DNA of 64,000 nt from Kyrpidia tusciae DSM 2912 (GTDB lineage: Bacteria; Bacillota; Bacilli; Kyrpidiales; Kyrpidiaceae): the NCBI RefSeq assembly GCF_000092905.1, contig NC_014098.1, positions 806,001 to 870,000 of the forward strand, read 5' to 3'. Positions 1-64,000 of the stretch are shown here, piece after piece. The notes below the pieces were generated by a model, which was not told the origin of the DNA, ran no database searches, and saw nothing but the letters and a program-made list of their open reading frames with translations. Each line of letters opens with the position of its first letter. Within the stretch, counting starts at the first letter, position 1. Position numbers and translations under genes: made by a program.

Positions 1-1
1 G

Positions 2-166
2 GACGCCGAGGGCCGGGTGCTTTTGGCGGATGAGATTTCGCCGGACACCTGCCGGTTCTGGGATGCCACCACCCGGGAGAAGCTCGACAAAGACCGGTTT
101 CGCCGGGATCTGGGCGGGGTTGAGGAAGCTTACGAAGAAGTTCTTCACCGGCTGGGAGGTCAATGA
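2..166 (+). CDS. purC: SAICAR synthetase, C-terminal fragment (cut by window edge)
   Basis: Only the last 54 residues are in the window. They contain the family's C-terminal [13 protein letters not shown] motif, followed by the YEEVLHRL helix seen in bacterial PurC. PurC joins aspartate to CAIR to give SAICAR. The stop codon is directly followed by the purS start, as in the Bacillus pur operon. The identification rests on the motif plus context and is firm despite the truncation. Confidence 0.9.
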
Positions 167-421
167 ATGTTTCGGGCGCGGGTGTATGTGACCCTGAAGG
201 CGAGCGTGCTGGATCCCCAGGGCGGCGCCGTGGAGCGGGCTTTGCACGCCCTGGGCTACGAGGAGGTCCGGGGGGTGCGGATCGGGAAGGCCATCGACGT
301 GACCCTGGAGGCGCCGGATGAGAAGAGCGCCCGGGAGCGGGTTGAAGCCATGTGTCGGGAGCTTCTGGCGAACCCGGTGATGGAAACCTTTCAGATCGAA
401 GCCGTTGAGGCGGAGGGATGA
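167..421 (+). CDS. purS: Phosphoribosylformylglycinamidine synthase subunit PurS
   Basis: An 84-residue protein, the normal PurS length, with the ferredoxin-like start [18 protein letters not shown] and the central [12 protein letters not shown] segment. PurS is the small subunit that bridges PurQ and PurL in the three-part FGAM synthase of Gram-positive bacteria. The ATG follows the purC stop with no gap, and the stop overlaps the purQ start (ATGA), so translation is coupled. Confidence 0.95.
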
Positions 422-1104
422 GCGTGCGGGTGGCGGTGGTGCAGTTCCCCGGGTCGAACTGTGACATGGACACGGTGATGGCCCTCCGGGATGTGACCGG
501 AGCGGAGCCGGATTTGGTGTGGCACGGGCGGCGGGATCTGTCCGATTACGGGGCGATTTTTCTGCCCGGGGGGTTTTCCTACGGAGATTATCTGCGGGCC
601 GGGGCCATCGCCCGGTTTGCCGAGGCGATGGACGGGGTGCGAAAAGCGGCGGAAGACGGGCGGCTGGTGATCGGGATTTGCAACGGGTTTCAAATCCTTC
701 TGGAGGCGGGGCTTTTGCCCGGGGCGATGTTGCACAATGATCATCTGCAGTTCCGCTGCGCCATCGTGCCGGTGCGGGTGGAGCGAACGGACACGCCGTT
801 TACGTCAACATACGCGGCCGGCCAGGTGCTCAGGCTGCCCATTGCCCATGGTGAAGGGAATTATTACGCCGATGACGAGACCTTGGAGGCTCTGGAGCGA
901 AATCGTCAGGTGGTGTTTCGGTATGCCGGAGAGAACCCGAACGGCTCGCGCCACGACATCGCCGGGATTGTCAACGAGGCGGGCAATGTGCTGGGGATGA
1001 TGCCCCACCCCGAGCGGGCGGTGCACCGGCTTTTGGGCTCCGAAGACGGCCGGGCGATGATTGAGGCGATTTGGCAGGCGGGGAGGGAACGACAGCTTGT
1101 CTAA
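418..1104 (+). CDS. purQ: FGAM synthase glutaminase subunit PurQ
   Basis: A 228-residue class I glutamine amidotransferase. The nucleophile elbow GICNGFQ places the catalytic Cys at about residue 88. The oxyanion region is [17 protein letters not shown], and the His-Glu pair is in [10 protein letters not shown] near the C-terminus. It supplies ammonia to PurL for converting FGAR to FGAM. The ATG overlaps purS by 4 bp, and the stop overlaps the proposed purL start by 8 bp. Confidence 0.96.
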
Positions 1105-3508
1105 GGATCCGACGGCACAGCAGATCGAAGCCGAGGCCCTCTACCGGGATCTCGGCATGACCGATGCGGAATACCGCCGGGCCGCGGAGCTGCTCGGGCG
1201 GCGGCCGAACTGGGTGGAGCTGGGCCTCTTCTCGGTGATGTGGTCGGAGCACTGCAGTTATAAGAGTTCCCGCCGGGTGTTGCGGCGGTTTCCCACGGAA
1301 GGGCCTCAGGTCTTGCAGGGCCCCGGGGAGAACGCCGGGGTGGTGGATATCGGGGACGGGCTGGCGGTGGCCTTCAAAATGGAGTCGCACAACCACCCCT
1401 CGGCCATTGAGCCGTATCAAGGGGCGGCCACCGGGGTGGGCGGCATCATCCGGGATATTTTCACCATGGGGGCCCGGCCCATTGCCCTTCTGGACAGTTT
1501 GCGCTTTGGGCCGCCGGATGATCCCCGCCAGCGGTACCTGCTCCGGGAGGTGGTGGCGGGGATTGCCGGGTACGGCAATGCCATCGGCATTCCCACCGTG
1601 GGCGGGGAGGTGAAATTCGCCGAGAGCTACCGGGAGAATCCGCTGGTCAACGCTATGTGCGCGGGGCTGATGCGCCACGAAGATCTGGCCCGGGGGACCG
1701 CCTCCGGAGTGGGCAATCCGGTGATGGTGGTGGGGGCGAAGACCGGCCGGGACGGCATCCACGGCGCGACCTTCGCTTCGGCGGAGGATCCATTGGAGAA
1801 GGAGCGCTCGGCGGTTCAAGTCGGCGACCCCTTTATGGAGAAACTATTGGTGGAAGCATGTCTGGAGCTGATCGCCACCGGCGGAGTGGTGGGGATCCAG
1901 GACATGGGTGCCGCCGGGCTGACTTCCTCCAGCGCCGAGATGGCCAGCCGGGCGGGGAGCGGACTGGATATCGACGTGGCGTTGGTTCCCCGCCGGGAGA
2001 CGGGGATGACCCCTTATGAAGTGATGCTCTCTGAGTCCCAGGAGCGGATGCTCGTCGTCATGGAGCGGGGCAAAGAGGGCGTGGCCGAACAGATTTTTCG
2101 AAAATGGGGCCTGGAGGCGACGGTGATCGGCCGGGTGACGGACGACGGGATGCTCCGTATCCGGGAAGAAGGCCGGGTGGTGGCGGAGGTGCCGGTGCCG
2201 GCCCTGGTGGACGAGGCGCCGGTGTACGTGCGGCCGGCCCGGGAGCCGGAGGAGATGGCGGGGCTTCGGGCCTGGCGCTGGGAGGACTTGCCGCGGCCCG
2301 AGCGGCTGGACGAGGTGCTGCTGACCCTGGTGGGGTCGCCGGATTTGGCGGACAAGGAATGGGTGTGGCGGCAATACGACCACATGGTGCAGGCGTCCAC
2401 GGCGGTGCGGCCCGGGGCGGATGCGGCGGTGATCTGGATCCGGGGGACGCGCAAAGGCGTGGCGCTGTGCACCGACGGCCAAGGGCGGTATGTGCGCCTG
2501 AACCCCTTGGTGGGCGGGATGCACGCCGTGGCCGAAGCGGCTCGGAATCTCGTGTGTGTCGGAGCGAGGCCCCTGGCCATCACCGACTGTTTGAACTTCG
2601 GCAACCCGGAAAAGCCCGAGGTGTTTTACCAGTTCGAGCAGGCGGTGGAGGGGATGAGCCAGGCCTGCGAAGTCCTGAAAACGCCGGTAGTGAGCGGGAA
2701 TGTGAGCTTTTATAATGAAAGCAAAGGTGTGGACATCGACCCGACCCCGATCGTGGGGGCGGTGGGGCTGGTGGAAGACATCGATCAGATTTGCACCCCG
2801 GCCTGGCGGGCCGGGCTGACGGTGGTTCTGTTGGGCCCCGGTGCGCCGGCCCCGGGGATGGAGGGGGCGTGGCTCGGCGGGAGTGAGTATCTGCTGCGGG
2901 TGCACCGCCGGCTGGCCGGCGACGCGCCGCCCTTGGATCTGGAGATGGAGCGGCGGGTGCAGCGGGTGTGTTTGGACGCGATCGGGCAGGGCTTGGCCGC
3001 GGCCGCCCACGATGTGTCCGAAGGGGGCCTTGCGGTGGCCCTGGCCGAGATGGCGATGGCCGGCGGGGTCGGGGCGGAGATCGACCTGGGTTCGCTGTCC
3101 GGCGGGCCGGGGGCCGGCGCGGAGGTCAAGGCTCCGGGAGCGGGCGGCGGGCAGGACGCCCGGGGCCAATTCTGGGGAGCGGGCGGTGAACAGGTTGCTG
3201 GGAGCGATTCGCAGGGTGAAATCCGGCCCCCGGTTCGGGCGGATGTTCTCTTGTTCGGCGAGGCCGGTTCCCGGATCGTGCTCGGGGTGGAACCGGAGAA
3301 GGTGGAAGCTGTGAAAGCCCTGGCTGCCCGAGCGGGCGTGCCCTTGGCGGTGCTCGGGACCACCGGCGGCGACCGGCTCGTGATCCGGGTGGCGGACGGA
3401 GCCGGGGAGGAACGGTTGGATGTGGCGGTGGCGCGGCTGAGTGAGGTCTGGAAGGGGGCGATCCCGTGGGCGCTAGCGGAGAACCGGGGCGCGGCGTCGT
3501 CGGTGTGA
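1097..3508 (+). CDS. purL: FGAM synthase large subunit PurL
   Basis: About 803 residues from a TTG start preceded by GGGAGGGAAC. An upstream in-frame ATG (1061) would add 12 residues with no family resemblance. Family motifs include [17 protein letters not shown], the metal/ATP segment [34 protein letters not shown] and the second half ending with [18 protein letters not shown]. It performs the ATP-dependent amidation of FGAR within the PurSQL complex. Odd point: near residues 670-715 there is a Gly/Ala-rich stretch of about 40 residues (nt 3095-3235) where relatives have only a short loop. Confidence 0.96.
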
Positions 3509-4992
3509 AGGGAGAGTGGGGAGGCGCTTGGCCGGATGCGGGGTCTGGCCGGCACTGGCACGAGGAGTGTGGCGTCTTCGGCGCTTGGGGGTGCGACCAC
3601 GCCGCACAGCTCACCTACTACGCCCTGTACGCCCTCCAGCACCGAGGCCAGGAGAGCGCCGGGATTGCCACGTTGGACGGCGGGGAAATGTTTCACCACC
3701 GGGGACTGGGACTGGTGGCCGAGGTGTTTGGCCCGGATGATTTGGAACGCCTGGCGGGAAAGGCGGCGGTTGGCCACGTCCGCTATTCGACCACGGGCGC
3801 CAACAAACTGGTGAACGCCCAGCCCATGGTGTTTGACGTGCACGGCGGTCCCCTGGCCCTGGGGCACAACGGAAACCTAGTGAACGCCGGAGTGTTGCGC
3901 CGTGAGCTCGAAGGCCAAGGGAGTATATTCCAGTCCACCAGCGATACGGAAGTGGTGGCCCACCTCATCGCCCGGCACCGGGGCGGGTCGTTGGTGGACG
4001 CCATTGAGGACAGCCTGCGCACGGTACAGGGCGCTTACGCCTTTGTCTTTCTCACCCCGGACGGACTCGTGGCCGCCCGGGATCCCCAGGGGCTGCGCCC
4101 CATGGCCCTGGGACGTTTCGGTTCGGGTTGGGTGGTGGCGTCGGAAACTTGCGCCTTTGATACCATCGGTGCCGAATTCGTTCGGGATATCGAGCCGGGG
4201 GAACTGCTCGTCATCGACGCCGGTGGCGTGCGGCCCGTTCGGTTTGCCGAGGCGGCGCGAAAGGCCCTCTGTACCTTTGAATATATCTATTTTGCCCGGC
4301 CGGACAGCGACATCGACGGCCGCAACGTGCACCTGGTGCGCAAAGCCATGGGGAAGCGACTGGCGGAGGAGGCGCCGACGGAAGCTGATGTGGTGATCGG
4401 AGTGCCGGATTCGAGCATTTCAGCGGCGGTGGGTTACGCGGAAGCCGCGGGAATTCCTTATGAGATGGGTCTCATCAAGAATAAATATATCGGCCGGACC
4501 TTTATCCAACCTTCCCAAGCCCTTCGGGAGCGCGGGGTGCGTCTGAAATTAAATGCCGTGCGCAAGGTGGTGGAGGGGAAGCGGGTGGTGATGGTGGACG
4601 ACTCCATCGTCCGGGGCACCACCTCCCGCCGCATTGTCCAAATGCTCCGGGACGCCGGGGCCCGGGAGGTTCACGTGCGGATCTCTTCCCCGCCGGTGCG
4701 GTTCCCCTGTTATTACGGCATCGATACCTCGGCCCGGGAGGAATTGCTGGCGGCTCGGTTGTCCGTGGAGGAGATGACCCGGGCGATCGGGGCGGATAGC
4801 CTGGCTTTTTTGTCTGAAGATGGAATGCTTCAGGCCCTCGGAGCCGGGCCGGAAGCGGCGGGACGCGGTCCGGGGGGACCCGGCGATACGTTTTGTAATG
4901 CGTGTTTTCACGGGCGGTACCCGACCCGGTTGTATGACGATCTGGGGAAACATGTCATGGAGATGGCCGCCCATCGGGGAGGGTATTCATGA
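3466..4992 (+). CDS. purF: Amidophosphoribosyltransferase PurF
   Basis: Catalyses the first committed step, PRPP to phosphoribosylamine. Seen: nucleophile Cys in HEECGVFG after a removable propeptide, [10 protein letters not shown], the PRPP loop [13 protein letters not shown], and the four Fe-S cysteines of the Bacillus-type enzyme ([22 protein letters not shown]). The GTG at 3466 has an AAGGGGG site 7 nt upstream and overlaps purL by 43 bp. GTG 3505 (GTGA overlap) is the alternative and would give a propeptide nearer the usual length. Confidence 0.95.
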
Positions 4993-6149
4993 GCGAGGCG
5001 TATCGCAAGGCAGGGGTGGACATCGCCGCGGCCGACCGGTCGGTGGCCAGGATGAAGCGCCACGTGGAGAGCACCCGGCGGCCCGAGGTCTGGGGGGCTT
5101 TTGGCGGGTTCGGGGGAGGCTTTGCCCTGGATATGGCTCGGTACAAGGAGCCGGTACTGGTCTCGGGTACCGATGGGGTGGGCACGAAACTTTTGGTCGC
5201 CCGGGCGGTGGGAAGGCACGATACTGTGGGGATCGACTGTGTGGCCATGTGCGTGAACGACATCGTCGTTCACGGGGCGGAGCCGCTGTTTTTTTTGGAC
5301 TACCTCGCCGTGGGCCGGGTGGACCCGGACCAGGTCGAGGCGGTGGTCTCGGGGGTGGCCGCGGGCTGCCGGGAGGCCGGGTGCGCCCTCATCGGGGGCG
5401 AGACGGCGGAGATGCCCGGCATGTATGCGCCCGGGGACTACGATTTGGCCGGATTTGCCGTGGGGGCCGTGGAGAGGGCGAGGTTTGTGGACGGTTCCCG
5501 GGTGCGCCCCGGGGATGTGGTGATCGGCTTGCCTTCCGCCGGGCTGCATTCAAACGGGTTCTCCCTGGCCCGCAAAATCGTGTTTCAAGATGCGGGGTTG
5601 TCGGTGGAGGATGAGTTGCCCGAGTGCGGGGCCACCGTCGGAGAGGTGTTGCTTGCCCCCACCCGGATCTATGTACGGGCGATTCTGGCTCTGCTTGAAC
5701 GGGTGGATGTGCGGGGGATGGCGCACATTACCGGGGGCGGGTTGCTTGATAACGTGATCCGGACGCTGCCGGAGGGGTGTCGGGCGGTGCTCGACGCCAC
5801 GGCCTGGGAGGAGCCGCCGGTGTTCGCGGCGCTCAGGCGGCTGGCGGTGGAGCCGCCCACGGCGGAAGATTTATACCAGACGTGGAACATGGGGATCGGG
5901 TTTGTGTGTATGATCGCCCCGGAGGATGTGGATCGGGCGATGGCCGTTTTGAAGGAGAACGGAGAGCGGCCGGTGCGGATCGGTCGGGTGGAAGCCGGGG
6001 ACCGGAGCGTGGTGATCCGCACGCCCCACGCCGCATCGGGGGTCGTGATGCGGCGGGCGGAGACCGGGGTGGCCGTTGATAAGAGCGACGAGGCTTCGGG
6101 CGGCGGGCCCGGGGGAGCCCATCGTCCGGAAGGGGGCGGGGGCGTATGA
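4989..6149 (+). CDS. purM: Phosphoribosylformylglycinamidine cyclo-ligase (AIR synthetase)
   Basis: Closes the imidazole ring, FGAM to AIR, using ATP. Motifs: SGTDGVGTKL, the IDCVAMCVNDIVVHGAEPLFFLDY region (positions about 80-100), GGETAEMPGMY and GLPSAGLHSNGFSLARK. Its 386 residues exceed the usual ~345; the extra C-terminal ~35 residues are Gly/Arg/Glu-rich and look unstructured. The start overlaps the purF stop (ATGA) and the stop overlaps purN in the same way. Confidence 0.96.
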   Translation: MSEAYRKAGVDIAAADRSVARMKRHVESTRRPEVWGAFGGFGGGFALDMARYKEPVLVSGTDGVGTKLLVARAVGRHDTVGIDCVAMCVNDIVVHGAEPLFFLDYLAVGRVDPDQVEAVVSGVAAGCREAGCALIGGETAEMPGMYAPGDYDLAGFAVGAVERARFVDGSRVRPGDVVIGLPSAGLHSNGFSLARKIVFQDAGLSVEDELPECGATVGEVLLAPTRIYVRAILALLERVDVRGMAHITGGGLLDNVIRTLPEGCRAVLDATAWEEPPVFAALRRLAVEPPTAEDLYQTWNMGIGFVCMIAPEDVDRAMAVLKENGERPVRIGRVEAGDRSVVIRTPHAASGVVMRRAETGVAVDKSDEASGGGPGGAHRPEGGGGV

Positions 6150-6796
6150 CGGGACCGGCGCCGGTCAACCTGGCGGTGTTCGCGTCGGGCACGGGCTCCA
6201 ATCTCCAGCGCCTCTTGGATTTGAGCCGGCTGGACGAACTCGGTGGGGGCAAGGTGGTGCTGGTGGTGTCGGACAAGCCGGGTTGCCGGGCGCTGGAGAG
6301 GGCCGCGGCGGCCGGGGTCGCGACCTTTGCTTTTTACCCCAAGGCCTATCCGGACAAGCCCGCCTATGAGCGGGAGATCTTGGATCGGCTCCGGGAGCAC
6401 CGGATCGACTGGATTGTTCTCGCCGGGTACATGCGCTTGGTGGGTGAGGTGCTGCTTCAGGCGTATGGTGGGCGGATCATCAACCTCCACCCGTCGTTGT
6501 TGCCGAATTTTCCTGGAAAAGACGCCATTGGCCAGGCGCTGGCCGCCGGGGTGTCCCGGACCGGCGTCACGGTGCATTTTGTGGACGAGGGCATGGATAC
6601 CGGTCCGGCCATCGCCCAAGAGGCGGTGCCGGTGGACCCCGGGGATGACGCGGACTCGCTGGCTGTGAAAATCCACGCGGTGGAGCATCGGCTGCTCCCG
6701 GAGGTGGTCCGGGCGTTGTGCCGGGGGGAAGTTTGGCTGGACAATGGCCAAGTGCACTGGCGCCCGCAGGGTTCGGAGCGGGCGGGACTTCGGTGA
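6146..6796 (+). CDS. purN: Glycinamide ribonucleotide formyltransferase PurN
   Basis: Formyl-THF dependent GAR to FGAR step. It has the FASGTGSNLQ phosphate loop, LAGYMRLVGE, the catalytic NLHPSLLPNF (Asn-His) and VDEGMDTGPAIAQE (Asp). Length is 216 residues with a short non-conserved tail. It overlaps purM by 4 bp; 65 bp separate it from the chosen purH start. Confidence 0.96.
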   Translation: MTGPAPVNLAVFASGTGSNLQRLLDLSRLDELGGGKVVLVVSDKPGCRALERAAAAGVATFAFYPKAYPDKPAYEREILDRLREHRIDWIVLAGYMRLVGEVLLQAYGGRIINLHPSLLPNFPGKDAIGQALAAGVSRTGVTVHFVDEGMDTGPAIAQEAVPVDPGDDADSLAVKIHAVEHRLLPEVVRALCRGEVWLDNGQVHWRPQGSERAGLR

Positions 6797-6861
6797 TGGC
6801 GGGCGGGGATCTGGGGCCGCGGGGGTCCAGGGCCGACAGGATCAAGAAAGGAGTCGCAGAG

Positions 6862-8400
6862 ATGCGCAGGGCACTGATCAGCGTTTCGGATAAAACGGGC
6901 ATCGTCGAACTCGCACAAAAGCTGGCGGCGGCGGGGGTGGAAATTCTCTCCACCGGCGGGACCTCCCGGGCCCTCCGGGAGGCCGGCGTGGCGGTGAAGG
7001 ACGTGTCCGATTTTACCGGGTTTCCCGAGATTCTCGACGGACGGGTGAAAACTCTTCACCCGAGGGTCCACGGGGGCATCTTGGCCTTGCGGGACCGGGA
7101 GGAGCACCGCCGGCAGATGGAGGAGCACGGGCTTTTGCCCATCGATGCCGTGGTGGTGAACCTGTATCCGTTTCGGGAGACGGTGAGCCGCCCGGGAACG
7201 CGGTTTGAGGAGATTGTCGAGCAGATCGATATCGGCGGCCCGAGCTTGATCCGGGCGGCGGCAAAAAATCACCGCCACGTGGCGGTTGTGGTGGACCCGG
7301 CGGATTATGACCGCCTGGCGGAGGCGGCCGGGGGCGGGGCGCCCCTTGGGGAGGGGGATAGGCTCGCCCTGGCGGCGAAGGCCTTCAGGCACACCGCGGC
7401 TTACGACGCGGTCATCGCCGGATACTTGAGCGACCGGGCCGGGGAGCGGTTCCCGGAGCAGCTGACGCTCACCTACGACCGGGTGCAGAGTCTGCGGTAC
7501 GGGGAGAATCCTCATCAGCCGGCGGCCTTTTATCGGGAGCCCTTCGCCGGGCCGTCGACCTTGGCGGGGGCTCGCCAGCTTCACGGGAAGGAACTTTCCT
7601 ATAATAATCTGCTCGACGCCGATGCGGCCCTGCACCTGGTGCGGGAGTTCGAAGGGCCGACGGCGGTGGCGGTGAAACACACGAATCCCTGCGGCGTGGG
7701 GTGGGGAGAAACCCTGGCCGATGCCTTTCACGAGGCCTACGAGGCCGATCCCGTGTCGATTTTCGGCGGGATCATCGCCGTCAACCGACCGTTGGACGGA
7801 GAGACCGCCCGGCAGATGAAGGAGATTTTTCTCGAGATCGTCATCGCTCCGGAGTTTACTCCTGAGGCGCTGGAAATCTTGACCACGAAGAAAAATCTGC
7901 GCCTGTTGGAAATCCCGGGGCTCCGCGAGCCGGTGCGGGAGGGGCTATCGGCCCGAACGGTTTCGGGTGGGCTTTTGGTCCAGGGGACGGATGCGGCTCC
8001 GGTGGTGCCGGACAGTTGGCGGCCGGTGACAAAACGGATCCCGTCTAGGGCGGAGCTGGAGCAGATGGCACTGGCCTGGCGGGTGGTGAAGCATGTCAAA
8101 TCGAACGCCATCGTGTTGGTGCACGGCCGGCGGACGGTGGGGGTCGGTGCCGGGCAGATGAACCGGGTGGGTTCGGCCCGGATCGCCATTGCCCAGGCCG
8201 GGGAGTTGGCCAGAGGATCAGTGATGGCGTCAGACGCCTTCTTCCCGATGTCCGATACGGTGGAGGAGGCGGCCAAGGCCGGGGTGACGGCCATTGTGCA
8301 ACCCGGGGGCAGCATCCGGGATGAGGAGTCGATCCGGGCGGCGGACGAAGCGGGCATCGCCATGGTGTTCACGGGGATGCGGCATTTTCGCCATGGATGA
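6862..8400 (+). CDS. purH: Bifunctional AICAR formyltransferase / IMP cyclohydrolase
   Basis: 512 residues from an ATG with AAAGGAG 8 nt upstream; a longer in-frame extension overlapping purN has no homology. The N-terminal MGS-like cyclohydrolase domain shows ALISVSDKTGIVELA and STGGTSRAL. The C-terminal transformylase domain shows KHTNPCGVG (Lys-His pair), SDAFFPMSDTVEEAA and QPGGSIRDEE. It carries out the last two steps to IMP. Confidence 0.97.
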   Translation: MRRALISVSDKTGIVELAQKLAAAGVEILSTGGTSRALREAGVAVKDVSDFTGFPEILDGRVKTLHPRVHGGILALRDREEHRRQMEEHGLLPIDAVVVNLYPFRETVSRPGTRFEEIVEQIDIGGPSLIRAAAKNHRHVAVVVDPADYDRLAEAAGGGAPLGEGDRLALAAKAFRHTAAYDAVIAGYLSDRAGERFPEQLTLTYDRVQSLRYGENPHQPAAFYREPFAGPSTLAGARQLHGKELSYNNLLDADAALHLVREFEGPTAVAVKHTNPCGVGWGETLADAFHEAYEADPVSIFGGIIAVNRPLDGETARQMKEIFLEIVIAPEFTPEALEILTTKKNLRLLEIPGLREPVREGLSARTVSGGLLVQGTDAAPVVPDSWRPVTKRIPSRAELEQMALAWRVVKHVKSNAIVLVHGRRTVGVGAGQMNRVGSARIAIAQAGELARGSVMASDAFFPMSDTVEEAAKAGVTAIVQPGGSIRDEESIRAADEAGIAMVFTGMRHFRHG

Positions 8401-8422
8401 AGGCGGGACGGGAGGGATAGGG

Positions 8423-9751
8423 ATGAAAATCCTCGTGGTAGGCGGAGGTGGGCGGGAGCACGCCCTAGTGTGGAAGCTTGCCCAGAGTCCCCGGAGGCCG
8501 GAGATTTTGTGTGCCCCGGGGAATCCCGGCACCGCCGAATGGGGCCGGAATGTGCCGGTGGGGGCGGAGGATGTGGAGGGGTTGTTGGCGTTGGCGGAGC
8601 GGGAAGGCGTCGATCTGACGGTGGTCGGTCCCGAGGCTCCGCTCCTGGCCGGGATTGTCGATCGGTTTCGCCAGGCGGGGCTGCGCATTTTTGGACCGAG
8701 CCGGGCGGCGGCGGAGATCGAAGGATCAAAGGCTTATGCGAAGGCGCTGATGACCCGAGTGGGGATTCCCACGGCCCGGTATGCGTCCTTTGATTCCTAC
8801 GAGGAGGCGCTGAAGTATCTTCGGAGTCACGGGGCTCCCGTGGTGGTGAAGGCGGACGGCCTGGCGGCGGGCAAAGGCGTGGTGGTGGCCAGGACGTTGC
8901 AAGAAGCCGAGGCGGCGCTCCGGTCGATGATGGTGGATGGCGTGTTTGGCGAGAGCGGCCGGCGGGTGGTCTTGGAAGAGATGTTGGAGGGCCGGGAGGC
9001 CACGGTGATGGCTTTCGTCAGTGGGGAGACGGTGGTGCCCATGGTCCCGGCCCAGGATCACAAGCCGGTGTTTGACGGCAATCGCGGGCCCAACACCGGG
9101 GGGATGGGGACCTATTCACCGGTGCCGTGGTTGGATGAGGACACCATGACCCGGGTGGAGAGCAAGATCCTAAGGCCGGTGGCCCGGGCTTTGGTTGAGG
9201 ACGGGCGGCCCTTTTACGGGGTGCTTTATGCCGGGCTCATGCTCACCGCCGAAGGTCCGAAGGTGATCGAGTTCAACGCCCGCTTTGGGGATCCGGAAGC
9301 CCAGGTGGTGCTGCCCCGCCTGGAGACCGATTTGTTGGATGTGCTCGAGGCGGTGTTGGACGGAACCCTGGACCGGGTCGAGGTCAAGTGGTCCCCCCGG
9401 GCGGCGGTTTGCGTGATCGCGACCTCCGAGGGTTATCCCGGGGCGTATCGCAAAGGGGACGTGATTGACGGCGCGGAAGAGGCGGCGAAACAGGGCGCCT
9501 TGGTCTTTCACGCGGGCACGGCGCGGGGGTCCGATGGAGCCTTGGTGACGGCGGGCGGCCGGGTGCTGGGCGTGACGGGGCTCGGGGATTCTCTCGCCCA
9601 GGCCCGGGAGGCGGCTTATCGGGCGGTGGGGCGCCTTCAGTTCCCGGGGATGCATTATCGGCGGGATATCGCGGCTCAGGCGGCGCAGGTGGCCGGGGCG
9701 TCGGAGGCGGCCGGGCAGGAGCCGTCGGGCTTGGGGAGTAACCGTTGTTAG
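8423..9751 (+). CDS. purD: Phosphoribosylamine-glycine ligase (GAR synthetase)
   Basis: 442-residue ATP-grasp enzyme joining glycine to phosphoribosylamine. It starts MKILVVGGGGREHALVWKLA (ATG preceded by GGGAGGGATAGGG). The ATP-grasp core is KADGLAAGKGVVVA and the metal site EFNARFGDPEAQVVLPRL. It is the last gene of the pur operon, separated by 22 nt from purH. The final ~25 residues are Ala/Gly/Glu-rich and not conserved. Confidence 0.96.
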   Translation: MKILVVGGGGREHALVWKLAQSPRRPEILCAPGNPGTAEWGRNVPVGAEDVEGLLALAEREGVDLTVVGPEAPLLAGIVDRFRQAGLRIFGPSRAAAEIEGSKAYAKALMTRVGIPTARYASFDSYEEALKYLRSHGAPVVVKADGLAAGKGVVVARTLQEAEAALRSMMVDGVFGESGRRVVLEEMLEGREATVMAFVSGETVVPMVPAQDHKPVFDGNRGPNTGGMGTYSPVPWLDEDTMTRVESKILRPVARALVEDGRPFYGVLYAGLMLTAEGPKVIEFNARFGDPEAQVVLPRLETDLLDVLEAVLDGTLDRVEVKWSPRAAVCVIATSEGYPGAYRKGDVIDGAEEAAKQGALVFHAGTARGSDGALVTAGGRVLGVTGLGDSLAQAREAAYRAVGRLQFPGMHYRRDIAAQAAQVAGASEAAGQEPSGLGSNRC

Positions 9752-9765
9752 CTGGGAAACTCTGA

Positions 9766-9826
9766 CGTGTCGAAAGGGGGAGGGGGTGTGTGTCCACCTT
9801 TTGCGAAATTCGCTGTCCCCTGGAGG
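9766..9826. repeat. Dispersed ~60-bp G-rich repeat, copy 1
   Basis: The segment TGTCGAAAGGGGGAGGGGG followed by GTCCACCTTTTGCG recurs at 23535-23594 with only a few differences. Both copies lie just 3' of a gene (purD; the sigma-54 activator), so they may be decayed mobile-element ends or an intergenic repeat family. No transposase adjoins either copy. Confidence 0.7.
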
Positions 9827-9847
9827 CGGACGGATGGAAAAAGGTTG

Positions 9848-10861
9848 CTAAGTGAGTTTATGGTTGGCTTGCGCCCACGAGGAGTGCGTCAGTCTGCCGA
9901 GACCTGGAAGGTAGACTTTTCCTTTGAGAAACTCTTCGGCCGCCCGTTGTCCGGCGTCGATCGCTTCTCGCGCCAAATCAAAACGGTGGGCGTCAATGTG
10001 GTCGATATCGGGATGAATGACCCAATCGGCGGTGGAAGAAGGGTGATTCTGAGCGGCCAACTGGGCTTCCAGGGCGTCGACACTGGCGAGCAGAGTTTGA
10101 AGGAGCCCCAATCGGCTCCCCTTTTCCACGGGAGAGGGGATTTCTTCGTTGAGCAGACCGGCCACTTCCATGGCCCGGGCGATGGGCGAATGGTTGACAG
10201 AATCCCGTACCTCTTGCAGGAAAGAACGCAGGCGCGACCACCGAATCCGGGCGAAGGTTGCGGTGGCGGTCCATTTGTCGCGCTGGGAGCCTACGTCCAC
10301 GGCGACGGTGCGGGCCGGGGACAAGGACCGGGCCACGTCCGCAGGAACCCGGTCGCTCACCCCGCCATTGACTAACAGACGGGAGTCGAGCGGCACCGGG
10401 GTGAACAAGCCGGGGACGGAGATGCTTGCCCTCACGGCGTCAATGACGGGGCCTTGTTGAAATACGACGGTGTCCCCGGTGATCAGGTCTGTGGCCACAA
10501 CGGCGGTGGGCAGTCGGAGGTCTTCAAAATGCACGTCCCCGATCAGTCTCCGCAGTTCTTGGACCAGCCAGTCTCCTTTGATCAATCCGCCGCTCAAAAA
10601 GGCAAAATCGGCGAATTTGATGAGGTCGAGCAGCCGGATCTTTAACGCCGCTTCCTCAAGGGCATGTAATTTTCCTGCTCCATAGGCTGCGGCGACAAGC
10701 GCCCCAATGCTGCACCCCGCGATCCCGGTGATGGGTACGCCCTCGCTTTCGAAAGTGTGCAGAATCCCGATATGAGCTAATCCCCGAGCTGCACCACCTC
10801 CCAGGGCTAGATTAACACCGTTCACCCATTCTCTAGTTTTTATCGAGCTTTCATTCGACAT
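9848..10861 (-). CDS. Patatin-like phospholipase (RssA-type)
   Basis: 337 residues from an ATG with AAGGAG 10 nt upstream. It contains the oxyanion stretch LALGGGAARGLAHIG and the nucleophile elbow GCSIGAL (Ser near residue 43 of the domain). The usual DGG/DGA motif carrying the catalytic Asp reads VNGGVSDRVP, i.e. Asn (codon AAT) in place of Asp. The family hydrolyses acyl chains of membrane lipids. With the substitution activity may be lost or altered, or the nearby Asp in VSD may serve. It converges on the pur operon. Confidence 0.85.
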   Translation of the reverse strand: MSNESSIKTREWVNGVNLALGGGAARGLAHIGILHTFESEGVPITGIAGCSIGALVAAAYGAGKLHALEEAALKIRLLDLIKFADFAFLSGGLIKGDWLVQELRRLIGDVHFEDLRLPTAVVATDLITGDTVVFQQGPVIDAVRASISVPGLFTPVPLDSRLLVNGGVSDRVPADVARSLSPARTVAVDVGSQRDKWTATATFARIRWSRLRSFLQEVRDSVNHSPIARAMEVAGLLNEEIPSPVEKGSRLGLLQTLLASVDALEAQLAAQNHPSSTADWVIHPDIDHIDAHRFDLAREAIDAGQRAAEEFLKGKVYLPGLGRLTHSSWAQANHKLT

Positions 10862-10999
10862 CGCGCTCTTCGGCTCCTTCATGGCAGATGTGATGAGCTT
10901 CGGCATTATCGTGGACGAATATGAGGGCAATATGCATCGTGAGCCGCGTTCATTTTCCCGCCGATGAGGACATTGGGCTGGAGGACCGCTGACATCATG

Positions 11000-11028
11000 T
11001 TGACGATAATGTTCGTGTTCTGATAAAA
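11000..11028 (+). promoter_or_regulatory. Possible sigma-A promoter for the MFS gene
   Basis: TTGACG, 17-nt spacer, ATAAAA. It lies about 80 nt upstream of the MFS start, in the divergent gap from the patatin gene. The -10 is weak, so this is tentative. Confidence 0.4.
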
Positions 11029-11107
11029 GGAAGACATAGGAAGTCGTGTCGGGACGCGCGGTTCCTGGGGGGCTGCTGTTCCCGGGTTTCGTGAAGGGGG
11101 GTTTATA

Positions 11108-12352
11108 ATGGATATGCAGAGGGAAATGACTCAGGAGATCCGTCGACATCCATTTGTTGCCCTTGGATTGATCAGTGTGGCGGAGCTTTTCACGCTGAGT
11201 CTGTGGTTTAGCGGGTCCGCCATCGCCCATCAATTGGAACAATATTGGAGTTTAAACCCCCTCATGGGCGGGTGGATTACCGGCGCGGTCCAAATCGGGT
11301 TCGTGGTCGGAGCGTTAATAAGTTCCTTTTTATCCTTAGCCGATCGCTATAACCCGAGGAAACTGTTTGCGGCAGCAGCGGTTCTCGGGGCGGTGGTCAA
11401 TGTCCTCATTATTGTCAGTCATAACGCGATCTTCGGTCTTATTTTGCGATTTTTGACAGGTGTCATGTTGGCGGGGGTGTACCCCGTTGCGGTAAAACTG
11501 GTTTCCCTCTGGTTTCCGAAAGGGCGCGGTGTGGCGATCGGGATCTTGATCGCCGCGCTCACCATGGGGTCGGCGTTGCCTCATTTGGTGGTGGCGATTT
11601 TGCCGGAATTCCCTTGGAGAATCATTGTCATCGTGAACTCGATTTTGGCGCTGATCGGTGCAGGGATCGTCTATTTTGGCCTTCCCGATGCACGACAGGA
11701 CAATGGCCGCATCGAGAGCCTTTCGCTGCACGTTTTGGGTGCTGTGGTTCGCAACCGCGCTGTCATGCTTGCGAATTACGGTTATTTTGGACATATGTGG
11801 GAATTGTATGCCATGTGGACGTGGATCCCCGCGTTTCTCGGCGCGAATCTTCGGGCCCTTCACCAGACCCAGTCTGTGGTGCTCACTTCGGTCCTTTCCT
11901 TTGTCGTGATCGGTGTTTCTGGTGCCGTGGGGAGTTGGTTCGGGGGCTGGTTTGCAGACCGGTTCGGCAGGACCACTTCGACGATATTATCGATGGCGGT
12001 GAGCGGATCCTGTGCACTCCTCATCGGTTTGACCTACGGGCGATCCTATGAGCTGATGCTGCTGATCGCCGTCGTGTGGGGTGTGTTTGTCATCGCGGAT
12101 TCCGCCCAGTTCTCCGCCGCCACCACGGAAGTGTCCGATCCTGACTGCGTTGGGACGGCCTTGACCTTTCAGATGGCCATCGGGTTTTTCATCACGAATC
12201 TGTCGATCAATCTGATCCCCGTGTTGGAGAGCCGGATCGGGTGGAACTGGGCTTTTGCCACGCTGGCTGTCGGACCAGCGCTGGGGATTGTGGCCATGGC
12301 CAGGCTTCGCCGCCACCCCGATGCAGTAAAAATCGCCAACGGTAAGCGCTGA
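11108..12352 (+). CDS. MFS transporter
   Basis: 414 residues with about 12 hydrophobic helices. The inter-helix 2/3 loop signature appears as LADRYNPRKLF, and a second copy in the C half as GGWFADRFGRTTS. The ATG follows GTGAAGGGGGG. This fits an MFS importer/exporter of the cyanate/nitrate-like size class; substrate cannot be told. The last ~12 codons plus downstream sequence are duplicated at 39968-40030, where only this 3' scrap exists. Confidence 0.88.
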   Translation: MDMQREMTQEIRRHPFVALGLISVAELFTLSLWFSGSAIAHQLEQYWSLNPLMGGWITGAVQIGFVVGALISSFLSLADRYNPRKLFAAAAVLGAVVNVLIIVSHNAIFGLILRFLTGVMLAGVYPVAVKLVSLWFPKGRGVAIGILIAALTMGSALPHLVVAILPEFPWRIIVIVNSILALIGAGIVYFGLPDARQDNGRIESLSLHVLGAVVRNRAVMLANYGYFGHMWELYAMWTWIPAFLGANLRALHQTQSVVLTSVLSFVVIGVSGAVGSWFGGWFADRFGRTTSTILSMAVSGSCALLIGLTYGRSYELMLLIAVVWGVFVIADSAQFSAATTEVSDPDCVGTALTFQMAIGFFITNLSINLIPVLESRIGWNWAFATLAVGPALGIVAMARLRRHPDAVKIANGKR

Positions 12353-12503
12353 ACCTGGCCGGCTGATTGGAGGAATATTCCTGAAACGGATCGTCGACCG
12401 ACTGCGCAGTCGCTGTCCACGCCCGCCCAGTCCGGGGCCCGCCGGGAGTCGGTTCGGTGGGGCCAGGTCGGTCGGGAGGCGAGTCCCGGGGTTGGCACGG
12501 CCA

Positions 12504-13145
12504 TCAACGTGAGGAAAGAGCCTGCTGCCAAACCTCCAGGGTGCGTTCTCCGCTGATTACCTGCGGTTTCCCGCCGCTCGGGAAGTAGAGGGTCGGGTAT
12601 TGATGCACAACCCGGGACCGCACGTTGTTGTCGAGGAGATAGTAGATGCTGGCAAAATGAACGCCCAAGGCCGTCTCTTCCTGTTGGGTCAACGATACAG
12701 CCTCCTTCAGGGTGGTGCCGGGGACGAATCCGGTAGAGACGATGATCGGTTGCCGAACGGCGTCCCGGTGCTGGTACAGCAAAACGAGAGTGCGCTGGCA
12801 GTGAGGGCACCAATAGGCCTGGAACAAAACGGGCAGCTTGGTGAGATCCAGGGTCATCTCTTTGCCGTCGGCGGACAGGACGGCCACCCGGTCGACGGGG
12901 GCAGGACTGAACTGAAAATTCTGGTTGGGTGTGATGACGTTTTTCTGGAGTTGATTTTCAAAAGGCGGATTGGAGGCGGGCGGATTGGGCCCAGGTCCTT
13001 GGCCGGGTCCGGGCCCTTGACCAGGTGGCGACGCGGTCTGTCCACAGCCTATCAAAAGGCCCACTGAGGCGACTGTGACCGCGGCCCATTTTAAGAGACG
13101 AAAAAGGGCTTTCAACAAATGAGCAACACTTGGTGTCATTGGCAT
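12504..13145 (-). CDS. Thioredoxin-fold lipoprotein
   Basis: 213 residues from an ATG with AAGGGGA 6 nt upstream. The signal peptide is followed by a lipobox (VGLLIGC), then a Pro/Gly-rich linker (~30 residues), then a thioredoxin-like domain with FQAYWCPHCQRT and a later cis-Pro-type YPTLYF. The CPHC motif matches periplasmic/extracytoplasmic disulfide oxidoreductases of the DsbA/TlpA kind. It is predicted to be anchored on the outer face of the membrane. The partner is unknown. Confidence 0.8.
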   Translation of the reverse strand: MPMTPSVAHLLKALFRLLKWAAVTVASVGLLIGCGQTASPPGQGPGPGQGPGPNPPASNPPFENQLQKNVITPNQNFQFSPAPVDRVAVLSADGKEMTLDLTKLPVLFQAYWCPHCQRTLVLLYQHRDAVRQPIIVSTGFVPGTTLKEAVSLTQQEETALGVHFASIYYLLDNNVRSRVVHQYPTLYFPSGGKPQVISGERTLEVWQQALSSR

Positions 13146-13286
13146 GACGAATCCCCTTCCCGGATGTTCACCGACAGGCTCGGGCAAGTGTCATTATACC
13201 ATGTTGCAGGCCGCGGGAGGCGGACTGAAGCTGCACATGCGGGGAAGGATCCGGGAGCCGGGCTCGTGTGGAGACGAAGGCCATGC

Positions 13287-13315
13287 TTCTGTGGAAATGA
13301 AAGTTCAAGTATAAT
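13287..13315 (+). promoter_or_regulatory. Putative promoter of galU
   Basis: TTCTGT, 17-nt spacer, TATAAT. The perfect -10 lies about 108 nt before the galU ATG, in the divergent gap from the thioredoxin-like gene. Confidence 0.5.
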
Positions 13316-13422
13316 AAGGTTCGAAGTGGTTCCGTCGCCAGGTTCACGTGGTTCGGCCGGGGTTTTGGGGCAGGGGGATGCGCTCTGCCTGGCGAGCGGA
13401 GGTCGAAAGGGGTACATAGCGG

Positions 13423-14346
13423 ATGCGAAAGCCGGTGCGAAAAGCGGTGATTCCGGCAGCGGGGTTGGGGACCAGGCTGTTGCCGGCCACCAAGGCCCAG
13501 CCCAAAGAGATGTTGCCCATCGTGGACAAGCCCGCCATACAGTACATCGTCGAAGAGGCGGTGGCGGCGGGGATCGAGGACATCATCATCATCACCGGAA
13601 GGAACAAACGGGCCATCGAAGATCATTTTGATCGCAACATCGAACTCGAAATGGAGCTTGAAGCAAAGGGCGATGAGAAGGCCTTGGAAGAGGTGCGGCG
13701 GATCGCCGAGCTGGCGGATGTCCACTACATCCGCCAGAAGCAGCCCCGGGGGTTGGGACACGCGGTGGCCTGCGCGAAGAGCTTCGTCGGCGACGAGCCC
13801 TTTGCGGTGCTCCTGGGGGATGATGTGATGTTCTCCGAGCGGCCGTGTATCGCCCAACTTATCGACCTCTACCGGGAGACCGGGGGGGCGGTGGTGGGGG
13901 TCCAGGAGGTGCCGCGGGCTGAGGTGAGCCGTTACGGGATCGTGGACCCAAACGGTCCGGGACCCGGCGGGGTCGGGCACCGGGCCAGGGCGTTGGTGGA
14001 AAAGCCGTCGCCCGAGGAAGCGCCCTCCAACCTCGCCATCATGGGGCGGTACGTGATTACGCCGGAGATTTTTGCGATCCTCGACGACCTTCCGCCGGGA
14101 AAGGGCAACGAGATTCAGCTCACCGACGGGTTGAACGTCTTGTGCCGTACCCAAGGCGTGTGGGCCATGCCCTTTGAGGGCCGGCGTTTTGATATCGGGA
14201 ATCCAATGGGTTTGTTGCGCGCCTCGGTGGAAGTGGCGCTGATGCGAGAAGACATCGGGCCGGCGATGGAGGCGTATCTGGAGGAACTGGTGCGCAAGGG
14301 GCATGCCTTGGGGCGGCGAATGTACTCCAGGGCGGCCGATCGCTAA
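13423..14346 (+). CDS. galU: UTP-glucose-1-phosphate uridylyltransferase
   Basis: 307-residue nucleotidyltransferase making UDP-glucose. It starts VRKAVIPAAGLGTRLLPATK (nucleotide-binding loop), followed by the signature KEMLPIVDKPAIQYIVEEA, then LGDDVMF and VEKPSPEEAPSNLAIMGRYV. UDP-glucose would feed the galE and polysaccharide genes further along. A 43-bp decayed copy of its signature segment lies at 41247-41289. Confidence 0.95.
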   Translation: MRKPVRKAVIPAAGLGTRLLPATKAQPKEMLPIVDKPAIQYIVEEAVAAGIEDIIIITGRNKRAIEDHFDRNIELEMELEAKGDEKALEEVRRIAELADVHYIRQKQPRGLGHAVACAKSFVGDEPFAVLLGDDVMFSERPCIAQLIDLYRETGGAVVGVQEVPRAEVSRYGIVDPNGPGPGGVGHRARALVEKPSPEEAPSNLAIMGRYVITPEIFAILDDLPPGKGNEIQLTDGLNVLCRTQGVWAMPFEGRRFDIGNPMGLLRASVEVALMREDIGPAMEAYLEELVRKGHALGRRMYSRAADR

Positions 14347-14350
14347 GGGG

Positions 14351-14377
14351 CGCCCCGTGCCGATCTTGGACGGGGCG
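14351..14377 (+). terminator. Hairpin after galU
   Basis: CGCCCCGT and ACGGGGCG pair across an 11-nt loop, immediately after the galU stop. The downstream tract is GAAAATCG rather than a T-run, so the terminator role is tentative. Confidence 0.45.
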
Positions 14378-14452
14378 AAAATCGCTTCGAGGGTGTATCG
14401 GTTGCTGGTCGGGTGCACCCTCGGGTCTGTGGGATTCGGGAGGGGCCAAAAC

Positions 14453-14905
14453 CTACCGGCAATGGCCCAAAATCCCGCTCACCAAGCCGAATCCCGCAAT
14501 CATTGGGAAAAGTTCAAAATAGGGTGCCAAGCGAATCCCAATATGGAAGGGCATTGGCCAGGAAAACGTCATGGACATCGGAACATAGAGTGACAAGAGG
14601 GCGAACGGGAGAAACACAATGGCCAGCATGGGCCAGTTGGGGTGAAAGGCCCACCTTCGTACAAAGATGAGGGGAACGTAGGCGCCCAGGATAAAACCCG
14701 CCAATACGGTGAACCAGATGAGCGGGATCGTGACGTACGAGGTGCGGGCCACTGCCACGTAATGATTCTCCATATGCTTGGGAACCATGTAGACAACAAA
14801 AAAACCGACGAGCCAGGTGATCACTCGAAGGACTTCCCCAGTGTTCGGTTTCAACCTCGGTCCCCCCCGTAACTCATATTCGACGGTGAACAGCCGTATT
14901 TTCAC
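14453..14905 (-). CDS. Small integral membrane protein, function unknown
   Basis: 150 residues with four strongly hydrophobic segments (about residues 28-42, 58-80, 90-110 and 122-146) and a short basic N-terminus. I recognise no family. It is convergent with galU and divergent from the truncated polymerase gene. No strong ribosome binding site is evident, but the hydrophobic pattern makes coding likely. Confidence 0.6.
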   Translation of the reverse strand: MKIRLFTVEYELRGGPRLKPNTGEVLRVITWLVGFFVVYMVPKHMENHYVAVARTSYVTIPLIWFTVLAGFILGAYVPLIFVRRWAFHPNWPMLAIVFLPFALLSLYVPMSMTFSWPMPFHIGIRLAPYFELFPMIAGFGLVSGILGHCR

Positions 14906-14959
14906 TCATCATATCCAACTTTCCGTTGCCTGGGTACTCTCTTTTGATCGTGTGCAGCT

Positions 14960-15841
14960 TTGACGTTTCCGGACCCCGTCGTTGTGGCGCGAACCCTCAA
15001 GGAAACGATTTGGGACTTGTTTCGCATCCGATGTCGCGTGGGCTTGGCTCCGAACAAGTGGATGGCGAAGATGGCCAATCGAGCGGCGAAGAAGGAGCCG
15101 AGCGGAGTGGTGTGGTGGACGGAGAAAGATGTGTCCTCCCGGCTGCATTCCTTGTCCGTGTATGAGATGTGGGGATTGAAACGGCGAGCGGAGATTTTGG
15201 ACCATGAGTTTGGCACGACGACCATCGGGGACGTGGCGGCGATTCCGGAATGGCGTTTGCGGCGGCGATTCGGGGTGTGGGGAACGATCATTCACCGGTG
15301 GAGTCACGGCATGGACAGTTCCCCCATTGACCCGGACGCCTTTGCCGCTCCGAACAAAGGATTCAGTCAGCGGATCACCCTGCCCAGGGATTTTTCTAAA
15401 CGCGAGGACATCGCGGTGGTGATTCTGGAGTTGCTGGACGAGGTGTGCGCCCGGATGCGGAGCGTCCGGCAGAAGGGCCGGCGGGTGGGCATCAGCCTCA
15501 CGTACGCCAGGTTCGAGGGCGGTTTCAGCCGGACGAAGACGCTGGGCCGTGCCTTCAATGCGGCTGAGGACTTTTATCCTCATGTGATTCAATTGTTGGA
15601 TCGCTGGTGGGACGGGTCCGGGGTGCGGGCCGTCAGTGTGGGTGTGGATCTGCTGGAGCCCGAGTCGGACACGATGCAACTTTCGCTGTTTAAGGACGTG
15701 GCGAAACGTAGGCGCTTGTCTGAGGCGTACGACCAAGTTCGGGCCCGGTTTGGGGAGACGAGCATCATGCGGGCGTCGAGTCTGTTACCGGCAGGCCAAC
15801 TGCGGGACCGCAGCCAAAAGATCGGTGGACATCTTATGTGA
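14960..15841 (+). pseudogene. Y-family DNA polymerase (UvrX/UmuC-like), 5'-truncated
   Basis: The open frame matches UvrX/DinB-type polymerases from about residue 135 onward: VGLAPNKWMAKMANRAAKK (end of the palm), YEMWGLKRRAEILDHEFG (thumb HhH), and the little-finger part with FEGGFSRTKTLGR and MQLSLF near the C-terminus. The first ~130 residues of the family, with the DMDSF and S(I)DE catalytic acidic motifs, are absent; upstream DNA is the unrelated membrane gene. A polymerase without these Asp/Glu residues cannot be catalytic. The TTG at 14960 is only the first in-frame start-like codon. Confidence 0.75.
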
Positions 15842-15859
15842 ATAAAGGAAGGGTGCCGA

Positions 15860-16171
15860 GTGCGGGTCACGGAAGGGAATCTTTTTGCGTCGATGAGGCT
15901 GACGCTGCCTGAGCACAGGGAGATGGTGGAACGGTTGGAGCGGGAAGCCAGCCGGCGTCGGGCGCCGGAGTGGACCGAGGATCGCTGGTCGGAGATCGAA
16001 TATGTCCTGGCGGAAGCCCTGGGGACAGGGAGCCAGGTCAGGATCTCGCTGTTTGGGCCCCATGAAGATGAGGTGTGGGAGGGGGTTCCGATTTTGCGAA
16101 ATGGCCGGGTGTATCTGGAGGCAGGGGACGGCGCGGGGAGGAGGTTGAAGACAGCTTTTGGCCTTCTATGA
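15860..16171 (+). CDS. YolD-like family protein
   Basis: 103 residues, 18 nt behind the polymerase remnant, as yolD-like genes sit beside uvrX-type polymerases in Bacillus phages and genomes. The pattern fits: N-terminal LTLPEHREMVERLERE helix, then a short beta-rich half with VRISLFGPHEDEVWEGV and a YLEAGDGAGRRL strand. It starts with GTG, with GGAAGGGTG just upstream. The role is probably regulatory or accessory to the polymerase; here it has outlived its partner's catalytic half. Confidence 0.7.
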   Translation: MRVTEGNLFASMRLTLPEHREMVERLEREASRRRAPEWTEDRWSEIEYVLAEALGTGSQVRISLFGPHEDEVWEGVPILRNGRVYLEAGDGAGRRLKTAFGLL

Positions 16172-16236
16172 AGAAGAGCAGTGATTTGCCGAAAATCAAC
16201 GTCACCTGATAGAATCTGATATAGGGTGATGTTCAG

Positions 16237-16893
16237 GTGAAGCTCTATTCGATTCGAGAGTTTGCGGAGAAACTCGGCGTCAGTGTCTCCACACTTCGAT
16301 CGTGGGACAGGGAAGGCAAGCTGGTGCCTTTGCGAACTCCCACCAACAAGCGCAGATACACCGAGGATATGTTCTATCAGGCGTTAGGAATCGGGAAACG
16401 AAAAGAAACAAAGAAAACGGTCATTTACGCCCGGGTGTCTTCCGCAGGGCAAAAGCCTGACCTGGAGAACCAGTTGCGTTTCCTGAAGGAATTTGCGGCC
16501 GGAAAGGGCCTCACCATCGACGAGATTTTCGTCGATATTGGGTCGGCGTTGAATGATCGGCGAAAGAATTTCCAAAGGATGTGCGGGGCTGTCACCCGCG
16601 GGGAAATCGAGACGGTGATTGTGGCTCATAAGGACCGGCTGGTCCGGTTTGGGTTTGATTTCTTGGAGGACCTGTTTGCACGGTTCGGTTGCGAGATTCT
16701 GGTGGTCAACAAGGCCGAGGACATGTCACCGGCCCAGGAACTGGCCGAAGATCTAATAAGCATTGTCCGGCATTTTGCGACAAAACTCTACGGGTCACGA
16801 ACCTACAGGGCGCGGAAACTGACCAAAGCGGTTCGGGAGGAGTTGGCCGGTGCGACAGACGATCCGACAAAAGAGCCTGCCGCTGAATCGTGA
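16237..16893 (+). CDS. tnpA: IS607-family serine recombinase TnpA
   Basis: 218 residues. An N-terminal MerR-like HTH (YSIREFAEKLGVSVSTLRSWDREGKLVP) is followed by a resolvase domain with YARVSSAGQ (Ser nucleophile near residue 69) and AHKDRLVRFGFDFLE. N-terminal HTH plus C-terminal catalytic domain is the reversed order typical of IS607 transposases. It mediates excision and integration of the element. Confidence 0.92.
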   Translation: MKLYSIREFAEKLGVSVSTLRSWDREGKLVPLRTPTNKRRYTEDMFYQALGIGKRKETKKTVIYARVSSAGQKPDLENQLRFLKEFAAGKGLTIDEIFVDIGSALNDRRKNFQRMCGAVTRGEIETVIVAHKDRLVRFGFDFLEDLFARFGCEILVVNKAEDMSPAQELAEDLISIVRHFATKLYGSRTYRARKLTKAVREELAGATDDPTKEPAAES

Positions 16894-18283
16894 GAAATGG
16901 AGGCAGATCGTCGAAGTGGCCGAGGCGTATTCCCGGCAGAAGGACGCCTTCTTGGTGGAGTACGCGCAGGTGAAGTCCCTCAAGGATCTGGGGTATAAAC
17001 GGAGAATTCGGGATGAACGGGTGGCCGCCGGGTTTGCGAGTCCCTTTGGTCTTCAGGCCCGGCAGTGGAAGTTGGCCTTGGAAGACGCCTTATGGACCTT
17101 GGAGCGACAGTGGGAAGCGGCGATTGCCGAGGTGCGGGACCGTCTTCACCGCAACGAGGGGTTAACCCCGAAGGAACGGGATTACGCCTTCTGGTTGCTG
17201 GACAAGTTCGGGGACAGGCCCCGGGATTGGAGAAAGATTGAGGCGATTTTTCGGGATGAGGATCTGGCGGGGAAAAAGACCGAATTGGAGCCGGCCGGGC
17301 GGAAGAAGATCCGCCACGGACTGAAGCGGCTGTTTCGCCGGGTCCTGGGAAAGAGGCCGCGGGTCCGGAAAGCCCGGAGTTTTGTTGTGGATCAGCAGAT
17401 GTACCGAGTGTTCATGGTGGGCAACCGGCAGTATGTGGCGGTGATGGGGTTGTCCCCGAGAAAAAGGATCGTGATCCCCCTTTCTGGGATTCACAAGCTG
17501 AGGGGCAATCTGCGGGTGGTTCTGCTGCCGGACGAACAGGCGGTGGAGATTCATATGAGCCGGGAACCGAAGACCTACCCGGCCGGGGAGGAAGAGGCGG
17601 GAATCGACCTGGGAGTCACCGAAGTTCTGACGGACGACTCGGGGAAGAAGTATCGGCCGGAGTACGGCCAGGCCCTGCAAGAGATGTCGGACCACGTGCT
17701 GGACAAAGGACGGAAACGCCAGAAGCTGTGGGCGTTGTATCGCAAAAACCGGGAGCGGGACCCGGGAAAGGCCAGGCGAATTCGTCGGCACAACCTGGGG
17801 CTGGTGAAACAGCACAAGCGACACAGGCGGTACCGGGCGTGGTGCGAGAACGAGATCAACCGGGCGTTTCGGGCGTTTTTTCGGGAACGCCGGCCGAGGG
17901 TGATCGCCTGCGAAGATTTGTCCCACCTGCGGGGGAAGGCGAGGAACAAGGGGCTGTCCCGCAAGGTGAGCCAGTGGCAACGGCAGGCGATCCGGGAGCG
18001 ACTGGAATACTTGTGTCATGTTTATTCCATAACCGATCCGGGACCAGTGAACGCCGCTTATACGAGCCAGACCTGTCCCTGTCCCGGATGCGGGTGGGTG
18101 GACGGCAAGAACCGCAACGGTGATTCATTCCGGTGCCAAAAGTGCGGATATGAAGGAGATGCGGACCATGTGGCGGCGACCAATGTGAAGGGGCGTCTTC
18201 GCGACCAGGAGATCACTAAGTACACCCCACACAAAGAAGTCAAAAGAATTTTGCTGAAGCGCTACTGGGAGAACCACGCATGA
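16850..18283 (+). CDS. tnpB: TnpB RNA-guided nuclease (IS607-associated)
   Basis: 477 residues from a GTG behind GGAGG, overlapping tnpA by 44 bp. The split RuvC triad is complete: Asp in GIDLGVTEVL (about residue 253), Glu in ACEDLSHLRG (about 355), Asp in EGDADHVAATN (about 439). A four-Cys zinc ribbon (CPCPGCG..., CQKCG) lies between the last two. TnpB proteins are guided by an omega RNA from the element's right end to cut donor sites, retaining the transposon. All catalytic residues are present, so the protein looks functional. Confidence 0.93.
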   Translation: MRQTIRQKSLPLNREKWRQIVEVAEAYSRQKDAFLVEYAQVKSLKDLGYKRRIRDERVAAGFASPFGLQARQWKLALEDALWTLERQWEAAIAEVRDRLHRNEGLTPKERDYAFWLLDKFGDRPRDWRKIEAIFRDEDLAGKKTELEPAGRKKIRHGLKRLFRRVLGKRPRVRKARSFVVDQQMYRVFMVGNRQYVAVMGLSPRKRIVIPLSGIHKLRGNLRVVLLPDEQAVEIHMSREPKTYPAGEEEAGIDLGVTEVLTDDSGKKYRPEYGQALQEMSDHVLDKGRKRQKLWALYRKNRERDPGKARRIRRHNLGLVKQHKRHRRYRAWCENEINRAFRAFFRERRPRVIACEDLSHLRGKARNKGLSRKVSQWQRQAIRERLEYLCHVYSITDPGPVNAAYTSQTCPCPGCGWVDGKNRNGDSFRCQKCGYEGDADHVAATNVKGRLRDQEITKYTPHKEVKRILLKRYWENHA

Positions 18284-18710
18284 ATGAATCAGAGGTCCCG
18301 GGATGTTCCCGGGAGGACGGGACAGGGACAGGCCTGGCGGGAGAAAGACCGTGAGGGCGTGCGGGGGTTGGCGAAGGCCGCACGGAACACGGCTTTGACG
18401 ATGAGGCGCAAGCGGAGCGCCGCCGGGTGGCTGATCCTGGGGGGTTCGGCAAAACGGCCTTCCGGGTTGGCGAAACCGATCCCTGTCCTGCCGGTGGGAG
18501 ACGCGCAAGCGTCGAGGGACCACCCCGCCGTTTGGAAACTGTCGGTGTCGGGCGCTGGTCGGCGGACGGCCTGATGGTACTGTTTCGGGCGGGACTCCAG
18601 ATGCTCGGCCCCATGGCCTCGCCAATCGGGTCTTCGGGGAGCAGCCAGCCTCTCGGAGAGCGTAAACTGTTTTGCTGTCAAGTCTGTCAATGTTTGATAG
18701 AAAGTGATAG
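18284..18710 (+). ncRNA. Putative omega RNA (reRNA) region of the TnpB element
   Basis: About 425 non-coding bases lie between the tnpB stop and the right-end motif. They are rich in short inverted segments, for example TCCCGGGA-TG-TTCCCGGGA at 18296-18314 and GGTTCGGC...GGCGAAACC around 18445-18480. In known TnpB elements the guide scaffold occupies the tnpB 3' end and right end, with the guide read from the flank. Position and structure fit, but the exact ends are not determinable by eye. Confidence 0.4.
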
Positions 18711-18725
18711 CAAAAATGAAACAGG

Positions 18726-19033
18726 TGTTGGTGATGGGAGATTCGGTGATGCGCAAGGCGCTGACGACGTTGGAGTTTTTAAGTCAGGACGAAGAGACGC
18801 GGCGGCTCTATGAGGAGCGGATGAAAGGGTTGCAGACGTATATGGCGGATATCGAGGGGGCGAGACGGGAAGGCCGAGAGGAAGGCCGGGAGGAAGGGCG
18901 TCGGGAGGCGCGGATGGAGATGGCTCGGGCGATGCTGGAGGCGGGGGATAATGTGGAGAAGGTGGTCAGGTTGACGAAGCTGCCCCGGGAACAGGTCGAG
19001 GCAATTCAAAGGGAGTTGGAAAGCGGCCGGTGA
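18726..19033 (+). pseudogene. Rpn-family nuclease, 3' fragment cut by the IS607 element
   Basis: From MGDSVMRKALTTLEFLSQDEE to the C-terminal EQVEAIQREL, the translation is a close match to residues ~190-293 of the intact Rpn protein at 44183-45064, including the Glu/Gly/Arg repeats (REGREEGREEGRREAR). The nuclease domain is missing; the fragment begins within ~20 bp of the IS607 right end. It may still be read as a short ORF from a start at 18704. Confidence 0.8.
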
Positions 19034-19195
19034 TGCGTACTGGATATCGACGAAGGTCAAGCTATGACGTGTCGGGCGGGTTGCAGGCCTCACCCGTGGC
19101 GGGCGTGGAGAGGCGCGGGCCCCGGGGCCACCCGTGGGGTGCGGAAAATGTGGCCCCTGACCCGGAAGAAAGGTTGTGGCGGGATATCCCGTCGG

Positions 19196-20737
19196 CTACA
19201 GCACCTCCGAGACCACCTTCGCCTGGGTAAAGAGAAGCAGATAATCCGGCCCGCCCGCCTTCGAATCGGTCCCGGACATGTTGAATCCCCCGAATGGGTG
19301 CACCCCCACCAGCGCCCCGGTGCATTTGCGGTTGATGTAGAGGTTGCCGCAGAACATGTGCTCCCGCACATATTCCACCCGATCCCGGCGGCGGGTGTAG
19401 AGCGATCCGGTTAAACCGTATTCCGTATCATTGAACGTCTCCACAGCCTCCTCAAAACTATCCGCGGGGATCACCGCCAGCACCGGCCCGAAAATTTCCT
19501 CCTGGGCGATCCGGGCTCTGGGGTGGACATCGGCGAAAATCGTCGGTTGCAGATAGTACCCCGGCCCTTCCGCCGGCCTGCCCCCGGCCACCAGACGCCC
19601 CTCCTCCCGGCCGATCTCCATATAATGCAATATCTTCCGATACGCGGATTCGTCGATCACCGGACCCATCGGGGCGTTGTCCGCGGGCTTACCCACCGTC
19701 CATTGCTTCACGCCTTCCCGCAGCCGCTCCACCACCTCGTCGTAGACCGACCGCACCACGATCGCCCGGGAACCGGCCGAGCATTTTTGCCCCTGAAAAC
19801 CAAAGGCCGACGTGAGAATCCCCTGCACCGCCGCACCCAGGTCCGCCGTTTCGTCCACGATGATCCCGTCCTTGCCCCCCATCTCGGCCACCACCCGCTT
19901 GATCCACCGGCACCCGGGAGCCGGAGTTGCCGCCCGCTGCACGATCCGCAGCCCGACCTCTTTGGACCCGGTAAAATTCACGAAGCGCACGCCGGGATGG
20001 TCCACCAGGGCATCCCCCACCGCGCCGCCCGGGCCGGGCAGATATTGCACCACACCCGCCGGAACCCCGATCTCCTCCAGCAGCTCCACCCATTTGGCCG
20101 CCACCACCGGCGCCTGGCTGGAGGGTTTGATGATCACCGGATTTCCCGTCACCAAAGCGGCCGAGCTCATACCCACCAGGATGGCCACGGGAAAATTCCA
20201 CGGGGCGATGATGGCGCCAACGCCGAGGGGAATGTAGGTCATGCGGTTGTCCTCGCCGGGGTGCGGCACAAGGGAAGCGCCCTTTCCCAGGCGGATGGCC
20301 TCCCTGCCGTAATACTCCAGAAAATCAATCGCCTCGGCCACATCGGCGTCCGCTTCGGCCCAGTTTTTGCCCACCTCGTACACCATCCAGGCGGCGAACT
20401 CGAATTTTCGCCGTCTCAGCGCGGCCGCCGCCTGAAACAGATAGCCCGCCCGCGCCTCCGCGGGCAGCCGCCCCCACTCCGGGAACGCCTTCCACCCCGC
20501 CTCCACCGCCTTGTCCACGTGGCTGGCGTCCCCCGCCGCCACCTCTCCGATGACCTGGTCGATTTGAGCGGGATTGACCGATGTGATGCGACTCGCCGTG
20601 TCGACGCGCCGGCCGCCCAGGACCAGCGGGTAATACTGTCCGAGCATTCCCTCGACTTGGGCCAAGGCCTCCTTCATCCGATCCCGAACGGCGGGGTCGT
20701 GAAAATTCGACAACGGTTCGTTCCGAAACTCGATCAT
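19196..20737 (-). CDS. rocA: 1-pyrroline-5-carboxylate dehydrogenase
   Basis: 513 residues (Bacillus RocA is 515). It starts MIEFRNEPLSNF behind GGGAGG. Aldehyde dehydrogenase motifs: IIAPWNFPVAI, NFTGSKEVGLRI, the Glu in VVAEMGGKDGIIV and the catalytic Cys in GFQGQKCSAGSR. It oxidises P5C to glutamate with NAD, the second step of proline degradation. Its ATG overlaps the stop of the proline dehydrogenase gene by 4 bp, so both come from one sigma-54-driven transcript. Confidence 0.94.
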   Translation of the reverse strand: MIEFRNEPLSNFHDPAVRDRMKEALAQVEGMLGQYYPLVLGGRRVDTASRITSVNPAQIDQVIGEVAAGDASHVDKAVEAGWKAFPEWGRLPAEARAGYLFQAAAALRRRKFEFAAWMVYEVGKNWAEADADVAEAIDFLEYYGREAIRLGKGASLVPHPGEDNRMTYIPLGVGAIIAPWNFPVAILVGMSSAALVTGNPVIIKPSSQAPVVAAKWVELLEEIGVPAGVVQYLPGPGGAVGDALVDHPGVRFVNFTGSKEVGLRIVQRAATPAPGCRWIKRVVAEMGGKDGIIVDETADLGAAVQGILTSAFGFQGQKCSAGSRAIVVRSVYDEVVERLREGVKQWTVGKPADNAPMGPVIDESAYRKILHYMEIGREEGRLVAGGRPAEGPGYYLQPTIFADVHPRARIAQEEIFGPVLAVIPADSFEEAVETFNDTEYGLTGSLYTRRRDRVEYVREHMFCGNLYINRKCTGALVGVHPFGGFNMSGTDSKAGGPDYLLLFTQAKVVSEVL

Positions 20738-21663
20738 CCCACATGCCTCCCCACGTTCTTGAGTACAAACCACACGTTGGCCGGCCGCTCGGCCAATCGC
20801 CGCATAAAATACGCGAACCAGTCCGTTCCATAGGGCACATAAATCCGTACGCGGTATCCCCGTTCCACCAGATCACGCTGAAGGTCTGGCCGGATGCCGT
20901 ACAGCATTTGAAACTCAAACCGGTCCCGGGGAATCCCCCATTGTTCGACCCGCTCCCGAGTGTGCCGAAGAATCTGCGGATCGTGGCTGGCCACCGCCGT
21001 GTAGCAGCCGCTTTGCAAATGCATGTCGATCAGCTTTTTCATGTTCTGGTCCACGTCCCGCTTGTCGGGGAACGCCACGGACGGGGGCTCGCGATACGCC
21101 CCTTTGACCAACCGCACATTCGCCCCGAGGTCCTCCAACTCTCGAAGATCCTGTTCACTTCGGTAAAGATACGCCTGGATCACGATGCCCACGTGATCGT
21201 AGCGCCGGCGCATCTCCCGGAACAGCTCCAACGTGGCGGGCAGGTGAGCCGAATCTTCCATGTCGATGCGCACGAACGTCCCGGCCTGTCCCGCCCGTTC
21301 GAGGATTTGCCCCACATGTTTTTCGGCGAGGGATCGGTCGATGTCGAGTCCCAGTTGGGTGAGTTTCACCGACAGGTGGGACCGCACTCCGGTGCGCTCG
21401 ATCCCCTCCAGGGTGTCGAGACAAGCCCGGGCGGCCTCCGCCGCTTCGGCGGCATCGGACACCGACTCGCCGAGATGGTCCAGGGTCACCTCCAGTCCCC
21501 GATGGTTCAAATCCCGCACAACCTCCAGCGCTTTTTCGAGGGTTTCGCCTGCGACGAACCGGGCTGCGCCAAATCGCAACCCCCACCGCCTGGCCATGCG
21601 ATTGGCGGAGGGACTCGCCGCCAACCGGTGAAACCCCTTTCTCATCCATTGCTCCATCTCCAT
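20734..21663 (-). CDS. Proline dehydrogenase (monofunctional, PutB-type)
   Basis: 309 residues, the usual monofunctional size; ATG behind GAGGGGGGGG. A FAD-dependent TIM-barrel enzyme with SVKLTQLGLDID, FVRIDMEDS, QAYLYRSEQDL, RLVKGAYREP and the C-terminal EFQMLYGIRPDLQ and YVPYG motifs. It oxidises proline to P5C at the membrane. It is the first gene of the proline catabolic operon; P5C passes to RocA encoded next. Confidence 0.93.
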   Translation of the reverse strand: MEMEQWMRKGFHRLAASPSANRMARRWGLRFGAARFVAGETLEKALEVVRDLNHRGLEVTLDHLGESVSDAAEAAEAARACLDTLEGIERTGVRSHLSVKLTQLGLDIDRSLAEKHVGQILERAGQAGTFVRIDMEDSAHLPATLELFREMRRRYDHVGIVIQAYLYRSEQDLRELEDLGANVRLVKGAYREPPSVAFPDKRDVDQNMKKLIDMHLQSGCYTAVASHDPQILRHTRERVEQWGIPRDRFEFQMLYGIRPDLQRDLVERGYRVRIYVPYGTDWFAYFMRRLAERPANVWFVLKNVGRHVG

Positions 21664-21689
21664 GGCCCCCCCCCTCACCCCGATCCTAC

Positions 21690-21704
21690 GCAAATATCGT
21701 GCCA
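21690..21704 (-). promoter_or_regulatory. Sigma-54 (-24/-12) promoter of the proline operon
   Basis: Minus-strand TGGCACGATATTTGC: invariant GG and GC are present with the exact 10-bp separation, matching TGGCAC-N5-TTGC. It is 27 nt upstream of the proline dehydrogenase ATG and faces away from the divergent sigma-54 activator gene. Confidence 0.9.
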
Positions 21705-21734
21705 CCGCCGATGGTGCCGATGTTCGTTCGCGGG

Positions 21735-21759
21735 TTGAACAAAGTTGTTCAAATTGAAC
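21735..21759. promoter_or_regulatory. Probable upstream activator site (overlapping palindromes)
   Basis: TTGAAC-AAAGTT-GTTCAA (21735-21752) is a perfect inverted repeat and overlaps a second one, GTTCAAATTGAAC (21747-21759). It lies about 30 bp upstream of the -24 element, between the divergent operon and activator gene. It is the likely binding site of the Fis-type HTH of that activator. Confidence 0.7.
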
Positions 21760-21883
21760 ACCTGTGTGTAAACACGGGTATGAACAGCCGAAGTTTTTTG
21801 CCTCCTCCTTTGTTTGCCCGGAAACCTGTGCTAAGATGAGGTGGAGAAACGGAAAAATAATTCGGGCAACGGGAGAGAGGCGC

Positions 21884-23515
21884 ATGGGCATTCTGTGGTG
21901 TTCCTGGGAAGAGCTGCGCACCAGAATGCGGCCGGTTTCGCCGGATACCGCGCTCCCCGACGCGAGCCTATCGGTGTACTCGGAAGAAGTGGATTTTGAC
22001 GAGCTCGCCGAGGCCTGTCGGTCGGGGGAGCCCGTGGCGATTTATAAAGATGGGCAGTGGGTGGGGGTCTTGGGCCCCCGGGAGTTCACCGATCTCCTTC
22101 TCGATCTTTGCTGGAGCCAGCGGGCATTTTTTGAACAGGTGCTGGACATTGTCCAAGAGGCGGTGACCGTGATCGATCGCCGGGGGGTGGTCCGGGGTTG
22201 GAGCCGAACGGCGGAGCAGATCTACGACATCCCGGCCCAGCGGATTCTCGGGCGGCCCATTGACCGGTTTTTCCAGCCCGAGGCCCTGGCGGTTCTGCGG
22301 CTTCTCCGTGATCCCAAACCTGTGCGCCAAGTGTACCACGCTCCCCGGGAGAACACCCATGTGCTTCTTTCCGGCGGTCCGGCGAGGGTGGACGGGCAGA
22401 TGGCTGGGGCGGTGGCTTCGGAAAAGGATATCACTCAGTTGGTGCGGATGCATCAGGAGTTGCAGCGGACGTATCGCCAGTGGATGGCGGATCAACAGTT
22501 GCGGCACGGCGATCGCGATCCCTTTGACACGATCAAAGGGGGGTCGCCCGACCTTCTGCATGCCATTCGCCTGGCCAAAAAGGTGGCGCCCACCGACGCT
22601 ACGGTTTTGTTGCAGGGGGAGAGCGGGGTGGGGAAGGATCTGTTTGCCCAGGCGATCCACGCGGCGAGCCGGCGGAGTGCCGGCCCGTTTATCGCCCTGA
22701 ACTGCGCAGCCATCCCGGGGCCTTTATTTGAGAGTGAATTGTTCGGTTATGAAGGGGGCGCCTTCACCGGCGCGGACCGATCCGGGCGCCCGGGGAAGCT
22801 GGAGCTCGCCCACGGGGGGACGCTCTTTTTGGATGAGATCGGGGAGCTGCCCGTGGAGCTTCAGGCGAAGTTCTTGAGGGTTCTCCAGGACCAGACCTTT
22901 TATCGCATCGGCGGCACGAAGCCGATTCAGGTGAACGCCCGAATCATCGCGGCGGGGAACCAGCCCCTGGAGGATCTGGTGGCCAAGGGCCGGTTTCGGG
23001 AAGACCTGTACTATCGGCTGAATGTAGTCCGGATCTTCATCCCGCCCCTAAGAGAGCGACTGGACGACATCCCGGTGTTGGTGGAGACATTTTTGGAAGA
23101 TCTGTGTGCGGCCTATGGGCGGCCCGCCCCGCACCTCGAGCCCGATTTTCTGGTTGCGTTGATGCGCCATCCCTGGTCCGGCAATGTCAGGGAACTGCGG
23201 AACGTGTTGGAGCGCCTGGTGGTCACGGTGGAAGACGAATCGTGGAACAGCGGTCACCTGGCCGCGCTTTTGCGGCCGGGCGACCCCGGGGCGGAACCGC
23301 CGGGAACCCCTCATCGCCCGGGTCTTCGCCCCAATGCCGGGCGAACGAAAGGGGAGTCGATTCTCGAGGCGCTGCGAAAGACGGGTGGGAACAAGGCGGC
23401 CGCGGCGAGGCTGCTCGGGATCTCCCGGGGAACCCTTTACAACCGCCTGCGATCCCTGGGTCTCGACCCCCGAGCCTTCGATTCGGCGATGGGCCTGGGA
23501 AGGTGGAGGAGGTAG
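21884..23515 (+). CDS. Sigma-54-dependent transcriptional activator (RocR/PrdR-like)
   Basis: 543 residues from an ATG behind GGGAGAGAGG (an upstream extension to 21764 lacks homology). It has an N-terminal variable sensor/PAS-like part with EAVTVIDRRGVVRGWSRTAEQIYD. The AAA+ core has Walker A GESGVGKD, the sigma-54 contact loop GAFTGA and Walker B TLFLDEIGELP. The C-terminal Fis-type HTH includes KAAAARLLGISRGTLYNRL. Divergence from the proline operon and the sigma-54 promoter between them indicate it activates proline catabolism. Walker A has GKD instead of the usual GKE/GKT. Confidence 0.92.
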   Translation: MGILWCSWEELRTRMRPVSPDTALPDASLSVYSEEVDFDELAEACRSGEPVAIYKDGQWVGVLGPREFTDLLLDLCWSQRAFFEQVLDIVQEAVTVIDRRGVVRGWSRTAEQIYDIPAQRILGRPIDRFFQPEALAVLRLLRDPKPVRQVYHAPRENTHVLLSGGPARVDGQMAGAVASEKDITQLVRMHQELQRTYRQWMADQQLRHGDRDPFDTIKGGSPDLLHAIRLAKKVAPTDATVLLQGESGVGKDLFAQAIHAASRRSAGPFIALNCAAIPGPLFESELFGYEGGAFTGADRSGRPGKLELAHGGTLFLDEIGELPVELQAKFLRVLQDQTFYRIGGTKPIQVNARIIAAGNQPLEDLVAKGRFREDLYYRLNVVRIFIPPLRERLDDIPVLVETFLEDLCAAYGRPAPHLEPDFLVALMRHPWSGNVRELRNVLERLVVTVEDESWNSGHLAALLRPGDPGAEPPGTPHRPGLRPNAGRTKGESILEALRKTGGNKAAAARLLGISRGTLYNRLRSLGLDPRAFDSAMGLGRWRR

Positions 23516-23534
23516 GGGCAGGAAAAATATGGAT

Positions 23535-23594
23535 ATGTCGAAGGGGGAGGGGGGTGTTTGTCCACCTTTTGCGGAACTCGGTGTCCACCGGGGG
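23535..23594. repeat. Dispersed ~60-bp G-rich repeat, copy 2
   Basis: Second copy of the 9766-9826 repeat, again starting ~20 bp after a gene stop. This copy adds a further GGTGTCCACC so that the TGTCCACC word occurs twice. The following ~120 bp up to the Rpn fragment show nothing I can assign. Confidence 0.7.
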
Positions 23595-23716
23595 TGTACT
23601 CACGTTGGAATTGCGAAATAAATAAGATTAAAGGGGAAACGGAAATATAGGTGGGGCTGGCGGTGAAAGGTTGGCGGCAGGAAAAGCAACGGGGAGGTTG
23701 TTGATGTGGGCAGCAG

Positions 23717-24113
23717 TTTAGAGCGGTGGATGAGGTTCCTGTCGGCGGAGACGCGAGAAGAGATGGAGGAGTTGACGAAGGAAGACCCAATGATCCGGAA
23801 GGCGCTGACGACGCTGGAGTCCTTGAGCCAGGATCCGGAGATACGCCGGCTGTATGAAGAGCGGGTGAAGTGGTTAGAGAGACATTCGGCCGACATGGAG
23901 GGCGCGTGGCAGGCGGGTAGCGAAGAAGGGATGAAACAAGGAAGAGAAGAGGGGCGCAAAGAGGGTCGGGAGGAAGGCTATCTGGCGGCGAAACGGGAGA
24001 TGGCCCGATCACTTCTGCGGATGGGAGATAACATGAACAAGGTGCTTGAGATAACAAAGTTACCGAAAGAAGAGGTTGAGGCGATCCAAAGGGAGTTGGA
24101 GGGCGATCGGTGA
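23717..24113 (+). pseudogene. Rpn-family nuclease, 3' fragment
   Basis: LERWMRFLSAETREEMEEL onward aligns with RRLVRWMLFFTAKTKEQLEGL of the intact Rpn protein and continues through KALTTLESLSQDPE to EEVEAIQREL. The PD-(D/E)XK nuclease domain is absent. The Glu/Gly/Lys repeat region is retained. An ORF from 23706 could still give a 135-residue product. Confidence 0.75.
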
Positions 24114-24122
24114 GGGCTGGCC

Positions 24123-24950
24123 ATGCGTAGCATGGTCGGGCTTCATGCGATCATTCGCGTCATCCCGGGCGGTAAAAGGGCGGCCAAAAGTGGGTATCGG
24201 ACTGTGCAAAACAAGGTGGCCGACGAGCGTACCGGTGTCATCGTGTATTTGCCGCCGGAACCCCGGGATGTGCCCACCTTGATGGAAGACCTCGTGGCAT
24301 GGGTGAATCGACCGGAGACCCGGGACATTCCGGCGCCGATTCAGGCGGGCATCTTTATCTAGCAATTTTTGACGATCCATCCGTATGTCGACGGCAATGG
24401 GCGGACGGCGCGGGCCTTGGCAACCTACCTTCTCAGGCAACACGATTTGTGGTTGAAAGGTCTTTTTGTTCTGGAGTCTTATTATGACCGAAATTTGGAA
24501 GGCTACTACAAGAATCTGCAGATGGGGCTTCCTCATAATTACTATTTTGGGCGAAATGATGCGGACCTGACGCCCTGGCTGGATTTTTTTATCGAGGGGT
24601 TGGCGGAAGTATTTCGAGAAGCCGCGGAGCTGGTTCGCAGAAAAAGTCTGTCGTTCATGGCGGTGGAGCCGGATCTGCTGCGGCGGTTGGATCCATCTCA
24701 GCGGGTCGTTTTTGCGCAAATGGCGTTTCGAACCCCCGTCTTGACCACGAGCGATCTTGCAAAATTGCTGAATTTGCGGGACCGGACGGTGCGGGAGAGG
24801 CTGAAACGGTGGATCGCCGAGGGCTTTCTCCGGCCGCGGGATGAACACGCCAAGCGCATTCGCTCTCTGGTCTTAACCGAGGGCTACGAAGAGCTGGCGA
24901 AGGCGGTTCGAGAGGATCCCGAGCGGTATCGCTATCTGCTGGGGGATTGA
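24123..24950 (+). pseudogene. Fic-domain protein, 5'-truncated with an in-frame TAG
   Basis: A single frame encodes a Fic C-terminal half: GYRTVQNKVADERTG, the active-site loop TIHPYVDGNGRTARALATY (consensus HPFx(D/E)GNGR, catalytic His present), and a C-terminal winged-helix part (TTSDLAKLLNLRDRTVRERL). A TAG at 24360-24362 sits just before QFLTIHPYVDG, where relatives have Tyr (HYQF), so one base change broke it. The N-terminal ~100-150 residues of full-length Fic proteins are also missing. Intact members transfer AMP or other groups to proteins. Confidence 0.8.
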
Positions 24951-25027
24951 TGCGGGACGGGGGATGGGGGGCCTGTGAAAACGTCCCGTGCTATACTATA
25001 CTCAACGTCGATATGAGATGTGGTCGC

Positions 25028-25171
25028 ATGTTTCGCAAGCACCAACACCAGGTGTCGTTTGCAGATGCGGACAATTGGTTGGCCAAAACCCCTCCCAACT
25101 CCATCTGGCATCGTTTTCGCACATGGGCGCAGGAGAACGGATGTGATTCGAGTGAATCGATACCTCTTTAA
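25028..25171 (+). CDS. Short ORF, possible 5' remnant of a transposase
   Basis: 47 codons, ATG 25028, overlapping the helicase start. The translation MFRKHQHQVSFADADNWLAK and the following PPNSIWHRFRTWAQ resemble, from memory, the N-terminus of IS1182-type transposases; the rest of such a gene is absent. It may equally be a leader peptide, or an upstream part of the helicase region by frameshift. A TATACT -10-like element lies at 24992. Confidence 0.3.
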   Translation: MFRKHQHQVSFADADNWLAKTPPNSIWHRFRTWAQENGCDSSESIPL

Positions 25172-27209
25172 GCCGAACTGGGATCTTCTGGAACTGAACG
25201 CCCTGGAGATGGACCGCGGACTGGTTCATTTTTTTCGTTCTGTGTATGAACTGAACGACCATGACGTTGTCGAGGTCGAATTCGTCAACGGCAGGGGCGT
25301 TTCCCGAAAACTGAAAGTCAACATGGCGGACAGGCTGCTTCAGGGGCGGGGCATCAAGGGCTTGTTTACCCCGTACGAAGGGGCGGACTACCTGTTTATC
25401 GAAGCCGGTCCGGATGGAACAATCCGGGTGTCCGATTGGTCCGGCGGCTCCGACGGGTCCGGCGAACTCGCGGCTTCTGCGATCCAACCGGACGTCACCC
25501 AACGGACGGCTGCCGTTCTGTCCGCCATGAGCCAGATGAAGCGGCAGGAGCAGGTGTGGTTCGACCTGTACGACGCGGCGAAACAGTTCGCCGTCTCCCG
25601 CGTGGACGACTTGATCTGCCTGCCCCACATTCGGGAACTGGAACCCTTCGAGTATCAAATCAAGACCGTGCAATCGGTCATGCACCAGTTCAAAGGCCGG
25701 GCGCTGCTCTGTGACGAGGTGGGACTGGGCAAGACCGTCGAGGCGGGGATCTGCATGATGGAATATATCATGCGGGGATTGGCGAAGAAGATTCTCATTC
25801 TGGTCCCGCCTTCTCTGATCAACCAGTGGCATGAAGAAATGAAGCGCAAGTTTAACCAGGACTTCATCCGCTCCGACGATCGCGCGTTCATCGCTCTCGG
25901 CGAAGAGGCCTGGAGAAGATACAACAAGGTCATCGCCTCGCTGGCCACGGCCAAACGCCCCAACCACCGCCGGGTCATCTCCGACATTCATTACGACCTC
26001 ATCGTGGTGGACGAGGCGCATCATGTCAAAAACCGCAATTCTGTCGCCTGGCAGTTCGTCAACAGCCTGAAGAAAAAATACATGCTGCTCCTGACCGCCA
26101 CGCCGGTGCAGAACAGCCTGGAGGAACTGTATAACCTGATCACCCTGCTCAAGCCCGGACAATTGAAGACCTATTCGCATTTCCGTCGCCATTTCGTGGT
26201 GGACAACCAGGGCGTCGAGGTCAAAAATGCGGACAAGCTCCGGGCCCTGCTGTCCGAGGTCATGATTCGCAACCGGCGCAGCAGCGTCGACGTCAAGTTC
26301 ACCAAGCGGCAAGCCCATACGAAAACCGTCCGGTTGTCGGAACCGGAACAACGGCTTTACATCGACCTCAGCCGTTTTATTCGCGTTCATTACACGGATG
26401 ATCATCCCGTTTTTTCGCGCTTTCTGCTCAAAAGCATGCAGGAGCAGATGGGCAGTGCGTTCGCCTCGGTGTTGGGATCATTGGAAAAACTCTCCACGCA
26501 CCCCGGCCTGGGTCCGGATGACAAGCGGGCTGTGACGGAATTCGCCGAACGCGCCGCCGAGATTGCCGCAACGGAAGGGGAGCAAAGCGCCAAAGTTGCG
26601 GAACTCATCCGGATCCTGTCGGCATTCGGCGATAAGATGATCGTATTCACGAAATACCGCGCCACCCAGGAGATCCTGGTCCGGGCCCTGCGCCGGCGCG
26701 ATTTTCGCGTGGCGGAGTTTCACGGCGGGCTCACCCGGAAAGAGAAAGACCGCGAGGTCGCCTATTTTCGCGAGGAAGCCGATGTGCTGGTGAGCACGGA
26801 GGTCGGAGGTGAAGGGCGCAATCTGCAGTTCTGCAACGGCATGGTCAATTTCGACCTGCCCTGGAACCCGATGGCCATCGAGCAGCGCATCGGCCGCATC
26901 CACCGGATTGGACAAACCCGGGACGTATTCGTGTACAATTTGGCGGCCCTCCATACGTTGGAACATCACATGTTGGATGTCCTCGACCGCAAAATCAACC
27001 TGTTCGAGCTCGTGGTCGGGGAAGTGGACATGATCCTCGGCGACATCGCAGAGAGCGAGGACTTTTCCGACCTGGTGATGAATGCCTGGGTCCAATCGGA
27101 AGATGAGGCCGCCGTGCAGCGCGAAATGGAACGGATCGGGGAACAGTTGCTGAAGAATAAACATCAACTGGAGCGCGTCAAGGAGCTGGATGAGCGCCTG
27201 TTCTCCTGA
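25143..27209 (+). CDS. SNF2-family (DEAH) helicase/translocase
   Basis: 688 residues from a GTG with AGGAG upstream; the longer reading to 25020 adds unlikely sequence. The N-terminal ~165 residues form a beta-rich domain I do not recognise. The helicase motifs are complete: DEVGLGKTVEAG (I, about residue 191), LVPPSLINQW (Ia), VVDEAHHVKN (II, about 290), LLTATPVQN (III), STEVGGEGRNLQF (V) and EQRIGRIHRIGQTR (VI). It resembles RapA/YqhH-type SNF2 proteins but has its own N-domain. The 27231 gene follows after 21 nt and probably forms a unit with it. A role in DNA/RNP remodelling or phage defence is inference. Confidence 0.88.
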   Translation: MIRVNRYLFKPNWDLLELNALEMDRGLVHFFRSVYELNDHDVVEVEFVNGRGVSRKLKVNMADRLLQGRGIKGLFTPYEGADYLFIEAGPDGTIRVSDWSGGSDGSGELAASAIQPDVTQRTAAVLSAMSQMKRQEQVWFDLYDAAKQFAVSRVDDLICLPHIRELEPFEYQIKTVQSVMHQFKGRALLCDEVGLGKTVEAGICMMEYIMRGLAKKILILVPPSLINQWHEEMKRKFNQDFIRSDDRAFIALGEEAWRRYNKVIASLATAKRPNHRRVISDIHYDLIVVDEAHHVKNRNSVAWQFVNSLKKKYMLLLTATPVQNSLEELYNLITLLKPGQLKTYSHFRRHFVVDNQGVEVKNADKLRALLSEVMIRNRRSSVDVKFTKRQAHTKTVRLSEPEQRLYIDLSRFIRVHYTDDHPVFSRFLLKSMQEQMGSAFASVLGSLEKLSTHPGLGPDDKRAVTEFAERAAEIAATEGEQSAKVAELIRILSAFGDKMIVFTKYRATQEILVRALRRRDFRVAEFHGGLTRKEKDREVAYFREEADVLVSTEVGGEGRNLQFCNGMVNFDLPWNPMAIEQRIGRIHRIGQTRDVFVYNLAALHTLEHHMLDVLDRKINLFELVVGEVDMILGDIAESEDFSDLVMNAWVQSEDEAAVQREMERIGEQLLKNKHQLERVKELDERLFS

Positions 27210-27230
27210 TTGAAGGTGGGGGAAGACCGG

Positions 27231-28196
27231 ATGGAACTGCAAAAATTGGTCACGACGGCCATCGAGGCGATGGGCGGGATCGTGGTGCCGGTGGAATACG
27301 CCCTTTGCCAGGTCGTCGTTCCGGAAGAGTACAAAGATCTGTTTCAGGGCAGGGATGAGCTGGAGGTGGCGTTTGATTTCGAGGTGGCGGAGGAAAATCC
27401 CCAAGCGGAGTTTGTCACCTTCGGCAGCTATCTGTTCGATCAGATCATGGGGTTTGTTCGCCGGCAGGCGGTGAGCACCGTTTGGTTTGCCGACATCGAT
27501 CCCCCCGCACTGTCGGGCCCCTTGGACAAGATCCGCCGTTTCATGGCCGAAGAACGGGGGACTTTGACGCTGCGCAGCGAACGCCCCGTGATGGGAGCAT
27601 GGGCGGTGTTTTCGTTTCGGATCGGCTATGTTTCGGACGAGAAAGAGGAAGAATTCTGCCGGGTATGGGTGGACATGACCCGAGGGGCCCTCGATGAAGA
27701 CATGGGCAGAAGCGCGGATGGGGTTCCCTATGCGGACACGCCTGTGCACGCCCTGCCGGTGGTCGCGCGAACCGATGTCCCGGGTGCGTTCCGCCTGGCG
27801 TTGGAGCAGGTGACCGAGGTGGGGCAGCGAGGACGGCTGCAGCGGGTCAGGCAGGCGGAACTGGAGCGGGAGAGAAAGCGCATCGTCGACTACTATGACG
27901 AATTGAGCCGGGAGATCGTCAAACGGACCGGGCGTAAAGGACTGACGGAAGAAAAGCGAAAAGAATTGCTGGACAAGGCCCGATCCGTGGAGTTGGAGCG
28001 GCAGAAACAACTTGCGGAAATCGAGAAAAAATACGACATCCGCGTCGAGCCGGTTCTCGACCACGGCGTCGTGGTGATGGCCCCGTTGTTGGAATATGTC
28101 GTGTCCATCTCCGAGCGGCGGGTGGAGAAAGAGGTCACGCTTTATTACAACCCGATCCTGAAGCGGTTTGCTCTAGTCCCGGGCGACCGTCCATGA
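27231..28196 (+). CDS. Coiled-coil protein paired with the SNF2 helicase, unknown function
   Basis: 321 residues, ATG behind GGTGGGGGA. The N-half is a mixed alpha/beta domain (MELQKLVTTAIEAMGGIVVP...). Residues about 200-270 are a highly charged predicted coiled coil (RQAELERERKRIVDYYDEL, ...VELERQKQLAEIEKKYDIR). The C-terminus returns to beta strands (VVVMAPLLEYVVSIS). I recognise no family. The tight spacing and shared direction suggest a helicase partner, perhaps a substrate-binding subunit. Confidence 0.75.
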   Translation: MELQKLVTTAIEAMGGIVVPVEYALCQVVVPEEYKDLFQGRDELEVAFDFEVAEENPQAEFVTFGSYLFDQIMGFVRRQAVSTVWFADIDPPALSGPLDKIRRFMAEERGTLTLRSERPVMGAWAVFSFRIGYVSDEKEEEFCRVWVDMTRGALDEDMGRSADGVPYADTPVHALPVVARTDVPGAFRLALEQVTEVGQRGRLQRVRQAELERERKRIVDYYDELSREIVKRTGRKGLTEEKRKELLDKARSVELERQKQLAEIEKKYDIRVEPVLDHGVVVMAPLLEYVVSISERRVEKEVTLYYNPILKRFALVPGDRP

Positions 28197-28328
28197 AAGG
28201 GACCGTTCTGCCGGGCCGAGCAGGGTGATTCTGGCGATTTTGGCCGTCGACAGGACTGTGTGGATGATGGGTCCTGTGCGCGGGGTCCATCTTGTTGTAT
28301 CGAGTTCATTTGACGGAGGTGTTGCGGG

Positions 28329-28910
28329 GTGAGCCGAAAACCGCCGCAAGTTCGGGAAGAGCCCGTCACGTATGAGCAATACGCGGCGCTTCCCGATGAC
28401 GGATACCGGTACGAGCTGGTCGACCAACGCCTGGAGCCGATGAGTCCGGCCCCGTCGACCATCCACCAGCTGTTCGTGGCAGCGCTGAGAGACGTGCTGA
28501 ACGGCGAGTGCGGGAGAGACTATCTTTTGATTTTGAGCCCCATTGATGTGGTGTTTTCGGACCGCGACGTCCGCCAACCGGATCTCGTTGTGGTGCACCG
28601 GGACCGCATGGACATTGTGAGGCTGCGGGGGATTTTCGGCGTGCCGGATCTGGTGGTGGAGGTTTTGTCTCCAGGCAGTTTTCAACGCGATCGCGTCGAG
28701 AAGTGGGCGACATATTCGAAATACGGTGTGCCGGAATATTGGGTGGCCGATCCGGTGAACGGGACCTTGGATCAGTATGTGTGGAGTCGTGATCAGTTAT
28801 CGCTATCAAGAGTGTACGAAGCCGACGAGTGCGTGTCTTCCGAACGACTCCCGTGCGTGAAGTTCACGATGGGCGACCTGTTGCGAATTCTGCCGAAATT
28901 GCCCGAATAA
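28329..28910 (+). CDS. Uma2-family putative endonuclease (DUF820)
   Basis: 193 residues; GTG behind GACGGAGGT. A PD-(D/E)XK fold of the Uma2 type: YELVDQRLEPMSP at the start, RQPDLVVVH with the core Asp, PDLVVEVLSPGS (Glu), then EKWATYSKYGVPEYWVADP (Lys-bearing helix and terminal strand). Uma2 proteins are widespread in cyanobacteria and Bacillota; function is unproven. A second, divergent Uma2 lies at 43351-43878. Confidence 0.88.
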   Translation: MSRKPPQVREEPVTYEQYAALPDDGYRYELVDQRLEPMSPAPSTIHQLFVAALRDVLNGECGRDYLLILSPIDVVFSDRDVRQPDLVVVHRDRMDIVRLRGIFGVPDLVVEVLSPGSFQRDRVEKWATYSKYGVPEYWVADPVNGTLDQYVWSRDQLSLSRVYEADECVSSERLPCVKFTMGDLLRILPKLPE

Positions 28911-28962
28911 GTTAGGCCGCGGGGAGACGAGGTCTGTTACTGTCCCGCCGGCGGAATGGCGC

Positions 28963-29415
28963 CTATTGAGGCGTCGGATCCACGGCGATCCCATGGGATT
29001 CGAGCCACCGGATGATTTGTCGGCGATGAGCTTCGTGCTCAAAGTCAAACCAGCGTTCCCGTTCCTCCGGGTAATCGGCCAGCACGTCTTTGAAGTGTCG
29101 GAACGGTTTCCGGCCCGACAAGGCGCGCTCCAGCCGGCGTCGGATGGTGAAGGCGCTGACGGTATCGGCGAATTCGGCCATCAGTTCGTAGGCCTCGTGG
29201 GATTCGATTTGGGGGATCCGCAGGTATGTTCGGCCCAATCCGGCGTCGAGCTTCTTTTCCAATTCCTCGATGTATTCATCAGTCCCGTAAACCACCGGAT
29301 CGAACCATGTCACAATCTCACCGCTGGTGACGTTTAAAAAATGTTGGCGTTCCACCCCGTTGTCAGCATATGCGTCGCACAGTTCATCGAGATTTAAGTT
29401 TGGAATCCGCTTCAT
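28963..29415 (-). CDS. UPF0158 family protein
   Basis: 150 residues; starts MKRIPNLNLDELCDAYADN behind GAGAGGGG. The pattern of a short N-terminal helix, the FLNVTSGEIVTWFD strand pair, YLRIPQIESHEAYELM and the C-terminal RRLERALSGRKPFRHFKD...ERWFDFEHE matches UPF0158 members, whose function is unknown. It converges on the Uma2 gene. Confidence 0.8.
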   Translation of the reverse strand: MKRIPNLNLDELCDAYADNGVERQHFLNVTSGEIVTWFDPVVYGTDEYIEELEKKLDAGLGRTYLRIPQIESHEAYELMAEFADTVSAFTIRRRLERALSGRKPFRHFKDVLADYPEERERWFDFEHEAHRRQIIRWLESHGIAVDPTPQ

Positions 29416-29552
29416 GATTCACCGCCCCTCTCGGAGAGTCTGCCTCCGGTCCATGTCCAGGCTCACGATCTACTGTATAGAGTAGCTTCTCGCCGCCGAT
29501 CTTTCAATGGTTCTAAAAGGCGACAAGGGGAATCCAGCCCGCAGGAATTGCC

Positions 29553-30860
29553 GTGCGGTTGTCGAATTGTTCTTTGGATACGCTTCAGGAAGGAGTGGGC
29601 CGGTTGACGGACGACATGTTGGAAGCCATGTATCCCTTGTGCCGTGATTTTGAAACCTTTATGGACTATGTGGGCCGGAGTGAGGTGGCGGTATCCAAGA
29701 AAAACCAGTGGCTTTCTCGCAGGGTGTTGTACGAACTCAATGGGCTGGTCAGCCGCCCCGAACCGGGTGCCACGCCGAATAAGGACCAAATTTCTTATCC
29801 TCTGTTACATTTGTTGTACCATCTCGGCCGTGCAGGGCGCTTGCTGCAAGTGGAGGCGCACAAGGCGAATCGGTGGATCCTGAAGCCGACGGAGCGGTAT
29901 GAGCAATATCAACAGTTGAGCCTCGTAGAACAGTATATCTTTCTGCTGGAGACGTTTTGGGTGGATGTGAACTGGAGCGATATGGTGAGGGACACCAGGA
30001 TGTGGGAGTTGCCTCCGCTGGACAGCACGTTTCGTGTACTGCTGCGTCTTCCGAGTGATCGAGTCAGCCGGCTGGCTGCGGATGACGACGGGGACGACAA
30101 CACAGAGCGGATCCGTTATTTGCTGTGGTATATGGGTGAGTTTGTAGATTATTTTGCTGCCTTTGGATTCTGGACGTTTGAGGAGGACAAGGAGGAAGGG
30201 CGATATAAGGGGCGAATCGCCGTTGCAGCGATTACGCCCACGCCGCTGTTTAAGAAGATCGGGCCGGTGTTGTTACAGGAGCGCCCTTTGCAGTTGTGGA
30301 ACTCGGCGATGCGCCGGGAATTCGGGGGATGGGCGGAGCGGCCGAGGCGGCTGGTTCGTAAGGTTCCCGAGGTGAAATCTTCGCCTTTTTATGAACCCTT
30401 TGTCCGCTTGTTTCCAAACGGCGAGCTCCAGCGGAGCCTGCCGCGGGAACCGCGAGGTTTCCAAAACGGGATTTATGTCTTCCAGGTTTCTCTGAGCCGC
30501 AGTTGCTGGCGAACGATCGCGGTCAGCGCCCGGCACACGGTGGAGGATCTGCATCGCGCCATTCAACGAGCTTATCGGTTCGGCGACGACCATTTATATT
30601 CATTTTTTCTCGATGGAAAAAAATGGTCTTCCCAATCCGTGAATTCACCCTACTCGGACCAAGGGCCCTACGCCAACGAGGTCCTGATCGGCGAGTTGAA
30701 CCTCCTCCTTGGGCAGCGGATTCTTTATCTGTTCGATTACGGCGACGAATGGACATTTGACGTTCTGTTGCGAGAGATTCGCCCGGGAGGGGATCTGGTC
30801 AAGCCGGAGATCATCGAAACACGCGGGGAAGCGCCGGATCAGTACACGTACTGGGAGTGA
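29553..30860 (+). CDS. Protein with C-terminal pRiA4b ORF3-like domain
   Basis: 435 residues. The C-terminal ~130 residues match the plasmid pRiA4b ORF-3 family: YVFQVSLSRSCWRTIAV, ARHTVEDLHRAIQRAYRF, DDHLYSFFLDGK and LFDYGDEWTFDVLL. The N-terminal ~300 residues are mainly helical and not recognised by me. The GTG has GCAGGAA upstream; a truncated 5' end cannot be excluded. It stands alone in an accessory stretch. Confidence 0.75.
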   Translation: MRLSNCSLDTLQEGVGRLTDDMLEAMYPLCRDFETFMDYVGRSEVAVSKKNQWLSRRVLYELNGLVSRPEPGATPNKDQISYPLLHLLYHLGRAGRLLQVEAHKANRWILKPTERYEQYQQLSLVEQYIFLLETFWVDVNWSDMVRDTRMWELPPLDSTFRVLLRLPSDRVSRLAADDDGDDNTERIRYLLWYMGEFVDYFAAFGFWTFEEDKEEGRYKGRIAVAAITPTPLFKKIGPVLLQERPLQLWNSAMRREFGGWAERPRRLVRKVPEVKSSPFYEPFVRLFPNGELQRSLPREPRGFQNGIYVFQVSLSRSCWRTIAVSARHTVEDLHRAIQRAYRFGDDHLYSFFLDGKKWSSQSVNSPYSDQGPYANEVLIGELNLLLGQRILYLFDYGDEWTFDVLLREIRPGGDLVKPEIIETRGEAPDQYTYWE

Positions 30861-31015
30861 TTCGGCAATAAGGAGCACATCGGTGTCGCCAGGCGACCCT
30901 GGATTGCGGCCGGTCCAGGGTGCCGGGCGTGGTCGGTGGCAGCACCCGCGGGGACCGGGTCAGGGTTCTTGCGGCTCAGGGGGTGCGGGGTGACCCGAAC
31001 AGGCGTCGGGAATCG

Positions 31016-31449
31016 TGGGTGAGGGAGGAGCCGATGGACATCCGGATGCCGTTCCCGAGTTCTTTTGGATTCTTCAATATGTACCGACCGAGGAGCCGGC
31101 TTTCGGGCGTGCCTGAATTCACGGCCTGGATAAAGGCGTCCATGACCGACTGCGGGACCGCGGCGCGATCCTGGACCAGGTGAATCTCACTGCTAACCGG
31201 GAGAGGCTTTCCGTCGAGAGAAGCGGTGTGGGCGCCGACGCGAACCAACAGCCGGTGACCTTGTTTCTCGATGATCGCCGTTTGGCCGGCTTCGTCCCAA
31301 GTGACGAGAGCTCCTTGGGCTTCCGCGGCGGACCGAAGCGGGACCTCGGCGTCCGCACCGACAGCGGCGGGTGGGAACAACAGCATCACCGTCGTGACGA
31401 CCGAAGTCGCGATCGGAATTGTTCGCCGGGGGATGAAAGGAAAAGGCAT
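31016..31449 (-). pseudogene. Truncated duplicate of the secreted esterase-like protein (5' part)
   Basis: About 145 codons nearly identical to the N-terminus of the 36060-37622 gene, including the signal peptide and stalk-like domain up to RMSIGSSLTH, where it switches to unrelated sequence and stops at ~30976. The start differs: here ATG lies 7 nt after AAGGAGGAACTGACC. The DNA duplicate spans 31016-31527 versus 37182-37692. Confidence 0.9.
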
Positions 31450-31537
31450 GGTCAGTTCCTCCTTATCAATCGGAAAAAAGTTTTTATCTCTTCGGATGAA
31501 TGTACCGCAGCGGCATGAACGGATGGATGCCCAGTGC

Positions 31538-31589
31538 AAAAAAAAAAAAAAGGCCGCCGCGAGACTCCGCTAAAAAGACTCGCGACGGC
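31538..31589 (-). terminator. Rho-independent terminator of the ald-DUF779 operon
   Basis: On the minus strand, a 14-bp stem (31576-31589 with 31553-31566, 12 pairs plus a wobble) with a ~9-nt loop is followed by an uninterrupted T-run (A-run on the plus strand ending at 31551). It lies 15 nt after the DUF779 stop. Confidence 0.9.
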
Positions 31590-31604
31590 TATGAAAGGCG
31601 GATT

Positions 31605-31979
31605 TCATGACTCCCCGCGTTCGACGGCGTTCCACTCCTCGTCCGTAAAGGCCCTGGATCGGGTGAGAAACCGGAGACCTTCCGGACTCTCTAAAGAAAA
31701 CCCGCTTCCCCGTCCCGGCACCACGTCGATAATCAGTTGCGTGTGCCGCCAGTACGCGTACTGGGACTCGCTCATATAAAAGGGACACCCGCCGATGTCG
31801 CCCAAGTACACGTCCCGGGTGCCGACCTTGAACTCCCCGAGCGGGTAACACATCGGGGCACTGCCGTCGCAACACCCTCCCGACTGATGGAACATGAGCG
31901 GACCGTGAAGAGATTTGAGCTTTTCGATCAGCGTTAGGGCGGCCTCTGTCGCCACGACCTTCCGGGTATCCATGGCCAC
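31605..31979 (-). CDS. DUF779 domain protein (acetaldehyde dehydrogenase companion)
   Basis: 124 residues; GTG behind AAAGGAGG. DUF779 hallmarks: LMFHQSGGCCDGSAPMCY with paired cysteines, VYLGDIGGCPFYM and YWRHTQLIIDVV. These genes are typically next to exaC/aldB-type aldehyde dehydrogenases, as here (34 nt downstream). Function is unknown; the Cys-rich motif suggests a metal or redox role. Confidence 0.88.
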   Translation of the reverse strand: MAMDTRKVVATEAALTLIEKLKSLHGPLMFHQSGGCCDGSAPMCYPLGEFKVGTRDVYLGDIGGCPFYMSESQYAYWRHTQLIIDVVPGRGSGFSLESPEGLRFLTRSRAFTDEEWNAVERGES

Positions 31980-32013
31980 GTTCGCCCTCCTTTCCGAAAA
32001 CCCGCGACCGGGT

Positions 32014-33534
32014 CTAGAACAGGCCCAAACCTCGGGTACTGTAGCTGATCAACAGATTTTTCGTCTGCTGATAATGTTCCAGCATCATCTTGTGGTTCTC
32101 GCGGCCGAAACCGGACTGCTTGTATCCGCCGAACGCCGCATGAGCCGGATACTGATGATAGGTGTTCACCCACACCCGGCCGGCCTGAATGCCGCGGCCC
32201 ATCCGGTACGCCGTATTGATGTTCCTCGTCCATACGCCCGCACCCAGCCCGTACAGCGTATCGTTCGCGATTTCCAAGGCGTGGTTCGCATCTTTGAACG
32301 AAGTCACCGACAGAACGGGTCCAAAAATCTCCTCTTGAAAGATACGCATTTTGTTGTGGCCGGCAAAAATCGTCGGCTTGACATAATAACCGCCGGCCAA
32401 ATCTCCGGGCAACTCGTTGCGTTCGCCTCCCAGCAGGAGTTCCGCCCCCTCCTGTTTGCCGAGGTCGATGTACGACAGGATCTTTTCGAGTTGATCCGTC
32501 GAGGCCTGGGCGCCGATCATCGTTTCCGTATCCAAGGGATTGCCCTGCTTGATCGCCTTGGTGCGTTCGATCGCCCGCTCGAGAAACGGATGGTAGATGC
32601 TCTCCTGGATCAGAGCCCGGGACGGGCAGGTACACACCTCTCCCTGGTTGAGGGCGAACAGTGCGAAACCTTCCAGTGCCTTGTCGACAAATTCGTCTTC
32701 CCGGTCGAGGACATCTTCGAAGAAGATGTTCGGCGACTTGCCGCCCAGTTCCAGTGTCACGGGGATGATGTTCTCGGAGGCGTACTGCATGATCAACCGA
32801 CCGGTGGTCGTCTCCCCGGTGAACGCCACTTTTCGGATCCGCGGATTCTGGGCGAGCGGCTTCCCGGCTTCCACCCCGAACCCGTTGATCACATTGACCA
32901 CTCCCGGAGGAAGGAGATCCCCGATGAGTTCCATGACCACCATGATGCTGGCCGGGGTCTGTTCCGCGGGTTTTAGCACGATGCAGTTGCCCGCAGCCAG
33001 AGCCGGGGCGAGTTTCCACGCCGCCATGAGGATGGGAAAATTCCACGGAATGATCTGGCCCACCACGCCGATGGGCTCATGAAAATGATAGGCCACCGTG
33101 TCGTGATCGATCTCGCTGATCCCCCCTTCTTGGGCGCGAATCACCCCTGCGAAATACCGGAAATGGTCGATGGCCAGGGGAATGTCGGCCGCCAGAGTCT
33201 CGCGGACGGGTTTGCCGTTGTCCCACGTCTCCGCGACCGCCAACATCTCCAGGTTGGCTTCCATGCGGTCGGCGATCCGGTTCAGGATCTCTGCCCGCCG
33301 GGCCACCGGCGTGCGGCCCCAGGTCTCTTTGGCCGCATGGGCCGCGTCAAGGGCCAACTCAATGTCTTCCGCCGTGGATCGCGCCACTTCGCAGAATGGC
33401 TTGCCGTTGACCGGAGAGATATTGGGAAAATAGTTTCCCTTCACCGGCGGGGTCCATTTGCCGCCAATCCAGTTGTCGTATCGGCTCTTGAAACTGACCT
33501 TGCTGCCGGGACGCCCGGGCTGTTCGTAAATCAC
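32014..33534 (-). CDS. NAD-dependent (acet)aldehyde dehydrogenase
   Basis: 506 residues, GTG start with GGAGG 9 nt upstream. ALDH motifs: [27 protein letters not shown], catalytic Glu in LELGGKSPN and catalytic Cys in [15 protein letters not shown]. The GEVCTCPSR form and DUF779 partner fit AldB/ExaC acetaldehyde dehydrogenases. It is transcribed from a sigma-54 promoter ~40 nt upstream and probably acts with the nearby zinc alcohol dehydrogenase in alcohol oxidation. Confidence 0.93.
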
Positions 33535-33573
33535 GGTCTCATACCTCCTCCGTCGAGTGTCGTTTTCTTACCA

Positions 33574-33589
33574 AGCAAGATTCTTGCCA
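33574..33589 (-). promoter_or_regulatory. Sigma-54 promoter of the aldehyde dehydrogenase operon
   Basis: Minus-strand TGGCAAGAATCTTGCT: GG and GC are at the correct -24/-12 spacing (TGGCA-N6-TTGC). It lies 40 nt upstream of the GTG start. The divergent neighbour encodes an AcoR-like regulator, the usual activator for such operons. Confidence 0.85.
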
Positions 33590-33805
33590 GGGGCTGAAGA
33601 CGAACGACCCCGGTCTTTTCGGGATGGAGAACGACGGCCCGGCGGCACCTCCTGCGCCAATCCGGCGCACATGTTCCATCTTGGCACAGCGGAGAACGGG
33701 TCCATCTCACACCCATGAATCCCGGTCGACGTCCCCGGATCCGAGCGATCGACGGTATATGAATTCTGTTATAATTATGATTGAGCCCCTCTGGAGGTGG
33801 TCGCG

Positions 33806-34564
33806 GTGTGCGCACGGAATTTGATCCTTCGGGACTCTTGGTGGCGAAGCTGGGAGTACGGCGTCGAGACCGACGTCCTGGTGGAAGACATCCTTGAGCC
33901 CCCGCAGCTAAAAATTCTCAAAGAAGAAAAAGAGCAACTGCTGCAAGTCGTCACTCCGGCGATGGAGCGGCTTCACGGATGGGTGTACTCCCAGCACGCG
34001 ACCGTCATGGTTTCTCACGTGAACGGCTATATCCTCTACAGTGTCGGCGATCCGAAGTTTATGAGCGATGCCCAAAAGATCCATTTAAAAGAAGGGGCCG
34101 GCTGGTCGGAGAGATCCCGGGGAACCAACGCGATCGGCACGGCCGCCGCGGTTCGCGAGCCCGTTTCGGTGGTCGGCGGCGAACATTTTCTTGAACGAAT
34201 CGGAAAAGAGCAGGGAATCCCCGACCTCAAATTGTCCCCGGCCGTCAAACGAATGATGGAAGAATATCCTTGGCCGGGAAACGTGCGGGAACTGTATGCG
34301 GTGCTGCGCCAGGCTGCATTTTTTGCTGAGGGCGGCGAAATCCGGATCGAACATTTGCCGGTGCACATGGCGGACCGGCAGAAAAAGGGCAAGCCTCGGC
34401 CGGATGGGCACTTGGACGACCCGCCGTCCCTGCGGCAGGTGGAATATGAGGCGATCCTGGATGCGCTCCGGTCCACCGACGGTAATATGACCCAGGCCGC
34501 GCGTCTCCTGGGAATTGGGCGCAATACCCTTTATCGCCGGTTGCGAAAGTTGGGCGGGAAGTGA
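33806..34564 (+). pseudogene. AcoR-like sigma-54 regulator lacking its AAA+ domain
   Basis: 252 codons, GTG behind GGAGG. Residues 1-~135 match the AcoR N-terminus and GAF region (SWWRSWEYGV, GWSERSRGTNAIGTAAAVREPVSVVGGEH). The sequence then jumps to the end of the AAA+ module (KLSPAVKRMMEEYPWPGNVREL) and the Fis HTH (MTQAARLLGIGRNTLYRRL). Walker A, GAFTGA and Walker B (about 250-350 residues) are missing in frame. The joint is at EHFL, a word plausible in both GAF and AAA+ contexts, suggesting short-homology deletion. It could bind DNA but not open sigma-54 promoters. Confidence 0.85.
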
Positions 34565-34779
34565 CAGATGCTCCTCATGACTGCCCGTGCCCGATTCACC
34601 GGTCGATCTCTGTTCGTATGTTCGCGAATCAGGCGAATAAAAGGGGGTCCGAAGCGCAAAACAAGTGGAAAGCGGGGAGACCGGACGGCCTCCTTTCGCA
34701 TGTTCGCGAAAAAAAGGAGGGGCGGCTGCAGACCGCGAGGCGCAGATGTCGCTGTCATTGTCAATGGTACATCCGGACC

Positions 34780-34808
34780 TTGAATGGCTCGTTTTTCCGC
34801 TGTAGGAT
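34780..34808 (+). promoter_or_regulatory. Putative sigma-A promoter for the alcohol dehydrogenase
   Basis: TTGAAT, 17-nt spacer, TAGGAT, about 88 nt before the adh ATG. It is the best match in the 331-bp gap 34565-34895, which otherwise shows no gene or strong repeat. No sigma-54 element is visible in that gap. Confidence 0.5.
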
Positions 34809-34895
34809 GGGGCAGAGACAACCTGCTGTCAGCCGCCCGCATTCCGGGGCGCACCTCCCAAAAGGGACCGAACCTTTGAGAAGGAGAGGATTGAC

Positions 34896-35936
34896 ATGAA
34901 AGCTCTGGTGTATCATGGCCCGGGACAGAAAAGTCTGGAGGACAAGCCCAAACCGAGCGTGCAGCAGCCCACCGACGCTGTTGTAAAAATTTTAAAAACA
35001 ACCATTTGCGGAACGGATCTTCACATTCTGAAAGGGGACGTGCCGGAGGTTGCCGACGGCCGGATTCTCGGGCACGAAGGGGTCGGCGTCGTCGAAGAGG
35101 TGGGTGAGAGCGTCGCCAATTTTAAGGTCGGCGACAGAGTATTGATTTCCTGCATCACCTCCTGCGGCAGATGCGATTATTGCAAACGGGGCATGTATTC
35201 GCACTGCGAGAACGGCGGCTGGATTCTGGGCCACCTGATCGACGGCACCCAGGCGGAATACGTGCGCATCCCCTACGCCGATACGAGCCTCTACCCGCTT
35301 CCGGACGGCGTCGAAGAAGAGGCCCTCGTCATGCTGAGCGACATTTTGCCGACCGGCTTCGAATGCGGCGTGCTCAACGGAAAGGTCCAGCCCGGCGACA
35401 CGGTGGCCGTGGTGGGGGCGGGTCCCGTCGGACTGGCGGCCCTCCTGACCGCTCAGTTGTATTCCCCCTCGGAGCTCATCATGGTCGATCTCGACGACAA
35501 TCGCCTGGAGGTCGCGAGGCGATTCGGGGCGACGAAGACGGTCAACAGCGCAGACGGGCGCGCCGTGGAAAAGGTCATGGAGTTGACGGGCGGCAGAGGG
35601 GTTGACGTGGCCGTCGAGGCGGTCGGCATCCCCGCCACCTTCGACATTTGCCAGGGCATCGTGGCGCCGGGCGGCTGCATCGCCAATATCGGCGTGCACG
35701 GGAAAAGTGTGGACCTTCACCTGGAGACCCTCTGGTCCCACAACATCACGATCACCACCCGGCTCGTGGATACGGTGACCACCCCCATGCTGCTGAAAAT
35801 GGTCCGGGCGGGCAAACTCCGGCCGCAGCAGCTCATTACCCATCGCTTCCAATTGGACGAGATCCTGAAGGCCTACGACGTTTTCGCCAACGCCGCCCGG
35901 GAAAAAGCCCTCAAAGTGATCGTGAGCAACGAGTGA
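34896..35936 (+). CDS. Zinc-dependent alcohol dehydrogenase (MDR family)
   Basis: 346 residues; ATG behind AGAAGGAGAGGATTGAC. Catalytic zinc ligands are Cys and Asp in TTICGTDLHI, and GHEGVGVVEEVG (His-Glu). The structural zinc loop is CGRCDYCKRGMYSHC (four Cys), and the Rossmann motif is VAVVGAGPVGLAA with Asp in MVDLD, indicating NAD(H). It resembles secondary/isopropanol- or ethanol-type enzymes. Next to the aldehyde dehydrogenase operon, so the likely job is alcohol-aldehyde interconversion. Confidence 0.93.
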   Translation: MKALVYHGPGQKSLEDKPKPSVQQPTDAVVKILKTTICGTDLHILKGDVPEVADGRILGHEGVGVVEEVGESVANFKVGDRVLISCITSCGRCDYCKRGMYSHCENGGWILGHLIDGTQAEYVRIPYADTSLYPLPDGVEEEALVMLSDILPTGFECGVLNGKVQPGDTVAVVGAGPVGLAALLTAQLYSPSELIMVDLDDNRLEVARRFGATKTVNSADGRAVEKVMELTGGRGVDVAVEAVGIPATFDICQGIVAPGGCIANIGVHGKSVDLHLETLWSHNITITTRLVDTVTTPMLLKMVRAGKLRPQQLITHRFQLDEILKAYDVFANAAREKALKVIVSNE

Positions 35937-35941
35937 GGCGG

Positions 35942-35968
35942 GCGAGCCCCGGCCGGCCCGGGGCTCGC
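35942..35968 (+). terminator. GC-rich hairpin after adh
   Basis: GCGAGCCCCGG and CCGGGGCTCGC form a perfect 11-bp stem with a 5-nt loop, starting 5 nt after the stop. No T-run follows, so termination would rely on stem strength. Confidence 0.55.
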
Positions 35969-36059
35969 AACTGCTCAATAGAAACTGAATATATCTTGAT
36001 ATTCTTATTCACATTATGTAGAATTTGGCCACGAACTTTTCATTCCGTTCTTAATTGCT

Positions 36060-37622
36060 TTAGTGCCCGGTTCCCATGGCGAACAACCAGATTTCCGAGG
36101 GGATACCGGTCTGGGTGGTGTTGTCGATCCCGAAGTCGTTGTCGTTGGCCACGGCCAAGGTTTGGTCGTCCGCCATGGCGATGCCCTCGATTTTCTCATA
36201 GGGATAGCCGTACTTTAACAGGTCGAGGAAAAGGGACTTACTGGGCAACACCACGCCCCGGCGGTCGAGATCCGCCACCGTCATCTGTTCCAGGGTCTTC
36301 CCTCCGGATGCAGCGCTGTCGAATCGCCCGAGGATGTTGGTGGCACCGGAGAGATCAAGTTTATAGATCCGCTTCAGCTTTGCTTGATCCCCGGCATACT
36401 TATCCCGCTCGTCCACCAGCAGGGTGTGATCATCCAATGCGTACAAGTCGGAAACCACAATATCGGACGGTTTCAACCCGGGGTACGCTTTCGCGTCGTC
36501 CGCTACGTAAGGATATTCGGCCACCGGGGCCATTTTTTGCAGGTCGAATTGGAGGATCCGCATGATTCGAGACTTTTTCCCCGTAGCCTGGTCAGGATTT
36601 CCGAGTGGACTCTGCACCACCGCGAAGAGCCATTTTCCGTCCGGGGTCACGGTGACGCCCTCGATGCCGCGGTTGGGAATACGGTCCGCGTACACCGCCG
36701 GGAGCAGGTCCTTTACGGGCACATTCGGCGCTCCGGCAAAGAGGGATGCCTCGCCCGCCGGGACGATCCGCTCGAGAATCGTGCCGTCCCGCTTCACGTG
36801 GACGATGCTGGGCCGGTACTCTTCACCGAGCCAGAAGGTGTCGTCCTGGGGGTTATAGGCGAGGCCCTCGGTGTCCAACCCGTACGGGTCGTAGGGAAGC
36901 TGCTTCTCACCTTTCGCATCGTACGGTGTTTCGTCCATACCGGGAAAATTGGAGACACCCGAGATCTGGTCGGTGCCGGTGACGGGGTCGGTGCCCTTGG
37001 GCAGTTTCAGGGGAATCTCCTGAAGTACGTTGACCTGCCCGTCTTTGAGTTCTACTTTGTAGATCGTGGGAGTGTACGTCGGCAAAGGGAACGTGGTCCG
37101 GCTGTCCTGTCCGGCTTGGACACTGCCGTTCGGACCCCGGTCGGCGGTGGTATAAAACACGTTGGCAGGATCGCCGGGTAAGTGGGTGAGGGAGGAGCCG
37201 ATGGACATCCGGATGCCGTTCCCGAGTTCTTTTGGATTCTTCAATATGTACCGACCGAGGAGCCGGCTCTCGGGCGTGCCTGAATTTACCGCCTGGATAA
37301 AGGCGTCCATGACCGACTGCGGGACCACGGTGCGATCCTGGACCAGGTGAATCTCACCGGTAACCGGGAGAGGCTTTCCGTCGAGAGAAGCGGTGTGGGC
37401 GCCGACGCGAACCAACAGCCGGTGACCTTGTTTCTCGATGATCGCCGTTTGGCCGGCTTCGTCCCAACTGACGAGAGCTCCTTGGGCTTCCGCGGTGGAC
37501 CGAAGCGGGACCTCGGCGTCCGCACCGACAGCGGCGGGTGGGAACAACAGCATTACCGTCGTGACGACCGAAGTCGCGATCGGAATTGTTCGCCGGGGGA
37601 TGAAAGGAAAAGGTATGGTCAT
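36060..37622 (-). CDS. Secreted esterase-like activity of phytase family protein
   Basis: 520 residues. Signal peptide (IPIATSVVTTVMLLFPPAAVGA), then a copper amine oxidase N-terminal-like (stalk) domain at residues ~40-135 (PLPVTGEIHLVQDRTVVPQS). The C-terminal ~370 residues form a propeller-like phytase/esterase-like domain with NRGIEGVTVTPDGKWLFAVVQ, LDTEGLAYNPQDDTFWLGEEY and KIEGIAMADDQTLAVANDNDFG. It is probably exported and cell-wall or surface active; substrate unknown. Start: ATG is only 2 nt after AAGGAGG; the duplicate's ATG position reads ATA here. Confidence 0.85.
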   Translation of the reverse strand: MTIPFPFIPRRTIPIATSVVTTVMLLFPPAAVGADAEVPLRSTAEAQGALVSWDEAGQTAIIEKQGHRLLVRVGAHTASLDGKPLPVTGEIHLVQDRTVVPQSVMDAFIQAVNSGTPESRLLGRYILKNPKELGNGIRMSIGSSLTHLPGDPANVFYTTADRGPNGSVQAGQDSRTTFPLPTYTPTIYKVELKDGQVNVLQEIPLKLPKGTDPVTGTDQISGVSNFPGMDETPYDAKGEKQLPYDPYGLDTEGLAYNPQDDTFWLGEEYRPSIVHVKRDGTILERIVPAGEASLFAGAPNVPVKDLLPAVYADRIPNRGIEGVTVTPDGKWLFAVVQSPLGNPDQATGKKSRIMRILQFDLQKMAPVAEYPYVADDAKAYPGLKPSDIVVSDLYALDDHTLLVDERDKYAGDQAKLKRIYKLDLSGATNILGRFDSAASGGKTLEQMTVADLDRRGVVLPSKSLFLDLLKYGYPYEKIEGIAMADDQTLAVANDNDFGIDNTTQTGIPSEIWLFAMGTGH

Positions 37623-37692
37623 TTCCTCCTTATCAATCGGAAAAAGTTTTTATCTCTTCGGATGAATGTACCGCAGCGACATGAACGGATGG
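37182..37692. repeat. 511-bp segment duplicated at 31016-31527
   Basis: Covers the first ~145 codons of the esterase-like gene and ~70 bp of its upstream region; the two copies differ at a small number of positions. Direct orientation, ~5.7 kb apart, bracketing the aldehyde/alcohol dehydrogenase block, so recombination could delete or loop out that block. Confidence 0.9.
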
Positions 37693-37740
37693 TGAGGATT
37701 GCGTTGAGGCCGGATTGACGCTGTTTTGTTTTCTTGTAAA

Positions 37741-37880
37741 ATGGGCCGGGCTCATTCGCTCGGCGAGGAGAGAACCCAGCGGGAGATTGCCGAAGAATTG
37801 GGGATTATCGTTCGTATGTGTCGCGCGTCGAGCAGCGGGCGCTCATGAAATTGTTGCACGATCTCCGACTGAACAGAAAA
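37741..37880 (+). pseudogene. Remnant of a sporulation sigma factor (SigK-like region 4)
   Basis: Translation gives ERTQREIAEELGI, then after a 1-nt deletion near 37803 SYVSRVEQRALMKLLHDL. Together these match the C-terminal region 4 HTH of SigK-type factors (TQREIA.ELGISRSYVSRIEKRALMK). Nothing else of a sigma gene is nearby. It is a short decayed piece of a sigma-70 family gene. Confidence 0.7.
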
Positions 37881-38050
37881 ACTGCCCGGGAGGAACGGTG
37901 ATTCCGGAGAGGTGGCCTGTCGGTGGCCGGGCAAACGCCCTCATCCCCGCGGATTCGGTTCCGATTTTCCGCAGAAGTGGGGTGTCCGGGTGTCGGGACG
38001 GATCGACAGTGGTCCCACGGCCCGATGATCATCGGCCGCCGAAAGATCCG

Positions 38051-38689
38051 TCAACGCCCCAGAACTCTTTCGTAATCCTCTCGCAGGTTGGCCCGGAGTG
38101 CATCGAACCGCGGGTCGTTGTCAAAATCCTTCGCCGACTCCGGGCGGATTCGCACTGCTTCTTTCATCCAGCTCAGGGCGGCCGTCCATTCCTTCTGTTC
38201 CGCATACAGAGCCGCCAGATCGCAAGCCGCCTGGTAATTGTCCGGATGATAGTCGAGATCCTTACGGAAACATTCCTCGGCGGCGATCAGGTCGCCCTTT
38301 TCATGCCAATATACATAGCCCAGCGCCACATAGCCGTTGTACACCGACGGATCGACCTCCAGAGCCTGGCGCAACAGGGCGATTTTGCGGTCGGGATCGC
38401 CGGTCATGCCGTAGGCGGCGATCACCTTCTGCATGGCTTCCTGCTGGGCGAGGAGCCGCTTTTCCATGCGCTTCTCCATTTCGTTCATGTGCTCTTGAAC
38501 TCTTTTCTCCACCAGGTCCGGAATTTCTTTGGACGAGTACCAGCCGTACAGGGCAAAGGCGATGCCGCCCAAGGTGGCGCTGGTGGAAATGACCGTGAGG
38601 AGGAAGGCGGCCTGTTGATCGCCGGAGTGGCCGAAAAAGAGTCCGATGACCAATAAAGCCAAGATGACGAGCAAGATCACAAACCTCAT
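38051..38689 (-). CDS. Membrane-anchored TPR protein
   Basis: 212 residues; ATG behind GGGAGGGGAGGG. Two N-terminal hydrophobic segments (FVILLVILALLVIGLFFG and LLTVISTSATLGGIAFALYGWY) are followed by a charged helix (VEKRVQEHMNEMEKRMEKRLL). About three TPR-like repeats follow (YVALGYVYWHEKGDLIAAEE, ACDLAALYAEQKEWTAALSW). Likely a cytoplasmic-facing scaffold; partner unknown. Confidence 0.75.
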   Translation of the reverse strand: MRFVILLVILALLVIGLFFGHSGDQQAAFLLTVISTSATLGGIAFALYGWYSSKEIPDLVEKRVQEHMNEMEKRMEKRLLAQQEAMQKVIAAYGMTGDPDRKIALLRQALEVDPSVYNGYVALGYVYWHEKGDLIAAEECFRKDLDYHPDNYQAACDLAALYAEQKEWTAALSWMKEAVRIRPESAKDFDNDPRFDALRANLREDYERVLGR

Positions 38690-38907
38690 GGTCCCTCCCC
38701 TCCCTACGGCCATTGTACCGGAAGGTCGGCCCGAACAAAAGAGTGGGACGGAGGCGTCGCCATTGCGGGAATGTACGGCTTCTACTATGCCTTAGAATGA
38801 TGCACAGCAAGAAATATTAACTTTACTTTTTAAAGCCATTGGGTTAAAGTAGACATCGTGGTGCAATCCCCTGTCTTAAAATCGACGATGCGGAGGGCGA
38901 AAGGAAC

Positions 38908-39447
38908 ATGAGAATTTTTGTCGGTTACGCCAGCATGAATGGTCACACCAAATTCCTGGCCGATGAAATCGCGCTCGGAGCCAAGAGCGTCACCGGGACG
39001 GAGGTGGTGCAAAAGGCGGTGAAGGACACCTCACCATCCGAACTGGAAGCTTTTGATGCCATTATCTGGGGTTCCTCCGGCATCTTCGGCAACCCGAACC
39101 CGGAGATGGCTCAATTCTTTATTCAACTTGGACAGCAGTGGTTCATGCGGAAACTGGAAGGAAAGTTCGGGGGCGTGTTCGGAACCACGTCCACGGTGCA
39201 CGGAGGCATTGAAAACCTTCTGCGCGCCCTGGCGGCTCCGATGCATCACCACGGTATGATTGTCGTTTCGCCTCCCAGCTTGCCGGATGAAAAACACGCC
39301 CTCTACGCGTGCCCCTATGGCATTGCCGCCACCATTCCGGTGGAAGCCAGCAAGGATGCCCCCATCAATAAACCAAGAGAAGAAGAACTGGATCTGGCTC
39401 GCCACTACGGCCAGTACATGGCCAACCTGTTAAAGTCGGCGAAGTAA
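38908..39447 (+). CDS. Flavodoxin-fold NAD(P)H-quinone oxidoreductase (WrbA-like)
   Basis: 179 residues. Flavodoxin core: IFVGYASMNGHTKFLADEI (FMN phosphate loop), FDAIIWGSSGIFGNPNPEM, GKFGGVFGTTSTVHGGIE and HGMIVVSPP. This is the pattern of WrbA-type enzymes that reduce quinones by two electrons. The ATG follows GGAGGGCGAAAGGAAC. It lies with DCC, MarR and glutaredoxin-like genes in a redox group. Confidence 0.85.
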   Translation: MRIFVGYASMNGHTKFLADEIALGAKSVTGTEVVQKAVKDTSPSELEAFDAIIWGSSGIFGNPNPEMAQFFIQLGQQWFMRKLEGKFGGVFGTTSTVHGGIENLLRALAAPMHHHGMIVVSPPSLPDEKHALYACPYGIAATIPVEASKDAPINKPREEELDLARHYGQYMANLLKSAK

Positions 39448-39466
39448 ACCGATGCAGTCCCATGTT

Positions 39467-39498
39467 GGCCCCCTGGATTCCATTGGCCGGGGGGCCTT
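39467..39498 (+). terminator. Hairpin after the flavodoxin gene
   Basis: GGCCCCC (39467-39473) pairs with GGGGGCC (39490-39496), with further partial pairing inside; followed by TTGT. Lies 20 nt after the stop. Confidence 0.6.
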
Positions 39499-39551
39499 GT
39501 ACGTATGTGAATTTCAAGGGTGCTACTGCATGATCAAGGAGTGATGCGTAC

Positions 39552-39965
39552 GTGAGAGGACGGCGGGGAGCGCGGAGGCCCCCTTCCATGACCGTCTACT
39601 ATGACGGATATTGTCCATATTGTCGTGCCGCCGCCATGACGATCCGGAGTCTTGACGTTTTCCGGCGGATCGCTGTGATTTCCTTTCGACACGACAAGAG
39701 TTATTCCATTCACGGGATTACGGCGGAAGAGCTTGAACGGGAAATGGTTGTGATCGTTCATTGCGGCGATCAACAGCGCGCGTATAAGGGCTTTGCCGGG
39801 GTTTTGGCGGTCCTGCGGGGGTTGCTGTTGCTGTGGCCGATTTTTCCTCTTGCATGGTGTTTAGGCAGGATCGGATGGGGTGATGTTCTCTATCGCTGGA
39901 TGGCGGAGCATCGCCTCATTATTCCCGACGCCGGTCATTGCCGGGATCGAAATTGTCGCATATGA
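39552..39965 (+). CDS. DCC-family thiol-disulfide oxidoreductase (DUF393)
   Basis: 137 residues. MTVYYDGYCPYCRAAAMTIR carries the DxxC..C motif of the DCC family, with a thioredoxin-like strand order. A hydrophobic C-half (LAVLRGLLLLWPIFPLAWCLG) and a C-terminal GHCRDRNC are also typical. GTG 39552 has AAGGAG 10 nt upstream; ATG 39588 would start directly at the domain. Predicted disulfide chemistry, partner unknown. Confidence 0.8.
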   Translation: MRGRRGARRPPSMTVYYDGYCPYCRAAAMTIRSLDVFRRIAVISFRHDKSYSIHGITAEELEREMVVIVHCGDQQRAYKGFAGVLAVLRGLLLLWPIFPLAWCLGRIGWGDVLYRWMAEHRLIIPDAGHCRDRNCRI

Positions 39966-39967
39966 TC

Positions 39968-40030
39968 GCGCCACCCAGATGCAGCAAGAATCGCCAACGG
40001 TAAGCGCTGAACCTCGCCGGCTGATCGGAA
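39968..40030 (+). pseudogene. 3' scrap of the MFS transporter gene
   Basis: A ~62-bp segment nearly identical to 12309-12371. In the right frame it reads HPDAARIANGKR then stop, versus HPDAVKIANGKR in the intact MFS protein, and it continues into the same post-stop sequence (CTGAACCT.GCCGGCTGAT). Only this end of the gene is present here. Confidence 0.85.
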
Positions 40031-40058
40031 CCCTTCCCTCCGGGACGGCTCGACCACC

Positions 40059-40079
40059 GGCCCCGCAGAGCGGGGGGCC
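40059..40079 (-). terminator. Hairpin at the marR 3' end
   Basis: GGCCCCGC-AGA-GCGGGGGGCC immediately abuts the marR stop. Strong GC stem, no T-run on the minus strand. Possible terminator or mRNA stabiliser. Confidence 0.45.
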
Positions 40080-40703
40080 TCAGGGCGCTTTTTGGTGCGA
40101 GGCGGGCGTATGTTCGGGACACTCCTTTTGTGCCGCTTGCTGGGACAGGTATTTGCGAATCAGTTCGCAGTAGTGGGGGGTCGAGGTGTCTCCGACATTG
40201 GGGCGAAAATGGACGCATCCCAGGCAGGGCTCCGATACCACAAGATAGTTCTTCTCCCGCAAAATCGAGATGACGGCACCGAGCCCCGATTCGAGATTGG
40301 CGAGAATCTCGTCCGGGATCCGCTCTACCGCCTCCTCTAACCCGCGGCCCCAATCCTGCAGGCGGGATGCCGCCTCCCGGCCTTTTGCTGTGAGAGTGAG
40401 GAGGGTTACCCGACGGTCTTCTGGATTTTGGATTTTGGCGAGGAGGCCCTTTTTCACGAGGCCATTGACGATTTTCACAGCCGTCACATGGGTCGCGCCG
40501 ATGGCCGCGGCCAAATTGCCGACGGTGGCCATATCGTCCCGGGTGTAACGGGCAAACAACAAGGTCTGGATTTGGACGGGCGATAGCCCTGCCGCATCAC
40601 TTTCCGCCTGGGTGATCTTCTTAATGGCCTGAGACAGCCTGAATAACGCCATGCTGTTACGAGCCACCGGATTGTTCCGCCGTTGCTGGGGTTCAAACAT
40701 CAT
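40080..40703 (-). CDS. MarR-family regulator with C-terminal cysteine motif
   Basis: 207 residues; ATG start after GGAAGG. Winged-helix part: LSPVQIQTLLFARY, VGNLAAAIGATHVTAVKIVNGLVKKGLLAKI, DRRVTLLTLTAKGRE. Beyond the usual MarR end there is an added ~45-residue tail with EPCLGCVHF, HYCELI and a further Cys (AQKECPEH): a CxxC...C arrangement suited to metal or thiol sensing. It neighbours several redox proteins, suggesting a redox-responsive regulator. A decayed piece of the same gene lies at 43972-44130. Confidence 0.85.
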   Translation of the reverse strand: MMFEPQQRRNNPVARNSMALFRLSQAIKKITQAESDAAGLSPVQIQTLLFARYTRDDMATVGNLAAAIGATHVTAVKIVNGLVKKGLLAKIQNPEDRRVTLLTLTAKGREAASRLQDWGRGLEEAVERIPDEILANLESGLGAVISILREKNYLVVSEPCLGCVHFRPNVGDTSTPHYCELIRKYLSQQAAQKECPEHTPASHQKAP

Positions 40704-40909
40704 CGCATCCCATACCTTCCGCGTGTTCGTTGTTCCTACTGTACAATAAATCCGGGGCCGTGTGCACCATGGACGGGCCTGGTTTGATCTGAAAAATCGC
40801 TTCGCAGCTCTCCTTCCCGGTTCAAGGACTCTTTCGTGCGGTTGCGGAACGGCTGCTGACATAGGTCCGCGGGATGCCTGGAAAGGGCACCCCGCGCAGG
40901 CTTTTCCTT

Positions 40910-41149
40910 CTACCCGTTTTTCACGTCCTGCAGACTTGCGCCGTAGTTGATGTGGTAGACTTTATCATCGATGACGAGGGCGGGAACGGACTGAACTCCG
41001 AGCTGTTCCGCTTCCCGGATGCGATTTCGGTCCGCACCAAGATGAACGATTTCCACATTCAGCTTGGAGCGGTCCAAATACCCGAGGATCGTCCGTTCAG
41101 CGTCGACGCAAACCGGACAGCCGGCATGGTAGAACACTGCTTTCGCCAC
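40910..41149 (-). CDS. Glutaredoxin/thioredoxin-like protein with CPVC motif
   Basis: About 79 residues (82 from the alternative GTG at 41158, which sits too close to its ribosome binding site). AKAVFYHAGCPVCVDAERTI holds the redox motif; LGVQSVPALVIDD holds the cis-Pro loop; VYHINYGASLQDVKNG closes the fold. It is a complete small thioredoxin-fold protein, predicted cytoplasmic. Its promoter contains a perfect 21-bp palindrome, so expression is probably repressor-controlled. Confidence 0.85.
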   Translation of the reverse strand: MAKAVFYHAGCPVCVDAERTILGYLDRSKLNVEIVHLGADRNRIREAEQLGVQSVPALVIDDKVYHINYGASLQDVKNG

Positions 41150-41171
41150 ATGAACCACCCCCCTTCATAAA

Positions 41172-41192
41172 TTATGTAGCAATGCTACATAA
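41172..41192. promoter_or_regulatory. Operator: perfect 21-bp palindrome
   Basis: TTATGTAGCA-A-TGCTACATAA, arms of 10 bp, located at the expected transcription start of the glutaredoxin-like gene. Size and symmetry suit a dimeric winged-helix repressor (MarR or ArsR type). The MarR gene next door is a candidate, though no copy of the palindrome is seen in front of marR itself. Confidence 0.8.
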
Positions 41193-41194
41193 CA

Positions 41195-41223
41195 ATTGTA
41201 CTGGGGGTGGGCCGCGAAGTCAA
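41195..41223 (-). promoter_or_regulatory. Sigma-A promoter of the glutaredoxin-like gene
   Basis: Minus strand: TTGACT (41223-41218), 17-nt spacer, TACAAT (41200-41195). The palindromic operator begins 3 nt downstream of the -10, so a bound repressor would block transcription. Confidence 0.8.
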
Positions 41224-41246
41224 CAGAAGGGTCGGCCCAACCGAAT

Positions 41247-41289
41247 GAGATGTCGCCCCTCGTGGACAACTCCGCCATTCAGTACATCG
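41247..41289 (+). pseudogene. 43-bp scrap of galU
   Basis: Reads EMSPLVDNSAIQYI against EMLPIVDKPAIQYI of GalU (source 13508-13551); about 6 mismatches in 43 bases. No other part of galU is found beside it. It sits 1.28 kb right of the MFS scrap, mirroring the 1.19-kb MFS-galU spacing at the source locus. Confidence 0.8.
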
Positions 41290-41312
41290 ATGCGCGGTGG
41301 GGGGAAGCCCCG

Positions 41313-41334
41313 GCCGACCGGTGTCACTCGACCT
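41313..41334 (+). pseudogene. Rpn gene scrap, left of the IS110 insertion
   Basis: CCGACCGGTGTCACTCGACC differs at two positions from the matching part of the intact rpn gene (nt 44565-44584). The match ends at a CT dinucleotide where the IS110 element begins; the continuation of the gene resumes at 43227. Confidence 0.7.
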
Positions 41335-41831
41335 CTCTCAAGAAAAGTAGTTTTTTCTTCGTTTTTCTCACTCAATCGCACGATTTCGCATTTGACCATT
41401 CCGTACTCAGACTGCACAATCGTTCATGAGAGCGATTTTGGCTCTTTGAGGGTGCACCAAAGTAGACGGTACCTGACCGTCTCCTAAATTATGGTACGCT
41501 CCTCGGATCTCCACCAAACACTTTCGTGGTTTACCCTCTCATGTCTCACAGGGTCGATGCCCTCAGCAGTCCCTCGTACGGCCTATCGAAAGGGTGGAGG
41601 CCAGCTCAGCTTTCTTACTGGGTCGTGGCCCGCATGGAGTGAATATCTGCCGGCTTCTCCGTGCTGTACGTTTGTCAAATGCAAATGAAGCGATGAAGGA
41701 GTTCTTCATGACGGACGACATTCCAAGTGTTCGCCTTGGTGGCAGCGGTTCAGGCTACCCACACTGGTGGTTGTGGCTGAATCCACACCTGTGGATTCAG
41801 CCTTCATTCAACAGAGGTGAAACACGGCCTT
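41335..41831 (-). ncRNA. Candidate bridge RNA region of the IS110 element
   Basis: 497 bp of non-coding element DNA lie downstream of the transposase. This is the location of the guide RNA in IS1111-type IS110 elements. The segment contains a perfect 13-bp stem (41775-41802, GGCTGAATCCACA...TGTGGATTCAGCC) and other short inverted words such as AGACGGT...ACCGTCT (41463-41487). RNA ends and guide loops cannot be fixed without alignment of relatives. Confidence 0.4.
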
Positions 41832-43124
41832 CTACACAGTCACTTGGTCCGCAAGCTGCCGATAAGCTGGACCCAGGGCGCGAATCGGATCATACTCCAC
41901 CTGTCGAGTGCCAAGGGTAAACAGGATACGGATCAGTTTTCCACAAAGGGCGATGAGTGACTGCTTCGGCTTCAGGGCGTTGTCCACACGGGTCTTGAAG
42001 TGGTGGTGCAACAGTTTGAACTCTGGATTGATCGCAACCAGGTAAAAGACGGCTCGATACAACAGGGCCCGCAGCCTGGCTCTCCCCCGTTTGCTGATGC
42101 GGGTTTGCCCTTTATGTTTACCTGAACTGTTTTCCCTCAGGTTTAATCCCGCCAACTTGCGGATTTGGTGCCAGCTTGTGAATCGCGATAGGTCACCGAC
42201 CTCAGCCAGGAAGCCCGCCACTGTGGATAAACCAAGGCCTGGGATCCGCAGCATTTGCGCTGCCCCCGGAATGTGTGTCAGGAGCTGTTCAATCTGTGCC
42301 TCTAGTTGGTTGAGTTGCTGTTGGAGCAGGTCATACTGGCTCATCAGGATCTGCAGCTCCTGACGGGCCATCCCCAGCCCTTCGGTCAGGCCAATGGACG
42401 CTTGTGCGATATCCACAAGCCGCTTGGCTGCCTTCAGTCCAACTCCGCGTCGGATCCCCACCTCCTTCCACATCTCGACAATCTGCTCCGGGTTCATTTG
42501 AGCGATATCCACAGGCAGCCAGCCCTGCCGCAGGATGGCCAACGCCGCTTTCCCGTCCCACTGCTTGAACACCGTGGGGACAAACTCCGGAAAATAGCGA
42601 TCCAGCCAGTTTTGGATCCGGTGTTGTACCCGTATGAGATCCTCGTTTAAGCGTTCCCGTTGGTTCATGCCGCTGCGCAGCTCGGCGTAGACACCCACCG
42701 GAACGATCGGTTCCTGGTATCGCCCGTCTTTGACCAAACGGGCGATGGTCAGGGCATCCTTGACATCATTCTTGGTCGGTGAGTTGTCGTCGAATTCCTT
42801 GCTCTTCTTCACGTGGGACGGATTGACGTGAACCACGGAAATGCCCCGGTTCCGCAGGAACTGCGCCAAGGCCATCCAGTAGTGTCCCGTGGGCTCCATC
42901 CCGACAAGGACGTCCTCTTTGGCATAGGAATGTTTTAACCCCTTCAGCCACTGCACTAGACCTTCGAGTCCAGTCCTGGTATTCTCAAAGGTGAGCGGCT
43001 TGCCCAGTTCGATGCCTCGCCAGTCCACACAACGAGCGACGTGGATGTGTTTGGCGACGTCAACACCGACAATGAGGGTTCCCTCCGTGATGCGCTGAAT
43101 CTTGGCGTTTACATTCCTGGCCAT
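41832..43124 (-). CDS. IS110-family transposase (DEDD type)
   Basis: 430 residues from the ATG of MARNVNAKIQR, with AGGAGG 11 nt upstream. N-terminal DEDD RuvC-like domain: Asp in IVGVDVAKHIHVA, Glu in LVGMEPTGHYW, and KNDVKDALTIARL with paired Asp. The C-terminal transposase_20 domain has IPGLGLSTVAGFLAEVGDL and LNLRENSSGKHKGQTRISKRG, with the catalytic Ser in the SSG stretch. The gene appears intact, so the element may be active. Confidence 0.93.
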   Translation of the reverse strand: MARNVNAKIQRITEGTLIVGVDVAKHIHVARCVDWRGIELGKPLTFENTRTGLEGLVQWLKGLKHSYAKEDVLVGMEPTGHYWMALAQFLRNRGISVVHVNPSHVKKSKEFDDNSPTKNDVKDALTIARLVKDGRYQEPIVPVGVYAELRSGMNQRERLNEDLIRVQHRIQNWLDRYFPEFVPTVFKQWDGKAALAILRQGWLPVDIAQMNPEQIVEMWKEVGIRRGVGLKAAKRLVDIAQASIGLTEGLGMARQELQILMSQYDLLQQQLNQLEAQIEQLLTHIPGAAQMLRIPGLGLSTVAGFLAEVGDLSRFTSWHQIRKLAGLNLRENSSGKHKGQTRISKRGRARLRALLYRAVFYLVAINPEFKLLHHHFKTRVDNALKPKQSLIALCGKLIRILFTLGTRQVEYDPIRALGPAYRQLADQVTV

Positions 43125-43135
43125 TGCTGCTTCAC

Positions 43136-43182
43136 CCTCCTGGTTTCTGGTTGGTTTGGACAACTACCACAATACCAGGAGG
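43136..43182 (-). promoter_or_regulatory. Hairpin sequestering the transposase ribosome binding site
   Basis: CCTCCTGGT (43136-43144) and ACCAGGAGG (43174-43182) are perfect 9-bp complements. On the mRNA the AGGAGG used by the transposase would pair with the upstream CCTCCT, hiding it when transcription enters from outside. This is a known protective device in insertion sequences. Confidence 0.65.
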
Positions 43183-43226
43183 TTTTTTATGCAGCAAACC
43201 TCAAATTACTTCACTACAGGACTGCT

Positions 43227-43308
43227 TTCATCTGGGCGAAGACACCACGGGGGATCTTGCGGACCGACCTGGCGGAGATTCATGTGATCGAGCTGCCGAA
43301 ACTCCGGC
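43227..43308 (+). pseudogene. Rpn gene scrap, right of the IS110 insertion
   Basis: About 82 bp matching nt 44586-44668 of the intact gene (encoding HLREDTTGILLTDLAEIHFIE there), with scattered changes and one frame-shifting extra G in the GGGG run. Continues the 41313-41334 scrap across the element. Confidence 0.85.
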
Positions 43309-43350
43309 CTGACAGAAAGGAGAGCGCCACCAGGCGCCCCGAAGGCCGTC

Positions 43351-43878
43351 CTAGAAAGAAAAAACATCTTTCAAGTCAATCGTTAAATCAGGGAAAATTC
43401 CGACGGTTGCGGTTTCATCGTTTCCGTATACGATCGGTGGCTCCAACACATTTTCCGAAAGCATGTAGACCTCGACAATCTGGTTTGAACTATCCACAAT
43501 CCAATATTCTCGCACACCAGCCACCCTGTAAGCGCGCAATTTAACCGTCTTGTCTTTAACAGCCGTAGATGGCGAAAGCACTTCGATAATCATATCCGGC
43601 ACGCCAACACAGCCCTGCCGATGGATTTTCGTTGGATCGCACACCACCGTTATGTCCGGCTCAACGTAGTTTCCGTTGTCGTCGGCATCGAGCCAGACAC
43701 CAAACGGTGCGGGAAACACTTTGCACGTCTTCCCCTTCAGGTACACACTTATTTCTCGGATCAGGTTACTCACGATACTTTGATGGTCAGAGGTCGGCGG
43801 TGGCGACATATCGTAAATCGCGCCATCAATTCGCTCCCACCGCTCAAACTTTGACTCGTCAATCCGGTTGGCCTCCAC
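43351..43878 (-). CDS. Uma2-family putative endonuclease (second copy)
   Basis: 175 residues from GTG 43878 with AAGGAG 9 nt upstream; two earlier in-frame ATGs lack a good site. Uma2 pattern: WERIDGAIYDMSPPPTSDHQ, VEPDITVVCD (Asp), PDMIIEVLSPSTAVKDKTVKL (Glu...Lys), VAGVREYWIVDS. It is only distantly similar to the 28329 protein. Flanked on both sides by gene scraps. Confidence 0.85.
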   Translation of the reverse strand: MEANRIDESKFERWERIDGAIYDMSPPPTSDHQSIVSNLIREISVYLKGKTCKVFPAPFGVWLDADDNGNYVEPDITVVCDPTKIHRQGCVGVPDMIIEVLSPSTAVKDKTVKLRAYRVAGVREYWIVDSSNQIVEVYMLSENVLEPPIVYGNDETATVGIFPDLTIDLKDVFSF

Positions 43879-43971
43879 AGACCCTCGCTCCTTCTTTGGT
43901 TCGCATCTTACGTGCATTGTAGCACGGTTCAACATTATTTATTAACCCGTCATGACAGCGGGTGCAGGCTG

Positions 43972-44130
43972 TGTTCAGGACATTCCTTCAGTGCCGCCAG
44001 GCGGGAGAGCTACCGGCGCATCGAATCGCAGTAGTAGGGCGCGGCGTCATCACCAAGATGTTGCCGAGAAAAAAAAGAGGCCGTTGATGATCTTCGCGGT
44101 CGTCACATGGGTCGCGGCGAATGGAATGGG
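43972..44130 (-). pseudogene. Decayed piece of the marR gene
   Basis: Plus-strand 43972-44060 resembles 40111-40200 (GTTC.GGACA.TCCTT..GTGCCGC and GAATCGCAGTAGTA.GG), and 44086-44127 resembles 40466-40507 (GTCGTCACATGGGTCGCG), with the ~270 bp between them deleted. The order matches the intact gene 40080-40703. Confidence 0.7.
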
Positions 44131-44182
44131 GGAGCGTGACCGGGTTATAATGGGGGGGGAGAATGGTCGGGGAGTGAACCGG

Positions 44183-45064
44183 ATGGAGTTGCTCAGCCCC
44201 AAGGTCGATTTTGTGTTTAAGCGGATCTTTGGAGCGGAAGAGAACAAGGATGTCCTCGTCAACTTTTTGAATGCGGTGTTTGAAGATTCCGGCGAACCGC
44301 TGGTCGCCGATGTGGAGATCTTGAATCCGTTCTTGGACAAAGAGGCGCTGACCGACAAGCTGGCGGTGCTGGACGTCAAAGCCCGGACGGAGAGCGGGAC
44401 GCTGATCGATGTGGAGGTTCAATTGTGGAATCACCGGGATATGGAGAAGCGGACGTTCTACTACTGGGCGAAACTGTTTGAGAGCCAATTAAAGGAAGGG
44501 GAGAGCTATTTCAAGCTGCACAAAGCGGTGACGATCAATGTGGTGGATTTTACGTATATCGAGACCGACCGGTATCATTCGACCTTTCATCTGCGCGAAG
44601 ACACCACGGGGATCTTGCTGACCGACCTGGCGGAGATTCATTTTATCGAGTTGCCGAAACTTCGGGAGCGGTCGGTGGGGTTCGAGCGGCGGCTGGTGCG
44701 TTGGATGTTGTTTTTCACGGCGAAAACGAAGGAGCAGTTGGAGGGATTGGCGATGGGGGATCCGGCGATTCGGAAGGCGCTGACGACGTTGGAGTTTCTG
44801 AGCCAGGACGAGGAAGCGCGGAGGTTGTACGAGGAGCGGATGAAAGGTTTGCAGACGTATCTGGCGGATATGGAAGGGGCGAGGCAGGAGGGAAGAGAAG
44901 AAGGGAGGAAAGAGGGGAGAAAGGAAGGGGATCGGGAGGCTCGAAGGGCGTTGGCAAAGAACTTTTTGGGGATGGGGCTGACTGTGGAGCAGGTGGCGAA
45001 AGGAACCGGGCTGACCCGTAACGAGGTCGAGGCGATCCGAAGAGAGATGGGGGACGATCAGTGA
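44183..45064 (+). CDS. Rpn-family recombination-promoting nuclease (PD-(D/E)XK)
   Basis: 293 residues from the ATG of MELLSPKVDFVFKRIFG, with GGGGAG upstream. It is the only complete Rpn copy in the window. The nuclease core has PKVDFVFKRIFGAEENKDVLVNFLN, the Asp in LAVLDVKARTESGTLIDVEVQ and the EVQ motif. The C-terminal part carries Glu/Gly/Lys tandem repeats (RQEGREEGRKEGRKEG) and an HTH-like tail (LTVEQVAKGTGLTRNEVEAI). The family cuts DNA and promotes RecA-independent recombination; scraps of relatives lie at 18726, 23717, 41313/43227 and 48219. Confidence 0.9.
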   Translation: MELLSPKVDFVFKRIFGAEENKDVLVNFLNAVFEDSGEPLVADVEILNPFLDKEALTDKLAVLDVKARTESGTLIDVEVQLWNHRDMEKRTFYYWAKLFESQLKEGESYFKLHKAVTINVVDFTYIETDRYHSTFHLREDTTGILLTDLAEIHFIELPKLRERSVGFERRLVRWMLFFTAKTKEQLEGLAMGDPAIRKALTTLEFLSQDEEARRLYEERMKGLQTYLADMEGARQEGREEGRKEGRKEGDREARRALAKNFLGMGLTVEQVAKGTGLTRNEVEAIRREMGDDQ

Positions 45065-45330
45065 TGGAAAGCCGCTGGTGGAGCTTGGGTTTATCGAAGG
45101 CATGAACCTTGTTCTCCACGGGCTCGTTCGCGGTTGACCCGCCAACACGCTCAACAGATGCACCGCGACGATCTCCGGCCGTCTGCAGATCAGCCGGGAA
45201 TCGGCGCTCCGCAACAAAGCGGCGTGTTGAGGGAAGCCCCCGCGATGGCGTATACTTCCGTCAAAACCGTGCAAATGAGCGGCGTGAATACGAACCGGAA
45301 GAAAGCGGGTGCCGGGAATGGACCGCGGTA

Positions 45331-46314
45331 TTGGTTTCGGGTGGGGCCGGATATATCGGCAGCCATGTCGTAAAGAGGTTGGTGGAGGCGGGGCGGCCGG
45401 TGGTGGTGCTGGACAATGAGAGCACCGGGCATCGGGAAACCGTGCGGGCGGTGGAAGCGCTGACCGGGCGGGAGATTCCGTACATACCGGGGGATGCCGG
45501 CGATGGGGACGGCGTTCGCCGGATCGTTGAAGAGTACCGGGTGGGTGCGGCAATGCATTTTGCGGCGAAAAGCGTCGTGGCCGAGTCCGTGCGGCACCCG
45601 GAGGTGTATTTTTCGGAAAATGTCGCGAAGGGGATCGCGTTTTTTCGAGCGTTGTGCGAGGCCGGGGTGAGCCGGATCGTGCTGTCCTCCACGGCGGCGG
45701 TGTACGGGAATCCGGAGCGGGTGCCGATTCCGGAGGAGCACCCGGTGCGGCCGATCAACCCGTACGGCGCGTCGAAGGTCATGTTGGAGCAGGTGCTGGG
45801 TTGGCTGGAGACCACGTTTCCGATGCGCTGGGTGGCACTGAGGTATTTTAATGCGGCGGGGGCGGACCCGTCGGGGCGCCTCGGGGAGCGGCACGACCCG
45901 GAGACGCATTTGATCCCCATCGTGCTGGAGGCGGCGATGGGACGGCGGGAGCGGGTGACGGTGTTCGGCACGGATTACGACACGCCGGATGGAACGTGCA
46001 TTCGGGACTACATCCACGTGCTGGATCTGGCCGACGCCCATCTGGAGGCGCTGGCGGCACTCGAGGGCGGTCACCCTTCGGCGATTTTCAACGTCGGGAC
46101 GGGGCGGGGGCATTCGGTGCTCGAGGTGATCCGCATGGCCGAGGAGGTGTGCGGGCGGACCGTCCCGGTGGAGCTGGGGGCGCGGCGTCCGGGGGATCCG
46201 CCGGTGCTGGTGGCGGACGGAGGCCGACTGCGGGAGATCGGCTGGCAACCGCGGTACGGGCTGCGGGAGATCATGGCCTCGGCCTGGGCCTGGCACTCGG
46301 GGGAAGGACGGTAG
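45331..46314 (+). CDS. galE: UDP-glucose 4-epimerase
   Basis: About 327 residues. SGGAGYIGSHVVKRLVEAG (NAD loop), HFAAKSVVAESV, the catalytic Ser in VLSSTAAVYGNPE, YxxxK as NPYGASKVMLEQ, and RYFNAAGADPSG are all present. It interconverts UDP-glucose and UDP-galactose. No ATG or GTG lies in frame near the expected start. TTG 45331 begins inside the first beta strand, and the next in-frame option is TTG 45109, which adds 74 unrelated residues. The 5' end appears to have been re-arranged. Confidence 0.88.
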   Translation: MVSGGAGYIGSHVVKRLVEAGRPVVVLDNESTGHRETVRAVEALTGREIPYIPGDAGDGDGVRRIVEEYRVGAAMHFAAKSVVAESVRHPEVYFSENVAKGIAFFRALCEAGVSRIVLSSTAAVYGNPERVPIPEEHPVRPINPYGASKVMLEQVLGWLETTFPMRWVALRYFNAAGADPSGRLGERHDPETHLIPIVLEAAMGRRERVTVFGTDYDTPDGTCIRDYIHVLDLADAHLEALAALEGGHPSAIFNVGTGRGHSVLEVIRMAEEVCGRTVPVELGARRPGDPPVLVADGGRLREIGWQPRYGLREIMASAWAWHSGEGR

Positions 46315-46448
46315 GGCGCAGCGGCTCCGGGTTGCGGCCGGGGGACGAGCCGATCGCCGACCTGGGCTTGTCCGAGATTTTACGGAGGCTTTGCGTTGTT
46401 GTCGCGAACCTTTAACCGTCCGTTTACCTACAAAATTCGACACGGCGC

Positions 46449-46454
46449 TATAAT
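46449..46454 (+). promoter_or_regulatory. -10 element before the EAL gene
   Basis: A perfect TATAAT 70 nt upstream of the EAL ATG, in an AT-richer patch. No convincing -35 at 17 bp is visible. Confidence 0.35.
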
Positions 46455-46524
46455 GCTGTCTGCGGTGTCGTTGCGAACAAGTCTCAGTGTGCTCGGAGTG
46501 AGCCGGGTTCGGGAAGGTGACAAA

Positions 46525-47418
46525 ATGCCCTGGGTGCCCCGTTTATGGAAATCGGAGTGGTTCGCCTGGTTGGTTGCCGGCCGGGAGGCGGTGCGGCAGA
46601 GGCGGGCGTTGTATGAAGAAGCGATGCGGCGGCGGGAGCTGGAGCGGTTTGTGCGGAAGCGGGACATGGTCACGCTGTTTCAGCCCATCGTCCGCCTGGC
46701 CGACGGGGTCACCGCCGGGTATGAGGTGCTCAACCGTCCGCCGGTCAGCTCGTCATTTCCGAACGCCGAGGTTTTTTATCATTATGTCGGGCAGTCCACC
46801 CAGGTGTTCGCCGTGGAGCGCAGCTGCCGGGAGACGGCGTTGTGCCGGTTCGCCGAACAGGTTCGGGAGGCGCCGGACCTGCGCCACGCCCTGCTGTTCC
46901 TCAATATCCATCCCCAGGTGATTTTGGATCCTTCGTTTCGGGCCGGCCACACCCTGCGCCTGGTGGAGGATTACGGCTTTTCCCCTTCCCAAATCGTGCT
47001 GGAGTTGACCGAGCGAGGGGCGATCGAGGATTACGGTCGGTTCGCCCGGCTGCTGCATCACTATCGATCCCAGGGTTTTCGGGTGGCGGTGGACGACGCC
47101 GGGACGGGCTACAACAGCCTGCAGACTCTGGTCTATCTCCAACCGGAGTTTCTAAAATTGGACCGGTTCCTGGTCCGGGGCATTGCGGGCAACCCGGCGG
47201 CCCGGCGGATGGTGGCGCTGCTGTTGGACTACGCCCGGGAGTCGGGCACCCGGGTGATCGGCGAGGGGATCGAGACAGCGGAGGAATACGCCTGCCTGGG
47301 CGACATGGGCGTCGATCTGGGACAGGGCTATTTCATCGGCCGCCCTCAGCCGCGGGCGGTGGCGGGACAAGTTCCGAGCGTGATGGCGGCCGACGCACAG
47401 GTCGGGGCGGGTGGGTGA
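46525..47418 (+). CDS. EAL-domain protein (c-di-GMP phosphodiesterase family)
   Basis: 297 residues, ATG behind GGGAAGG. A short N-terminal helix is followed by one EAL domain. The signature Ala is Val (GYEVLNRP), but the catalytic set is otherwise there: Asn in FLNIHPQ, Glu in LELTER, Asp-Asp in VAVDDAGTGY (DDFG consensus), Lys in LKLDR, Glu in IGEGIET and Gln in GQGYFIGRP. Likely degrades c-di-GMP. A 3' fragment is duplicated at 48484-48720. Confidence 0.88.
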   Translation: MPWVPRLWKSEWFAWLVAGREAVRQRRALYEEAMRRRELERFVRKRDMVTLFQPIVRLADGVTAGYEVLNRPPVSSSFPNAEVFYHYVGQSTQVFAVERSCRETALCRFAEQVREAPDLRHALLFLNIHPQVILDPSFRAGHTLRLVEDYGFSPSQIVLELTERGAIEDYGRFARLLHHYRSQGFRVAVDDAGTGYNSLQTLVYLQPEFLKLDRFLVRGIAGNPAARRMVALLLDYARESGTRVIGEGIETAEEYACLGDMGVDLGQGYFIGRPQPRAVAGQVPSVMAADAQVGAGG

Positions 47419-47419
47419 G

Positions 47420-47449
47420 GGCGCAATGACACTATGTCAGTGAGGCGCC
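47420..47449. repeat. Nested hairpin after the EAL gene
   Basis: GGCGC...GCGCC encloses TGACA-CTA-TGTCA. It starts 2 nt after the stop. No T-run follows on either strand; it may be a weak bidirectional terminator. Confidence 0.35.
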
Positions 47450-47473
47450 AATTATAGGCTTAGATGCTTTATA

Positions 47474-47671
47474 TTATGATATCCTGGAACCAGGCCGATC
47501 TACGAAGGAACACCTTTCAGCAACGGATCTGTGCCATGATCCATAACGTTGTCGAGGCTGGGTTTGAATCTTCAATGCCAGTTCCCACGGGGTCTCGGAC
47601 TTAATTTCTTTTTGCGTCCCTGTATACGGGTCAGTGATCGTTTGTCGATAGACATACCTCGTTTTACTCAC
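47474..47671 (-). CDS. Short ORF, unknown (possibly a 5' remnant)
   Basis: 65 codons. The N-terminal part (VYRQTITDPYTGTQKEIKSE, then WELALKIQTQ) looks protein-like, with a beta-hairpin followed by a helix. The tail is Arg/Ser-rich and probably read-through of non-coding DNA. I do not recognise it. 47672-47860 shows nothing assignable. Confidence 0.3.
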   Translation of the reverse strand: MSKTRYVYRQTITDPYTGTQKEIKSETPWELALKIQTQPRQRYGSWHRSVAERCSFVDRPGSRIS

Positions 47672-47860
47672 CGGCTCGCAACCTCCGTCCTACGCTCCAC
47701 GGGGCCGACACGGCCTCTGGATTGTCTCAGGAAATCTTGGATTTGTGATAAACTCGGCTTCGGCAATGTTATCGCATCTCGCCTTGTCCGAAGGCGAGAT
47801 GAAATGGATGATCTCGGTTGCCGGCCGGCCAATGGCGCCGTGGGCCGGCCGCTTGGTGAA

Positions 47861-48109
47861 TTATCTACACGAAGGGCAGAGACCGTCTTGAAGATCATTC
47901 GATTCGTTTAGGCAGAAATAACAAATCCCGATCTCCTTATCCAGACCTTCGAGAATCTCACCCGGGTTGCAATCGTACCCATCCCCAAGTTCCACAAGCC
48001 GCTTTGCAAACTCGCGAGTTCTTGCCTCGCCAATATTTTCGCTGATTTTCAGGTCCAAGAAGATGCGCAAGACCTCGTTCAGCATATGACTGCCGGAGTG
48101 GTTGGACAT
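47861..48109 (-). CDS. Small protein with C-terminal paired CxxC motif
   Basis: 82 residues; ATG 7 nt behind AAGGAGG, a strong site. The N-terminal ~50 residues are helical and acidic (ENIGEARTREFAKRLVELGD). The C-terminus has CYFCLNESNDLQDGLCPSC, a four-Cys zinc-knuckle arrangement. Family not recognised; it may be a small regulator or toxin-antitoxin-type accessory. Confidence 0.6.
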   Translation of the reverse strand: MSNHSGSHMLNEVLRIFLDLKISENIGEARTREFAKRLVELGDGYDCNPGEILEGLDKEIGICYFCLNESNDLQDGLCPSCR

Positions 48110-48218
48110 TGAATCGCCTCCTTGCTGCTTTGCGTCCCAATGATTACGACAAGCCGGATACTCCAGGATCTCGCGGTGATCATGCTTCTATTTTCAATTA
48201 TACAGGAAGGACCGGGGT

Positions 48219-48376
48219 AAGAGAAAAGAGGGGAGAGAGGAACGGGGAGGGAGTCCCGAAGGATGTTGGCACAGAACTTCTTGGGGATGGGGCTGACCGT
48301 GGGGCAGGTCGCGGGAGGGGGCTGACTCGTTAAGAGGTCGGGGCGGTCCGAAGAGAGATGGGCGACAATCCGTGAC
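48219..48376 (+). pseudogene. Decayed Rpn 3' scrap
   Basis: Aligns with nt 44905-45064 of the intact gene (AGAACTT.TTGGGGATGGGGCTGAC and GTCCGAAGAGAGATGGGCGAC), with several small indels that break the frame. Only the repeat and tail region is represented. Confidence 0.75.
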
Positions 48377-48483
48377 GGAAATCCACGAATGGCCACGGGC
48401 GGATGGATGGGACTGAACGGCAATCACATGACTCTTTCCCGGTGTGCAGTTGGGACTTGTGTTTCATTCACGAATCCTTAACG

Positions 48484-48720
48484 ATTCAGTCACTCGTTTG
48501 TTTACAGCCGGAGTTTCTCAAATTGGATCGTTTCTTGGTGCGGGGCACCGCGGACAATGCGGCGGCCCGGCGGATGGCTGCGCTGCTCTTGGACTATGCC
48601 CGGGAGTCGGGCACCCGGGTGATCGGCGAAGGGTTCGAGACGGCGGAGGAGTTCAACTGCCTGCTGGATGCAAGGGCACCTGATCGGGCGGCCGGCCCGG
48701 CGGCCCGGGCGATGGAGTGA
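48484..48720 (+). pseudogene. 3' fragment of an EAL-domain gene
   Basis: SLVCLQPEFLKLDRFLVRG, ...ALLLDYARESGTRVIGEG and FETAEEF repeat the 47120-47300 segment of the neighbouring EAL gene at high identity, then diverge into a Gly/Ala/Arg-rich end. Residues needed for catalysis upstream are absent. Confidence 0.85.
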
Positions 48721-48833
48721 TCAGGCGATGCCGCGCGGCCGGATGAGATTGGGGTAAATGACGGGGCAACAACTCAGAGACGCATGCACACAGTCACGGA
48801 GGTAGCGTGTCTACGTTCTATGGCGGCACTATC

Positions 48834-48862
48834 TTGGTCCTGTCCTGCTACTGTCGTATAAT
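48834..48862 (+). promoter_or_regulatory. Sigma-A promoter upstream of the rfb cluster
   Basis: TTGGTC, 17-nt spacer, TATAAT. Another TATAAT without a good -35 is at 48962-48967. Either gives a leader of about 45-150 nt before rfbB. The 297-bp gap 48721-49017 holds no other recognisable feature. Confidence 0.6.
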
Positions 48863-49017
48863 GTCGATAGCACAGCGGGCTCGCTCATTGGATCTTTCCT
48901 ATAAGTTATCCGCAGTTTGAAAATGGGTGTGCTGTGGGCGGTGGCTGTTCTAGGAAACTTGTATAATACTCCTGTATATGCGTTCGTCAATTCTTGGGGA
49001 GAGAGGGGAAATCGGTT

Positions 49018-50040
49018 ATGAAACTATTGGTCACCGGCGGAGCTGGGTTTATTGGCAGTAACTTTGTTCATTATATGTTGAATGCGCACCCTACCTATCG
49101 GGTTGTTAATTTGGATGTATTGACCTACGCGGGGAACCTTGAAAATCTACAAAACGTCGAGGATGATCCGCGCCACCGTTTTGTGAAGGGCGATATATGC
49201 GACAGGTCGCTTGTCTTCGATTTGGTTTCCGACGGGTTTGACGTCATTGTCAACTTTGCAGCGGAATCCCATGTCGATCGAAGCATTCTTGATGCCTCTC
49301 CGTTTGTCCGCACCAACGTCCTGGGTACACAGGTTTTGCTCGATGCCGTTCGGGAGTTTGGGGTTTCCAAATATATTCAGGTGTCTACCGATGAGGTATA
49401 TGGCAGTCTCAACGGCGACGGCTATTTCACTGAAGATACGCCGTTGTCCCCAAACAGTCCCTATTCGGCGAGCAAAGCGAGTGCGGATTTACTCGTCCGC
49501 GCCACTCATCATACATATGGGATCGATGTCAACATCACCCGTTGCTCGAACAATTACGGACCATTCCAGTTTCCAGAGAAACTCATTCCCCTTACAATTT
49601 CCAATGCCTTGGAAAATCGTTCGATACCGGTGTACGGCGATGGACAACAGGTGAGAGATTGGCTGCATGTACTGGATCACTGTCGGGCGATTGATCGGGT
49701 CATCCACCACGGTCGTCCCGGGGAGGTTTACAACATCGGGGGACATAACGAGAGGACGAACCTTGAGGTTGTCAAACGGATTTTGAGCCTGTTGAACAAG
49801 CCGGAATCACTGATCCAACATGTGCAGGACAGGCCGGGCCACGACCGCAGGTACGCCATCGACGCGACGAAAATTCGCAGGGAATTGGGTTGGGCTCCCC
49901 AATATGGGTTCGAAGAAGGGTTGCGGCAGACCATTCAATGGTACTTGGACCACCAAGAGTGGCTGCAAAGGGTAAAGTCAAAAGACTATATGCGCTACTA
50001 TGAACGGCAATACAGCAGGCGAATGGGGTTTGTAGGATGA
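49018..50040 (+). CDS. rfbB: dTDP-glucose 4,6-dehydratase
   Basis: 340 residues. MKLLVTGGAGFIGSNFVHYM (NAD loop), NFAAESHVDRSI, the STDEVYGSL active-site Asp-Glu and YSASKASADL (YxxxK) define RmlB. Second step of dTDP-L-rhamnose synthesis. The stop overlaps the rfbD start (ATGA). First gene of the rfbBDCA operon feeding the downstream glycosyltransferases. Confidence 0.96.
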   Translation: MKLLVTGGAGFIGSNFVHYMLNAHPTYRVVNLDVLTYAGNLENLQNVEDDPRHRFVKGDICDRSLVFDLVSDGFDVIVNFAAESHVDRSILDASPFVRTNVLGTQVLLDAVREFGVSKYIQVSTDEVYGSLNGDGYFTEDTPLSPNSPYSASKASADLLVRATHHTYGIDVNITRCSNNYGPFQFPEKLIPLTISNALENRSIPVYGDGQQVRDWLHVLDHCRAIDRVIHHGRPGEVYNIGGHNERTNLEVVKRILSLLNKPESLIQHVQDRPGHDRRYAIDATKIRRELGWAPQYGFEEGLRQTIQWYLDHQEWLQRVKSKDYMRYYERQYSRRMGFVG

Positions 50041-50897
50041 AGATTATTGTTACGGGTGCGAATGGACAGTTGGGGTGTGACCTCATCCGGGTGTTGGAGA
50101 CCGAGGCCACTGTCGTACCCTTCAGTCACAGAGATCTGGATGTGGCCGATAACGACCGAGTGTCTCAGGTGATTGAGGATGTGCGTCCGGAAGTGGTCAT
50201 CCACGCCGCGGCTTACACCCGGGTGGACGAAGCCGAAAGAGATCCGGATGAAGCATTCCGGGTAAACGCCATCGGAGCGAGGAACGTGGCGGCGGCCGCA
50301 GAGGCGGTGGGGGCGAAGGTTGTGTATGTCAGTACGGATTATGTGTTCGACGGAAAGAAACCGTCGTACTCAGAGTTCGACACCCCATCGCCAATTAACG
50401 TGTACGGACGTTCGAAATTGGCGGGGGAGCAGATGACCGCTTTATTCAATCGGCGGCATTTCATTGTGCGCACCTCCTGGCTATACGGGCGTAACGGGAA
50501 AAATTTCGTGAAGACAATGCTAGAATTGGCCCGTCAGGGAAAACCTGTCCGGGTTGTGAACGATCAGATCGGCTCCCCAACATACACCATGGATCTGGCC
50601 CGTTTCATTGGAAGGCTGATTTCGACCAATCTGTTCGGCACCTACCACGCTTCGAATTCGGGAAGTTGTTCTTGGTATGAATTTGCCAAGGCCATTTTCG
50701 AAGAGGCCGGATTCAGTGACGTTCAGGTGGAGCCCATTTCTTCGCGGGAACTGGCGCGGGCGGCGGCAAGACCCGCTTTCTCCGTGTTGGATCATCAGGC
50801 GATTCGCCTGAACAGGCTGGAGGATTTACGCCCCTGGCGGGAAGCGCTGCGGGACTTTGTGCGTCACGATCTAACCGAGGCACGGAAAGAAGGGTGA
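50037..50897 (+). CDS. rfbD: dTDP-4-dehydrorhamnose reductase
   Basis: 286 residues. MKIIVTGANGQLGCDLIRVL, AAYTRVDEAERD, VYVSTDYVFDGKK and YGRSKLAGEQ (YxxxK), plus RTSWLYGRNGKNFV. Last step to dTDP-L-rhamnose with NADPH. Overlaps both neighbours' ends. Confidence 0.95.
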   Translation: MKIIVTGANGQLGCDLIRVLETEATVVPFSHRDLDVADNDRVSQVIEDVRPEVVIHAAAYTRVDEAERDPDEAFRVNAIGARNVAAAAEAVGAKVVYVSTDYVFDGKKPSYSEFDTPSPINVYGRSKLAGEQMTALFNRRHFIVRTSWLYGRNGKNFVKTMLELARQGKPVRVVNDQIGSPTYTMDLARFIGRLISTNLFGTYHASNSGSCSWYEFAKAIFEEAGFSDVQVEPISSRELARAAARPAFSVLDHQAIRLNRLEDLRPWREALRDFVRHDLTEARKEG

Positions 50898-50902
50898 GAG
50901 TT

Positions 50903-51469
50903 GTGAACGATCATGCGCTCCCCAGATTATCCCTGGACGATATCGGGGTTGAATACCGCGAGCTTGTGACGACCCAGGAGTATGGTCCCAAACCCAGGAT
51001 CGAGGGTGTGCAGATCTTGGATCTGCGGTGGTTTACGGATGACGGAGGCGCTTTTACAGAGTTGGCTCGACTTGATGAACAAGGTTGTTTGGCTGTGTTG
51101 CCGGAATTTCAGGTGCGCCAAGTGAACTATTCGGTGGTGTTGCCGGGAGCGGTGAAGGCTTGGCATCTTCATTTCAATCAAGAGGATGTCTGGTTTATTC
51201 CGCCCACGGTCAGATTATTGGTGGGGCTGCTGGATGTTCGGGCATCTTCTCCAACCTATCGGAACACCATGCGTTTCGTGATGGGGGCGGGCAAAGCGCA
51301 GGTCCTTTACATCCCTCGCGGTGTTGCCCACGGTGTCGCCAACATTTGGGCTCAGGATGCGTACATGATGTACCTGGTCAACCAACAATTTGATCCTGAG
51401 AAGCCCGATGAAAACCGTTTGCCGTGGGATGTATTGGGGGAATCGTTTTGGCAGATCCAGAAGGGGTAA
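50903..51469 (+). CDS. rfbC: dTDP-4-dehydrorhamnose 3,5-epimerase-like protein
   Basis: 188 residues from GTG 50903 with AAGAAGGG 8 nt upstream (GTG 50894, overlapping rfbD, is the alternative). Cupin-like RmlC core: EFQVRQVNYSVVLPGAVKAWHLHF (catalytic His), VLYIPRGVAHGVANI. An N-terminal ~35-residue extension precedes the domain, and the sequence is less typical than the other three enzymes. Position between rfbD and rfbA supports the role. Confidence 0.85.
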   Translation: MNDHALPRLSLDDIGVEYRELVTTQEYGPKPRIEGVQILDLRWFTDDGGAFTELARLDEQGCLAVLPEFQVRQVNYSVVLPGAVKAWHLHFNQEDVWFIPPTVRLLVGLLDVRASSPTYRNTMRFVMGAGKAQVLYIPRGVAHGVANIWAQDAYMMYLVNQQFDPEKPDENRLPWDVLGESFWQIQKG

Positions 51470-51481
51470 GGAGAGATACCG

Positions 51482-52375
51482 ATGAAAGGCATTCTGTTGG
51501 CCGGAGGCTCGGGGACCCGGTTGCATCCCATGACGTCGGTTGCCAGCAAACACCTCATGCCGGTCTACGATAAGCCCATGATCTACTACCCGCTTTCGAC
51601 TCTCTTATTGGCGGGGATCCGGGATATCGTACTGATTTCGACACCCAGAGATCTTCCCCTTTATCAGCGGGTTTTGGGGGACGGGTCGCGGTTGGGGATC
51701 AGACTATCATATATGGAACAGGAAAGACCTGCGGGGATTGCTCAAGCATTTCTCATTGCGGAATCGTTCATCGGGAAAGATTCGGTCTGTCTGATTCTTG
51801 GAGATAACATTTTTTACGGGCACGGACTTGGGGAGATGGTCCGTCGACATACCCTCCTTGAACATGGGGCCGTGATTTTCGGTTATTGGGTGAAAGACCC
51901 GCAACGCTACGGGGTTGTGGAATTCGACGAGGATCAGCGAGTTGTCGGTTTGGAGGAAAAACCGTCTCAGCCCAAATCGAATTACGCGGTATCCGGCTTG
52001 TATTTTTACGATCATGAGGTGGTGCAGATCGCAAAGGCACTCAAACCGTCCGCCAGGGGTGAGCTTGAGATCACCGACGTGAATCGGGAATATTTGCGGA
52101 GAGGACAATTGCGGGTGGAGCTCATGGGGCGGGGAATCGCCTGGCTCGATACGGGAACTCCGTCGAGTTTGCTCGATGCGGCGAATTTCGTGGCCACGGT
52201 GGAACGGCGCCAAGGTCTCAAAATCGCGTGTCTTGAGGAGATTGCCTATCGTGTGGGATATATTTCGCTGGATGATCTGGAAGCATTGATCCGCGACATG
52301 CCGGACACGGAATATCGGAAGTACCTTGAGCAGGTCTGGCACGCCGAAGTGAAACACGCGAAGGTGTCCAGGTGA
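51482..52375 (+). CDS. rfbA: Glucose-1-phosphate thymidylyltransferase
   Basis: 297 residues, ATG behind [56 protein letters not shown] and [24 protein letters not shown] are the RmlA signatures. Makes dTDP-glucose, the first rhamnose precursor. Its 3' end (from ~52318) is included in the decayed duplicate at 58318. Confidence 0.96.
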
Positions 52376-52413
52376 GCCGGGGGAAGGGCCGGGCTCTCAA
52401 TAGGTGGTCAACG

Positions 52414-53388
52414 ATGAAGTTGCCTTTGCTGGATATCATTATTGTAAATTGGAATTCGGGAACTCAATTGCGCCGATGTCTCAGTTCCGTTTCCGCTGCC
52501 GCGCGGGATGGCGTGCAGCTCGACCGCGTGGTGGTGGTTGACAACAACTCTCATGATGGTTCGGCCTCGGAGCTTGACAGTTTACATCTACCTCTACAAG
52601 TGATCTATAACCGGGACAATCTGGGCTTCGCCAAGGCCTGCAACCAAGGAGCCGAAGGCAGCAGGGCCGATTATCTTCTGTTTCTCAATCCCGATATTCA
52701 ACTGTTAGAAGCTTCCCTTCGAGATCCGTTGAGGTGGATGGAGATGCCCGAACATCACCTATTCGGTGTCTTGGGGATTCAGTTGGTGAGTGAGTCAGGT
52801 GAGATAAGTCGGACCTGTGCGCGTTTTCCCACCCCGGGACGGTTGTTGCTCCAAAGCCTTGGGTTCGACCGCCTGTTTCCGTTTTTACCATTGGCCCATT
52901 TTATGGTGAAATGGAACCACGGTGACAGTCGGGAAGTCGATCAGGTTATGGGCGCGTTTTTTTTGGTTCGACGGGAGGTGTTTGAATCCGTACGTGGATT
53001 TGATGAGCGCTTCTTTGTGTATTACGAAGATGTCGATTTTGCCTATCGCTCACGGAAAGCTGGGTGGCTCAGTTACTACTATGCCCAGGCCCGTGCAGTG
53101 CACAAAGGGGGAGGAACGACCTCCCAAATCAAGGGCCGGAGGTTGTTTTACTTTTTGAGGGGCCGAATCCTCTACTGTCGGAAACATTTTGGCTTGGCTG
53201 CGGCTATTGCGCTTTTAGCAACGACTTTCTTCCTCGAACCTGTTGTACGCATCATGCATTGCGTGTGGCAGCGTCGGTCCAGTGCTGTGGAGGATGTTAT
53301 TCAAGGATATCGGATGCTCTGGACTTCAAGAAAATCTTTGATAGAATTGCTCTGGGAGCACGACGAACATGAAAGTGTTGCTTCTTAG
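52414..53388 (+). CDS. Family 2 glycosyltransferase (rhamnosyltransferase-like)
   Basis: 324 residues from ATG 52414 (AGGTGG 6 nt upstream; conserved in the duplicate). GT-A features: LDIIIVNWNSGTQLRRCL, VVDNNSHDGSAS, LNPDIQLLEASL (DxD equivalent) and RGFDERFFVYYEDVDFAYRS. A hydrophobic C-terminal helix follows (LAAAIALLATTFFLEPVV). Resembles WbbL-type rhamnosyltransferases. A degenerate partial copy is at 58318-58859. Confidence 0.9.
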   Translation: MKLPLLDIIIVNWNSGTQLRRCLSSVSAAARDGVQLDRVVVVDNNSHDGSASELDSLHLPLQVIYNRDNLGFAKACNQGAEGSRADYLLFLNPDIQLLEASLRDPLRWMEMPEHHLFGVLGIQLVSESGEISRTCARFPTPGRLLLQSLGFDRLFPFLPLAHFMVKWNHGDSREVDQVMGAFFLVRREVFESVRGFDERFFVYYEDVDFAYRSRKAGWLSYYYAQARAVHKGGGTTSQIKGRRLFYFLRGRILYCRKHFGLAAAIALLATTFFLEPVVRIMHCVWQRRSSAVEDVIQGYRMLWTSRKSLIELLWEHDEHESVAS

Positions 53389-54430
53389 TCGATACGGGCG
53401 CCTGGGAGCCAGTAGCCGTGTGCGGATGTATCAGTACATTCCGTATCTGGAATCACAAGGGGTGCAGGTGACGGTTGCCCCATTCTTCGATGACGAGTAC
53501 CTGGAAAATCTGTACAACAGTCGGCGCCGGTCATTCGTTTCGATTGCCAGAGCCTACGCGAGGCGACTTGGGCAGATATTGGATTCTTCCAGGTACGATA
53601 TCCTGTGGATTGAGAAGGAGATATTTCCCTGGTTGCCGGCTTGGTTTGAGAAGATGCTTTGCAAGGGGTCTGTTCGCTATGTGGTCGATTATGACGATGC
53701 CGTCTTTCACCGTTATGACATGCATGGAAGCCCAATGGTTCGAACGGTGTTGGGGCATAAAATTGACGTCGTGATGCGATGCGCGTCGGTGGTCACTGTC
53801 GGTAACGAATATTTGGCGGAGCGGGCGAAGAAAGCAGGTGCCCGCAGGGTGGTGCATCTTCCTTCAGCCGTGGATTTGAATAAGTACCGAGTGGCTCCGG
53901 TAAAACGCAACGGAGTGTTTACGATTGGTTGGATTGGTTCCCCAGCTACAGCAAAGTATTTAAAGCTGATTCAACCTGCACTGAAGGAAGTGTGCAAAGA
54001 CGGCAGGGCGAACGTCTTGTTGGTGGGTTCCGGTCCTGTGGAGTTGGACGACGTGCCAACAACGATTGTCGAGTGGTCGGAAGAAACCGAGGTGTCTTGG
54101 ATACAGCAATTTGATGTGGGCATCATGCCTCTTGTTGATGGTCCGTGGGAGAGAGGGAAGTGCGGCTATAAACTCATTCAGTGTATGGCCTGCGGAAAGC
54201 CGGTTGTTGCCTCACCGGTGGGAGCCAATCGTGAAATTGTAAGGGAAGGCATAAATGGTTTTCTTGCAGGAACGACCACCCAATGGATACAGGCATTACT
54301 TGAATTGGGCAGAAACATTCGCCTGGCAAACACGATGGGATGTTCCGGCCGACGGACTGTAGAACAATATTATCACTGTGACCGTGTCGCTCCTATGATA
54401 CTCTCTGTATTGGACAGTATGCTGACATAG
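53369..54430 (+). CDS. Family 4-type (GT-B) glycosyltransferase
   Basis: 353 residues. N-domain start MKVLLLSRYGRLGASSRVRM; C-domain IGWIGSPATAKYL, LVGSGPVE, and the donor-site block GKCGYKLIQCMACGKPVVAS followed by VGANREIVREGINGFLAG. Overlaps the preceding glycosyltransferase by 20 bp. An internally deleted copy is at 58862-59272. Confidence 0.9.
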   Translation: MKVLLLSRYGRLGASSRVRMYQYIPYLESQGVQVTVAPFFDDEYLENLYNSRRRSFVSIARAYARRLGQILDSSRYDILWIEKEIFPWLPAWFEKMLCKGSVRYVVDYDDAVFHRYDMHGSPMVRTVLGHKIDVVMRCASVVTVGNEYLAERAKKAGARRVVHLPSAVDLNKYRVAPVKRNGVFTIGWIGSPATAKYLKLIQPALKEVCKDGRANVLLVGSGPVELDDVPTTIVEWSEETEVSWIQQFDVGIMPLVDGPWERGKCGYKLIQCMACGKPVVASPVGANREIVREGINGFLAGTTTQWIQALLELGRNIRLANTMGCSGRRTVEQYYHCDRVAPMILSVLDSMLT

Positions 54431-54688
54431 CGTTTGTCCTTCGTTGTCTTGTTGTTTTTACGATGCCATTGTTGCTGGCATTGCCTCTGCGTCACATTGC
54501 TGTCAGGATGCGGAAATGCGATCGAGACATATTTCGGCTTGTTTCTCTCTGTCTAGAAGTTAAGCGGCGCACGTATGGCATTTTAGCTTGTAGTTCCATA
54601 GCATTGAGAAAACTAGTCGGTATCGTGTCGCTAAGTGTGATTAAGGCCTCCATGCAAACAAGCGCTATTGATTAAAGGTGGTGTTTTC

Positions 54689-55549
54689 ATGCAGCAAGTA
54701 GTGATTGGGTTGGTCCTGTTTCGGAATGATGAAGAACAGTTGACTCGTTGTCTTTTGGGAATCGCAAGTCAGACCCTTGCAGAGCAGGTGATACTACTGG
54801 CGGTTCACGACAACGACATGGGTTCGTCATTAAACAGCTTCAGACGTGCATACAAAGAGAGCGGGTTGCAAATACCCGTAATTGAATCAAGTAGTGAAAA
54901 CTGCGGGTTTGGTGCCGGGCACAACCAGTTAATGAAGCGTGTTCGTACATCAATTTCTACAGGCTTCGGGTATCTTTGCTTAAACCCAGATGCTGTCATG
55001 CATCCCGTCTGCCTGCAGGAACTGTTGTCTTTTGCCGCGAAGAAAAACTATCAAGGAATTTTTGAAGCAAAACAATTTCCTCTACCGCATCCGAAATACT
55101 ACCATCCCCAATTGGGTATCACTCCTTGGTGTTCTGCATGTTGTCTCTTGATTCCCGAAACGGTATATACCCGAGTTAATGGGTTTGATGAAAAATTTTT
55201 CTTATATTGCGAAGATGTGGATCTGTCTTGGCGTGTCAAAGCTGCAGGTTATGAATGTTATACTGTAAACACTGCGTTGGTGCACCACTATGTGGTGGAT
55301 CGCGACCCGGAAGATGATTCCCACCGTAGGTTTTTCATGTTGGTGTCGGGTGCGATTTTGGCCGAAAAGTGGCGTGGCGACGCATTTAAACAACAAATGA
55401 TAAATGAGCTAAGTAACATGTTTGGCTTTGATATTGATACCCTTGAATTGGGATCGATTGAGAAAATGAGTAAATTTGACATTATGCGTGCCAGGCCGGA
55501 CTTCAGACACAGCTTTACCTTTGCACGCTATCATTACACACAGTGCTGA
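54689..55549 (+). CDS. Family 2 glycosyltransferase
   Basis: 286 residues, ATG with AAAGGTGG upstream. VIGLVLFRNDEEQLTRCL, HDNDMGSS, CGFGAGHNQLM and LNPDAVMHP, then VNGFDEKFFLYCEDVDLSWR. It is notably AT-richer than genes left of 50 kb. The 258 bp before it (54431-54688) contain no gene I can support. Confidence 0.85.
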   Translation: MQQVVIGLVLFRNDEEQLTRCLLGIASQTLAEQVILLAVHDNDMGSSLNSFRRAYKESGLQIPVIESSSENCGFGAGHNQLMKRVRTSISTGFGYLCLNPDAVMHPVCLQELLSFAAKKNYQGIFEAKQFPLPHPKYYHPQLGITPWCSACCLLIPETVYTRVNGFDEKFFLYCEDVDLSWRVKAAGYECYTVNTALVHHYVVDRDPEDDSHRRFFMLVSGAILAEKWRGDAFKQQMINELSNMFGFDIDTLELGSIEKMSKFDIMRARPDFRHSFTFARYHYTQC

Positions 55550-55559
55550 GGGGATGCAT

Positions 55560-56633
55560 ATGGAATTATTGTCGGTTATTGTTAGAACGATGCCCGGGCG
55601 AGAACATTTTCTCGATCAGTGCTTGTTTAGTTTGTCCGTCCAACATTATCGTCCGATTCAAGTGATTGTTGTTGTGCAATTACCGGATGGCGACGCTGAC
55701 GTAGAGGGACTGCTTAAACCACTTTATCGGATTATCCACCAACATGGACGGTTCCTCGAGGACATCGTTATTAAGCGTCACACTGCCACGAAGGACGAAA
55801 GGTCAAGGGCTTTGAACATCGGGATTAGCGAAGCCACGGGACGGTTTATAGCTTTTCTTGATGACGATGATGTTGTATATCCTGAACACTATACTAAGTT
55901 GATCGACTTGGTGCAACGATCCGGACGTGTGTGGGCTTACTCGGGTACAGCAAGAGCTATATATCGCCGGCAGGAGAAAGATATATATTTAGTGCAGCGA
56001 GATTTTCCGTTTAGATCTAGTGATTATTCATTTGTTGAACACCTTCGCGATAACTTTATTCCAATACATTCATTTTTGGTTGACCGATCAAGAGTTGACG
56101 TGCAGCTTCGTTTTGATGAAAACTTAATTCGACTTGAAGACTACGAATTTCTCCTTCGACTGGCGCGCTATCATGAGCCAGGCCGTGTTCCAGCAGTAAC
56201 ATGCGAGTATCGAATATGGAATGACGGTTCCAATAGTGTGCTCGACGGCACCGATGACGCTAAGGCTAGAGCTGAAAAGCGGCAGATATGGGAAAGAGCC
56301 AACCAGCAACTGTATTGGCGAAAGCATGAGCTTATTGGATGGTGGGTAGGCGAGTTGCTTGAAAACGGGGTTAGCAGCGGCGGTAGCTCTACACAAGTTG
56401 GGGTTTCTTCCCCTTATCAGTCCTTGGTTGACATGTATTGGGACTCAACTTCATGGGCCATAACAGCTCCGATTCGAAGAGCTATTCAATCCCTTCGTGG
56501 CATTCCTAAGGAGCAAAGACCGGTAGTTCAGTCGTACGCTGAAGCTAAACAGATTGTGGAGGCAATTGAGCGTTCTACCTCGTGGCGTATCGCAGCTCCC
56601 GTTAGGTTTATGGGGAAGATACTTCGGCATTAA
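55560..56633 (+). CDS. Family 2 glycosyltransferase with STSWR tail
   Basis: 357 residues; ATG 55560 behind GAGGGG. MELLSVIVRTMPGREHFLDQCL opens a GT-A domain with LNIGISEATGRFIAFLDDDD (metal site) and LIRLEDYEFLLRLARY. The C-terminal tail has two STSW words (DSTSWAITAPIRR, RSTSWRIAAPVRF) also seen in the methyltransferase at 57220. Likely adds a sugar to the surface polysaccharide. Confidence 0.85.
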   Translation: MELLSVIVRTMPGREHFLDQCLFSLSVQHYRPIQVIVVVQLPDGDADVEGLLKPLYRIIHQHGRFLEDIVIKRHTATKDERSRALNIGISEATGRFIAFLDDDDVVYPEHYTKLIDLVQRSGRVWAYSGTARAIYRRQEKDIYLVQRDFPFRSSDYSFVEHLRDNFIPIHSFLVDRSRVDVQLRFDENLIRLEDYEFLLRLARYHEPGRVPAVTCEYRIWNDGSNSVLDGTDDAKARAEKRQIWERANQQLYWRKHELIGWWVGELLENGVSSGGSSTQVGVSSPYQSLVDMYWDSTSWAITAPIRRAIQSLRGIPKEQRPVVQSYAEAKQIVEAIERSTSWRIAAPVRFMGKILRH

Positions 56634-56750
56634 ACTGGAATTAATTGTACCAAGTAGGCATGGACGAGTGTCAGCGAATCTTTGCTCGTTTAAAATGATA
56701 TCCTGTCCGCGATAGAGTGAGTAGCCGCAAAATACACCGTTCGATTGCAA

Positions 56751-57065
56751 GATGTTGAAGGAGTCACACCTTCCTATGTGGATCCTCGGGTATACAGAAG
56801 CTGCTTTGTGTATGTTGTCCCGTGATCGACTGATCTCACATCTTAAGGAATATGTGGGCGGATGTTAGGCTTATTTTCGTTTATCTATATACAGCCGGTT
56901 ATCGCCGTATCTTTGGATACATGGAAGGGGATTTTCCTATTACCGAAAACATATCGCGAAATACTGTGGCCCTCCCATTCTTCAATTACTTCACGGATGA
57001 GGATATCGATTTGTTTGTGGGGTGATTAAGGAAGGGGTTCAGCGGTGTCGACGTAACCATTAGTG
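56751..57065 (+). pseudogene. Remnant of a DegT/DnrJ-type aminotransferase (3' part)
   Basis: Fragments in shifting frames: DVEGVTPSYVDPRVYRSCFV, RDRLISHLKEY, and GYRRIFGYMEGDFPITENIS followed by NTVALPFFNYFTDEDIDLFVG, then VIKEGVQR after a 1-nt deletion. This is the C-terminal third of sugar aminotransferases that make amino-sugar nucleotides. At least two frameshifts are present and the 5' two-thirds are missing. The flanks 56634-56750 and 57066-57219 show nothing else. Confidence 0.75.
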
Positions 57066-57219
57066 ATTCCCCTTCTAGTGAATGGTTCAACTGTTGCGTC
57101 TTAGGCAGAAGAAGATTTCAATAGATGACAACAGGTTTAAGCAACGATTTAAGCTGCGTAGGGAATAAAGACACAACGCAAAGATTCCAAAGATTAGCCA
57201 GCCAAAGGAGGATCAGACG

Positions 57220-58197
57220 TTGAGTTTCTTGTCAAATATCTTCGATACGGTCGTTTATATGAGACCAGACAGATTAACAGGAGCTACTCCTTGGCACGGA
57301 CACATCCCCTTCGCGTTTTGGCTTGTACGACAACTTCGCCCCAAAATCATAGTGGAACTTGGTGTTCATGCAGGGAACTCGTACTGCGCGTTCTGCCAAG
57401 CTGTAGAGCGTCTTAATATGTCATCCGCTTGCTTTGGTGTAGACACGTGGCAGGGAGATGAGCATGGTGGCTTCTACGACGAGTCAGTTTTTAATGAACT
57501 GAAGCAATACCACGACCCCAGGTTTGGGCATTTTTCATCACTGCTACGAATGACCTTCGACGAGGCCGTAGAACTATTCGACGATGGGACTGTTGATCTT
57601 CTTCATATCGACGGTCTACATACCTACGAGGCTTCTAAACACGATTTTGAACATTGGAAGAGAAAACTGAGTAACCGAGCAATTGTTCTCTTCCATGACA
57701 TCGAGGTCAGGGATCGTGGTTTTGGAGTATGGCGCTTATGGAATGAATTACAGTCCCAGTATCCTACATTTGCGTTTAGTCATAGCTACGGGCTAGGCGT
57801 TCTCCAATATGGTTCAGACATTCCTACAACCGTTAGTTCATTAATGACAAGCGACGACAACCAACGAATGGCGGTACAAACTCATTTTCAGACTTTGGGA
57901 GAGAGGGTAAATCTCCTTTGGCAAGTGCGTGAATTGTCCGATAGACTAACAATGGCTAACAAAGATCTACAGTCAACGGACAGATTGTTAGATCAAGCTC
58001 GTGCGATTGAATCACAGCTAAGGGCAGAGAACGAGCAGTTAAAAACGGATGTGAATCGGTTGACCTCCGAACTAGGCGCTGAGATCGATCAACTGAAAAG
58101 GACTGTACAAATTTATGAGACTTCGACTTCATGGAGAATTACACGGCCAGCTAGATCTATGAGCCGTGTGATAAGGAGATTAGCTCGCAGACAGTAG
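57220..58197 (+). CDS. Class I SAM-dependent methyltransferase with coiled-coil/STSWR tail
   Basis: 325 residues, TTG start 8 nt after AAAGGAGG. The Methyltransf_24-type domain has KIIVELGVHAGNSYCAF (SAM loop), FGVDTWQGDEHGG and DLLHIDGLHTYEASKHDFEHW. Residues ~225-305 form a coiled coil, ending in YETSTSWRITRPARSM. Probably modifies the glycan during assembly; the tail resembles those of neighbouring transferases. Confidence 0.85.
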   Translation: MSFLSNIFDTVVYMRPDRLTGATPWHGHIPFAFWLVRQLRPKIIVELGVHAGNSYCAFCQAVERLNMSSACFGVDTWQGDEHGGFYDESVFNELKQYHDPRFGHFSSLLRMTFDEAVELFDDGTVDLLHIDGLHTYEASKHDFEHWKRKLSNRAIVLFHDIEVRDRGFGVWRLWNELQSQYPTFAFSHSYGLGVLQYGSDIPTTVSSLMTSDDNQRMAVQTHFQTLGERVNLLWQVRELSDRLTMANKDLQSTDRLLDQARAIESQLRAENEQLKTDVNRLTSELGAEIDQLKRTVQIYETSTSWRITRPARSMSRVIRRLARRQ

Positions 58198-58317
58198 ATG
58201 CTGAGTTCCCAAATGTATTGGATCCGGCAAGCCGTTGTCCCAAAGGCTGCAAGCGTAAAATGTCAGACAGCGAGACTAAGCAAAGCTAGGCACGACCAGC
58301 CGGTCCAAGTCCGGTCG

Positions 58318-58859
58318 AGCAAATCCCTTAGCAGGTCCAGCGCAGCGAAATGAAACATGGGAACGTGACGAGGTGAAGCGGCAGAGGGGCCGAGTTATCA
58401 ATAGGTGGTCAACGATGAAGGTGCCTTTGCTCGATATCTTGCTCGATATCATTATTGTAAATTGCAAGCTGGAAAATCAGTTATGCCGGTGCCTCAGTTC
58501 CGTGCATGAGCGATTCTTTGTGTAGTACGAAGTGGATTTTGCCTGTCGCGCAGGGAAAGCTGGGTGGCTCAGTTGCAACTATGCCCAGGCTGGGGCAGTG
58601 CACACAAGGGGGGAGGAACGACCTCCCAAATCAAGGGCCGGAGGTTGTTTTACTTTTGCCCGAATCCTCTACTGCCGGAAACATTTTGGCTTGGCGGCCG
58701 TTGCGCTTATAGCAAGGACTTTCTTTTTCGCACCGGATGCACGTGTCCTGCATTGCGCGTCGCAGCATCGGTCCAGTGCTGTGAGGATGTCATTCCAGGA
58801 CATCCAATGCTCTGGATTTCAAGAAAATCTTTGATAGAATTGCTCTGGGAGCACGACGA
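58318..58859 (+). pseudogene. Decayed copy of the rfbA end and 52414 glycosyltransferase
   Basis: Begins with the rfbA 3' end (AATGAAACA...), keeps AATAGGTGGTCAACGATGAA and the GT start. It then has a ~510-bp deletion joining CTCAGTTCCGT (source 52483) to ATGAGCGATTCTTTGTG (source ~53005), an in-frame TAG, indels, and the source's 3' end. About 85% similar over retained parts. Confidence 0.88.
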
Positions 58860-58861
58860 AC

Positions 58862-59272
58862 ATGAAAGTGTTGTTTTTTAGTCGATACGGGCGTTTGGGT
58901 GCCAGTAGTCGTCTGCGGATGTACCAGTACCTTCCGACACAAGGGGTGCAGGTAAAGGTTACCCCATTCTTCGATGACGAGTATCCGGGAAAACTGTACA
59001 ACGGACGGTGCCTCGTAAGGGAAGGCATAAATGGTTTTCCTGCAGGAACGAACGTCCAATGGGTACAGACATTACTTGAATTGGGCATTAACATTCACTT
59101 GGCAAACACGATGGGATGCTCCGGCCGACGGATTGTGGAACAATCTTATCACTGTGACCGTGTCGCTCCTATGATATTCTCTGTATTGAACAGTATGATG
59201 ACATTGGGTTTGTCCTTCGTTGTCTATGTTTCTACGATCTACGATGCCATCGTCGTTGGCAAGGAGTGTTGA
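58862..59272 (+). pseudogene. Internally deleted copy of the 53369 glycosyltransferase
   Basis: Keeps MKVLFFSRYGRLGASSRLRM, loses codons between YNGR (source 53525) and LVREGINGF (source ~54234), about 709 bp, and keeps the C-terminus. The source's stop codon (TAG) reads TTG here, so the ORF runs on. The donor-binding block is deleted, so no activity is expected. Confidence 0.88.
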
Positions 59273-59274
59273 TC

Positions 59275-61215
59275 TTGAAGTACGATCAGCAAATTGACAT
59301 GTCCCGTGACACTTCTACCTCCTTGGTAATGCGTCTATGGGCTATGACTTTTATACGGCCGCACCGCATCCGACTACTCATACGGGCGCTCGGGCAATAT
59401 TGGCGTTCCAACGGGGGGTGGAAGCATGTCGGCCTTATAATTAAGAAGGCAAAATTGACGTATGAGCTCTATGGCCTCAAGGGCATATGGAAAAAAGCTC
59501 TTTCAATGGTTACCCTAGATCAATTGACAGACCCCAATCTTGTCTATGAAACCTTTATCCGAAAACATGAATCATTCGACAAGGGTGCCATATCGAAACG
59601 GATAGAGCAACTAGTGTATTGTCCCGTCATCTCTGTTTTAGTTCCTGTGTACAATACTGAGGAAAGATGGTTGCGAAAATGTATTGAATCCGTTCAGAAC
59701 CAATTCTATCCGCATTGGGAATTGTGTATTGCTGATGACTGTTCTCCGAACCCTCGGGTACGGGAGATTCTTGAAGAATATGCGAGAAAAGATCACCGTA
59801 TCAAGTTGATCTTCAGGGAAACCAACGGCCATATCTCGGAGGCTTCGAATTCTGCATTATCGTTAGCCACGGGCGATTTTGTTGCGCTTCTAGATCACGA
59901 CGATGAATTGGCTCCTCATGCCCTACTGGAAAATGTATTGCTTCTCAATCAGCACCCGGATGCTGACATGATTTACAGTGACGAAGATAAAATAGATGAA
60001 AATGGGAAACGATATGATCCCTTTTTCAAACCGGATTGGTCCCCGGATACTTTTTTATCTCAGATGTATACGTGCCATCTTGGTGTTTACCGAACAGAGT
60101 TGGTGCGTAAGATCGGCGGTTTTCGAAAAGGTTTCGAGGGGGCTCAGGACTATGACTTGGTTCTTCGATTAACGGAGGAAACTGAACGGATTTACCATAT
60201 ACCCAAGGTACTGTATCATTGGAGAGCAACGTCTCAGTCGACGGCTTCGTCTGCGGCGGTAAAACCTTACGCACAAACGGCCGGACTGCGGGCGCTGAAA
60301 GAGGCCTTACTTCGTCGAAAAGAAGATGGTTGGGTTGAACAGGTGGATGGTGTGTATCGAGTACATTATGTTATATCTAAGGAACCACTAGTATCTATAA
60401 TCGTTCCAACTCGGGATATGGCCGAATTGCTTGATCGGTGTTTGGTGTCTCTTTTCGAAAGGACAAGCTATAAAAATTTCGAGGTTATTATTGTAGATAA
60501 CGGAAGTTGCAAACAAGAAACGTGTGATGTGTTCAAGAAGTGGGTTCGACAAGAACCAGTAAGGGTAAGGGTGGAGAGGATTGATATTCCTTTTAATTAT
60601 TCTCGTTTAAATAACATGGCAGTCCGACATGCCAAAGGCGAACTTTTATTATTTCTCAACAACGATATTGAAATACTCTCGCCAGACTCTTGGTTGGCCG
60701 AAATGGTGGGTCAAGCTGAAAGAAAAACAGTTGGTGCTGTCGGGGCAATGCTTTTGTATCCGGATTACACCATTCAACATGCGGGTGTTGTTCTTACGGG
60801 TGGTGTAGCTGGCCACAGCCACAAGCACTTTCCTGTTGATGCGCCCGGTTACTTTGGACGGTTGAGAACCATCTCTAACTACTCAGCCGTTACCGGAGCT
60901 TGCCTAATGGTCAAAAAGGAATTATTTGATCTGGTTGGGGGGTTCGACGAAAGATTAGAGATTGCTTTCAATGATGTCGATTTCTGCCTCAAGTTGTTAC
61001 AACGAGGTTTCTACAATGTTTGGCTCCCACATGTCCGAATGGTTCATTACGAGTCGAAAAGTCGAGGATATGAAGATACCCCGGAAAAGCAAGAGCGTTT
61101 TCTGAGAGAAATTCAACTTATGAGAGAGCGCTGGGGACATCATATCGGAAGTGATCCTTTTTATAACCCAAATTTGTCACAGGACAAAGGAGATTTTTTG
61201 TTAAGATCTTACTGA
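59275..61215 (+). CDS. Bifunctional family 2 glycosyltransferase (two GT-A domains)
   Basis: 646 residues, TTG start 8 nt after AAGGAG (GTG 59266 is in frame but overlaps the site). Domain 1, residues ~115-330: ISVLVPVYNTEERWLRKCIES, IADDCSPNP, LLDHDDELAPHALL, DEDKIDENG. Domain 2, ~365-600: VSIIVPTRDMAELLDRCLVS, IIVDNGS, LFLNNDIEILSPDSW, FDERLEIAFNDVDFCLKL. A tandem arrangement suits synthesis of a repeating unit or polymer (rhamnan-like). Confidence 0.9.
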   Translation: MKYDQQIDMSRDTSTSLVMRLWAMTFIRPHRIRLLIRALGQYWRSNGGWKHVGLIIKKAKLTYELYGLKGIWKKALSMVTLDQLTDPNLVYETFIRKHESFDKGAISKRIEQLVYCPVISVLVPVYNTEERWLRKCIESVQNQFYPHWELCIADDCSPNPRVREILEEYARKDHRIKLIFRETNGHISEASNSALSLATGDFVALLDHDDELAPHALLENVLLLNQHPDADMIYSDEDKIDENGKRYDPFFKPDWSPDTFLSQMYTCHLGVYRTELVRKIGGFRKGFEGAQDYDLVLRLTEETERIYHIPKVLYHWRATSQSTASSAAVKPYAQTAGLRALKEALLRRKEDGWVEQVDGVYRVHYVISKEPLVSIIVPTRDMAELLDRCLVSLFERTSYKNFEVIIVDNGSCKQETCDVFKKWVRQEPVRVRVERIDIPFNYSRLNNMAVRHAKGELLLFLNNDIEILSPDSWLAEMVGQAERKTVGAVGAMLLYPDYTIQHAGVVLTGGVAGHSHKHFPVDAPGYFGRLRTISNYSAVTGACLMVKKELFDLVGGFDERLEIAFNDVDFCLKLLQRGFYNVWLPHVRMVHYESKSRGYEDTPEKQERFLREIQLMRERWGHHIGSDPFYNPNLSQDKGDFLLRSY

Positions 61216-61276
61216 TGCAACTGTGCAAGAGGCGCTTTTTTATCCTGGATTGAAAGACTTTTAGGGAGTCCTGTAC

Positions 61277-62050
61277 ATGAAGAGGATTTTAGAATATCTT
61301 GCATACCGAGAGATGCTGAAGAACCTGACACTCCGAGAATTACAGGTGCGTTATAAGGGGTCTGTCTTGGGCTTTCTTTGGACGTTCTTCAATCCATTGT
61401 TGCTATTGGTGGTATATAGCATTGTCTTTTCTTTCATTATGAAATCCAGTATCAAACCGTATCCCATGTTTTTGTTTGTCGCTCTCCTTCCTTGGAATTT
61501 CATGGCGAATTCGGTGCTGCAAGGTTCATTGAGTTTGGTTCAAAATGCGGGTTTGATTAAAAAGGTGTATTTTCCAAGGGTAGTGTTACCGTTATCCGCG
61601 GCCTTGGCAAATTTGATTAACTATATATTAAGCCTTGCCATCCTTATTCCGGCTCTACTTCTGTTTAAGGTTAAATTGTCGTGGGCACTCCTATCTTTTC
61701 CGGTTGTGTTATTTGTAGAGACGGTTCTGGTAATTGGGTTGGCTGTTCTGGTCGCTGCTCTCAATGTTTATTTTCGAGACTTGGAGCACATTATCGGTGT
61801 ACTTATGTCAGTGTGGTTTTTCCTTACGCCTATCATTTATCCGATGGATTTCGTACCAAAGGAAGTTCAGGTATACTTTTCAGTCAATCCTATGACTCCA
61901 TTGATTGAAGCTTATCGGGACATTTTCTTTTATGGAATGTGGCCTGACTGGCGGGCTCTCGGTTACTGTGCGGTTGGTTTCGTGATTCTTCTGGTTGTAA
62001 GTTTTAGTGTTTTTGATCGGCTGCAAAGAAATGTAGCCGAGGAATTATGA
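61277..62050 (+). CDS. ABC-2 type polysaccharide export permease
   Basis: 257 residues with six hydrophobic segments. ELQVRYKGSVLGFLWTFFNPLLLL is the Wzm/TagG N-terminal signature and PLIEAYRDIFFYG the C-terminal one. Exports undecaprenyl-linked glycan with the ATPase encoded next (4-bp overlap). Its presence implies ABC-dependent rather than Wzy-dependent assembly. Confidence 0.93.
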   Translation: MKRILEYLAYREMLKNLTLRELQVRYKGSVLGFLWTFFNPLLLLVVYSIVFSFIMKSSIKPYPMFLFVALLPWNFMANSVLQGSLSLVQNAGLIKKVYFPRVVLPLSAALANLINYILSLAILIPALLLFKVKLSWALLSFPVVLFVETVLVIGLAVLVAALNVYFRDLEHIIGVLMSVWFFLTPIIYPMDFVPKEVQVYFSVNPMTPLIEAYRDIFFYGMWPDWRALGYCAVGFVILLVVSFSVFDRLQRNVAEEL

Positions 62051-62796
62051 GAGTGGAGGTTTCTCACTTGTCCGATGCAGTAGAAGTGCAAAACGTCTGG
62101 AAAAAATTCCGCATCTATCATGATAAGGCGTATACGCTCAAAGAACGCTTGATCTTTTGGAACCGGCAAAAGGCCGACGAATTTTGGGCTCTTAAGGGTG
62201 TGAATTTGACGATCCATTCCGGAACCACCGTCGGGTTGATCGGCCGGAACGGGTCAGGGAAAAGTACGTTATTAAAGATTATCAGCCGGATTCTCTATCC
62301 AACCAGAGGAGAGGTCAAGATCCGTGGCCGCGTGTCAACACTCCTGGAACTGGGAGCCGGTTTTCATCCCGACTTCACAGGGAGAGAAAATATTTTCCTG
62401 AACGCGTCGATTCTTGGGTTTACTCGAAAGGAAATTAAAGACAAGCTACAAGATATTATCGCCTTCTCGGAACTGGAGGATTTTATTGACAACCCGGTTC
62501 GTAATTACTCATCGGGGATGTACATGCGCCTCGGATTTTCGGTGGCCGTCCATGTGGATCCGGACATTCTCCTTGTTGATGAAGTTTTGGCCGTAGGGGA
62601 TTTGGCTTTTCAGGAGAAGTGCATAAACCGGATTAAAGAAATGAAGCGCCAGGGAAAAACGATCATCTTTGTCTCGCACTCCCCGGATCAGGTGGAGGAT
62701 TTGTGTGATGTGGCCGTATGGCTGGACAAGGGCGAGATCAAGATGCAAGGGCGGGCGGACCAAGTGGTAGAGGCCTATGTCCGTTCGGTGTCTTGA
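62047..62796 (+). CDS. Polysaccharide ABC transporter ATP-binding protein
   Basis: 249 residues. N-terminal VEVQNVWKKFRIYHDKAYTLKE, Walker A GRNGSGKST, signature YSSGMYMRLGFSVA, Walker B ILLVDEVLAVGD, H-loop FVSHSPDQ. Lacks the C-terminal carbohydrate-binding domain of long Wzt proteins, resembling TagH/short Wzt. Last gene of the cluster. Confidence 0.93.
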   Translation: MRVEVSHLSDAVEVQNVWKKFRIYHDKAYTLKERLIFWNRQKADEFWALKGVNLTIHSGTTVGLIGRNGSGKSTLLKIISRILYPTRGEVKIRGRVSTLLELGAGFHPDFTGRENIFLNASILGFTRKEIKDKLQDIIAFSELEDFIDNPVRNYSSGMYMRLGFSVAVHVDPDILLVDEVLAVGDLAFQEKCINRIKEMKRQGKTIIFVSHSPDQVEDLCDVAVWLDKGEIKMQGRADQVVEAYVRSVS

Positions 62797-63097
62797 ATGA
62801 ATTCATTCATCGTTGTTTGGATATACATCCTCGGCGAAACCTGCGGATGTACAATCGAAGCTCAGGGGGTGAGAGGTCTCACGACCACTAACTGGGTGAC
62901 TCCGACTCCCAACGGCGGTTTTGTCGCCCCTGGGTAGCTGGCGCTGGCTGTCAAGCGTCTTTGAAAATGTCACCTTAAGTCGTCTATGAATCTGTTATGC
63001 AAAGGACAAGCTAGAAATGGTTCCATCTGGATCATTAAGGGGAAGGGCTTCCTGTCGGTCGCCCTTCCCGCTCACCCACAGGATGAGTGGGCGAGGG

Positions 63098-63173
63098 GCT
63101 GTCAAGGACCTTTCGCGGCATATCCTCGCGCCGCTGTCGCGTCGCTGCGGTATTCCACGGTGTCCTTGACAGC
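63098..63173. repeat. Inverted repeat next to the transposase gene
   Basis: GCTGTCAAGGAC (63098-63109) and GTCCTTGACAGC (63162-63173) are perfect 12-bp complements separated by 52 bp of GC-rich hairpin-prone DNA. It lies ~95 bp beyond the transposase stop and may belong to the end of that element. The rest of 62797-63266 has no gene I can support. Confidence 0.6.
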
Positions 63174-63266
63174 CGCGGGGGACGCAGCCGATGCGCGCCA
63201 TTTGTGCGATTGCGAACGACCCGGCCCGTGTGATAGGATGCGGGCGAGAACCGGTCGTCTCCTGTG

Positions 63267-64000
63267 TCAACGCCGGTTCTTGGAAATCAGGGACGCCCGT
63301 CTCCACGGGTGGTCGGCAGCGGGTCGATGCGGTGGTCGCGGGCCCGCTGTTTGTTTTTGAGCAGTGGGAGAAGCGGCAGGCGGCGAAGGACTGGTGGGGC
63401 GAAGGGGGAGGAGAGCCCCTTGATACCAAGCAACAACCTCGCCGTCTAGGGTCTGACGGACCTGGACACGGGTTTTTGGAGGTGGTGCCTTGAAGGAGCG
63501 AGGTACGGCCAGGGTGTAGAGCGTGCCTTGGTAAGACAGGGTTTGACCGGCTCCAACGGTGCGATGATCCCGGAAACACAGGACGTAGCGAAGGTCGAGG
63601 TGTTGGGGAACCGGGCGATAGGCCGGCTGGGCTTGGTCCGGCAAGACAGCAAACTGAGCATTGTGCCGAGCAATGAGTTCGGGCAGGACGGCGTTGGCCT
63701 CCTCCAGAGAACAGACGTTACGCAGGCGTAGCTCGATGACCAAGCGATTTTGAAGGGTCCGCCAGAGCCGTTCCACCCGACCTTTGGCCTGAGGCGTTCG
63801 GGCCTTGTAATGGGTGATGCCGAGTTCAGCCAGGGCCTGACCGAACTGGGAGAGGGGCTGCTGCTCACCGGCGAGTTGCTGTTCGATGGTCAAGGGTTCG
63901 CGGGGAGAGCGAAAGATGGTGTGCCGGTCCGAGTACAGGGCGACCGGGACGCCGTAGGCGAGAATCCCTTGACGCATGACCTCGAAATAACCGGCAAGGT
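63267..64000 (-). CDS. ISNCY (IS1202)-like transposase, C-terminal part
   Basis: The reading frame is open to the window edge, so the start lies outside. Integrase-core features: Asp in VALYSDRHTIFRSP and Glu in KGRVERLWRTLQNRLVIELRL, followed by a C-terminal beta-rich domain (LRYVLCFRDHRTVGAGQTLS). This is the pattern of ISNCY/IS1202 transposases. The C-terminal ~50 residues are Pro/Ala-rich. Confidence 0.85.
   Translation of the reverse strand, partial: LAGYFEVMRQGILAYGVPVALYSDRHTIFRSPREPLTIEQQLAGEQQPLSQFGQALAELGITHYKARTPQAKGRVERLWRTLQNRLVIELRLRNVCSLEEANAVLPELIARHNAQFAVLPDQAQPAYRPVPQHLDLRYVLCFRDHRTVGAGQTLSYQGTLYTLAVPRSFKAPPPKTRVQVRQTLDGEVVAWYQGALLPLRPTSPSPPAASPTAQKQTAGPRPPHRPAADHPWRRASLISKNRR

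Follow-up and report, generated by a model that had tools for sequence, protein, structure and literature searches.

A two-gene locus of Kyrpidia tusciae encodes an SNF2 motor and a YqhG-like partner that probably form a split, RapA-like machine

In the genome of Kyrpidia tusciae DSM 2912, we identified two adjacent genes for an SNF2 motor protein and a smaller partner, which fairly probably specify the two chains of a RapA-like ATPase that would remodel RNA polymerase, an accessory version of the paralogous YqhH–YqhG pair. The role of the pair is probably in transcription recycling and not in phage defence. Both chains are RapA-like by fold, the partner is homologous to YqhG, and the pairing of the two genes is near-absolute, so that the simplest reading is a two-subunit translocase that would remodel RNA polymerase (RNAP). 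The stretch of DNA analysed (64,000 nt; hereafter, the window) corresponds to positions 806,001–870,000 of the single-contig genome of 3,384,766 bases. The features of the locus are listed in Table 1.

Table 1. Features of the two-gene locus, in positions of the window
Feature	Positions	Strand	Basis and remarks
SNF2 translocase, RapA/HepA (YqhH)-like motor, 688 aa	25143–27209	+	Pfam, identity with YqhH, fold match, AF2 model
N-terminal alpha/beta domain (helicase residues 1–100)	25143–25442	+	Alignments; pLDDT mostly about 90
Motif I, DEVGLGKT (Walker A; helicase residues 191–198)	25713–25736	+	Nearly invariant in 30 homologues
Motif II, DEAH (helicase residues 290–293)	26010–26021	+	Invariant in 30 homologues
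Motif VI, QRIGRIHRIGQ (helicase residues 581–591)	26883–26915	+	
Partner, YqhG-like, 321 aa; resembles a detached C-terminal part of RapA	27231–28196	+	hhalign, Foldseek, alignment
Conserved motif LEVAFDFEVAEENPQAEFVTFGS (partner residues 44–66)	27360–27428	+	Aligned with a 21-residue stretch of RapA
Three-helix charged region, earlier called a coiled coil (partner residues 183–267)	27777–28031	+	AF2 model; 47% charged
Strain-variable segment holding the pair	24992–34755		blastn collinearity with Kyrpidia G021 stops at 24991 and resumes at 34756

Gene layout and the motor protein

Both open reading frames are intact and lie 21 nt apart, in agreement with the initial annotation of this DNA, which had placed two genes at 25143–28196 with such a gap. 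The helicase gene starts with a GTG codon, AGGAG being located just upstream, at a position that its homologues share, while the partner gene starts with ATG; a plausible ribosome-binding site precedes each of them. Promoter and terminator scans returned weak candidates only (24975–25002 and 28266–28291). In comparison with the copies in Kyrpidia Bu79, dN/dS is 0.14 for the helicase and 0.15 for the partner, values that denote purifying selection and imply that both genes are maintained.

The first gene product had been taken for a complete SNF2/DEAH motor, which is borne out by its Pfam matches (SNF2-rel_dom, 7.6e-43; Helicase_C, 1.7e-24) and by the presence of all the motor motifs, i.e., the three listed in Table 1 and TATP. 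It is 45% identical to the YqhH of the same genome over residues 147–664. RapA is its top PDB match by fold (Foldseek, 597 columns; AF2 model with pLDDT 85.6) and also its closest relative among solved structures by phmmer. The N-terminal domain, which had appeared unfamiliar, gave no match in a Pfam search with residues 1–100; alignments show that a domain of ~100 residues is common to the clade of the window copy (the accessory clade, see below) and missing from YqhH. Sequence comparison with the N-terminal domain of RapA, considered as its source, gave no match.

The partner, YqhG and RapA

The partner returned nothing significant in Pfam, NCBIfam, PADLOC or the PDB sequences. The OmpH and SPX-type matches fall within its helical region and seem to reflect composition alone. 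In the AF2 model (pLDDT 89.4), two beta-rich parts flank three helices of 23–28 residues each (183–205, 208–233 and 240–267); of the “long charged coiled coil” described at first, the charge thus stands but the long coil does not. The same annotation could not place the protein in any family, while we find it to be a remote relative of YqhG by hhalign (probability 98.3, E 2e-14, 246 columns) and RapA-like in structure by Foldseek.

A first search of the genome contigs with the single partner protein gave no match. A profile built from the partner together with its relatives finds the fetched YqhGs (best value 4e-16), and in the genomes of 41 relatives its matches are the known YqhG loci and true orthologues, and nothing else. 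The weak partner matches in three Bacilli genomes (G001, G044 and G064) are YqhG genes directly 3′ of YqhH helicases; a further one (L020, in G030), on the opposite strand of a murA-like gene, was considered spurious and set aside. Pairwise identity between the partner and YqhG is low, and the window partner carries inserts between the blocks they share. The Pfam model PF11079 (cut-off, 25 bits), with which the canonical YqhG of the same genome scores 123.8 bits, gives no match to the window partner and a single one amongst 20 partner homologues (E 0.082); the accessory partner of B. fonticola also stays under the cut-off (E 5.8e-4). As judged from these comparisons of sequence, the partner is a relative of the YqhG family outside PF11079 as curated. 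In the alignment, a C-terminal zinc ribbon (CPxCG...C) is found in clostridial partners and is missing from the accessory clade.

When the model of the partner was compared with 350,542 PDB chains, only two reached E ≤ 0.001, both of them E. coli RapA (2.9e-7 and 6.1e-7; about 315 columns, 12–13% identity), and these are the only RapA entries among the 50 Foldseek matches listed. The TM-scores are low (0.33–0.39), the domain parts possibly being oriented differently. The placement of the partner on the C-terminal part of RapA comes from the motif and profile sequence alignment, not from the fold match: the FDFEVAEENPQAEFVTFGSYL motif aligns with a 21-residue stretch near RapA residue 757, and the order of the elements agrees. 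The RapA C-terminus scores 10.8 bits, versus 5.3 bits for 1000 shuffles of itself; hhalign of the partner with six RapA C-termini yields a probability of 2.3% and a score of 24.8, and one in 100 column shuffles reached 27.2. The sequence evidence for kinship with RapA is only suggestive. A likeness of YqhG to RapA may have been stated earlier in the literature, of which we searched the open-licence papers.

RapA, the best PDB fold match for each of the two chains, and the window pair share the same order, a motor followed by the C-terminal part or, in the window pair, its putative equivalent, yet RapA is one chain and the machine proposed here two, in which no RapA-type N-terminal domain is recognisable from sequence. 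The RapA order also occurs in a natural single-chain fusion of 987 aa (L110), composed of a helicase, a YqhG-like domain and zinc fingers. It is very hard to believe that the partner would be an unrelated regulator that shares an operon with the motor, its similarity to RapA and YqhG being convergent. The low pairwise identity to YqhG and the failure of the window partner to match Pfam would suit such a protein, whereas the near full-length profile match to YqhG, the identical gene order and pairing in the YqhG and partner families, the fusion and the RapA fold match all speak against it.

Long relatives of YqhG extended by cysteine-rich, zinc-finger-like repeats were seen at L103 (1782–3824 of that locus) and L109 (8916–10781), as well as in the L110 fusion (4622–7585), all on the minus strand. 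A 1.6-kb sequence filed as cyanophage AS-1 (L180; DQ115825) specifies a RapA-like C-terminus, 30% identical to E. coli RapA; this sequence is probably host DNA or from another source.

Pairing, clades and genomic setting

The window partner is located directly 3′ of a YqhH-type SNF2 helicase, the arrangement also seen in B. subtilis and other Bacilli, where the SNF2 motor YqhH (HepA) is directly followed by YqhG; the window helicase differs in belonging to a separate clade and in its extra N-terminal domain. The canonical pair is present in the same genome, with YqhG at 701680–702426 (genome coordinates) behind the YqhH mentioned above. It is this canonical copy that gcvT adjoins, not the window pair.

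Of 399 Bacillota genomes surveyed, 32 have a partner match, and in the loci fetched from them, each full-length, separate partner-like gene stands directly behind an SNF2 helicase; the exceptions are the L110 fusion and L107, an SNF2 protein of a single chain in which a short motif is all that is shared. A scan of the genome collection provided 49 named loci, partly on the same contigs as the Bacillota survey. In 45 of these, a helicase and a partner were identified on the same strand; apart from L124, they are neighbours throughout, with short gaps or, frequently, overlaps of 8–38 nt. In L124, an insertion splits the helicase from the partner; in L123, an IS110-type transposase is located within the partner; and in L159, the partner is broken and the helicase was not matched. 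These three cases indicate that disruption and loss of the pair are possible. In L130, the helicase is present and the partner runs to the contig end, while L157 and L158 start at or near a contig end. A helicase accompanies all 30 sampled YqhG loci. In a sample from the cyanobacterial phylum, the short stretch retrieved for each of 12 partner-like matches included a helicase in eight cases, adjacent in seven. The idea of a two-gene system, put forward from the window alone, is thus upheld: the pair is conserved far beyond one strain and occurs in many genomes. On a Chondrocystis plasmid (L162; AP018284), the helicase is annotated as a “type III restriction enzyme res subunit”, the partner homologue follows 25 nt on, and the pair adjoins integrases.

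A helicase tree rooted with other SNF2 proteins resolves three clades, YqhH, clostridial and accessory (the last including the window copy), of which the clostridial and accessory clades are sisters (support 0.94). All 10 Bacilli genomes with an accessory pair that were checked, as well as the Kyrpidia genomes, also carry YqhG, so that in Bacilli the accessory pair is an extra copy. None of nine other hosts, several with incomplete genomes, has a YqhG match: seven belong to the clostridial clade, and the remaining two (L122 and L154) branch basally in the accessory clade. The presence of the clostridial sister clade in hosts without YqhG suggests a core function. YqhG was found in 111 of 151 Bacilli genomes sampled; the distribution of the accessory pair in Bacilli is patchy and scattered.

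Kyrpidia G021 lacks the pair and has unrelated DNA in place of the strain-variable segment. In Kyrpidia Bu79, homology to the window is limited to 25158–28163, in effect both genes, in other surroundings, from which it follows that the pair changes place as a unit. In other Bacilli, inspection by eye found ordinary neighbours: ilv, nag, nad, mntP-ywlE-rpiB and mur genes, and transporters. Across the related loci, we found no recurrent third gene, defence neighbour or repair gene adjoining the pair, and no relative of the pair came up in phage records or viral-structure searches.

These observations bear on the reading with which the locus was first singled out, defence against phages or plasmids by a system that spreads horizontally and, like DISARM or BREX, directs its SNF2 motor at foreign DNA. 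The patchy occurrence alongside core YqhHG, the variable segment and the different site in Bu79 are what such a system might display; the best PADLOC matches of the motor are BrxH, DrmD and HmaA, with which it shares a similar SNF2 core, and nearby Uma2 and Fic genes also match PADLOC models. The motor, however, scores 242.8 bits with the NCBIfam DrmD equivalog against a cut-off of 610 (two partner homologues also match the DrmD model weakly, E 0.019), and companion genes of DISARM, BREX or Hma were absent from the neighbours scanned. In line with the initial annotation, which had noted the lack of a methylase or phospholipase-type partner, neither protein has a methylase, nuclease or phospholipase domain in Pfam searches. 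With the core function that the clostridial clade suggests, and with ordinary chromosomal neighbours, no recurrent defence gene and no phage match, we find no positive support for defence, and we regard this reading as improbable. The defence or mobile-element island described around the pair does contain Fic, Rpn-like, Uma2 and IS genes, and the segment that holds the pair varies between strains, but a recurrent defence setting is not seen; given that no third gene recurs, that there is no clustering with defence genes elsewhere and that no phage relative was found, the island is probably a coincidence.

Other elements of the window were recorded in passing. The Fic gene (24123–24950) is a truncated remnant, lacking ~466 bp relative to an intact 376-aa version in Kyrpidia G021. 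Two Uma2-like genes (putative restriction endonuclease; 28329–28910 and 43351–43935) both match PADLOC PDC-S03. At 16237–18283, a MerR-like recombinase is followed by a TnpB-type protein (matched by Cas12f models), which looks like an IS607-type element. Two minus-strand open reading frames ~5 kb apart (30976–31539 and 36060–37622) share the N-terminal sequence PFPFIPRRTIPIATSVVTTVMLLFPPAAVGADAEVPL, a partial duplication. The G+C content of 53000–62000 is about 45%, below the value of about 60% that prevails in the window, and this region was possibly acquired.

Proposed function of the pair

In the split RapA-like machine that we favour, the two chains would assemble into one unit, a motor and a separate equivalent of the RapA C-terminal region. 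The motor would pull on duplex DNA where RNAP has stalled or backtracked or is left after termination, while the partner would hold or shape the motor on its substrate; as a result, RNAP would be freed or its grip on DNA reset. The benefit of a second copy might lie in stress or in transcription–replication collisions. In the literature, HepA (YqhH) of B. subtilis figures as a protein that binds RNAP and acts on it when stalled (PMC7385302), and E. coli RapA as an RNAP recycling factor (PMC8666675). The enzymatic activities of B. thuringiensis YqhH and its part in UV survival (PMC10054049), given below, are also counted in favour of this reading. YwqA of B. subtilis is another RapA homologue, by literature description only, and appears with RNAP in a PcrA pull-down (PMC3797733).

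Rather unlikely, in our estimation, is a two-subunit translocase for DNA repair or replication forks, which would act on lesions or nucleoprotein roadblocks, with the partner loading the motor onto damaged DNA and RNAP not being the main target. It could draw on B. thuringiensis YqhH, which has ATPase and helicase activity, unwinds DNA as a purified protein, and whose loss lowers UV survival (PMC10054049), on the reduced MMS survival upon hepA loss combined with PcrA depletion (PMC7385302), and on the zinc ribbon that ends the clostridial partners. Against it stand the structural relation of both chains to RapA, an RNAP-bound enzyme, and the lack of a recurrent adjoining repair gene.

A bolder version of the split-RapA reading, to which we give little credence as a whole, combines YqhG-type proteins as the detached subunit of a split RapA with a window clade that would be an extra, horizontally shuttled form, stripping RNAP from selected (e.g., incoming) DNA; a housekeeping recycling factor would thereby have given rise to a conflict system that targets transcription.

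Pfam lists the function of YqhG as unknown. Should the C-terminal subunit of a split RapA turn out to be a YqhG-type protein, work on YqhH (HepA) by itself has covered half an enzyme, and the role of the Firmicutes equivalent of RapA would become directly testable by co-expression of both proteins. With its different front domain, the accessory clade would be a naturally occurring second version against which to compare.
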